A program made the translations under genes and the position numbers. 45,019 nucleotides of DNA from Nitrospirales bacterium (GTDB lineage Bacteria; Nitrospirota; Nitrospiria; Nitrospirales; UBA8639), in contig BQIZ01000008.1 of the NCBI GenBank assembly GCA_021604365.1, positions 1-45,019 of the forward strand, written 5' to 3'. Of the stretch, positions 1-45,019 are shown piece after piece. Every line of letters begins with the position of its first letter. Position 1 is the first letter of the stretch. Below the pieces are notes generated by a model. It was not told the origin of the DNA. It did not search any database and was given only the letters and a program-made list of their open reading frames with translations.

Positions 1-177
1 TTTATCGATTCCGGGAGCGCGCCACCGGGAGAGCTGGATGGCATGGCTAAGAAAATTCCGGCAGGATATATTGGTCAGGTTGAGGATACCGTTCAAGCCG
101 TTCGTTTTTTCCTATCTGACGAAGCTCGATACGTGACGGGAACCAATCTACACGTGAGCGGCGGTTGGGGAGTCTGA
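1..177 (+). CDS. SDR family oxidoreductase, C-terminal fragment (5' end outside window)
   Basis: Frame 1 reads FIDSGSAPPGELDGMAKKIPAGYIGQVEDTVQAVRFFLSDEARYVTGTNLHVSGGWGV*, a typical SDR C-terminus (FL.S..a.yvTG..l.V.GG). Confidence 0.85.
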   Translation, partial: FIDSGSAPPGELDGMAKKIPAGYIGQVEDTVQAVRFFLSDEARYVTGTNLHVSGGWGV

Positions 178-228
178 ATCCATGAACCTGACATCAATGA
201 GTAGAAACAGGATTTTTAAATTTTTATC

Positions 229-957
229 CTAATGTCCTTCCTCTCGTCCCGCTTCTTGTTCGTACCCGGGTCCATGCTGTTCCAACCAGGTGATTCCAAA
301 AATCTCCCCAAAGTGATGGGCAATTTGCATCCGCACCCTGTGTGAATCTATTGGTGTCCCAAGGTTCTTTGCCATGGAAATCATGGGACAGCCTTCAATC
401 CCGCATGGTGATAAAAGAGTGAACGGTTGGAGATCGATGTTCACATTTAAGGCAAATCCGTGCATGGTCACCCCACGGGAAATTCGTACGCCGATTGAGG
501 CAATTTTTTCCATGCACGTGGCGGATGTTTTCACCCACACCCCCCGAAACGACTCATGACGACATCCGGGAATTCCCCATTCCGCTAACGTGCGAACCAG
601 GACTTCCTCCAATTGCTGGACATAGATTTTGGGACCAGGACAGAAATTTCGAAGCCGTAAAATCGGATATCCAATTATCTGTCCGGGGCCATGATAGGTC
701 ACAGATCCGCCTCGCCCGGTCTGATGACGGTGGATCCCCATGTGCTGCAGTTCGGTCCAGCGAGGCTCCCAATGTTCAGCCTTGGTTGTCCGTCCCAATG
801 TGATGACAGGTTCGTGTTCGGTCAAGACCAATGTGTCGGGCCGACGGTCCTCAAAACGTTGGGTAACCAGAGACTGTTGAAGCTCCAAGGCTTCCGCATA
901 CAGTAGCCGAGGAAACGTCAGCACCATTCCCGGTTGTCGAGAATCGAGGAGAGCCAT
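229..957 (-). CDS. lipB: Lipoyl(octanoyl) transferase
   Basis: LipB motifs: TLGRTTK..., GRGGSVTYHGPGQIIGYPIL, KIASIGVRISRGVTMHGFALNVN. Confidence 0.95.
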   Translation of the reverse strand: MALLDSRQPGMVLTFPRLLYAEALELQQSLVTQRFEDRRPDTLVLTEHEPVITLGRTTKAEHWEPRWTELQHMGIHRHQTGRGGSVTYHGPGQIIGYPILRLRNFCPGPKIYVQQLEEVLVRTLAEWGIPGCRHESFRGVWVKTSATCMEKIASIGVRISRGVTMHGFALNVNIDLQPFTLLSPCGIEGCPMISMAKNLGTPIDSHRVRMQIAHHFGEIFGITWLEQHGPGYEQEAGREEGH

Positions 958-968
958 AGGATGCGTTC

Positions 969-1373
969 TCAGGATGAAGAGGACCCTAAGGAGAGGCCTA
1001 GGACTTTCAGGATAGGAGGGGGGAGGCGTTTGATTTTGCCGTTGGTATCTACGGCCACAAGGGTTGCCGATCCTTCCACGACCAATCGTTTGCTGGTGCG
1101 ATCTTTGATGACATGGGAAAACGTGAGAGAAATTCGTCGATCCGCCGCTACCGTCGTCTCGACTAACAGGGTGTCTCCATAGGTGGCGGCGGATCGATAG
1201 GACAGTTCAGCGCGTATCACCCGAAATTCAGTTCCTTCTTGTATTAATGCGGAAATCGACAGGCCATGGCTTTCCAAGTAATGCGTTCGGGCCCGTTCAA
1301 AGTATTTTAGATAGTTGGCGTAGTAGACGACTCCTCCGCAATCTGTATCTTCATAATAGACCCGTACCTCCAT
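969..1373 (-). CDS. YbgC/FadM-type hotdog acyl-CoA thioesterase
   Basis: VRVYYEDTDCGGVVYYANYLKYFERARTHYLE is the classic 4HBT/YbgC signature. Confidence 0.93.
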   Translation of the reverse strand: MEVRVYYEDTDCGGVVYYANYLKYFERARTHYLESHGLSISALIQEGTEFRVIRAELSYRSAATYGDTLLVETTVAADRRISLTFSHVIKDRTSKRLVVEGSATLVAVDTNGKIKRLPPPILKVLGLSLGSSSS

Positions 1374-1391
1374 TCCGGCCGGTCCCCTCCC

Positions 1392-2654
1392 CTATACATT
1401 CATGACTGGAAATTCCGGAAGGTCGGTGGGAGCCACGCCACTTAATTTTATCACCAGGTCATAGAGCTGGTGGAAGCGTTCGGGTTTAATGGGTTCAAAT
1501 CCGTAACCCAGTAGCGCATGATCAGCAGCATCAAATAAGGATTTCATTTTAGACCAATCCGTAACAAAGCGTTGCCCCATGGGATCTCCAAGCGCAGCCA
1601 GCGCCTGAAATTGGGCCTGCAAAGGAAGGCGGTATTTCCCGTCAATTTCATTAAGGAATTGCCTGCGACAGGTTTCTCGCAAGTCCTCCGGGAGTTGTTC
1701 GAGGTTCACATCCCAACTTTTCAGGTGATACTGCGTATACAAACGGGATTGAGCAAAGGCTTCCAAGGCTCGAAGCAGGACGTGAGTGGCAACTTCAAGA
1801 TCCCGTCCGCGATCGCCACGACGTTTTGCCCATGCCAATAAGTCGAGAGCCACGGCCGGTTTAATATCTTTCGAATCCAGCACGATTCGTTCAAGGAATG
1901 TGAGGTTTGCTTTGAGGAGGTGAATGAGCCGATCCATGCCTGGAGGGCCGCCCCACACGGAGGCTAATTCCAAGGCTTTAATCCCGCCTTTTAACTTTTC
2001 CCAGGCAGGACGATACAGAAGTTGATCCCACAGGCCATAGCCCTGTGCCACATCGGCCAGAGCCCGATAGAAGGGCTTCAGCCCGCCGCTGATTCGATGT
2101 TCCAACGTGTGAAACGCTTTAACGGCCGCATCATAAGAGCCATGATTGAAGTGGGAACAAGTCTTGTGTCGCAAATGTGGCGCCTCTTCGTCCCAAGGAT
2201 TGGCAGAGGCTTCAGATTGCGACAACAGTTTGGTGATCTCTTCCACGGCCTGGTCAGCAGATGGAAAAGGACGGCCCGGAAACGACAACACTTTGGTGGA
2301 AAAGGGAAATCCTGTCAGCACCATGGCGGAAGCCATGCCAACGGTGGCGCTGGTGATATCAATCACCAGTTCCCCGGGTATCACGCTCCAGGTCGTTAAC
2401 AAAGGGCCAAGCCCCTGAGCTAGGGCCTTCTGGCATGCAGAAAAACTTTCAGGGGAAGGCGTGAAGATCCAGTCCCAACGCTGGGGCATGCGTGACAAGG
2501 CCGGAGGAATCTGAGATTCCACGACCTCTTTATGGGACTCGTGCAGGAAAAAACATACCATGTCAGGATTCAAGTGCCGAAGAATGGCGATGGCGGACGT
2601 AGGGTCGGCTTGAATGGCGAGTAGGAGTGCTTTGGTGGGCATATGGGCACTCAC
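1392..2654 (-). CDS. TIGR02710/Cas_02710-like CARF-HEPN protein (orphan)
   Basis: N-terminal Rossmann/CARF-like region with VIDITSATVGMASAM at the DxTGGTK position; FNHGSYDAAVKAF segment; C-terminal ADHALLGYGFEPI at the HEPN RNxSxLAHG position. Confidence 0.7.
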   Translation of the reverse strand: MSAHMPTKALLLAIQADPTSAIAILRHLNPDMVCFFLHESHKEVVESQIPPALSRMPQRWDWIFTPSPESFSACQKALAQGLGPLLTTWSVIPGELVIDITSATVGMASAMVLTGFPFSTKVLSFPGRPFPSADQAVEEITKLLSQSEASANPWDEEAPHLRHKTCSHFNHGSYDAAVKAFHTLEHRISGGLKPFYRALADVAQGYGLWDQLLYRPAWEKLKGGIKALELASVWGGPPGMDRLIHLLKANLTFLERIVLDSKDIKPAVALDLLAWAKRRGDRGRDLEVATHVLLRALEAFAQSRLYTQYHLKSWDVNLEQLPEDLRETCRRQFLNEIDGKYRLPLQAQFQALAALGDPMGQRFVTDWSKMKSLFDAADHALLGYGFEPIKPERFHQLYDLVIKLSGVAPTDLPEFPVMNV

Positions 2655-2790
2655 AATGGGTCGACTATATCATCGGTTGAGGAGCCCGGCAAGAAAACTG
2701 ATGTTGGATATTATGCTCTCAACGGGGAGTCCCGGGATTTCTCTTCACACAGTGTGAAATTTAGTTCCTATCCTGATAGAATCGGCCACG

Positions 2791-3372
2791 ATGAATGTTG
2801 ATGCGGTCATCCAGGCTTTTGAAATCAGTGCGGATGTTAAAAATGAATTTATCCGGACCCATGCGGAACGCGTTGTTGAAATCGGGCAATTGCTAATCCG
2901 CTCATTTCGTGAGGGCCGAAAGGTCTTGCTCTTTGGGAATGGTGGGAGTGCGACGGATGCCTCGCATCTCGCTGCGGAGTTTGTTGGTCGGTATCGACGC
3001 GATCGAGCTCCCCTTCCTGCACTGGCATTGGCCTGTGATATGGCTGCCATTACCTGTATTGCTAATGATTATGACTATACAGATATATTCTCCCGGCAAA
3101 TACAGGCGCATGGTCGCAAGGGGGATGTGGCCATTGCCATAAGCACCAGCGGGAACTCCCTGAACGTGATTCGTGGTGTGGAAACAGCCACGGACCGTGG
3201 CCTTGTCACCGTGGCTTGGACAGGCGCCACCGGGGGTAAAGTCGGAGATCTCGTCGATTATTGTTTTCGGGTCCCTTCTTCGGTCACGGCACGTATTCAG
3301 GAATGTCATATTACACTGGGTCACGTGTTGTGCGAATTTATTGAAGAGCGTCTTTTTGGTGACCAGGGCTAA
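2791..3372 (+). CDS. gmhA: SIS-domain D-sedoheptulose-7-phosphate isomerase
   Basis: LFGNGGSATDASHLAAEFVGRY and DVAIAISTSGNSLNVIRGVE motifs. Confidence 0.88.
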   Translation: MNVDAVIQAFEISADVKNEFIRTHAERVVEIGQLLIRSFREGRKVLLFGNGGSATDASHLAAEFVGRYRRDRAPLPALALACDMAAITCIANDYDYTDIFSRQIQAHGRKGDVAIAISTSGNSLNVIRGVETATDRGLVTVAWTGATGGKVGDLVDYCFRVPSSVTARIQECHITLGHVLCEFIEERLFGDQG

Positions 3373-3457
3373 ATCATTGCCGACCGGTACGTCTCCGAAG
3401 CTGAATCTCGCCCGGCTTCGCACCTACCCGCTTCAAACCCGTCATTCAAAAGTGAAA

Positions 3458-4336
3458 ATGGCGGATTTTGGTTCACCCTGGCAGCGTGCTGGTTCCTTTC
3501 ATGCCTTCCTTAAAACCTTACCGGATATTCTAGCAGGCAAAACCTTCAGGGCAGTGGTGGGAGCCATTGTTAATGCCCGACGATGTGGAAAACCGGTTAT
3601 TCTCGGCATGGGTGCCCATCCGACCAAGGTCGGTCTAAATCCCATTCTTGTGGACCTAATGCGTAAGGGTGTGATTACTGCTGTGGCCATGAATGGAGCC
3701 GTCATTATTCACGACTTTGAGATAGCCTATCTGGGGCAAACCTCGGAGGAGGTCGAAGCCGAAATTGATTCCGGACGATTTGGCATGGCAGAAGACACGG
3801 GACGCATTTTAAATGAGGCGATTGTGCAGGGCTGGCAACAGGGTTTGGGTATTGGAGAATCGGTCGGCCGGTATCTGTTGAAACATCCCCGGCAATTTCC
3901 ACATCGTCGAAAGAGTTTGCTGGCGGCCGGTGCGCAACTTGGTCTTCCTGTCACGGTGCATGTGGCGATCGGGACCGATATTATTCACATGCATCCCCAG
4001 GCAAACGGCGAAGCGATTGGTGGGGGCTCGTTATTGGATTTTCGCAAGCTGGCCGCAGTGGTATCGAAGATGGAAGGGGGCGTGTATATCAATTTGGGAT
4101 CAGCGGTCATGATGCCGGAAGTCTTTCTCAAAACCGTAACGTTGGGGCGGAATCTGGGACGGACTTTAAAACAGATCACGACGGTGAATATGGATTTTCT
4201 CCCGCATTACCGGCCGATGACCAATGTTGTCAAACGGCCAACGCAAAAAGGTGGAAAGGGTTATGCGCTGACCGGCCATCATGAATTGATGGTTCCGCTT
4301 TTGGCAGCAGCTGTGCTGGAGGCGCTTGGCAGGTGA
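3458..4336 (+). CDS. Deoxyhypusine synthase-like family protein
   Basis: MADFGSPWQRAGSFHAFLKTLPDILAGKTFRAVVGAIVNA..., NGAVIIHDFEIA, YINLGSAVMMPEVFLK. Start moved to ATG 3458 because the longer ORF overlaps the isomerase gene. Confidence 0.7.
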   Translation: MADFGSPWQRAGSFHAFLKTLPDILAGKTFRAVVGAIVNARRCGKPVILGMGAHPTKVGLNPILVDLMRKGVITAVAMNGAVIIHDFEIAYLGQTSEEVEAEIDSGRFGMAEDTGRILNEAIVQGWQQGLGIGESVGRYLLKHPRQFPHRRKSLLAAGAQLGLPVTVHVAIGTDIIHMHPQANGEAIGGGSLLDFRKLAAVVSKMEGGVYINLGSAVMMPEVFLKTVTLGRNLGRTLKQITTVNMDFLPHYRPMTNVVKRPTQKGGKGYALTGHHELMVPLLAAAVLEALGR

Positions 4337-4406
4337 GGAATTCTCAGGTGGCTGCGATTTTATTGACACGGGACAATCAGGTGCGGGCTTAAGGAGTAGA
4401 ACCCTC

Positions 4407-5816
4407 ATGAAAAAGAAAATTCTTATCGTCGATGATCATCCCGATATTGTCCTCATGCTTACAGACCGCTTAGAGGCTCTGGGTTATGACACGATATCCG
4501 CTGGAAATGGCCAGGAAGCCTTGGAAAAATATGAGCAGGACTTTCCTCACCTCATGTTGTTGGATTTAGAAATGCCACAAATGGCCGGCATGGAAGTGTT
4601 GAACCAATTAGCCAAAATGGGCGTGAAAAAGAATGGGGAGGCTGATTCTCCGGCATTTGGCGGAGGAGAGTGCCTTCCGTTGCCGGTCGTGGTCATGACG
4701 GCTCATGGCACAATTTCCAAAGCCGTTGAAGCTATGAAAGCCGGAGCATATGACTTTCTCACGAAGCCTATTGAGCTGGATCATCTGGCCATTGTCCTCA
4801 AAAAAGTCTTAACGCGGGAAGCCTTAGGGAGGCAGGTTGCCGCGTTGCGCACGGAAGTGGAAAGCCGGTATAGCCAAATTGTTGGGAATAGCTCTCAGGT
4901 GCATTCAATGGTGGAGTTGGCAAAACGGGCCGCCGAAGCTGATGCCACTGTGTTGCTGCTTGGAGAAAGCGGGACAGGGAAGGAGTTGTTTGCCCGATCA
5001 ATTCACCAATGGAGCGACCGGCGGGATATGCCCTTCAGTATCATCAATTGCGTGGCCCTCACGGAAACCCTTTTGGAGAACGAACTCTTTGGGCATGAAA
5101 AGGGGGCGTTTACCGGTGCAGACTCTCTCCAGAAAGGTAAACTCGAAGCAGCGGATGGGGGGACCGTTTTCCTGGATGAAATTGGCGATATGCCGTTGGG
5201 CCTTCAGGCTAAATTACTCCGGGTGCTTCAGGATCATGAGTTTCCCAGGGTAGGTGGAACGCGATTGGTCCACGTCAACATTCGGGTGATTGCGGCCACC
5301 AACAAGGATCTGAAGCGAGCGGTTAAAGAGAGGACCTTTCGGGAAGACCTGTATTTCCGGCTGAATGTCGTGAACTTGTTATTACCACCATTGCGGGATC
5401 GTCCCGAAGATATCATTCCTCTTGCCGAACATTTTTTAGCTCGCCATATGCAGGAAATGAAAAAACGGAAGCGGAGTTTTTCCAAGTCTGCCATCAAAAC
5501 GATGCGATGTTACGCTTGGCCAGGCAACATCCGGGAACTGGACAATGCTATTGCTCGAGCCGTGGTCTTGGGAGTAGAGGAAGAAATTTCACCGGACCTC
5601 TTGGGATTGGGGGGAGGGAAAGACGACCTCGATGAGATTGACAACCTCCCCTACCATGAATCTCTTGACCGGTTCGGTACCCGTATTCTGGAGCAGGCCA
5701 TGCGTCGAAGCAATTGGAGCCAAACCAAAGCCTCAGAACTTCTGGGACTTCAACGCACCTACCTTTCACGTCTCCTCAAACAGAAAGGCATTCAACAGGG
5801 GACTGAGAATTCCTGA
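4407..5816 (+). CDS. Sigma-54-dependent NtrC-type response regulator (REC-AAA+-Fis HTH)
   Basis: REC domain [42 protein letters not shown]-terminal Fis-like HTH. ATG at 4407 preceded by AAGGAG. Confidence 0.95.
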
Positions 5817-6131
5817 TCATTTTGGGATTTCGGGGAACTGGGAAAAGACTTACCAAGGTTCAAACGGACCAATGGTAAACAGGTAAAGGAGAAAGAGGAT
5901 CTATTGCCTGTTTGTGATCGGTCCGAATGCTGACCCTGGAATTTCCTCAGCTAAACTAAATAGTCCCTCATGCTTTTTGGCTCCTTTCTGAGTAGTCGTA
6001 TTCAATTTCTCGGATTTGCTATCTTTTTTCTTCCGAGAGATGCTCGGTCATGGGAGCTTCGCGAAGGGGCTGCATGGTTTCTGCCACAGCCGGGTACGAG
6101 TGTTATGAAAATCTTGGTGCCGAACAAATGT

Positions 6132-7022
6132 TTAGCCCTCATCTGATTTCTCCCCTGCAGGACGGGTCACCGCGCAGGTGAATTCCTGGCCTTGAAAATT
6201 GAGCAGGTACACTGAAATCTCAATCGGGAACTCCTGGCCATTTTTGGTGCGGTGGATCGATGGGTAGGATAAGGGGTGACCCTTCCGCAAGCTTTCCAGG
6301 TGTTGTTGGAATTTTTCATTGTCATGGTAGGGGGCAATGTCGGGAATACGAAGGGTTTTGAGTTCCTCCGATGTATATCCTAAGGCGTGGCAAGCCGCCT
6401 GATTGGCAAAACGTAAGCGTTTATCCGAATCTGCCACCATGATCCCATTGGGTACATGATCAAACGCGAATTGCATCAGTTGAGCGTACTCTGCCAGTCG
6501 TTCATATGCGCTGAGGTTCAATGGTTGCTGTGTGGCCCCCTCAAGGGAAGCCCCGGTTGAGCTTGGTTGAAGAAGTGAGGGAAAGGTGGTCATTGGAATC
6601 GTGGGTGCGGAAGAGCCTTGCCATCCGGCGATGGCTATGTTTCGTGCCAAACAGGCTCGATGAATGGCAGATTTAACTTCCTGCCGTTGGTACGGTTTGG
6701 TGAGGTAGGCGAAGGCTTTATCGAGGATGTCGGGGTTGGCAGTCTTTCGTAAGGAGGTAAAGGCGGTCAACAGGATCACGGGCAAATGTGGGTGCGTTTG
6801 AGAGAGTTCGTTAAGAACTTCAATGCCATCCCGGTCTGGAAGTCCGACATCGAGGAGCACGACCTCATACGATGAGGTCGTACTTTTTTGTAGGGCTGCC
6901 CCTCCCGTCTCTACAGGGTCTACCTCAAAACCCTCCTGGCGAAGATAATCAGAGAGGGCAAGAAGAATGTCAGTGTCGTCATCCACGAGCAAAACTCGCG
7001 GCTTCGTGGACAAAGGTGACAT
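6132..7022 (-). CDS. Response regulator receiver + PAS domain protein
   Basis: VLLVDDDTDILLALSD...VVLLDVGLPDRDG...; C-terminal PAS (AFDHVPNGIMVADSDKRLRFANQAACHALGY). Confidence 0.9.
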   Translation of the reverse strand: MSPLSTKPRVLLVDDDTDILLALSDYLRQEGFEVDPVETGGAALQKSTTSSYEVVLLDVGLPDRDGIEVLNELSQTHPHLPVILLTAFTSLRKTANPDILDKAFAYLTKPYQRQEVKSAIHRACLARNIAIAGWQGSSAPTIPMTTFPSLLQPSSTGASLEGATQQPLNLSAYERLAEYAQLMQFAFDHVPNGIMVADSDKRLRFANQAACHALGYTSEELKTLRIPDIAPYHDNEKFQQHLESLRKGHPLSYPSIHRTKNGQEFPIEISVYLLNFQGQEFTCAVTRPAGEKSDEG

Positions 7023-7251
7023 CTTTTCTTTCAGGCGATCCAGAACCTTGTGGAATTTGTAAACCAGAGGTCACCTAGAAATGTTTCTACGGCCCTCCAG
7101 CAATTCTAGAGGAAAATATCTGCAATTTGCAGGCTTATATAAACAGGTGTTATATCCAAGGAGAGGAAACTGTCAAAATAAAAAAATGTATCCATTTAGA
7201 TAACTGTTGTATCTATACGGATACATTTTTGACAGATTTCAATTCTGATTA

Positions 7252-9579
7252 CTAGGAAATTGGGGTCGATGTTGTGACGGGTAAAATAACACAGAAGCGA
7301 CTGCCCTCTCCTGGCGTACTCTCCACCCAAATCGATCCGCCGTGCAGCTCGACTAAACTCTTGGTAATAGCCAGGCCGAGGCCGGCTCCTCGACTTTTCA
7401 TTTCAGACGATTGCCCACGGTAAAACCGTTCAAAAACCGTCTGTTGTTCCTCAAGAGGAATGCCGCAACCGTTATCAATGACACAGGTTTGAAGCATGCC
7501 GTCTTCCCGCTGCTTCACTTCCACGGTCACAGTTCCGGAAGATTCCGTAAATTTGAGAGCATTATTGATGAGGTTGGTAAAAATCTGAATGAGTTTATCC
7601 CGATCGCCTTGGATGAATCCGATTAGAGGGGAAATGTGGGCTTCGAGAATGAGAGACCGTTCCTGCGCCATAGGTTGTAATGTTTCCACGACCTCTCTTA
7701 CGAGGCTGCCCAAGTTGACGGCACTCCGGTGCAAGTCCATGCGGCCGGCTTCGATGCGGGAAAGGTCCAAAAGATCATTAATCATTCGAGTGAGTCGTTC
7801 GATATTATATCTCATTCGTTCGAGATAGAAGGATTGTCGGTCATTCAGATCCCCGACTAAGCCATCCAACATATTTTCCACCAACCCTTTGATAGAGGTC
7901 ATCGGAGTTCGAAGTTCATGTGAGACAATCGAAACGAAGGAGGATTTCAACCGGTCTAATTCCTGAAGTCGTTCATTGGCCGACTGCAGGTCTTGCGTGC
8001 GTTCTTTGACCCGTTCTTCGAGAGTTTGAGCGAGTTTTTCGACTTCTTCATAGGTTTGGGCGTTGTCGATGGCCACAGCCACGTGAGTGGCTATGGTCAA
8101 AAGCAAATCCAGATCTTCCTGCGTGCAGCGTTGGTTCCCGCGATCGGCTCCCAGATATCCCAGCACGCGTTGATGACTTAGCAGCGGTGCGCACACAAAA
8201 GAGATCACTTCCATTTGTCGACAGATTGGAAGGAGGAGAGGGCTCAACTGATGGGCTATTTCGTCCAGATCGTATGCCAGGACCGGACGTCCATGGATTA
8301 AAAGGGTTTCATCTATGCTTCCTGGCGTAATGGGAAATTCAAGGTCTCGAATTTGCGTCTCCAATTCCGGAGGTACCCCGGACACATCTGAGATCATGCA
8401 CTTGGTGCTTCCAGGATTCTGGAGAATCAGGATCATACGTTGGAATCCCAGATTTTTTCGAAGAAGCTTCAGGACAGTGGAAAACAGTTTTTGAATATCT
8501 AATGTCGAGGTGATCACAATTCCGGTCTGGTGCAAGGTACTGAGTTGTGTGACCTGTTTCGTGATGGTGTGAACATAATGGGAGATGGCTTCTTCACGTA
8601 GTTGGAGGGCTCGTGCCATTCGATCGATGCTGGTGGTGAGTTGTCCTACTTCATCCTGGGTGTCAGCGGTAACCGTCACGGCCAGATCCCCCTCAGCGAT
8701 TTTTTGAGAGGCTTCCACCAAACGCTGAAGGGGCGTAACGATGCGATTGGCTAACAGAATTGTGAGAAGAATGCCCACGAGGATGATTCCCACGGTGAGG
8801 AGACCGATGTGCCATACCGTTCGGTTGAGGGATTGTTGCATGTGTGCGGTGCTGAGGCCGATTTGGATGATGCCGATGATGCCGGACGGTTGGGGGGGAA
8901 TTGTCAGACGGTCTTGAAGGTTTTCTGACAACAGCAGTTCCATTGTGGAGAGCCGCCTATCTTGCCGGTAGACCGGAAGGGCGAAATCATAAATGGTTTC
9001 TGATCCGACTCTGAATCCTTCTGCACCCTTACGTTCTGCGGACCTATCAGGGAGAAGTCCTTCCTTGAGCGGTGAGGTATGTAAGACTGTCAAAAGCGGC
9101 TCAATAATGAAATGTTTTGGAGCTGATGTGATCAGATTCTCTGTGAGGGAATCATCCGGGAATAAGGGATGCGTTTCGTCACGAGTGAGTTTCGTCGTAT
9201 TCACTAACTTTCCTTTTGATTTCCCGACTAGCACGTTACCGTCCTGGTCGCGTGCGATGGCGTAGACGACTTCGGGAGCCGATAACGCGCCCTCTAACAT
9301 CGTCTCCAGATAGTGTGTATCTTGAATAATGATTCGATTGACGCTGACATTGTTCAGTGTTTTAACCAGTATCGTTCCTATTTTGATTATCGCACCTTTC
9401 ATGACCTCGGCTTCCTGCTGAATGAGGTATCCACTGAGGCTTGAGCAGGCAAGAACGATGATCAGACTGACAAACAAGGAAAACTTCGCTCGTAAGGTGA
9501 GAAATCCCTGCGGTATTCCGGTGGGTTCAGTTGGGAGAGGCGATGGTGGTAAGCTGAGTTGGGGATTAAAATTGCTCAT
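7252..9579 (-). CDS. Membrane sensor histidine kinase (HAMP, GAF, HisKA, HATPase_c)
   Basis: TM near N-terminus, HAMP linker, GAF-like region, [19 protein letters not shown]-box, [19 protein letters not shown]-box. Confidence 0.95.
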
Positions 9580-10528
9580 CGAATTGCCTCAGGACGTCTG
9601 GAGTGAGAGAAAAACTTAAATACCTCGCGGACTTCTGATTGATGGATTGATGGACGCGTTTGGGAGGGATAATCGTTCCCAATAGTGATGAAGCCGTTTG
9701 TCCGGCCAGCTGTTGGGTAAGCTGGGCGGCCTGTTTGCCAATGTCCACATAATGAAAATATGCGCCGACAACTGCGCCGCTACGCACTAATCCGGCGGAA
9801 AAACCCACGACGGGAATCTTGGCTTCCAAGGTTGTACTCAACAGAAAGTCCAGAGTGTTTTCAGTGAGAACGGTGCTGTCTGGTAGCAGCCACAAGGCGT
9901 CGATGTGGCCTTTGAGGACATTGATTGCGGAAGTGACATCTTGTTCTTGATGTACTTCTTCGGAGACGATCTTGATGCCCAATGCCTTGGCGTCACGGAG
10001 CAGTTGACTATGCATTTCGTTTGTTTTTTGCGGATCGAAAAGCACTCCTATGCGTGAAACCTTGGGTGCCAAAGTGTGTAGAGACTTTAGGTGTTGTCGA
10101 AAAGGGACATCCAGGGAGAGACCGACCATGTTGGCGGTCGGCAAGCCATATTTTTCCGGATCAAGAACCAAACAAAATATGACGGGGATATCCAGAATTT
10201 CGAGTTTGGCAGCCAGAGCCGCTTTTAATCCCACGGCCAGCACGACCTTGGCATTAGATGCGCGAATACGCCGCGAAAGAATGCGGCCTTTTGCCAGGTC
10301 CCCCTGGAGGTCGTATTCCCCAGTCACGTGAAAAGAGGGAGGGAGAGCCGATGTATAAGCGGAAATGGCTTCAGAATAGGCGTTGATGTCTGCCGACTTC
10401 AGAATGACGACTTCCTCGGCAACGGAGATATTGTACAGATTAAGGAAAATTCCCACACACAAGCTCACCTGGATAAGCGTCATCCAATGCGGTGATCGGT
10501 GGGATATATCCCTTGAATTGTTCATCAT
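9566..10528 (-). CDS. ABC transporter substrate-binding-like protein (PF04392 type), operonic with the downstream kinase
   Basis: N-terminal signal segment; IPVIFCLVLDPEKYGLP, RIGVLFDPQKTNEMHSQLL; overlaps the kinase start. Confidence 0.8.
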   Translation of the reverse strand: MMNNSRDISHRSPHWMTLIQVSLCVGIFLNLYNISVAEEVVILKSADINAYSEAISAYTSALPPSFHVTGEYDLQGDLAKGRILSRRIRASNAKVVLAVGLKAALAAKLEILDIPVIFCLVLDPEKYGLPTANMVGLSLDVPFRQHLKSLHTLAPKVSRIGVLFDPQKTNEMHSQLLRDAKALGIKIVSEEVHQEQDVTSAINVLKGHIDALWLLPDSTVLTENTLDFLLSTTLEAKIPVVGFSAGLVRSGAVVGAYFHYVDIGKQAAQLTQQLAGQTASSLLGTIIPPKRVHQSINQKSARYLSFSLTPDVLRQFDEQF

Positions 10529-10880
10529 GTCTCAGCGACGATTATGAGGTAGTTCGTTCTAGATTTACCTTATTTTCGCTCGGATTTTGTGTGGTTGAGG
10601 CAAAAACGCACCTTTCCCTTGGGATTTTTACCCAAATATTGGGATGAAGCAAGGATAGTACCGAGGGAAACTAGCCAATAATAATGAAAAATTTTTAAGT
10701 TGGATTTGAGCAGGAATTTAAGGGGATGATGGCATATGTAGAGGGGGAAGAGTGAATTCGCCTAGGACCGTCCGTCAGATGGAATGGGAAGCCCTCTTCC
10801 GAATATTGTATTGTAAAGTGCGGCGTTCCCAGATATTCGGAAGACAACACTTGCCCAGAAAGACTGTGCCTGTGAGAACT

Positions 10881-11222
10881 CTAGGGTAAGCGATGCCAAT
10901 CGTATTCTGAAACAAACTGAGCGGTAAGTGAGCGAATCATTCTGGATTCTGCCGTTTCTTGAATTTTGGGAGTTTGATAATGCGGTTGCCAGCCGCAATT
11001 CAGGCAACGGACCACGGTTTCATTCGAAGTTTCTCCACCCTCTTGGTGCACCAGGCCTTGGCATTTCGGACATTGAGAAAGTGTGTCGGCAATGTAGGTT
11101 GGTGGATCGGGTCTGAGTGAATCCAAATGCATGCGAGTATGGCGGCGGCGAATTTTTCTGAGTGTGCTATCCGGGTTATTCGCGGATGAATTGGTCATTT
11201 GTTGCAGAGTGGATTTCATCAT
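10881..11222 (-). CDS. Small zinc-ribbon protein of unknown function
   Basis: CPKCQGLVHQEGGETSNETVVRCLNCGW: two Cys pairs. Confidence 0.55.
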   Translation of the reverse strand: MMKSTLQQMTNSSANNPDSTLRKIRRRHTRMHLDSLRPDPPTYIADTLSQCPKCQGLVHQEGGETSNETVVRCLNCGWQPHYQTPKIQETAESRMIRSLTAQFVSEYDWHRLP

Positions 11223-11599
11223 GAGTATCCCTTCTCTAAAAGATAAATACAGTGGTTGTGTGCCCTTAAGTCTTTCGGGTTGCTTACTTTCCCTCTCAAT
11301 TGCGTTTTCCGTTGGTACATAGGGATTTAAGCAAGAGAAGTGCCTGAAGAACTTGAATCAATCCTAAAAAGAAAATACCAATAATAAGTAAGAAATATGG
11401 TGCTAACAGATTAGAACCACGCACAAGGTCAGGGGGTAAGGAAAAATCGCTTGGTTATCCAAACGGATACAGCATGTATCTCATCAGATACAGGTAATGG
11501 GTGGTGTTGAAACGTTGGAGGAATGGCCAGGGAATTATGAGTATAAGGGATAACGGAGGCTGCCTCGCCTTTCGTATGACGGCGGGTGGGGCGATCTGA

Positions 11600-12406
11600 T
11601 TATATCATTGAGCAGGTGACGCGAAAAAGTTGATGGTCTTCGAGACGGAGGGCAATGAGTTCTCGACCCCACACGCATCCGCCGTCGATGGCGAAGACCC
11701 GCGGACCTTTCACTACTCCTAAGGCCGACCAATGTCCAAAAATAATAGTATCCTCTTGTGTCGCTCGATTGGGAACTTGGAACCATGGCATATACCCTTG
11801 AGGGGCGTCGTTCGGATTCCCCTTGAATGAAAAATCCGGAATGCCTTCTTTGGTACAAATCCGGAGGCGAGTCATGACATTTGTGGTGAGACCTAACCGT
11901 TCGTCAGGGCTCAGATAGCGGGAAAACACGATAGCTTTTCGAAAATAGATTGCCGGGAGGCGCTGGTGAAAATTCTCATCTTGCAAGGCTTCCTCCACCT
12001 CACGAGCTAGCTCAAGTACTTGAGAAATGGACCAGGATGGTAAGAGGCCTGCATGAACAAGGCAATATCCATCTTCGACGTGGGCAAGGGGTCGAAAGCG
12101 CAACCAGGTGAGTAATTCATCCACATCAGGTGCCGAGAGTACTGATTGTAAGGTGTCTTTTCGACTCAGGGTGGTTATCTTGGCCCACAGCGCCAGAAGA
12201 TGTAAGTCATGATTGCCCAACACAGTGATGGCCGAGGCCCCCAACTGCTTGATGAGACGAAGCACTTCCAGGGAATCGGGTCCTCGATTAACTAAGTCCC
12301 CGACGAACCAGAGACGATCGGTTGCGGGATTAAAGCGAACCTTTTCTATCAGACGGTGTAAGGCCTGGACGCATCCCTGTACATCTCCAATTGCATACGT
12401 AGCCAT
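11600..12406 (-). CDS. apaH: Symmetrical bis(5'-nucleosyl)-tetraphosphatase
   Basis: MATYAIGDVQGC...LWFVGDLVNRGPDSLEVLR...VLGNHDLHLLA metallophosphatase motifs. Confidence 0.95.
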   Translation of the reverse strand: MATYAIGDVQGCVQALHRLIEKVRFNPATDRLWFVGDLVNRGPDSLEVLRLIKQLGASAITVLGNHDLHLLALWAKITTLSRKDTLQSVLSAPDVDELLTWLRFRPLAHVEDGYCLVHAGLLPSWSISQVLELAREVEEALQDENFHQRLPAIYFRKAIVFSRYLSPDERLGLTTNVMTRLRICTKEGIPDFSFKGNPNDAPQGYMPWFQVPNRATQEDTIIFGHWSALGVVKGPRVFAIDGGCVWGRELIALRLEDHQLFRVTCSMI

Positions 12407-12508
12407 TGTGAAGGTTCCCCCGATGGTAAAAGGAAATTCTAGCTGAAGAATACCCTAATCTAGCAATTTTTTTCCGCGTTGGTGTCACGGCCTTGCTACA
12501 ATGGGCAC

Positions 12509-13282
12509 ATGTTTGAAGGAGTCTTTGTATTTCAACCCTCTCCCTGGGACGATCGGAATTGGGCGAGTCTTAGTGGACTGCCTTTGGAAGAGGTCTGGCT
12601 CCCTGTTGATGAGTCCGTCATGATATTCGGCTGGTTTGTAAACGCTGGACCAACCAAGCCGGTGCTCCTGTGGTGTCATGGCAATGCGGGCAATATCAGC
12701 CATCGGTTAGACAATATTCGTGAGCTGTATCGGTGGGGATTATCTGTTTTCATTTTTGATTATCGGGGGTATGGCCGGAGCACGGGCACTCCTTCTGAAA
12801 CCGGCCTGTATCAAGATGTCCTGGCCGGATATGACTATCTTTTGAACCGTCGCGGGATTGACTCGAACCGGATTGTCGTGTTTGGACGGTCTCTGGGCGC
12901 TTGCGTGGCTGGGGAAGTGGCAATTCTCCGACCATCGGCCGGAGTCATTCTTGAAGGGGCGTTTCCATCTATCCAGGCCATGTCGGAGCACCATTACTTA
13001 GGATTGCCCGCTCGGTGGTTTCTAAATGTGGACTTCAATCTGGCTGAAAAGGTTGCCAAGCTCAGCCGTCCGCTATTGGTGATTCATGGCGAAAAGGATT
13101 CAATTGTTCCGGTGTCCTTGGGGCGGCAAGTTTATAATGCCGCACATGAACCTAAGCAATGGTTTGTGGTCGTGGGTGCGGAACATAATGATGTGCCGTT
13201 TGTTGGGGGAACCGCCTATTTTCAGAAAATCATGGGCTTTGTTCAGACTGTGGTCTCCAAAGGATCTGGAGGATCTCAATGA
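12509..13282 (+). CDS. Alpha/beta hydrolase
   Basis: LLWCHGNAGNISHRLDNI, FDYRGYGRSTG, VFGRSLGACVA nucleophile elbow, HGEKDSIVP. ATG 12509 chosen within the longer ORF. Confidence 0.9.
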   Translation: MFEGVFVFQPSPWDDRNWASLSGLPLEEVWLPVDESVMIFGWFVNAGPTKPVLLWCHGNAGNISHRLDNIRELYRWGLSVFIFDYRGYGRSTGTPSETGLYQDVLAGYDYLLNRRGIDSNRIVVFGRSLGACVAGEVAILRPSAGVILEGAFPSIQAMSEHHYLGLPARWFLNVDFNLAEKVAKLSRPLLVIHGEKDSIVPVSLGRQVYNAAHEPKQWFVVVGAEHNDVPFVGGTAYFQKIMGFVQTVVSKGSGGSQ

Positions 13283-13433
13283 ATGATGTAATCCTGCTTG
13301 ACCACCCTTTTGATCGATGGCTACCATCCTTATTGTTCTGGACCAGTAAATTGCCGGGTTAAACAATTTCACGGGTTCTGTTCCGTATCTCTATCAAATT
13401 AATTGTTCTCCAGGCGGACTCCCCAAGCTGCCC

Positions 13434-13862
13434 GTGTCCGAGGACTGGGTCACCTTCAAAGGGATGGATGGAGAACGGTCTCGGCATCGGGTACTACATG
13501 GCGGGCCGGATCGAGCATTATGCCTGTTTTCGTTTGAGGTCCTTGAGGCCTTACAACGCGAGGGACACACTGTTCACCCTGGAGCCTCCGGAGAAAACTT
13601 GACCGTGGCCGATCTGAACTGGGCACAGCTGAAGCCAGCGGACCATCTGAAAATTGGAGAAGAGGTGCAGATTGAATTGACTAGTTATTGCGAACCATGC
13701 CGTCATAATGCGCAATGGTTTGTGAATGGAGACTTTTCCCGGATCTCTCACCGGCAGCCTCCAGGATGGAGCCGGTTGTATGCTCGGGTGTTGTCCGAGG
13801 GACGCGTACGGCAAGGTGATGACGTGTGGGTCGAAACGTTGCCGAAAAGGAAGATGAAATGA
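13434..13862 (+). CDS. MOSC domain-containing protein (true N-terminus may lie upstream)
   Basis: HGGPDRALCLFS, HPGASGENLTV; in-frame translation upstream (VPYLYQINCSPGGLPKLP) resembles the normal MOSC N-terminus. Confidence 0.82.
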   Translation: MSEDWVTFKGMDGERSRHRVLHGGPDRALCLFSFEVLEALQREGHTVHPGASGENLTVADLNWAQLKPADHLKIGEEVQIELTSYCEPCRHNAQWFVNGDFSRISHRQPPGWSRLYARVLSEGRVRQGDDVWVETLPKRKMK

Positions 13863-14521
13863 TGGAACGAGTGCTCGAACCGGAAATTATGGATGATCCT
13901 GAGCAGGTTCAGGCCTATGCGGAGGCGGATTTTCAAGAAGAAAATCAAGGTTTTGTGGATAATTTTCTTCGACTCTATGAAGATCTTGATGGCCCTCATG
14001 TTGTGGATGTAGGTTGCGGACCCGGCGATATCTCCATCCGCCTGGCAAGGAGTCATCCAACTTGCAGGATTACAGGAATTGATGCCTCCATACCCATGAT
14101 CACTTGGGCGGAACAGGCCGTGAAGCAAGCTGGGTTAGCTCATCGAATAGAATTTCTCCCTCAACGGTTTCAAGATGTCAGTTTGGCCACTCCAGCTGAT
14201 GCAGTAATGTCAAACAGTTTGGCCCACCATGTTCCCAATCCACTACGATTTTGGTATGAGATAAAAAAAATGCTCAAACCCGGCGGGTTAGTGCTGGTCA
14301 TGGACCTCCTTCGTCCGGATTCTCCCGAGGAGGCGCAAGCGCTCGTCGACCAATATGCGGCTCAAGAACCAGAGAGATTACAGCAGGATTTCTTTCACTC
14401 CCTGTTGGCGGCATTTACGGAGGATGAGGTGGCTGCCCACCTCGCAGAGCTTAATTTAAGTCGTTTGATGGTAGATGTGCCGGATGATCGGCATTGGATC
14501 GTGTATGGACGGGTCAACTAA
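13859..14521 (+). CDS. Class I SAM-dependent methyltransferase
   Basis: VVDVGCGPGDISIRLAR motif I, ITGIDASIPMI; start overlaps the MOSC stop (ATGA). Confidence 0.88.
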   Translation: MMERVLEPEIMDDPEQVQAYAEADFQEENQGFVDNFLRLYEDLDGPHVVDVGCGPGDISIRLARSHPTCRITGIDASIPMITWAEQAVKQAGLAHRIEFLPQRFQDVSLATPADAVMSNSLAHHVPNPLRFWYEIKKMLKPGGLVLVMDLLRPDSPEEAQALVDQYAAQEPERLQQDFFHSLLAAFTEDEVAAHLAELNLSRLMVDVPDDRHWIVYGRVN

Positions 14522-14574
14522 CCGGTAAAGATCTTGACGCTTCGGTCCTGTAAGTCTTAAAGTGCTCGTTCGGT

Positions 14575-14648
14575 TGGGGGATCGTCTAGGGGCAAGACAT
14601 AAGATTTTGGATCTTAGAACCCAGGTTCGATTCCTGGTCCCCCAGCCA
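14575..14648 (+). tRNA. tRNA-Gln (anticodon TTG)
   Basis: Acceptor TGGGGGA/TCCCCCA, anticodon stem TAAGA/TCTTA with loop TTTTGGA (TTG), T-arm AGGTTCGATTCCT, encoded 3' GCCA. Confidence 0.93.
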
Positions 14649-15818
14649 GCCAATTTCATCTTTCCTTTCAATCCCTTCCATCACTTGTTCAGGTTCAGGT
14701 AATTGTCCTCCTAACTCACTGGTCCCGGTTTTAGTCCCGGTTCCAAATAAACTTCCACGGTTAACGGCATCCTGTAGGAAGCCAGGTGAAAGGTGTGCAT
14801 AGCGTAAGGTGGTGCTGATATCCCGATGCCCAAGAATTTCCTTTACGGCATACAAATCCACTCCGGCCATCACTCTTCGGCTAGCGGCGGTATGTCGAAG
14901 ATCATGCCACCGTCCATCTGAGATCCCGGCTTTCTTCAATGCAGGCTTAAAGACCTTGGCAACAAAACAAATGGGACTGCGAGGTTTTAAAGGATTATCA
15001 GGACTGGGAAACACATAGGGAGAAGTCAAAAAGGAATCCAATGAGCGGAGAAGGCCCTTTGCGCCTTCACTCAAAGGGATGTGGAGCGTCTTTCCTCCTT
15101 TAGGAAGGGGAATGACTAGGGTTGAGGTTTCCAAGGTGACCTGGGACCATTTCAGCGAAAATTGATCGGCTCGGCGTAACCCTGTCTCAATGGCAAAAGC
15201 CACCAAAGCCCAGTGCTCCTTCTCCATAAGAGCCTGAAGGCGGGTCAACTCTATATCGGTGTAATAGCGGGTGCGTTTGGGTTCGGGAAAGAACTTCAAG
15301 GCGGTCACTGGATTACGAGTAAGAAGACCATCTTTTACAGCCACCATGAGCACATGCCGCAGGAAGGCGAATCGACGGTTGATCGTGGCAGGCGAGAGCC
15401 TCCCGGTTTTTCGAGTTTCCTTTCCTCGAAGTTTGACCTTTGATCGCCTGGCATTCAATTTTGCTTGAATCCTTCGACAATCTTCCGTGGTTACCTGAGA
15501 GAGCATCCTTTTGCCTAATATCAATTTCCAAAACCGCCCGTAATGTCGCTCATTCTGAATACTTAGATTGGTTGATCCTTCTAGGTACCGATCAATCCAG
15601 GTTCGGAGGGTCACTTCTTTCGTCTGTATAAATTGTTCAGGAAAATAGGTTCCTTCCCGGAGTTCGGCTTTCAATCGGCCATATAGGGTCTTAGCTTGGG
15701 ATTTGGAGTCACACCGATAACGACGTTCTCGTCCATTCACAAACAACCGAACCCACCACTTCCCAGACCCAATGGGTTTTTCCAAAATACCTCGATCTTT
15801 CCCATATTTTCGCCCCAT
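14586..15818 (-). CDS. Site-specific tyrosine recombinase/integrase
   Basis: AIETGLRRADQFSLKW, WHDLRHTAASRRVMAGVDLYAVKEILGHRDISTTLRYAHLSP: R-H-R-H-Y catalytic context. Stop codon lies inside the tRNA. Confidence 0.95.
   Translation of the reverse strand: MGRKYGKDRGILEKPIGSGKWWVRLFVNGRERRYRCDSKSQAKTLYGRLKAELREGTYFPEQFIQTKEVTLRTWIDRYLEGSTNLSIQNERHYGRFWKLILGKRMLSQVTTEDCRRIQAKLNARRSKVKLRGKETRKTGRLSPATINRRFAFLRHVLMVAVKDGLLTRNPVTALKFFPEPKRTRYYTDIELTRLQALMEKEHWALVAFAIETGLRRADQFSLKWSQVTLETSTLVIPLPKGGKTLHIPLSEGAKGLLRSLDSFLTSPYVFPSPDNPLKPRSPICFVAKVFKPALKKAGISDGRWHDLRHTAASRRVMAGVDLYAVKEILGHRDISTTLRYAHLSPGFLQDAVNRGSLFGTGTKTGTSELGGQLPEPEQVMEGIERKDEIGWLGDQESNLGSKIQNLMSCP
14605..14648 (+). repeat. attL: 44-bp direct repeat (3' half of tRNA-Gln)
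   Basis: TTTTGGATCTTAGAACCCAGGTTCGATTCCTGGTCCCCCAGCCA, identical to 30680-30723. Confidence 0.95.
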
Positions 15819-15829
15819 GGATTCTCTCC

Positions 15830-16678
15830 TTACTTTTTCTTCCCAGCGGATTGCTTTCCTGTTGCCCTTCGTACTTTCCGTGCTATCTCTTCTTTTTTTT
15901 TCTTTTGGTATTTCTGGACTTTAAAATTTTCGCAACAAGAAGAAGAACAATATTTCATGCGATTTGACGCCGTCATAAAAAATTTGTGACAGCGGGGACA
16001 AGAAAGGATCTTACCGGGACCCAGCAAATCTAACATCAGCATAAGAGTTAAGTAACCGGTCAGACTTAGTGAAATCCAGACAAGTTCCCATTTCTCTTCC
16101 TGTGGATTCCAATTTAATTGCGGTTCAATACTGGATTCCTTGATGGTTTTGTTGACATAAATTTCGAGTGGTTCAAAGGAAAATTCTTGGAAAGCGTTCG
16201 AATTGGGTTTCTGAGAATATTTAATAACGTCGGCAAGATCCTTTTGCTCCTGTCGGAAATGACGAATAGGCATGGGTAAATTTTGGAGAATGGATGATAT
16301 GTCAATAGGAGAGCTTCTGTTTGGGTTCCACACATTTTCTTTTGTAATGCCTTCCATAGTCTTACCGAAAGATGTCTTTTTCTTATTTTGGTCAATGTGA
16401 CTTAAGACTAAAGTGTTTCCTAAAACTCCAAATCGCTCACAAAAGCTAAGTATTTCTTCCGGTTTTTCCGCATTTACACTGATAAATTCCAAGTACAGTG
16501 ATTTTTTTTCTCCCTGTCGAATTTCGCTAGCAGGGAAATATCTATCAAATGGGTTGTAAGGCTGAAAAGGTGGAATTGGCGTAATATTTTCTCCTTCTAA
16601 TTTGACGGAACTCCTGTACCAAGTACCTCGGAATAAGCCTTCCATTAGATTCTTTCCTCCCCAAATAAATTTTTTCAC
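15830..16678 (-). CDS. Hypothetical protein with C-terminal CGNR-like zinc finger
   Basis: ILSCPRCHKFFMTASNRMKYCSSSCCENFKVQKYQ. Confidence 0.55.
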   Translation of the reverse strand: MKKFIWGGKNLMEGLFRGTWYRSSVKLEGENITPIPPFQPYNPFDRYFPASEIRQGEKKSLYLEFISVNAEKPEEILSFCERFGVLGNTLVLSHIDQNKKKTSFGKTMEGITKENVWNPNRSSPIDISSILQNLPMPIRHFRQEQKDLADVIKYSQKPNSNAFQEFSFEPLEIYVNKTIKESSIEPQLNWNPQEEKWELVWISLSLTGYLTLMLMLDLLGPGKILSCPRCHKFFMTASNRMKYCSSSCCENFKVQKYQKKKKEEIARKVRRATGKQSAGKKK

Positions 16679-16800
16679 TAATCTTTTACCTTGTTACTAA
16701 TTTCACTATTATTTTAGTGTTATTAGTAAATAGGATATAGGCTTATATCACAATATTCTCCACCCCGGTCAATGGGGTATGGAACCAAGAAGGAGAAAAA

Positions 16801-17085
16801 ATGGAAAAAACCACAAAACGATTACTCACACTCATGGAATGTGAAACTCGAACAGGGCGCAAAGTTTCAACTTGGCGCAAGGCTATTGCGCGAAGAGAAG
16901 TTCCGTTCGTAAGAATTGGCCGAAGTGTGCGTATCCCTCAAGAATTCATTGAGGACCTTGTTACAAAAGGGTGGCGGGAACCTGTGAGTAGTCTGTCCAT
17001 CTCTGCGAGTTCCGTTGGATTAGTCAAAGATATAAAAAAGCATGCATCAGGGGGTATTAATGAAATATTGGAGGATAAATTTTGA
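16801..17085 (+). CDS. Excisionase/MerR-like helix-turn-helix DNA-binding protein
   Basis: RKVSTWRKAIARREVPFVRIGRSVRIPQEFIEDLV; location between int and primase; RBS AAGGAG. Confidence 0.7.
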   Translation: MEKTTKRLLTLMECETRTGRKVSTWRKAIARREVPFVRIGRSVRIPQEFIEDLVTKGWREPVSSLSISASSVGLVKDIKKHASGGINEILEDKF

Positions 17086-17103
17086 GGAGTTCATTTCAAA
17101 ATT

Positions 17104-19398
17104 TTGAATCTGTGGTTCCAAAAATTTATGAAAGCGACTGTGAATTATATGGATGATCCATTCGAATTTATCCCTTCTACTCTGAAACAAAGATGCCAAT
17201 GGGTGGTGTTTCGTTTGGAAATCCGCAATGGGAAATCCACCAAAATTCCTTATTCTTCCGCTAATCCCTCAAATTACGCAAATGTGACAGATTCCCATAC
17301 TTGGAGCACGTATGGCGAAGCAGTACAAGCCATGCAGAAAAATGATGTGAATGGAATTGGATTTGTCTTTGCACGGGAAGACGCTTTTTGTGGGATTGAT
17401 TTAGATCATTGTCGCAATCCCAAAACGGGGGAAATTGAGGAGTGGGCTCAAAAAATTATTACGGATTTAGATTCCTACAGCGAGATTTCTCCATCTGGTA
17501 CAGGTATCCATATCCTGGTTAAAGGAACCCTACCGCCTGGCAAACGAAGAAAAGGGAAGATTGAAATGTACGACCAGGAACGGTACTTTTGTATGACGGG
17601 AAATTCTTGCAAAGGCACTCCTAGAGACATTCACGAACGGGGATTTGAACTAGAACTTCTCCATTCCCAAATATTTGGCACAGCCAAACCTGACCACAAT
17701 TCCCCTCCCATTCCAAATCTTTCTCTACTGATATCCAACGGATTCGATGATGAGTCAGTAATTGTTAAAGCTAAACAGGCAATAAACGGGGATCTTTTTT
17801 CAGCATTGTGGGAAGGAAATTTCGAAAAGTATGACAGCCGGTCTGAAGCTGATCTAGCACTTTGCAGTCTCTTACGTTTTTGGACTGGGGGAAATCCCCA
17901 GCGCATAGATTGTTTATTTAGGCAATCAGGATTATATCGAGAAAAGTGGGATGAAAAGCATTACAGTGATGGACGTACGTACGGCCAAGCCACTATCGAG
18001 CAAGCTCTCAAAGGCTCTACAGAAATTTATCAACCCAAGAGTCACGGTCAAGATTTTCGGTCGTCAGAAATCAGATTTCCCCTCGAAGTGCTCCCCTCTC
18101 CCCTTCGAGAGTATACCCAAAAATTAGCCGAAGCCTTACCCGTTCCTATAGATCTTGTGGGAGTTAGTGTGCTGGTAGCGGCGGCGTCAGTCATTGGGGC
18201 CAGCCGAGTCATCGAAGTGAAACCAGGTTGGCACGAATCCCCCATTATATTTCTGGCTATTGTTGGGGATCCTGGAACCTTAAAAAGCCCTATGCTGCAT
18301 GACGTTTTACAACCCATTTCTCAGTACCAAGCTAAATTAGAGAAAGAATTTAACGAAGCATATTTTGTTTATAAACAAGACAAGCTGGTGTATGAAAAAG
18401 AAAAGCAATTATTTACAAAAGGAAAAAGAGAATCTCCCCCATGCGAACCTCAGGAACCTACGATGAAACGGGTGCGCGTAGGCGATATCACGGTTGAACG
18501 ATTAGGAGTAATGCTAAGTGAAAATCCGGAAGGGCTTTTGCTCGCCTGCGACGAACTCTCCGCATGGGTTAAGTCACAGAATCAATACAAAGGCGGCAAA
18601 GGAGCAGATCGCTCTTTTTACTTGTCCCTTTGGAATGCCGCTCAAATTATTATCGACCGTCAAAAAACGTCTCCTATTATTGTAAACAACCCTGTCATGT
18701 CCATAATGGGATGTATTCCACCTGCGGTCTTACCGGAACTTCAGGATAAGGAGAATCGAGAAGATGGCTTTATCCATCGCATCTTATTTGCCTACCCGAA
18801 ACCGGTCAGGCCATATTGGGAAGAAAATTCAGTGCCAGAAGAAATCCAACAAAATTATGAAAATCTGGTGAAGGGGTTAATTGAACTGAGGAAAGAACTT
18901 CATCCTTCAATTCTGAAATTCACCCCTTCAGCAAAGGAGACATTTAAGGTCTGGCATGATGCGCATGTCGAAGAATTCAGCTCTCCTACCTTTCCACCAA
19001 ATTTGAAAGGGTTTTATGCCAAGTTAAGAGGATACTGTGCACGATTGGCCCTCATTCTTGCTGTATGCTCTGACCCGAAGACCCAGGCCGTTGACAGGGA
19101 ATCCGTTGAAGGGGGTTGTGCTCTAACCGAATATTTCAAAGCACAGGCCGAAGCCATTCTCCCTTTGCTCAACCCTGGAAAACCCACTCCAGAAAAAAGG
19201 TGCGAACAAGCCATCCTCAGGAATTTAGAGACCAACAAAGAACAAACACGAAGAAATATTCAACGAAGTGTAAGCAGTTCCCCAGAAATATTCCACAAAG
19301 TTTTAGATGGGTTAGTTGAGGCTAAATGTGTCATGAAAATGAAAAACCCGAACCCTAAGGGTTCAGAGATATTTAAGCTTGCCAAAGAGGATAGGTGA
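17104..19398 (+). CDS. DUF3987-type primase/helicase of mobile element
   Basis: Primase-like N-terminus (GIGFVFAREDAFCGIDLDHCRNP, YSEISPSGTGIHILVKG) and ATPase with GDPGTLKSP Walker A. Confidence 0.82.
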   Translation: MNLWFQKFMKATVNYMDDPFEFIPSTLKQRCQWVVFRLEIRNGKSTKIPYSSANPSNYANVTDSHTWSTYGEAVQAMQKNDVNGIGFVFAREDAFCGIDLDHCRNPKTGEIEEWAQKIITDLDSYSEISPSGTGIHILVKGTLPPGKRRKGKIEMYDQERYFCMTGNSCKGTPRDIHERGFELELLHSQIFGTAKPDHNSPPIPNLSLLISNGFDDESVIVKAKQAINGDLFSALWEGNFEKYDSRSEADLALCSLLRFWTGGNPQRIDCLFRQSGLYREKWDEKHYSDGRTYGQATIEQALKGSTEIYQPKSHGQDFRSSEIRFPLEVLPSPLREYTQKLAEALPVPIDLVGVSVLVAAASVIGASRVIEVKPGWHESPIIFLAIVGDPGTLKSPMLHDVLQPISQYQAKLEKEFNEAYFVYKQDKLVYEKEKQLFTKGKRESPPCEPQEPTMKRVRVGDITVERLGVMLSENPEGLLLACDELSAWVKSQNQYKGGKGADRSFYLSLWNAAQIIIDRQKTSPIIVNNPVMSIMGCIPPAVLPELQDKENREDGFIHRILFAYPKPVRPYWEENSVPEEIQQNYENLVKGLIELRKELHPSILKFTPSAKETFKVWHDAHVEEFSSPTFPPNLKGFYAKLRGYCARLALILAVCSDPKTQAVDRESVEGGCALTEYFKAQAEAILPLLNPGKPTPEKRCEQAILRNLETNKEQTRRNIQRSVSSSPEIFHKVLDGLVEAKCVMKMKNPNPKGSEIFKLAKEDR

Positions 19399-19665
19399 AT
19401 ATTCTCTCCAATGGGTACCGACAACCTGACATCCAGGGATTATTCATGCCTGCATTGACTAAAAGTGTCGCAGAGATAGGGGTTCGACACCATCCGACAA
19501 CCAGGTGAATTTTAACGTCAGACGTTGCGTCGAATAATGTCAGCAGCTTTCTTCCCGACGCCTATCATTTTGATTGTAAAGTGGAAATGAGGAATTGTCG
19601 GGTGTCGGTAATATTTAGGTAGTTTCCAAAATGAAAAGAATAGCTCATGCAAAGGAGGTGACCCT

Positions 19666-20238
19666 ATGCAATGTACCGCCAAATCCAAACGGTCGGGGAA
19701 ACGATGTTGTAATAAACCAGTCAGGGGGAGGACAGTTTGTCGGATGCACGGGGGCAATTCCCGCCGAGGAATAGCCCATCCCAATTACCAGACTGGACGG
19801 TATGCCAAGGATCTTCCCCCAAAACTAGCTGAGCAATATGAAGCCAGCTTACAGTCACAGGCCCTAACCTCTTTACGAGGGGATTTGAGTCTCTGTGATA
19901 TTCGAATCGGTGAATTGTTAAGGAGGCTTACGGAGAAAAGGGAACCGCTAAATAGCCCCTTATGGAAAGCCATTTTGGAAGCTTTAGCTCAACGGCGAAA
20001 GTTGGTTGAAGTATACGATAAACATGCTATCGTCGAAAGGACTTATATCCCACTTGAGCAAGCCTCTCAAGTGATTAAAGCAATCAGCATGATGATAAAA
20101 GCTGAAGTTCGGAGCCTTATCGACCCTAAAACTGGAAGCCTTCTGTTAACCCGGCTTAGTCAGGAAATTTCTAAGTATTTACCTCCTCACGAAGTAGAGG
20201 AGAAAGAAAATTCTATTGGGAGGGAAACCAAATATTAA
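19666..20238 (+). CDS. HGG-motif phage/mobile-element protein of unknown function
   Basis: MQCTAKSKRSGKRCCNKPVRGRTVCRMHGGNSRRGIAHPNYQTGRYAK Cys/His-rich N-terminus. Confidence 0.65.
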   Translation: MQCTAKSKRSGKRCCNKPVRGRTVCRMHGGNSRRGIAHPNYQTGRYAKDLPPKLAEQYEASLQSQALTSLRGDLSLCDIRIGELLRRLTEKREPLNSPLWKAILEALAQRRKLVEVYDKHAIVERTYIPLEQASQVIKAISMMIKAEVRSLIDPKTGSLLLTRLSQEISKYLPPHEVEEKENSIGRETKY

Positions 20239-20608
20239 GGTGAAGATAAGTTTAAATTGATGATTTTCTGATTTCCTAGAGGAATCCTCTAGGTCATATC
20301 AAAAAGAGTAGTAGTGCAGTTAAAATAGGATCAGCCTTTTGTCTTCTTGAAATTATTCCCGCCGGTATGATTAATGGACTAGACTTAGTCTGCGGGTGTT
20401 TCTTCGCTATTAAAATATAATATAAACCTCTGTTACTTTTGAGTGGCCAAAATTTTAGTGTGGTAACCTTGTGTGCACGCGTAGTTCAAGCGAAATTTTT
20501 CTAAAATTTAAGTGCATACGCTAGTATTTAACCTTGGGAATACAAAACCCAGAAAGGGCAAGGTAGATTAAATTATTCCTAATTGAACACTGAGTTGACA
20601 AATCCTTC

Positions 20609-20630
20609 CTTGACTTATAGTCTACACAAG
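20609..20630 (+). promoter_or_regulatory. C-box (GACTTATAGTC) at the methyltransferase promoter
   Basis: TTGACA at 20595-20600 and GACTTATAGTC at 20612-20622 overlapping the expected -10 position; same core as upstream of the C gene. Confidence 0.7.
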
Positions 20631-20663
20631 TTTCTGTGCACTAATTTAACTTTTAAATTATAG

Positions 20664-22016
20664 TTGAAAATGCAGTTTGCCTTGAAAAGCCAAGAAATAC
20701 CCCAATCTCAATTCGATAGAGTGCTCAATGGAAATCGAAAGAATGGTCTTCAGGAACTTGATGCCCCTATTCACCGCTGGTGGAGATTTATCCTTGCCTT
20801 CCCCCCGCACTTAGTTTCCCAGTACCTCGACGAGTTTGGGTGTGAAGGTCCTGGTAGCACTGTATTAGATCCTTTTAGTGGGACCGGCACCACGCTTGTA
20901 GAAGCAAAGCGCCGAGGATGTTTTGCTATTGGTTTGGAAGCTCTAGACTTTTGTTTTCTGGCTTCCAAGGTTAAAACAACCTGGGAAATTTCATTACCCC
21001 AGCTTGAGAGGGAGAGCAAGAGACTTTTTGCGGACATTGCCGAAGAATTTTCCCAGTACGGTTTCTTTTCTGAGAACTCTCTATTCCAAGATTACCAAAA
21101 TTACCAAAATCCGATTGTATGTCCTTACAAACTCTCCCTCGACCAGCAAAAGCTTTTAGGAAAAGGTTATATATCGGATCGACCACTACAGAAGCTTCTC
21201 ACAATACAGAAATATGTCCTTTCACTGCCTCCTAGTCCTGTGGCAGATTTTTTTAAAATGGCACTTGGCAGCATGGCTGTTATAGCCTCTAACGTAGGGT
21301 TTGGACCTGAGATATATTGTAAGAAAATGAAGAAGGATGAGGATGTTTGGGCCTTGTTCTCTAATCAGATTAAGGAAATGCTAGCAGACCTTCAAATGAT
21401 ACAAAAAAAACGGTTTGGTCCTTCTTCTGTTTTTCATCAGGATGCCCGCACAATGAAGTCATTGGGGAATTTGAAAATAGATGCAGTTATTACGTCGCCA
21501 CCCTACCCAAACGAAAAAAACTACGGGCGTATTACAAGAATCGAGAATATAATAACCAATCTTATTCAAAATAAAGAAGACCTGAGGCGATTGAAGAAGG
21601 GTTTGATTCGTAGCAACAGTCAAAACATGTATAAGGGAGATGATGATCACAGATACGTTGAGAAATTTTCAAGCATTCAAAGAATAGCTAATGAAATAGA
21701 AGAACGTCGGCTCAGTTTAGGTAAAACTTCAGGCTGGGAAAAGCTCTACCCTCTTGTAGCCAAGAACTACTTTGGGGGTCTTTACCGCCACCTGTTGGAT
21801 TTGAAGCCTCTCTTAAAACGTGGTGGCCGCTGTGCCTATGTTGTCGGAGATCAAATGTCCTTCCTTATGGTCCATATAAAGACCGGAGAAATCCTTGCGG
21901 AACTTGCATCGGACATCGGGTATAAGATAGTTAAAATCGATCTTTGGCGGGAGCGTTGGGCTTCAGCGTCAAAGACACCGATTAGGGAAGAAGTTGTAGT
22001 ATTTAGTAAAAAGTGA
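20664..22016 (+). CDS. DNA methyltransferase (TSPPY type) of a Type II R-M system
   Basis: LDPFSGTGTTLVEAKRRGCFAIGLEA and VITSPPYPNEKNYGR motifs; adjacent convergent R and C genes. Confidence 0.88.
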   Translation: MKMQFALKSQEIPQSQFDRVLNGNRKNGLQELDAPIHRWWRFILAFPPHLVSQYLDEFGCEGPGSTVLDPFSGTGTTLVEAKRRGCFAIGLEALDFCFLASKVKTTWEISLPQLERESKRLFADIAEEFSQYGFFSENSLFQDYQNYQNPIVCPYKLSLDQQKLLGKGYISDRPLQKLLTIQKYVLSLPPSPVADFFKMALGSMAVIASNVGFGPEIYCKKMKKDEDVWALFSNQIKEMLADLQMIQKKRFGPSSVFHQDARTMKSLGNLKIDAVITSPPYPNEKNYGRITRIENIITNLIQNKEDLRRLKKGLIRSNSQNMYKGDDDHRYVEKFSSIQRIANEIEERRLSLGKTSGWEKLYPLVAKNYFGGLYRHLLDLKPLLKRGGRCAYVVGDQMSFLMVHIKTGEILAELASDIGYKIVKIDLWRERWASASKTPIREEVVVFSKK

Positions 22017-22024
22017 GACTGGTG

Positions 22025-22834
22025 TCAGTCCCACTCAAAGGCGTACCAATCCCGAATTTGGGTAAGTTCCGCCGGGTGGTCAACAAGTGCGAATTCTGCT
22101 AGGCAGATACGATTGGATGTGTCAGGTTTGGCACCAATAAGATGTTTTTGCATATTAGGCGGGAAGAACTGTTTCAATGCCTCACCAGCACCAAATAATT
22201 GCGAGACGTTCAAGCAATCTTCGGGAGCCTCATTTTTAGCCTCAACGGCAATTCCGACTTCCCGGTTTGTCGCTCTTCCCACATAAAGTTCATCGACTTC
22301 TACTTGACCATAATTCTTCACTCCAATTCTAAGGTGGGATTGGAGTCGAAAAGTGGATGTTAGTCCCAGATATTTTGCGATAAGGTCATTAGTTTGAATT
22401 CTCGTTAACATTCCCTGTTCATCGTGTCCCATATATGGGTTTACCCAACTGGGAGTTTTGTCAGATATTCGCTCTGACGAAATTGCGGGAGGAAATCGAA
22501 ACCTATTCGGAATGGGAATTCGCACAAAGGCATACTTTCCCTTACCTTTTCCTATGATGGCAAAATGTCCATCAGAAAGGATCTCATTTGGAAGGTCAGC
22601 TCTCGCCCGGAATGTGTAAAGAGCATCAGGGAAATTTTTGAGAACTAACTCTCGCTTACTTATTCCGTATCGGACAAGTTCACTCCCATGAAGTACAAGG
22701 CTGGTCTTGGTAAACGGGATGTAAGAAGGGTCCGTTGCCTTTTCCTTAGCTTCACGATATGTCGCTATGAACGCTGCTGCGTATTGATTTGGAATGTTTT
22801 CAAGACCTTGATACAAATTAGGAACGTTAGTCAT
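22025..22834 (-). CDS. Predicted Type II restriction endonuclease (PD-(D/E)xK-like)
   Basis: Convergent with MTase, follows C gene; GQVEVDELYVGRATNREVGIAVEAKN fits a D...ExK nuclease motif. Confidence 0.72.
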   Translation of the reverse strand: MTNVPNLYQGLENIPNQYAAAFIATYREAKEKATDPSYIPFTKTSLVLHGSELVRYGISKRELVLKNFPDALYTFRARADLPNEILSDGHFAIIGKGKGKYAFVRIPIPNRFRFPPAISSERISDKTPSWVNPYMGHDEQGMLTRIQTNDLIAKYLGLTSTFRLQSHLRIGVKNYGQVEVDELYVGRATNREVGIAVEAKNEAPEDCLNVSQLFGAGEALKQFFPPNMQKHLIGAKPDTSNRICLAEFALVDHPAELTQIRDWYAFEWD

Positions 22835-22841
22835 TACCTAA

Positions 22842-23063
22842 TTAGAAGCCCTTCATTAATTTTGAAATAGAAATTTGGAGAGCTTTGGCAATGACCTCAA
22901 TATTTCGCAGAGAAATATTACGCTTCCCACGTTCGATACCACTGATGTAGGTGCGGTCTAAACCGCATTTATCGGCAAAGGACTCTTGAGATAAACCCTT
23001 CTCTCTCCGTAACTGGCGAACGCGGTCTCCGAAGCTTTCGGCAATGTTATTCCGGTAATTCAC
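22842..23063 (-). CDS. Controller (C) protein, XRE-family HTH
   Basis: 73 aa; [52 protein letters not shown]. Confidence 0.88.
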
Positions 23064-23081
23064 AAGGCAAGCCTAGCGCCT

Positions 23082-23114
23082 TGTAGTAAATCAGTCTACG
23101 TACTATAAGTCACA
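23082..23114 (-). promoter_or_regulatory. C-protein operator upstream of C-R operon
   Basis: Minus strand ATGTGACTTATAGTACGTAGACTGATTTACTAC: GACTTATAGT-ACGTA-GACT arrangement resembling known C operators. Confidence 0.72.
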
Positions 23115-23721
23115 TTTAATTAAATGAATAAAATTTTCCGGAGGGATTTTTATTGAATTGTAAGACAATCTGATTAATCAAAAAATAAGGTTTAGAAGAA
23201 GATGACCGTTTACTGTTTTGATTAACACGCCTACAGAAAAAAAGCTGAAGTTGAAAATGTAGGGAGATCGATTACCAACTCCTAATTAAGCCCACCCTTG
23301 CCAGTTCCGGGGACAATGGCGGTGGCTTCGATTTCCAAGGAACCTATGTGGCCGAAGGGTTCGGTTGCTTAATGGCGGACGGTATTTCCTGTGCCGTCTT
23401 TGCCATAGATTGAACTACCAAAGTCAGAATGAGCCTCGTTGGAACGGTTGTGTCATAAGGCGCAATCCAATCCATCCCCTAATCAGAGCCCATAACAACA
23501 AGTAGTAATATTTCTTGTTTTTGAGAGGCGATTTCTATTTTTAAAAGAACCTGGTACTATCCTCAAAAATTACCCTCCCAAATTTTATTAGTATTTGGAA
23601 GATTTTTATTCCAGTTTAGTAAGCCTTAAAAGATCTTAGATTTTCTCATGAAACTTTTGCACTGGGGGTTTCCCCTCCACCCTACTATTTTTTCCATATA
23701 AACCGTAAGTTCGATTTTTTT

Positions 23722-25248
23722 ATGTTGACCTCAGATTCAACGGCACCAGTCTCTGGGACTGAATTATTTATTGGGTTGGTTGCTGCTGTTGGTACTAATC
23801 AGGATTTAATAGTTGAGGAAATATCCAAAGCTCTAAAAGTACTTCAGTTTGAAAGTCAGGAAATAAGGTTAATTCACCTTTTAAGGAGTACCCAAAAAAC
23901 AGAATGGCAGAAAATAACGGATAGCCCGATTGAAAAACGTTATCATGACAATATGGATGCTGGAAATGCCATGCGAGAAATGACAGGCAGGGGTGATGCA
24001 TTATCACTTCTGGGAATTACTGAAGTTCTTAATATACGAAATAATCCAAGTTTAAAAGATAAAAATATAGCCTACATTTTTCGCTCATTAAAGCATCCTG
24101 ATGAAGTGAAAACTTTTCGAAAAATATATGGGCCAAGTTTTATATTAATTTCAGCTTATGCGCCGCGAGAAATTCGTCACGAAAATTTAGCCAGAAAAAT
24201 TGCCGATTCGCATGGATATCTTGACCCAAACCCCTATTACACAGAGAGCTCAAACCTTATATTTCGTGATGAATGTGAAATGGATAAAAAATTAGGTCAA
24301 AACCTTCGTGATACTTTCCCAATGGCGGATGTTTTTATTGATGTAGGGAGCCATGGATTTCTTACTTCCTCGATTAAGCGTTTTGTGGAATTACTTTTTG
24401 GAAATACCTTCCATACTCCTACACGTGATGAATATGGCATGTTCCATGCGCAAGCCGCTGCTTTACGCTCTTCCTCATTGGGACGGCAAGTAGGCGCCGC
24501 CATTTCAAACGAGTCTGGAGATATTATTGCAGTAGGAACCAATGAAGTCCCGAAGCCAGGTGGTGGTCTTTATTGGGCAGAAGATACACCGGACCATCGG
24601 GACCATACACTTGGCGAAGATCCAAGTGACAAAATGAAAATGAATGTTTTTGTGGAGTTAGTTAAGCGACTCAAAGAGTCTCATTGGTTAGCAGATGAGC
24701 TGGCTAAAAAAGATCCCCAAGAACTTGCTTTAGAAGCCTTGGCTCCTGGTTCAACATTTTCATTGAAAAACACTCAATTAATGAACATCATTGAATTTGG
24801 TCGTGCTGTTCATGCCGAAATGGCTGCATTATTGGATGCAGCCTGCCGAGGAGTTTCAGTTAAAAACTGTACATTATATACAACAACCTTTCCTTGTCAT
24901 GATTGCGCGAAACATATAGTAGCTGCAGGAATAAAAAGAGTACTTTACATTGAGCCTTACCCCAAAAGTTTAGCGGTTGGACTATATCCAGATTCTATTT
25001 CCGTAGATAAACCAGAGGATAATACTAGTCGTGTGAAATTTGAACCTTTTGTAGGTTTAGCTCCCCGAAGGTATATGGAACTCTTTGAAATGTTGGATAG
25101 AAAAAAGGGTGGCAAAGTAATTGAGTGGGGAGGGCTATCACCACAACCAAGACTACCTAGTGATCCAAATTCCTACACGCTAAACGAAGTTAGGGGTTGT
25201 GAAACTATTCGAGGAAAAATGATTGAGTGTGATTTAATAAGTGCATAA
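23722..25248 (+). CDS. Anti-phage dCTP deaminase (AvcD/DcdV-like: P-loop-like domain + zinc deaminase domain)
   Basis: N-terminal ELFIGLVAAVGTNQDLIVEEI; C-terminal HAEMAALLDAACRG...TTFPCHDCAKHIVAAGIKRVLYIEPYPKS. Confidence 0.85.
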   Translation: MLTSDSTAPVSGTELFIGLVAAVGTNQDLIVEEISKALKVLQFESQEIRLIHLLRSTQKTEWQKITDSPIEKRYHDNMDAGNAMREMTGRGDALSLLGITEVLNIRNNPSLKDKNIAYIFRSLKHPDEVKTFRKIYGPSFILISAYAPREIRHENLARKIADSHGYLDPNPYYTESSNLIFRDECEMDKKLGQNLRDTFPMADVFIDVGSHGFLTSSIKRFVELLFGNTFHTPTRDEYGMFHAQAAALRSSSLGRQVGAAISNESGDIIAVGTNEVPKPGGGLYWAEDTPDHRDHTLGEDPSDKMKMNVFVELVKRLKESHWLADELAKKDPQELALEALAPGSTFSLKNTQLMNIIEFGRAVHAEMAALLDAACRGVSVKNCTLYTTTFPCHDCAKHIVAAGIKRVLYIEPYPKSLAVGLYPDSISVDKPEDNTSRVKFEPFVGLAPRRYMELFEMLDRKKGGKVIEWGGLSPQPRLPSDPNSYTLNEVRGCETIRGKMIECDLISA

Positions 25249-25272
25249 ATTGTAAAAAAAGGAGGGGAGGGT

Positions 25273-25443
25273 ATGAGTGAATCTAATAGGCTTGAGAGAG
25301 GGCTTGCCGAGGCTTCTGAAAAATTCAATAGTTTACCACCTTGGTTAAAAACCAAAGAACCCATTGAAGGATCTACAAAACGATTAGATTCAAGTAATAC
25401 AAGCTCCAAAGGTGAAAAAAAAGGGGGAGGTTCCCACGGTTAA
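25273..25443 (+). CDS. 56-aa small ORF directly downstream of the deaminase
   Basis: MSESNRLERGLAEASEKFNSLPPWLKTKEPIEGSTKRLDSSNTSSKGEKKGGGSHG*, preceded by AAGGAGGGGAGGG; not in the supplied ORF track. Confidence 0.6.
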   Translation: MSESNRLERGLAEASEKFNSLPPWLKTKEPIEGSTKRLDSSNTSSKGEKKGGGSHG

Positions 25444-25465
25444 ATTTTTTAATTATCTAGTAGTG

Positions 25466-25990
25466 GACCTGTAAGCTTCCCCTAAACATGGACAGGTAAA
25501 ACGTAGAACTTTCTGGCACAATTGGCTAAGGAGGTTCTCATGAAGCGGACCCGATTCAGCGAAAACCAAATTGTCACCATCTTAAAGTAAGCCAAAGCCG
25601 CCCTCTATTTTGGTTAAAAACTGTCTCGAAAGGGGGACCAACGTCACACGCTGGAATACTTTAGGTTCCAACTGTCCGCTTGCCGGGGAAGCTTACACGC
25701 ATACATCCTCTTGAGTTTCCCCAGTTCGCCTTAGACTTCCTTGAGTCGCTTGAGATCCGACGCCTCCAGCCCGCCGTACTTAGCCTTCCAGTTGTAAGAG
25801 GTCGCATCGCTAATCCCGTGTTCCCGACACAGATCTTTGACTTTGATGCCGCCGTTGCCTTGTTTCAAAATCGCAATAATTTGGGTTTCGCTGAATCGAG
25901 ACGTTTTCATGAGAACCTCCTGGGTAAATGATGCCAGAAAGCTCTACATTTGGTCTGTCCTCGATATGGGGAAGCTTACAGGGGCAGGTC
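25466..25990. mobile_element. IS3-family remnant: two inverted copies of the orfA-side end
   Basis: Left: CCTGTAAGCTTCCCC...ATGAAGCGGACCCGATTCAGCGAAAACCAAATTGTC (MKRTRFSENQIVTILK*). Right, reverse complement: CCTGTAAGCTTCCCC...MKTSRFSETQIIAILKQGNGGIKVKDLCREHGISDATSYNWKAKYGG with later stop. Confidence 0.8.
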
Positions 25991-26311
25991 AATATAGTAA
26001 TGATAAATATCTAAGTTCCTTTTCAGAAGGAAATTTATGTGGTTATGGATATAATTTAATCGAAACCATGAAACATAATTTTTTAAAAACCGGACCCAAA
26101 ATTTCAGAAGAAAAAATGAGTTTATTTGGGAAAGCTTGGACTTATTTCCTGGAAGAAGTCAGCATTAGGGGAATTGATATGCGGAGAGTTAATCGAGGGG
26201 AGAATTTGAAAATATTAAAACCAAAATCTGATTAGGTATGGTTCCAATAGAATGTCCAAACCAAGTAAGCCAAAACCTAATGTTCATAATGGAGCAACCA
26301 CTTGGGGCACG

Positions 26312-27352
26312 TCATGAATTGTTCCTTTTTTTAATGATAATTTTATCCTCATATTCCATACCAATTGCCATGAGGTTTTTTTGGAAATTAAATGCCAAGG
26401 AGGTGGTTGATTCGTCTATAGGGAAAACCCCAAAAGCTTGATTGTCTTTTTCACTAAAAACCATAACGTGGTCCATATAGGGATTTAAGACATACCAATT
26501 TCCATGAATTGGGTCATTTTCAAGGTCGGCACAACATTTAAAGAATCCCTTTTCTTCGAATTTTTCCTTCCTGTTTTCTTTAGGATTTTCATGGATTCGT
26601 ACCTCATCAATTTTCTTATTATTATTAATATCAATTATAGTGACTAAGGGGTCTATATTATCAGCCACATAAAGTAAGGTTCCTTCTGAATTCAATGCAA
26701 GGCCTGATGGCATTTTTCCGATTTGATTGATGCTTGCAATTTGTTTTTTAGCATTAAGATCAATGACACTAATAATAGGTGAGAACCCATGTGTTACATA
26801 TGCCCTAGATTCATCATGGCTGATTTCAACGTCTAATACTCCTTTATGTGAAAGAGGAATTTTCTTGTCAATTTTTAGGGAAGCCGTATCCACTAAAATT
26901 AAAAAAGGCTCATTTACGTTGCTTAGATAAAGTGTTTTACCATCGGCAGAGAGAGTACTAAAAAAGGAAATGAAAGAAGACCCTAAATTTATAGAACCTT
27001 GGGAGAGAAAGTTTTTCTTAATATTAATTTTCAGTAAATTCGCACTGCCTTCAGGAGTTGTTCTACCTAACAAATAGGCAAAATCTCCATTAAATATCAA
27101 CGAGTCAGGAAGTAAATTTGAAGGAAATTTCTGAATAGGTTCTTTAGAAGTCCAGTCATAAATTAAAAATTCATTTTCTTTTTTGCTAAAAACATATAAG
27201 AATTCTTCATCTGGAGTTTTGGAAAAAAAATTTGGAGATTGAACAGATAATTCTAAAAAAGTATTATAAGTTAAAAATTTATTTGAAAGGATACAACCAC
27301 ACAATAAGCTGAATGCCAGAAATATCTTAATGAACTTAAATGAGCGTGCCAT
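26312..27352 (-). CDS. YVTN/beta-propeller lipoprotein
   Basis: Lipobox-like LLCGC; repeats such as VISVIDLNAKKQIASINQIGKMPSGLALNSEGTLLYVADNIDPLVTIIDINNNKKIDEV. Confidence 0.75.
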   Translation of the reverse strand: MARSFKFIKIFLAFSLLCGCILSNKFLTYNTFLELSVQSPNFFSKTPDEEFLYVFSKKENEFLIYDWTSKEPIQKFPSNLLPDSLIFNGDFAYLLGRTTPEGSANLLKINIKKNFLSQGSINLGSSFISFFSTLSADGKTLYLSNVNEPFLILVDTASLKIDKKIPLSHKGVLDVEISHDESRAYVTHGFSPIISVIDLNAKKQIASINQIGKMPSGLALNSEGTLLYVADNIDPLVTIIDINNNKKIDEVRIHENPKENRKEKFEEKGFFKCCADLENDPIHGNWYVLNPYMDHVMVFSEKDNQAFGVFPIDESTTSLAFNFQKNLMAIGMEYEDKIIIKKRNNS

Positions 27353-27385
27353 TGAAAAATTTTGGGGCTTAGCTGTTAGACAATA

Positions 27386-28684
27386 TCATTCGTTTTGGTT
27401 TGGAGGAAACATGGTAAAGTGCGAAATCCCACTAGAAAAATCTATTAGGAGCCACTTTTGTTTAATCTTAGAAAATTCCTTTTCACCCAAAGGACTTACT
27501 TTTACTACCAAGGCCTCCACATTCTCTAATTTATAAGTTACAGGTAGTTTTTCACTAGCTTGAATCTCACCGTTTATACTATCCTCAATATCCTCAATTT
27601 TATAAGGATAATTACGTCTAGCTTTTGAAAACTTTATAATATTATTTTCCTCTGAAGTTGATGCCTCCTTAGTTGCGAAATGATGATGCCCTTTAAATAA
27701 AGGAAAAACTGTGATATTAACCCCGTATTCGGGTTCAGCCTGACTCTCGAATTTCTTGGAAAATCCAACTACAAGATTTCTAGTCGTTGAATACCTGAAC
27801 TCCCTGCCTTCAAGGGGTCGAACATATTTAACATCATCTTCTAGATAGCCAAACCAATTTAAATCCGTTCGAATTGAATCCATAATAGGTAGATAGCTCT
27901 CCACTTTCTCATTCAACAAAACGATTTCTTCCTTATAATCAGAAAGGCTACCTGGGACATAGGAAATCCCATTCGATAACAGAAAATTTTTGCAATAATG
28001 AAGTGGCAGGAAGTGGGTCTCTTCTCCAACCGGATTTAATTGCTGAATAATGCCCACCAACTTTTTTTCACCATTGAGCACTGGTCCTCCACTCATTCCA
28101 CTAGAAACATAATCCCCCAAACCTATAGGGCCACCCTCAAAAACAATTTTTACATCTAATTGATAACCCCTAAAAAAAGTTCTAGATCCTCCAAACTCTT
28201 TGGCGTGCCCTAAAAGGGACGTATTATATGGGACCTTTAGGTCATTTTCTTCGATCTCGGTTGAATCTCCAGGGATTAATGGTTTACTCGAGATATCCTC
28301 TCTGACCTTTAATAATGCCACATCCAAATACTTATTTACATCTAAAACGTCAGCGATGTTCCATATGTTATTTATTGAAGTATTTTTGAAATTTCCATAA
28401 GTTTGTATCTTTACAGAAAACTTATTGTTCAAGTTATGAGCAGCCGTAAGGATGTGTCCTCTTTCCGAAATAAAAAAACCAGTTCCAATGATTTCACTAG
28501 CACCATATGGTGGGGCCTTAATTATAACAATCGTTTCCTTTAAGTTTTCGGCAACACTAAATCCCTTTATTTCTTGTTTTTCAGTTTTTTGTTCTTGCCC
28601 TCCTCCGATAGATTGAGCCACCACCGAAAAGTTACAGAAAACCAAAACTATAAGGAGCAGTAATTGTCTTCCAAATCCGCCCAT
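27386..28684 (-). CDS. Exported trypsin-like serine protease with unique C-terminal region
   Basis: Signal peptide; GTGFFISERGHILTAAHNL (His), LDVALLKVRED (Asp), SSGMSGGPVLNGEKKLVGIIQ (Ser). Confidence 0.88.
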   Translation of the reverse strand: MGGFGRQLLLLIVLVFCNFSVVAQSIGGGQEQKTEKQEIKGFSVAENLKETIVIIKAPPYGASEIIGTGFFISERGHILTAAHNLNNKFSVKIQTYGNFKNTSINNIWNIADVLDVNKYLDVALLKVREDISSKPLIPGDSTEIEENDLKVPYNTSLLGHAKEFGGSRTFFRGYQLDVKIVFEGGPIGLGDYVSSGMSGGPVLNGEKKLVGIIQQLNPVGEETHFLPLHYCKNFLLSNGISYVPGSLSDYKEEIVLLNEKVESYLPIMDSIRTDLNWFGYLEDDVKYVRPLEGREFRYSTTRNLVVGFSKKFESQAEPEYGVNITVFPLFKGHHHFATKEASTSEENNIIKFSKARRNYPYKIEDIEDSINGEIQASEKLPVTYKLENVEALVVKVSPLGEKEFSKIKQKWLLIDFSSGISHFTMFPPNQNE

Positions 28685-28708
28685 ATGATTCCTTCGGCAA
28701 CAGCAAAA

Positions 28709-29266
28709 TTATTTAATGCCGGACATATAAACTTTTAATTTATTACTAAATACCTTCTCTCTTTCGATGCTTCCAACCTCAAAGACAAGAAAACTTACAC
28801 CTCCATTTCCTCCATATTTAAGTACAAATTCTGTTTCGTATACCGCATTGTCAAGTGTCAATATTGGGCCTTTCTTTTGGCCCTCTCGAATTGCCTCTTT
28901 TACTGCCTGGATTGCTCTGACCAATCCAAAATTCCCGTCTTCAGATGAGATTTCCTTATTTTCAGGGACCATAGTAAGATAAAATTTTTGTACACTTTGC
29001 GTAGAGCCTCCGCCCCCAGCGTTAAACTCAATTCCTGGTACAATTATTTTTAACCCCGCTTCTCCTGCGTTTACGGTGGCAATTGATAATTCCAAATCTA
29101 TTTTATCTATAAGAATCTTGGGGCGTTTCCCTACTTCCTGCGCCTGCGCAATAGTAATTTCCTTTTTAATATTCTGTAAAACTTCTCCAAGGGTAACAGG
29201 CTGCTCAGCAAAACTAGCATTAGTCAGGCTTGCGAAAAAGATAAATATGCCCATAATCGGAATCAT
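28709..29266 (-). CDS. Exported tandem Trypco2-like (trypsin-co-occurring) protein
   Basis: Signal peptide MIPIMGIFIFFASLTNASFA; two similar units LGEVLQNIKKEI..KILIDKIDLELSI..LKIIVPGIE...KFYLTMVP and LVRAIQAVKEAI..PILTLDNAVYETEFVL..VSFLVFEVGSIE. ATG 29266 with AGGAGA RBS. Confidence 0.62.
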   Translation of the reverse strand: MIPIMGIFIFFASLTNASFAEQPVTLGEVLQNIKKEITIAQAQEVGKRPKILIDKIDLELSIATVNAGEAGLKIIVPGIEFNAGGGGSTQSVQKFYLTMVPENKEISSEDGNFGLVRAIQAVKEAIREGQKKGPILTLDNAVYETEFVLKYGGNGGVSFLVFEVGSIEREKVFSNKLKVYMSGIK

Positions 29267-29630
29267 TTTTTGATCTCCTTTCACTTAATTCCTAATCATT
29301 AAAGAAAGAACTCATCTTTCCCCTAACAGGTAGAAGTATATTTAATTTTTACTCCGACATTTTATGATTCTTCTTTAAATAAATCAAAACTTAAAGGAAA
29401 AGGGCGGTATGCCAGAAATAGTTTGATGTGGTAGCAGGAAATTTTTCAAGAGAGACTCACACGCCCAGGACTGCCCTCAAAGGCAGACATTATTCCCTAA
29501 AGCCGTAGGTAGCATGTGAATCTCCAACGGATTCATCTGGTACGGCAGCAATAGGGGCTGGGACTTCCGAGCTGGAAACGCCGTAAAATTCTGCACGGGC
29601 TGCACCGTACAACCAAGAGCGAAGATCAAA

Positions 29631-29879
29631 CACGATATCTGGAGCTGGGATTTTGTCCACTACACTTATGCTCAGGGCGAACCCTTTTGGTGTTTGACCG
29701 TCAAAGATGAAGCCACGCGTTTTTGTTTAGCGATCAAAGTGGCTCGTTCATTGACCCATCGACAAGTTATTAAGGTGCTCAAGAGGTTCATCACTCGCCA
29801 TGGGCGACCACGGCATATTCGGAGTGATACCGGGCCAGAATTCATTGCCAGGAACCTCTCAACGGTATTGTCAACTTAA
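29631..29879 (+). pseudogene. IS3-family orfB (rve) transposase fragment
   Basis: HDIWSWDFVHYTYAQGEPFWCLTVKDEATRFCLAIKVARSLTHRQVIKVLKRFITRHGRPRHIRSDTGPEFIARNL then stop. Confidence 0.8.
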
Positions 29880-30083
29880 GTCAATTTGGGCTGATTTTCT
29901 ACCTAGGCCAGGTAATCTTAATGCTGAGCAATTAAAGAATTATGAATTCATAAATTGCCTAATGTTTGTCAAAATTCAGTTAACTTAACAATCCCATCGT
30001 CATAGTTGCTCTTTCCGAGCCAAGGTGGAACGAAGTGAGATGAACTTGGGTTGAGGCGTACATCAGGAAGTCGTTAACGACCG

Positions 30084-30280
30084 CGAAGATCCAAGATTTT
30101 CACTTCCATGATCTGCGGCACAAGTTTGCGTCTCGGTTGGTCCGAGCCAGAGTGGATTAGTACAAGGTCCAATGACCTTTTGGGCATCGCTCGCCGGTTA
30201 TGACGCAGCGGTATGCGAATCATTCATTGGAAAGCCTACGAAATGGGGTGAATGTGTTGGATCGGGAGGGGGTATCACAA
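30084..30280 (+). pseudogene. Degenerate tyrosine recombinase C-terminal fragment
   Basis: KIQDFHFHDLRHKFASRLVRARVD*YKVQ*PFGHRSPVMTQRYANHSLESLRNGVNVLDREG: HxxR, GHR and Tyr contexts with two stops. Confidence 0.8.
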
Positions 30281-30679
30281 ATTTATCACACCCCAATCCA
30301 GAGCAAGGCGAGACGTATTCCTAAGTGGCTGAAAAATAAAGTTGGGACGTGTCGGTGGCGAACCTATGGCCAGCTGATTGAAAGTTAGTTGGTCAGTTTG
30401 CCATAAGTCGTTTGAAAATCAACATTCAACGCATGCAAATCAGCTGCAGACGGTTTGGCAAGGGTACATCCCATTATATTTAGATTTAACTGGTGACGTT
30501 TAAATGGAAAAGTTGTTGATTCGCTGGTCCCGGTTTTAGTCCCGGTTTCTATCCCAATTCTAAGTCCATCTCAATCCTCCTCAATCTTACATGCCTCGGA
30601 TGGAACTTATTGATTGGTAAGACTTTTCGGTGACTTTATCCTCAGTAATCACATTAAATCTTCATTGCCTGAAAAGGGT

Positions 30680-30723
30680 TTTTGGATCTTAGAACCCAGG
30701 TTCGATTCCTGGTCCCCCAGCCA
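30680..30723 (+). repeat. attR: 44-bp duplicate of tRNA-Gln 3' end
   Basis: Identical to 14605-14648. Confidence 0.95.
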
Positions 30724-30763
30724 CCGCTTCCCCTCTCCCCCATTCCCAGCACAATGGCCTTGG

Positions 30764-32956
30764 TCAAAAATCAAAAACTCTTAATGATTCAAATTTGGCA
30801 TTGACCCCGAAAAAGAACCGACGACCCGGGCGGGGATATCCACGAATAGCTTCATAATTGGAATCCAAGATGTTTTCCACCATCACAAAGGGTTTAACAC
30901 CTTTCCAAACCTCATAAGCAATTTTCCCGTTGAACAAAAAACGACCTTGAACCTTAACGACCTCATTGGTGTCAAATTCGTTGGGATCCCCGGATAAAGC
31001 TTTGGTATCTAGGAAATCGCTTTGATAGGAACTTTGGACATATCCACTGAAACCCAGTGGCGAATCATAGTTTGCCAGCAGGGTTACCTGGTGTTTCGGT
31101 CTTTCCAAAAGAGCGGAGTCGGTGTCCAGAGGGGGAGCTCCCTGACCGGCGTCCAATGACCTCCCTCTTCCTTTGCTGTCGGTATTGACATAGGTATATC
31201 CCAGCCTTGTGGAAAATTGATTATTCCATTTCAGAGTCAGGAGTAATTCACTGCCGATAGTGGAAAAAGAATCGGTGTTATCGAATTCAACAGTTGACGT
31301 TCCAAAGGGCTGTAGGCTAATGGGCATGGTCCGGTCTTGGAGCTCGATCATATCATCCGCATCGTTGTAAAAAAACGTCGCCTCAACTTTAATCCGTTCC
31401 TTCCAGAAAAGTTGGGTGGCCCCGACTTCTAGGGAAAACACTTTTTCAGCATCGAGGTCGAGATTTCCAGCCCGAAAGCCATACACATTTTGCATGGTGG
31501 GCAAGTTATGACGCTGGGCGATGGTGGTATGGAGAATCGTCCCAGGCCAGGGTTTGTAGATCACCGACCCGTTCGGGCTGAACGCTGAGATCATCTTTGA
31601 TTGATCTGTTCTTTCAAAATGTGATTGGAGGGTGAATAATGCATCCCAATTTAACCCGGCAGAAAGCATCAAATTTTCCAGGGGCAAATATTCTGCCTGG
31701 GTGAAGAAATCGAGAGTTAACGTTTCAAATTTTTCATGTGGGCTAAGGGAATCCCTTTGCCGTATTACGTGCTCCCATCGGACGAATGTTCCGGCCTTGA
31801 CTGTTACGTCATCAATCGGTTCCACCGTAGCCTGAAGGTTTGATCCCAGGAGGAAATTATCAAAAACGCTCACTTCTTCCGCACCGGTGAAGCGGTTAGT
31901 GGCCACCGAGGAGTAGGTCTTATCATCATAGAAAGTCAGATCGTTGTCGAATTTGTCAAAATACACCTTCCCCTTGAAAAGGGTCGAATCAGAGACTCTG
32001 GTCTCTCCTGTGAGATCGAAAAAATAGCGTTGCCAGAAAGTGAAACGGCCAAATTCTGGTTGGAAGACCTTGTATCCAGTGGTAGGAGGGGGGATACCGA
32101 ATTTCGACTGGTAATACCCGCCAAGGAAAGCAATCTTATCGTCCTCGTTAAAGTCATATCCAAGATTAAGGGACAGGTTGTATTTTTCATAGTCACTCTG
32201 GAGCCGCAAGTCATCATTTGGTTGAAGAGAAGTAGGCGTGAAGTCATCAGATAATGGAAAACCATTGGTTTTTCGAATGCTTCCCGCCACGAAATACCGA
32301 AGTTTGTTTTTTTGGCTGCCATGCGATATTTGGTAGTCCTGGGAATTATGCTCTTCATAGGAAACGGTGGCTTCCGTGGTCGTCTTTGGAGTCCCTTGTT
32401 TCGTAATGATGTTAATCACACCGCCCATAGTGTTTGGTCCGAAGGGGGCAGAGGCCGGTCCTTTGACGATTTTTATTTTGGCCACGTTGTCAATGGGGAG
32501 GTTAAAGAGATCAACCGTTCCAAGAAACGGCTCAAGGACCGGTCTTCCATCGATGAACACCGAGTAGGTTTTATCGTTACTCGATAACCCTTGGCGGTGG
32601 CCTATCCCTCGAATGATGATGGATCCTTCATTTTGTAGCCCCCCCTGGCCATAAATGACCCCAGGCACAAATCGGAGAGCTTCGCCCACGTTTCTGGCAT
32701 TTTGGGCCAAAATATCCTTGGCGGTGACTTCATAGGTTCGGGAAGTGGGACCAAATCGTTCGCGATGAGTCGGAACTAACTCCCCCAAATCAAATGTCGT
32801 CAGACTCTCTTCGCGTAACAACGCAAGGGTATCCTCAGCCCCACCAATGGATGAATGCTTAGCACCAGAGACGACTTCAGGAAGAAGCATTGATACGGTA
32901 AGTACCCAAGAAAGGGCTAAGCTTCTCCTCAAGGATTGGCCGCTCAACACTCTCAT
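30764..32956 (-). CDS. TonB-dependent outer-membrane receptor
   Basis: Plug domain (AKDILAQNARNVGEALRFVPGVIYG...GGVINIITK), beta-barrel C-terminus ending in F; start at ATG 32956 preferred. Confidence 0.95.
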   Translation of the reverse strand: MRVLSGQSLRRSLALSWVLTVSMLLPEVVSGAKHSSIGGAEDTLALLREESLTTFDLGELVPTHRERFGPTSRTYEVTAKDILAQNARNVGEALRFVPGVIYGQGGLQNEGSIIIRGIGHRQGLSSNDKTYSVFIDGRPVLEPFLGTVDLFNLPIDNVAKIKIVKGPASAPFGPNTMGGVINIITKQGTPKTTTEATVSYEEHNSQDYQISHGSQKNKLRYFVAGSIRKTNGFPLSDDFTPTSLQPNDDLRLQSDYEKYNLSLNLGYDFNEDDKIAFLGGYYQSKFGIPPPTTGYKVFQPEFGRFTFWQRYFFDLTGETRVSDSTLFKGKVYFDKFDNDLTFYDDKTYSSVATNRFTGAEEVSVFDNFLLGSNLQATVEPIDDVTVKAGTFVRWEHVIRQRDSLSPHEKFETLTLDFFTQAEYLPLENLMLSAGLNWDALFTLQSHFERTDQSKMISAFSPNGSVIYKPWPGTILHTTIAQRHNLPTMQNVYGFRAGNLDLDAEKVFSLEVGATQLFWKERIKVEATFFYNDADDMIELQDRTMPISLQPFGTSTVEFDNTDSFSTIGSELLLTLKWNNQFSTRLGYTYVNTDSKGRGRSLDAGQGAPPLDTDSALLERPKHQVTLLANYDSPLGFSGYVQSSYQSDFLDTKALSGDPNEFDTNEVVKVQGRFLFNGKIAYEVWKGVKPFVMVENILDSNYEAIRGYPRPGRRFFFGVNAKFESLRVFDF

Positions 32957-32970
32957 GTGTTTTAACCCTT

Positions 32971-33014
32971 CTGAAAACAAAAACGCCTTTTGGGCATGGG
33001 CAAACCCAAAAGGC
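32971..33014 (-). terminator. Leader terminator/attenuator-like hairpin upstream of TonB receptor
   Basis: Minus strand GCCTTTTGGG-TTTGCCCATG-CCCAAAAGGC followed by GTTTTTGTTTT. Confidence 0.7.
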
Positions 33015-33257
33015 TATTACGGGGCCAGTCAAAAGTGCGCTGCGGTTAGAGGTTATCCCATGTCAATTTCTAGAATTTTTCCGTTCGTTTGGGCTTTGTT
33101 TCCTAAGCTTCTATAATTTTTGAGTTTCCCGTCCAACGCTATATGGTTTTTGTCACCGATGGGTATCTAGATCGAATGCGAAAAGTTGATCAAGCCGTGA
33201 GAGGTATGCGTCGGAAAGCATGGCTTCCCATCCTTTCTCTTTCATTTGACATGGTAC

Positions 33258-33344
33258 TCAGCGTGGCTTTCCCCAAATAAGGCGAACGGCGAGGGCTCCA
33301 AGCAGTGCTGTCATGATCCCGATAGTTAATACTATCCATTCCAT
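33258..33344 (-). CDS. 28-aa single-TM microprotein
   Basis: MEWIVLTIGIMTALLGALAVRLIWGKPR*, preceded on the minus strand by AGGAGACATTCATC; not in the supplied ORF track. Confidence 0.55.
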   Translation of the reverse strand: MEWIVLTIGIMTALLGALAVRLIWGKPR

Positions 33345-33787
33345 GATGAATGTCTCCTGGTTTATTTATCGTGGTATTCATGCAAAATGACTTTCATACA
33401 AAGAGCAACGCTTATACCGTCTGAATTCCTTCAAAGACACGAGACTGAAGCCTTCGGCTAACCCATTGTTTTTGCGGAAAATATTCGGAAAGTGAAGAAG
33501 GTGAATCCTGTTAGGACTTGACTGACTAGATATCTGAACAGATACACCTGTGTATCTATTTAGATACCTCATATATGAGCGGGGCTTACAGATAGGAACG
33601 GATATGAAACCAAACGGTTTGCCGCGAATGACACTATTGCCGGTCTTTCCAAGGTAAGGGCCGAGTCGGAAAAGGATGACCAGGCTTGAAAACTATAAAA
33701 ATATTTCGTTGTGCAGTGAAACCGAGGATGCTTCTATACCAACTCCACTGAACGGGTTCTCCCATTTGGGACCGGGGGTGTTATTAA

Positions 33788-33886
33788 GGGCACCTCTAAA
33801 AACTAATGATTTTTCGATTTTCTCATCTAAAAGCGCTTGAAATTATTGACGCCATGATTTTAAATTCTGTGTTTTTAGAGGTGCCC
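33788..33886. mobile_element. 99-bp MITE-like element with TTAA flanks
   Basis: GGGCACCTCTAAAAAC ... GTTTTTAGAGGTGCCC terminal inverted repeats, flanked on both sides by TTAA. Confidence 0.72.
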
Positions 33887-34101
33887 TTAACGAAGGCTGC
33901 AGAATTGATCGACTGAATGGCTGGTCCCAACGTTGGGACCGATTTCAGATTCATTCAGCCACAAGTATAATATACATGAAAAAGGCCAAACCCCTGTATT
34001 GATAAGGAACAGAAATTGTCTGGCCCTAGCGTCCACCTTCTTTTTTTTGAGGCAGATTTGAACAGACCATTCTTATTTCGAAACCGTTTAAAATCCACGC
34101 A

Positions 34102-34950
34102 TTATGTGGAGGATGCCTCAGTTTTTCTGATGCTGTCCAGCAATTTTTCCTGTGGTTCTCGCAAGGAGAGGTCTCGAATAAATCCGGAATAGGAGGGATG
34201 CGTTCCTGTCGTCCAGGAGTTCAAAGAGAGTTCAATGGGGAATTCCTCTCCGCTTTTCCTTAATCCATGGAGTACGACCGTTTTTCCGATGACGTGAGCT
34301 GCGCCTGTCGTCTGCAATCGTTTTATGCCTTTGGTATGAGCTTCCCGATATCGACTGGGCATGATCAGGGTCAGTGGTTTTCCAAACATTTCCTCTGCGG
34401 TATATTCAAACATCGATTCAGCAGCCTTATTCCACGACATGATGCGGCCGGTGTGATCGGCTAATACGATGGCATCAATGGCTGCTTGAAAGACGGCTTG
34501 AAAGCGGATTTCGCTTTCATACAAGGCGTGACGGGCACGTTCCATTTTTTTTGCCAGGGCATATGCCTTGAGTGCCTGCCGGACCGTGGACCTAATTTCG
34601 GAACGATTGATGGGTTTATGCAAATAGGCGAAAGCGCCTTGTTCCTCAAGGGGGCCGGTCACATCATCAAGCGTGGTATAACTCGACAAAATAATGATGG
34701 GAAGACCGGGCACCGCTTTTGTTAACTTTTCTAGAACGAGTAAGCCATCCATGTCAGGGAGTTTGACGTCCAGGATCACGACACTCGGCGAGTGATGTTT
34801 CACGCATTCCAAGGCGGTCACTCCTGTTGAGGCCACATTAATTTGATGTCCTTCGGCTTCGAGAAGATCTCGTAACGTTAGGACAATATCCTGTTCATCG
34901 TCGACAACGAGAATTGGGGAAAAGGAGGGTATTGGAGTGGTGGTTGCCAT
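34102..34950 (-). CDS. Response regulator receiver + PAS domain protein (paralog of 6132-7022)
   Basis: ILVVDDEQDIVLTLRD...VVILDVKLPDMDG; PAS AAIDAIVLADHTGRIMSWNKAAESMFEYTAEEMFGKPLTLIMP. Confidence 0.92.
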   Translation of the reverse strand: MATTTPIPSFSPILVVDDEQDIVLTLRDLLEAEGHQINVASTGVTALECVKHHSPSVVILDVKLPDMDGLLVLEKLTKAVPGLPIIILSSYTTLDDVTGPLEEQGAFAYLHKPINRSEIRSTVRQALKAYALAKKMERARHALYESEIRFQAVFQAAIDAIVLADHTGRIMSWNKAAESMFEYTAEEMFGKPLTLIMPSRYREAHTKGIKRLQTTGAAHVIGKTVVLHGLRKSGEEFPIELSLNSWTTGTHPSYSGFIRDLSLREPQEKLLDSIRKTEASST

Positions 34951-35774
34951 GTTTTAAACCTCATGCCTGGGGTACCTGACGTGTTCAATATGGATCTTCA
35001 TGAGAGTGGCCGTATGATGAATACCCACGCAATCTATGTACCATTAACCGGATGGGTTGAATCGGTCAGGCGATAAGTCTTTGAATGAAACCGTGTTTTT
35101 TGAAAATTGTTGCAAGGAAAAGTCCATTTATCGTAGATATCTATATATGAGAGACGGAATTTGATATCTGTTTGGATACATCCATATATCCAAATGGATA
35201 CACAACCATGTTCTGTATACTGCCCGGGATGAAATTGACCGACAAGGGTGCTGCAGAATATGCCTGACTTTCCGATCCGTTTCTTTTACTAGATCAACTA
35301 TCTGCCTTCCCGATCCAACAATCGAACTTTATCAAAAGCAAAATTGTGAAGGGCACTCATCTCATCGGCTTCGAAACCGGAGTCGGCGAGTGTGTCATTT
35401 ATGGCAGAAACATAAATATATTTGGACACCAATCCGATGGGTAGGATGTGTGAGGATATAGATGGAATAGATCGGGGAAATCTATGCAGATCCATAAAGC
35501 CTTAAGAAATAGTTCGGATCAATGAGCCATAAATGGCAGATTCGGCCTCGATGTGTTGTCGCTTGAGTTCATCGATTGGATATGGCACTCTCCGCTAATG
35601 TTTAATATGATTTGGCCCATACTCATGCGGCAATCGGGTGTGTTGCTAATTTCTTAATTAAGAAAGCCTGGTATATGTCCACGTATCTCTTTCCTTGGAC
35701 TGTACCCAGATTCCTCATCCTCTCATTCCCATGAATGGTTAATAACTAAAGTATATAGTGAGTGTGGAGAAAAC

Positions 35775-36545
35775 ATGGTTATCCCAATACAGGAGCGGTT
35801 AATTGTCGCGCTTGATGTGTCCTCTGTAGAGGAAGCTCGTCGATATGTGAAAGATTTAGAGGGTGTCGCCTGGTTTTATAAAATTGGCCTGGAATTATTT
35901 CTGGCCGTTAATGTGGATTTTATTAAGGAATTACGCGCACAAAATTGCCGGATCTTTTTAGATCTGAAAATGAATGATATCGATGAAACCGTGCGTCGAG
36001 CCGTGAATCTGGCTGCTGACCTTGATGTTGATTTTCTTACCATTTTAGGGAATCAAGCTACGGCCAAAGCTGCGGTGCTTGGTCGAGGGGCGGGGGCAAT
36101 CCAAATTTTGACTGTTCCGCTCCTTTCGAGCTGGGGGGAAAAGGATCTTCAAGACCTGGGGATGTTAAGTATACAAGCGGGAGATCCCGCACGTTTTCAT
36201 TCTCTGGATGACTACGTCCTGTGGCGGGCAGATATGGCAATGGCCCAAGGGTGTGATGGTCTGATCGCCTCAGGGAAATATGTCGGAATTCTGAGAGAAC
36301 GATTTGGTCAGAAGGCGCTCATTGTCTCTCCAGGTGTGAGACCGGCCGGGCAGAACACCCATGAACATCAACGTTCGTTAACTCCTTTTGATGCCATTCG
36401 AGCCGGGGCAGATTTTTTAGTCGTTGGGCGACCTATTCGCGATGCGGATAATCGGCGGAAAATGGCGCAAGCGATTCAAGAGGAGATTGCCCTGGCGGTC
36501 AAGGCTGGTCCCTCGAAAGAGCAGGCATTGGTTGGGGGAAGATAG
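35775..36545 (+). CDS. pyrF: Orotidine 5'-phosphate decarboxylase
   Basis: RLIVALDVSSVEEA, FLDLKMNDIDETV, IVSPGVRP, GADFLVVGRPI. Confidence 0.96.
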   Translation: MVIPIQERLIVALDVSSVEEARRYVKDLEGVAWFYKIGLELFLAVNVDFIKELRAQNCRIFLDLKMNDIDETVRRAVNLAADLDVDFLTILGNQATAKAAVLGRGAGAIQILTVPLLSSWGEKDLQDLGMLSIQAGDPARFHSLDDYVLWRADMAMAQGCDGLIASGKYVGILRERFGQKALIVSPGVRPAGQNTHEHQRSLTPFDAIRAGADFLVVGRPIRDADNRRKMAQAIQEEIALAVKAGPSKEQALVGGR

Positions 36546-36805
36546 CAAGGGTACCACAGCAGCAGACTGAAGCTACCAAAGCGGCCTTCATGAAATTACT
36601 AAATTGCCGGCACGTTTTTTTCTTCCCTTGCTTCCTTTAGGGATGTCTAACCATTTTCATGTTTCCTTTTGTCTCTAGGCTATTCGCCACACACCCTTAA
36701 GGGCTAACATGATGAAAGGTGCCCTCTTCTGTTGAGTAATCATGAGTGGACTGTGATTTCTTGTCATAACGGATTGTGATTCACCGTTTTTTGGAACATC
36801 ACTGA

Positions 36806-36836
36806 GGAGCGATTTGAATTGCCAACGAATCGCTCC
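36806..36836 (+). terminator. Possible hairpin terminator
   Basis: GGAGCGATT-N13-AATCGCTCC followed by a moderately T-rich stretch. Confidence 0.4.
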
Positions 36837-37355
36837 CTGATTTTCATTCCTTTCCTTACACTTCTCCCTTTTCTAAAGGGGGAGTATAGTGCGTGACCAT
36901 TAATGCCGGGATTGGTATGATGGAATCGGATAAGTGGAAAAAACAGGGAATTAATCTTCAGAAGGCAGGGAGCCATGATCAATTCCCTGAGAAAAACAGT
37001 ATCCTAAATCGTCTATGCTGAAATACGATGTGCCGAAGTAGCCTGAATATTCCTGGCATTTCAGAGTGATGTGGAAATGGAACTGTGAGACTGCATGTCT
37101 TGGGGGGGTGTATCGTTTGAAGTTTTTTTCAAAGTGGGTTCATCAACAAGTATATGCCGCTAATCAGCTGGGCAACGGGACAATCTCCCACATGATGAGA
37201 AGGGTAAATGTCTGATAGGTCGATGGAGTGTGGACCTTGGTTTTGGAAGGCTAGATCCAAACGATTCAAAGGAAAGATGCTCCAAATAGAGACCTTCGAA
37301 TAGATTTTAAGCATGACGCACACGGTTCTGGACGGTAGGCATTAGGGAGGGATGT

Positions 37356-39323
37356 ATGACGATGCGAAGGGAATGGTTGCGAATCCTTATTGTGGAAGAC
37401 CGTCCAGGCCAATTGGAAAGGAATGTCAATGATCTAACGGAGGAAGGCTATCAGGTGGTAGGGGCCAGGACGGCTGCGGAAGCTTCGGAATTTGCCAACT
37501 GTGAAAGTTTTGCGGTCGCAGTGGTCAATGTGCAATCGTTGGATGCCGCCGGAGTCTCATTACTTTCTCTTCTCAAGTCGAAGAATGCAGAAATTCAGAT
37601 GGTCTTGAGTTCAGCTTTTGCCAGCCTGGATTCAGCGAAGGGTGTCATAGGTGAGAGCGCCGTTTCCTACATAAAACGGGAAGGGTCTCCATCCGAATTT
37701 CTTGGGATAATTCGTCGAACGTTTCGTGACCAACTGACGGAATACACCAGAAACCTGGAGATAGCGCTGGCAGAGCGGGATGAACGGTTTCGGCAACTGG
37801 TGGATCATATTAAGGAAGTGTTTTGGGTCTTTGCCCCTGACCAGTCTGAAATCTGGTATGTGAGCCCTCAATATGAAACCGTCTGGGGTCGCAGTTGTGC
37901 AAGTTTTATAGAAGACCCCCGAAGCCTATGGAATGCTATTCATCCTCAAGATCAACCACGATTTCTCACTCGCCAGATTGAGCCGGATGGGAATGGGGTT
38001 CAGGGAGAATGCCGGATTGTGAGACCGGATAATACTATTCGGTGGGTGCGAATACAAACAGTTCCAATTCGAAAGTCCAATGGGGACTTGCTGAGTCTTG
38101 CGGGAGTTGCGGAGGACATTACAGACCGGAAGCGTGTTGAAGAGGCTCTCACGAAAACGGAGCGCCAATTTCGCCAATCAAGCCGCATGGAAGCTATTGG
38201 GACGTTAGCAGGCGGCATCGCCCATGATTTTAATAATATTTTAACGGCAATTTTGGGCTACACCGAATTGGCCTTGGCCACGGTTCCAAAGGAAAGCCGT
38301 ACTCAACGAAATCTGCAAGAAGTGCTGACCGCGGGTCACCGAGCCAAGCACTTAGTGCTTCAAATTTTGACCTTTAGTCGCCAAGCTGGTCAGGGGAAGA
38401 AACCCACACCTCTCCACATGGTCGTCCGGGAAGCCCTGAAACTCTTACGATCTACGATTCCCACTACCATTGAGATCCGGCAATCATTGAAAACAGAGTC
38501 CACCATTCTCGCGGATCCGACCCAAATGCATCAGATCATTATCAATCTATGCACCAACGCTGAATATGCTATGCGAGAACCCGGGGGGATTTTGTACGTC
38601 GCTCTGGAGGATGTGGAGGTGACGGAGGACCTGACTGGAGCAATCTCGGGATTACATATCGGTCCGCATGTTCGGTTGACGGTGGAAGATACCGGTTCGG
38701 GCATGACTCCTGAGGTACTTGAACGGCTGTTTGATCCTTTCTTTACCACCAAGCCGATTGGCGAGGGGTCGGGGATGGGGATGGCCGTGGTGCATGGAAT
38801 TATTACGGGTCATAGAGGAGCCATTGTCGTACATAGTGTCGTGAATAAAGGGACAAAGATCGAAGTCTATCTCCCGACTGTTCCGACCCAGGTCTCAGGG
38901 CCTCTTCACGATCCAAAAGCTATTCAGAATGGGAAAGAATCAATTTTATTTGTAGATGATGAAGAGACCATTGTGAGGCTTGGGAAGGAACTTCTCACGC
39001 AACTGGGATATACGGTGGAAGTGCACACGAGTTCAATCGAAGCTCTGAGGACATTTAGCGAAGACCCGCATCGTTTTGATCTCGTCATTACTGACCAAGC
39101 CATGCCGGGATTGACCGGCGAGGCCTTATCCCGTGAGCTTCTGCGGATACGCCCGGATCTCCCCATCATTTTGTGTACAGGATTCAGTCATGTGATCTCC
39201 GCGGAACGAGCGAAGACATTGGGAATTCAAGGCTATTTAATGAAGCCATTGGCCATTCGGGACCTGGTTCCCATTATTCGCCATGTGCTTGACAAAACAC
39301 CTTCGTCGTTAGCCGAGTCTTGA
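37356..39323 (+). CDS. Hybrid histidine kinase (pseudo-REC, PAS, HisKA, HATPase_c, REC)
   Basis: N-terminal receiver-like fold, PAS, MEAIGTLAGGIAHDFNNILTAILGY, GEGSGMGMAVVHGI, C-terminal receiver ILFVDDEETIV. Confidence 0.93.
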   Translation: MTMRREWLRILIVEDRPGQLERNVNDLTEEGYQVVGARTAAEASEFANCESFAVAVVNVQSLDAAGVSLLSLLKSKNAEIQMVLSSAFASLDSAKGVIGESAVSYIKREGSPSEFLGIIRRTFRDQLTEYTRNLEIALAERDERFRQLVDHIKEVFWVFAPDQSEIWYVSPQYETVWGRSCASFIEDPRSLWNAIHPQDQPRFLTRQIEPDGNGVQGECRIVRPDNTIRWVRIQTVPIRKSNGDLLSLAGVAEDITDRKRVEEALTKTERQFRQSSRMEAIGTLAGGIAHDFNNILTAILGYTELALATVPKESRTQRNLQEVLTAGHRAKHLVLQILTFSRQAGQGKKPTPLHMVVREALKLLRSTIPTTIEIRQSLKTESTILADPTQMHQIIINLCTNAEYAMREPGGILYVALEDVEVTEDLTGAISGLHIGPHVRLTVEDTGSGMTPEVLERLFDPFFTTKPIGEGSGMGMAVVHGIITGHRGAIVVHSVVNKGTKIEVYLPTVPTQVSGPLHDPKAIQNGKESILFVDDEETIVRLGKELLTQLGYTVEVHTSSIEALRTFSEDPHRFDLVITDQAMPGLTGEALSRELLRIRPDLPIILCTGFSHVISAERAKTLGIQGYLMKPLAIRDLVPIIRHVLDKTPSSLAES

Positions 39324-39615
39324 CCTATCCCAAGATGAATGAATGGGTAAGCCAGGGTTCTCTTGGTTGGGTGGTGCGTGGTGAGTTACTCCAGCAGATG
39401 CCGGCTATTCCGGGAATGCTATTCAATAATCATGAATACCAGAAGTGGATGGTCCATTGGTGATAACGTTCGAGGGCTGAACCGGGATGTGTTGAGGTTG
39501 GCCCAAACCAGTAATCTATGGAGGAGCCACAGTTGGTCACACAGTTCGTGTTGGATCTGTTCCTAAGGAAAAGGAAGAAGACCATCCGGAGTGGGGCGTG
39601 GAAAGAGACAAAATA

Positions 39616-39987
39616 ATGGCAAACATTCTTGTTGTGGATGATGATCGGCAGGTTTGTGACTTGTTGAAGCAGGCCTTGGAAGATAAGGGATATACTGTGG
39701 ACTGTGCCACAAACGGAGTCGAAGGCATTAAGGAATATCGCAACCGCCCAGCCGATCTGATTATTTTAGACATTCTTATGCCAGAAAAAGAGGGGCTTGA
39801 GACCATACTGGATTTGCGGCGTGAATTTCCTCAGGTGAAAATCATAGCGATGTCCGGCGGAAGTGAGCGAGCCAAACTCGATTTGTTGGACCTTGCTCGT
39901 CGCTTAGGAGCTCAACACACCATCGATAAGCCTTTCCAATTGCACGCCATAACGGACCTCGTTACACAAGCCCTTCACGAAAATTAG
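39616..39987 (+). CDS. Single-domain response regulator
   Basis: MANILVVDDDRQVCDLLKQAL...LIILDILMPEKEGLE...TIDKPF. Confidence 0.92.
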   Translation: MANILVVDDDRQVCDLLKQALEDKGYTVDCATNGVEGIKEYRNRPADLIILDILMPEKEGLETILDLRREFPQVKIIAMSGGSERAKLDLLDLARRLGAQHTIDKPFQLHAITDLVTQALHEN

Positions 39988-40016
39988 ACAGGGTTTACCT
40001 AATCGGCCCACGAGCA

Positions 40017-40595
40017 ATGCTGTATTTTCGGACTCAACCCGATGTCGTGTTCATCTCTTTTGTGAGGCAAGCGCTTGACCGCGAATTGCAAGCCGTGCGG
40101 CGTGTAGCGTCTCACAATGATGCTGAGGCCTGGTTGGTGGAGTATCCGGCCGTGGGGACGGTGTTTACTCCCTATAGCGCACTTATCACGCTTGAGGAAT
40201 TGCTGGTGGCTCATGAGGCCACAATGATCTATCGATTAACTGACTATCATTGGCTTCTGGTATACGAATGCCTCAAAGGTTATTGTCTGTGGCACAACGA
40301 TCAAATTTATGATGGATTGGTGTCGTTTACCATGCTAGGGGGGTACCGGTTTGGGTTGGTGGATTTCGAGACGATGACCAACCGGTATTTCTGGGATCAT
40401 GACTTTATAGAACTGTTGTATGCTGATACGGATGAATCTGATTGCTGTTCATGTGGAGAACACACAGACAGCTCGGATGTCGATCTCTCTTATGGATTAC
40501 GTCCGCATCCCGAGAAGCTCAAATTAACCCCGGTAGAGGAGATCGCCTGGTGCATTCCGGAGCCGGAAGAATGTGGCCAGTGGCGTCTACCATAA
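40017..40595 (+). CDS. Hypothetical protein
   Basis: Long ORF in the sense direction with plausible composition; CxCG motif (CCSCGEH) near C-terminus. Confidence 0.6.
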   Translation: MLYFRTQPDVVFISFVRQALDRELQAVRRVASHNDAEAWLVEYPAVGTVFTPYSALITLEELLVAHEATMIYRLTDYHWLLVYECLKGYCLWHNDQIYDGLVSFTMLGGYRFGLVDFETMTNRYFWDHDFIELLYADTDESDCCSCGEHTDSSDVDLSYGLRPHPEKLKLTPVEEIAWCIPEPEECGQWRLP

Positions 40596-40643
40596 GACCG
40601 AATATCAATAAGTGGAGTGGGGTAATGTCCCTCGGGAGAATCC

Positions 40644-41243
40644 ATGGAAAAACCCGCAGACGTGCAATTTCACATTCATGATCTGTTACGCCGTCGCTGG
40701 AGTCCAAGGGCCTTTGCCGATCAACCGGTAGAACGAGAAAAAATCCAACGCTTGTTGGAAGCAGCACGATGGGCTTCCTCCTGTTTTAACGAACAGCCCT
40801 GGGTCTTTATTCTCGCGACCATCGAGCACCCCGAGAACCATCAGAAGCTACTGAGTTGTCTGGTGGAGGGAAATCAAATCTGGGCGAAACGAGCTCCACT
40901 CCTTCTGCTCACGGTGGCAAAACTCCATTTTGATCATAATGGAGAGGTCAACCGCCATGCCTATCATGATATCGGGTTGGCCGTGGGAAACCTGGTTATG
41001 CAAGCCACAGCCATGGATCTGTCGGTTCATCAGATGGCCGGGATTTTTCCTGACGCCATTCGCGAGCGCTATGCGCTTCCTGCCGGCTATGAAGCCGTCA
41101 CCGGGATTGCCATCGGGTACCAGGGAGATGCTTCCACACTTCCTGAGGGGCTTCGTGAACGGGAGATGGCGCCACGGTCTCGTAAGCCGTTGAGGGAGTT
41201 TGTGTTTTCCGAGACGTGGGGAAAATCCCCGGAATGCTTGTAG
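40644..41243 (+). CDS. Nitroreductase family protein
   Basis: RRRWSPRAFADQPVEREKIQRLLEAARWASSCFNEQPWVFIL; DIGLAVGNLVMQATAMDLSVHQMAGI. Confidence 0.93.
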   Translation: MEKPADVQFHIHDLLRRRWSPRAFADQPVEREKIQRLLEAARWASSCFNEQPWVFILATIEHPENHQKLLSCLVEGNQIWAKRAPLLLLTVAKLHFDHNGEVNRHAYHDIGLAVGNLVMQATAMDLSVHQMAGIFPDAIRERYALPAGYEAVTGIAIGYQGDASTLPEGLREREMAPRSRKPLREFVFSETWGKSPECL

Positions 41244-41471
41244 CGCACTATATCCACTTCGACCCATGTTTCGAAGGGATCCATCCCGGGTCCCACTTTA
41301 ATGAACATGTCTCCTTGCTCATTGGAAACAGCGAGCGCTTTCTGTCTGCCCACGGGAGCCTGTTTCTTACATGGCGACAGGTGCTCGGTGAAAGGGTAAG
41401 AGAAAACAAAACAAAATGCACTTAATCGGAAGAAATTAAGGTCTAAACAGTAAGGAAGGGGTCACCATTCT

Positions 41472-42068
41472 ATGATTACAGCCATAGGCGATGTGTTGCG
41501 ACGGTGTTATGAGCGCGGGTGGATTACCAGCCGTGACGGAAATTGTAGCGTGAGACGAGCGAGGAGCGTCTACCTGTACGTCACTCCTTCAGGCTGGCGA
41601 AAGACGATTGTTCATCCCGAGCATATGGTCAAAATTAAGTTCGTAGATGGGAAGATGCAGGTGGCTCCCGGAACCAATCCTTCCGGTGAGCTGCATATGC
41701 ATTATCTCTTGACCAGAGGGATGAATCGGACGCGTGCCGTCGTGCATGTGCATCCAACTCATGTAGTCGCAGCCATCTATCGCGGGTTCGATCTTCAGAA
41801 AATCTGCAGTGACTTTCCCGAGATTTATCGCTATACCCGGATTGGCCCAACGGTGCCCGCCCTTCCTGCCATCAGCTCGGAACTGGGCGAAGGCACGGCG
41901 AAAGCCCTGGGGGTCACAGAAGCTAACCCCGCAGGCGATTACGATATTGTGGGACAGGCCAACCACGGAGTTTGCTCCATGGCATCAGACCCCTGGTCGG
42001 CCTATGAGCATATCGAACGGTTGGATCATATATGCGAAATTGTCCTAGCCAGCGGTGTCTCCCCTTAG
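41472..42068 (+). CDS. Class II aldolase/adducin family protein
   Basis: GWITSRDGNCSVR, PSGELHMH, AVVHVHPTHVVA metal-binding His motif. Confidence 0.92.
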   Translation: MITAIGDVLRRCYERGWITSRDGNCSVRRARSVYLYVTPSGWRKTIVHPEHMVKIKFVDGKMQVAPGTNPSGELHMHYLLTRGMNRTRAVVHVHPTHVVAAIYRGFDLQKICSDFPEIYRYTRIGPTVPALPAISSELGEGTAKALGVTEANPAGDYDIVGQANHGVCSMASDPWSAYEHIERLDHICEIVLASGVSP

Positions 42069-42189
42069 CAGGATGGTGAAAATGGCCATCAGCTTTGTTC
42101 TCGCTGCGCTTAGAGACTCAACGTACATGAGTACGTTTCGTCTCTTCGCTTGCTGCGGCCGTGCCGAATGGCCATTTTGACCATCCTGC
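42068..42189. repeat. ~120-bp interspersed palindromic repeat
   Basis: Outer arms GCAGGATGGTGAAAATGGCCATC / GAATGGCCATTTTGACCATCCTGC and inner AACGTACATGAGTACGTT. Confidence 0.8.
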
Positions 42190-42347
42190 CAACTGGTCGT
42201 TTCCGTTCCGTTGTCTCGGTACGTCCCAAAACAGATTTAAAACTCTCAGAATTTCCCTCTCCACAGTGGGAGAGGGCTAAGATGAGGGGGGGGGATTATT
42301 CATCCCATGGGGTGCTATCAACTGTTCTCGTTTGAATCCACGCATTT

Positions 42348-44576
42348 TTAGTCTTTCTCACCCTCCATCTTTTTCAATAAACCTTCATAGTTTCCTCTCA
42401 CAGTTTGTGTGTTGGGATGTTCTGGCCCCAAGATTTCTTCACAGATATCAAGGGCGCGCTGGAGGAGGGGCTTGGCCTCGGCGTATTGCCTTTGGTTGAT
42501 ATAGAGCATCCCCAAATTGTTGAGGCTCTGGGCGACATCAGGGTGCGTGAGCGCCCAGACTTCTTCCCGAATGGCCAGGGCGCGCTGGTAGAGGGGCTCG
42601 GCGTCGGGGTCCTGCCCTTGGTTGTTATAGAGCGCCGCCAAATTGTTGAGGCTCAGGGCGACTTGAAAATGCGTGGGCCCCAAGGCTTCTTCCCGAATGG
42701 CCAGGGCGCGCTGGTAGAGGGGCTCAGCCTTGGCAGATTTCCCTTGGCTGCGATTGAGCTCGCCCAAATTGTTGAGGCTTGTGGCGACATCAGGATGCGT
42801 GGGCCCCAAGGCCTCCTCCCGGATGGCCAGGGCGCGCTGATAAAGGGGTTCTGCTTGGGCGTACCTGGCCCGTTCATAGAAATAAAAGGCTGTTTGATTT
42901 AATACTCGTGCTCCTTCCTGCAAATGAAGATTGCGGGCCAAGATCAGCGCCGCGCAATGTTGGGCCTGCAAAAGCAAACGGGCACATTTAGCCCAAGTTT
43001 CAAATTTTACATCTGGAAGCAAACGATTCATCGTTCGGATGAAACGTTCAATCCATTGTTTTCTGGCCTCGTCGTTAAGACTCTCCAAGATGATGGCTTG
43101 GACCAGGCGATGGATTTCCAAGGTTTGGGTTGGCATGTCCCGATGAATGAGAGAAAATTTGAGAATTTCCCCGATGGCCCTGTTAAAGAAGAGGGCATTC
43201 CCAGCCACCGGTCCCAGTACTGGACCAAGTTCGGATGCTCCCTCGGTGATGAGTTCTTCGGGTATGGAATCGGGATGAAGAAATGCACAGAACCGTAAGA
43301 GTTCGGCAGCGGCGGGATTGGCCTGTTCGATTTTTTGAAAAGACAGGACCCAGGTCGTCGCGACGGGATCGGGATGGCCAGGGGCGAAGAGTCCCCGTTC
43401 CTTAAGAAGCTCGACACCATGGGTTCGGTAGAGTTCGAGGATCAGCCGGTCCACATTGTGTTTCCTCAATATAGGCACCAGCCTGATCTAATGCGAGTGG
43501 TAGGCCATCCAATTCCTTGACAATATTAAGAGCTTGGGTGCGCAGTTCTTTGGGAATGGCTTCATAAGAAGTGTCTGTGGTGATCAGTTTGGCTCGCCGT
43601 AAGAGAAAGACAACTCCCTCATGTTCAGGTAATTTCCTGACTTCTACCCGCGAGATCGTCCCTGTGGCTTGCGCTCTTGTTGTGAACAGAACATGGCCGG
43701 ATTGAAGATCCTGGATGAAAGACTGGATTAAGGAGAGGTCATCAGCATTATCCAGGAGCAATAACCAATGATCATGGTGTGAAAACCACCGCTGAACAGC
43801 TTTGACGACCTCTTGCTGATCCTGTTCCTGCTTTAACGGAAGGTTCAACAGCGAGGCGAGTTGGGCAAAGTCTGATGTGAGAGATTCCTTGGATTCGGCT
43901 TTGACCCAGAGAATATGGCTGTAGTCGTCTTTGTGGCGATAAGCATATTCCACAGCCGTTTGCGTTTTTCCAATCCCTCCTAACCCTGAAAACGCCGCCC
44001 TGCCCAATCTCAGAAGTGCTTCGCGAATCTCCCCAAGAATATCCTCCCTCCCCGTAAAAAACGGATTCCGCTCAATCGGAATGTTCCAAACCGGTCTGCG
44101 GTGCCATCTGGCCTCTGATCAGCGGAAGAGTTGGCGTTAGGAGAAAGTTCTTGGACGACCTGACAAATGCCTTTAGCTATATCGGTCTAGGCTTCATCTT
44201 TTATTTTCCAACTGGCAACAGATTTTCCGTCTTGAGGCAAGGCCTGGAGCTTAGAGAATCGGGCTGTGCCCCAGTCAACCGAACGAATGATAATGGGGAT
44301 GATTCGGGCTTGCCCATTCTGATGTTTTTCCAAGGCCCGAGACATTTCTTTGTCGTAGCAATAATCCGAGGCCAGAAAATCAGAGCTGATGAGCAGTATA
44401 ATAAGGGAGGCCTGCTCCAGGTTTTCGTCGATTTGATCGGCCCATTCCTGTCCTGCCGTAATCTTCCGGTCGTGCCAGACTTTAATGATCCCTTCTCGCT
44501 TCAGCAAAGCCAAATGGGTTTCTAATTGGCTTCGATACCGTTTGTCTTTATGGGAATAGGAGATAAAAACTTTCAT
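42348..44576 (-). pseudogene. TIR-NB-ARC-TPR STAND protein, disrupted
   Basis: TIR (44187-44576: MKVFISYSHKDKRYRSQLETHLALLKREG), NB-ARC (43402-44007: FSGLGGIGKTQTAVEYAYRH, LLLLDNADD), TPR (42348-43478: repeated ALAIREEALGPTHPDVA). ORFs separated by a stop and two frame changes. Confidence 0.85.
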
Positions 44577-44849
44577 ATGGGTTTTGAGGATGATAACCGG
44601 GGATTTTTAAAATAGGCTATATCAGAGGTAAAACTTATTGAATGGCCTTTGAGCATCCCAAGAATTTCCTAAATGTTCAAGAGGTTTTTACGAATGGGCT
44701 GACAGATCCATCCTGTGGATGTTGTTTAAATGGCCCTGTTCTTCCCCAACGTATTGCTGGAACTAGAAGGAAACGCTATCATTTCTCTTCTGATCCAACC
44801 GTTGGTTCATTTTTTTCGCTTCTTTATAGATCCATAGAAAGGATTCTGC

Positions 44850-45019
44850 ATGGCTCAAAAGAAATCTGTTCGTCGGGCGGCTTCAAAGCCCTCATCGAAG
44901 AAACCATCCGTAACCAAAAAAAAGACCTTGGCTTCTAAGTCTGCTGTGACGAAAAAGCCGGCAAGAACCGGTACAGCGTTGGGAAAGAAAAAGACTCCCT
45001 CCAAAGGTCCTTCTGCGAA
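44850..45019 (+). CDS. Lys/Ser/Thr-rich histone-H1-like N-terminal tail, partial (runs off window)
   Basis: MAQKKSVRRAASKPSSKKPSVTKKKTLASKSAVTKKPARTGTALGKKKTPSKGPSA..., RBS-like AGAAAGGA. Confidence 0.6.
   Translation, partial: MAQKKSVRRAASKPSSKKPSVTKKKTLASKSAVTKKPARTGTALGKKKTPSKGPSA

Follow-up and report, generated by a model that had tools for sequence, protein, structure and literature searches.

The Trypco1 and Trypco2 domains were named by Kaur et al. 2020 (PMC7159879), a paper which ties them to the trypsins of MoxR-vWA-VMAP ternary systems, assigns Trypco2 to conflict systems and argues that most of these systems are without secretion features, so that a cytoplasmic mechanism is not simply transferable to the exported proteins described here. 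In the accessible text of the literature mentioning Trypco2 we found no description of an exported form. The cassette that we report, in a stretch of 45,019 nt (the window), combines a doubled Trypco2 protein with a trypsin-like protease and a beta-propeller lipoprotein. We propose, at roughly even confidence, that it represents an envelope Trypco2-protease partnership, in the periplasm or at the outer-membrane face, carried as conflict or defence cargo on mobile islands.

The cassette consists of three co-directional ORFs on the minus strand, as the preliminary description of the sequence had it, separated by gaps of 24 and 33 bp. These encode a tandem Trypco2 protein of 185 aa (28709-29266, minus strand; Pfam PF19631 and translation), a trypsin-like serine protease of 432 aa (27386-28684, minus strand; Trypsin_2 E 1.8e-12) and a beta-propeller lipoprotein of 346 aa (26312-27352, minus strand; YVTN repeats, lipobox L-C-G-C20). 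All three products have signal-type N-termini, including MIPIMGIFIFFASLTNASFA in the Trypco2 protein and MGGFGRQLLLLIVLVFCNFSVVAQ in the protease, and the export proposed earlier for the whole set is thus also predicted here; all our export calls were made by inspection by eye along with a simple hydropathy score. At 35.5%, the G+C content of the cassette is below that of the window (about 46%) and of the flanking genes (50%). Consensus promoters were no more frequent than expected by chance, and the AlphaFold structure models (pLDDT 45 and 37) were too poor for fold comparison.

The Trypco2 gene starts at the ATG at 29266, and as the Shine-Dalgarno-like AAAGGAG lies just upstream of this codon, the longer ORF starting with GTG at 29284 is unlikely. 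The 28709-29266 protein matched PF19631 in two stretches (Pfam, E 1.4e-11, 44.9 bits with a cut-off of 24.2). An hmmsearch with a unit profile built from single-unit Trypco2 proteins only detected unit 1 at residues 21-101 (28964-29206, minus strand, 3.9e-16) and unit 2 at residues 109-182 (28721-28942, minus strand, 5.8e-9), and since this profile matches each unit separately we regard the doubling as real. The two Trypco2-like units noted before are hence substantiated both by a match above the curated cut-off and by an independent profile; the similarity of the 28709-29266 product to Trypco2, set beforehand as a refutation test, was confirmed by profile comparison.

The protease shows the His/Asp/Ser order of the trypsin fold, with His83 (28436-28438), Asp121 (28322-28324) and Ser198 within GMSGGP (28091-28093, all on the minus strand). 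All three residues are kept in the relatives from genome G393 and locus L020, in agreement with the intact triad described earlier. The C-terminal region of about 190 aa has no recognised fold. PADLOC recognised neither the Trypco2 protein nor the propeller, and its matches to the protease were limited to the trypsin part, among them a weak one to Avs1b (6e-6). No PDZ domain was detected in the protease by Pfam at E values up to 10, and the TIGR02037 score was 22 bits with a cut-off of 416; membership of HtrA/DegP was ruled out because the PDZ domain is missing and the family scores are far below their cut-offs.

The protease might still act in the manner of an HtrA/MarP-type envelope quality-control or stress protease riding the island, where the propeller would be a substrate adaptor, Trypco2 a regulator and the host would benefit under envelope stress. 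The nearest PDB match of the protease domain, HtrA1 (6.7e-7), the weak matches to the HtrA and MarP families and the export signals on all three products point in this direction. We consider it rather unlikely, given the missing PDZ domain and low HtrA family scores, the occurrence only on sporadic islands, in 3 of the 396 genomes of the phylum sample, and a partner, Trypco2, which belongs to a conflict-system family.

The third product carries YVTN-type repeats (NCBIfam, 3.5e-14) and matches the surface-layer propeller of PDB 1l0q at E 1.8e-21, while the Pfam beta-propeller match is weak. The lipobox, identified by eye, reads LLCGC20 here and MMGGC in G393, with G19-C20 conserved between both propellers, and the previous reading of this gene as a lipobox beta-propeller therefore holds.

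The island measures 16.1 kb and is bounded by exact 44-bp direct repeats of the tRNA-Gln 3' end. The integration site is tRNA-Gln (TTG) at 14575-14648 (plus strand, ARAGORN), with attL at 14605-14648 and attR at 30680-30723 (both plus strand), and a tyrosine integrase is encoded at 14586-15818 (minus strand, Phage_integrase E 1e-23). As the cassette lies inside these repeats together with the integrase, its description as cargo of a mobile island is well founded. Further island genes are a primase/helicase-like replication protein (17104-19398, plus strand; DUF3987 and NrS-1 polymerase HBD by Pfam), a type II DNA methyltransferase (20664-22016, plus strand; PADLOC MTase_II E 2.1e-33), a type II restriction endonuclease (22025-22834, minus strand; PADLOC REase_II E 1.4e-27), an R-M controller protein (22842-23063, minus strand; PADLOC Control_protein E 4.7e-27) and an AvcD-type dCTP/dCMP deaminase (23722-25248, plus strand; PADLOC dCTPase E 9.6e-152, dCMP deaminase Pfam 7e-17). 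AvcD is an established anti-phage deaminase (PMC10511110). Rfam showed no RNA near the deaminase or the cassette, nor any AvcI-like RNA.

A genome of the same genus (G191), with flanks 92-95% identical, is without 14661-34113, that is, the island and 3.4 kb beyond it. It does not show a simple empty site, because the adjoining 3.4 kb is missing too and the tRNA is followed almost straight by 34114. This adjoining part, absent in G191 and next to attR, is a TonB-dependent receptor stretch (30724-34113), which may represent another insertion at this site. Inspection by eye of the interval from the cassette to attR showed a transposase (rve) fragment (29694-29879, plus strand) and an integrase C-terminal remnant (30200-30388, plus strand), and these remnants suggest older insertions at that end of the island. 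Outside the island, at 42348-44007 (minus strand), the window encodes an NB-ARC/STAND NTPase with TPR repeats in two overlapping frames (42348-43478 and 43402-44007); this split gene is possibly broken or frameshifted, and related genomes differ in its repeat region too.

In the phylum sample the three genomes with Trypco2 all encode an exported two-unit protein. Altogether an exported tandem Trypco2 protein with an exported trypsin-like protease was found at five loci: the window, G393, L020, G055 and a Tunicatimonas plasmid. At each of them the Trypco2 gene adjoins the peptidase gene, as with the 24-bp gap in the window, and the triad is intact in all five proteases. Recurring linkage of all three genes had been set beforehand as a test, and the whole cassette was found in the same order in G393, a genome of the same taxonomic order from another family (locus L004: propeller lipoprotein 7089-8180, protease 8221-9387, tandem Trypco2 about 9410-9979). 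Identities to the window are 30% for the propeller, 25% for the protease and 36% for Trypco2. These two are the full cassettes known. Across the 233 genomes searched from the order, only these two genomes gave strong propeller matches (E 4e-188 and 3e-204), the next match being at 9.5e-13.

In G393 the cassette is flanked by a 47-bp att repeat (6845-6891) on one side and tRNA-Thr on the other, and this interval also encodes an integrase, AbiTii and a Rep_trans protein. Locus L004 has three tRNA-Thr att-like copies (2697-2741, 6845-6891 and 15355-15401), apparently from two tandem elements at one site, and a SoFic homologue is found between the inner element and the outer att-like copy. The same tRNA-Thr site in G055, from the genus of G393, holds an exported pair of another kind, in which a tandem Trypco2 protein accompanies a protease whose C-terminus is TPR-like, and no propeller. 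A pair of this G055 type is located on a 9.5-kb plasmid of Tunicatimonas pelagia (Bacteroidota; L011, NZ_CP120686.1) with a SieB-like gene nearby; the annotated start of its protease is too late, and an upstream in-frame ATG adds a signal-like N-terminus (L011 7833-7953). L020, a Pseudomonadota MAG, carries a window-type exported pair without propeller. The protease C-termini of the window and G393 are of one type (phmmer 6e-7), those of G055 and Tunicatimonas of another, and that of L020 stands alone. Known or putative anti-phage genes are among the neighbours at three of the five loci; beside the pairs of L020 and G055 no recognised anti-phage system was seen, only a HicB-type antitoxin in the vicinity of L020.

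It should be noted that the wider search relied on a manually written DNA pattern for the DLELSIA-GEAG motif, which gave 37 matches, several of them chance matches in unrelated proteins; the pattern favours window-like Trypco2 proteins, and counts from it are therefore not a census. A search with a three-sequence alignment gave nothing in genome or viral contigs. With tblastn, the window Trypco2 and protease had no match in plasmids, and the Trypco2 protein and propeller none in phage records; 251 Cytophagales genomes likewise gave no match. A weak match (E 0.1) to the G393 protein led to the Tunicatimonas plasmid, which was then confirmed by the plasmid annotation and by alignment.

The elements hosting these genes carry their own integrase and replication genes, the cassette is placed next to attR in the window, and the two-gene core is found beside a SieB-like gene on a small plasmid. 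All this would suit an exclusion or maintenance module that bars competing elements (conjugation, satellites, superinfecting phages) to the benefit of the element itself. We find such a role improbable, as no match to entry-exclusion families was detected by Pfam, NCBIfam or PADLOC, and it is set apart from the envelope conflict reading by beneficiary and target only.

Exported Trypco2 proteins are doubled in five of five cases, each directly beside an exported trypsin, and about 28 proteins with one Trypco2 unit, sampled from cyanobacteria, actinobacteria and proteobacteria, have no signal peptide by the hydropathy score. The partners at the examined single-unit loci are CHAT proteins in cyanobacteria, signal-less trypsins in proteobacteria and a trypsin-AAA/STAND protein in actinobacteria. 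The cyanobacterial genes lie directly before large CHAT (caspase-like) proteins at L029 (2133-7016), L030 (521-3241), L012, L016, L040 and L044, assigned by Pfam for the first two and by similar sequence for the remaining four; it seems from this that Trypco2 is more than a partner of trypsin alone. The preliminary description had named cytoplasmic STAND/EAD modules as the usual Trypco context. This is partly right, as a trypsin-STAND partner was seen, but the literature describes MoxR-vWA-VMAP systems, and cytoplasmic trypsin and CHAT partners are found here as well.

The protease is exported and its gene is immediately preceded by a small partner gene, and it could also be a secreted weapon, bacteriocin-like and aimed at competitors, with Trypco2 as the immunity protein. 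This we regard as very unlikely: the propeller is tethered to the cell by its lipobox, no secretion system or release gene was seen in the island in a Pfam scan of the main ORFs, and Trypco2 is exported together with the protease and is elsewhere found beside cytoplasmic proteases.

A tree of the units places the C-terminal ones in a single group (89/69), gives weak support to a single group of the N-terminal ones, and supports the window type and the plasmid type well for both units. This topology is consistent with a single ancient duplication that preceded the divergence of the types. Because only two of the five loci with exported proteins have the propeller, the constant core comprises Trypco2 and the protease; the variable parts are the protease C-terminal domain and the propeller lipoprotein. 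Such an arrangement, an unchanging core joined to partners that vary, is characteristic of conflict systems.

We arrive at the envelope conflict module as the best reading because anti-phage genes lie near three of the five loci and because Trypco2 has been placed among conflict systems (PMC7159879). The island context suggests a defence role for the cassette, and this context is a correlation. Such islands carry non-defence cargo too. The earlier suggestion of an envelope-acting protease system, possibly for defence, fits islands with R-M and AvcD here, AbiTii in G393 and a SieB-like gene on the plasmid; the propeller partner that was part of it is found at only two of the exported loci.

If the cassette acts in this way, the doubled Trypco2 protein would bind the exported protease and keep it inactive or aim it, and the propeller lipoprotein may anchor the complex at a membrane and have a sensor or adaptor role. 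An invader passing through the envelope, such as a phage tail or injected proteins and possibly conjugation, would then release the protease, and the freed enzyme might cut entry or envelope proteins, by which entry would be blocked or the infected cell killed. Further, we speculate, as a tentative extension that we hold to be doubtful, that there is a class of periplasmic protease-based immunity in which the protease is checked by doubled Trypco2, triggered by phage entry in the envelope and fitted with interchangeable sensing parts (propeller, TPR-like or other C-termini), as an envelope counterpart of the cytoplasmic trypsin/CHAT systems. Most known anti-phage systems act once DNA is in the cytoplasm, and an island-borne, regulated envelope protease module would, if true, bring protease-based immunity into the compartment through which phages have to pass. 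Together with its exported partner, the doubled Trypco2 would also be a small soluble system for probing whether the job of Trypco2 is that of inhibitor, adaptor or activator.

Compared with known systems, the cassette shares with the VMAP MoxR-vWA systems (PMC7159879) a Trypco2 protein above the Pfam cut-off directly beside a trypsin-like protease. It differs from them in that Trypco2 is doubled and exported, the protease has an extra C-terminal region and the third gene encodes a propeller lipoprotein. Pfam was run on the main ORFs of the island, few of which are shorter than 100 aa and to which the 132-aa ORF at 25837 does not belong. It detected no MoxR, vWA or VMAP gene among them, nor any STAND NTPase next to the protease or in fusion with it; since core genes are missing from the scanned ORFs, VMAP and trypsin-STAND/AVAST-type membership was ruled out. 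The cytoplasmic pairs at L053, L055, L031, L029 and L030 likewise have Trypco2 beside a peptidase-type protein, but there Trypco2 is single-unit and signal-less and the partner is a signal-less trypsin, a trypsin-AAA/STAND protein or a CHAT protein. HtrA/DegP and MarP are also exported trypsin-fold proteases, whereas the cassette protease is without PDZ, scores far below the cut-off and is island-borne with Trypco2. P22 SieA and T5 Llp are not known to be proteases or to have a Trypco2 partner. Their likeness to the cassette is one of functional analogy only, namely envelope-located interference with phage entry (SieA, PMC10883804; the Llp lipoprotein, PMC9586334). The cassette thus apparently represents an envelope branch, new to the literature, of the known Trypco2 conflict-system partnership.
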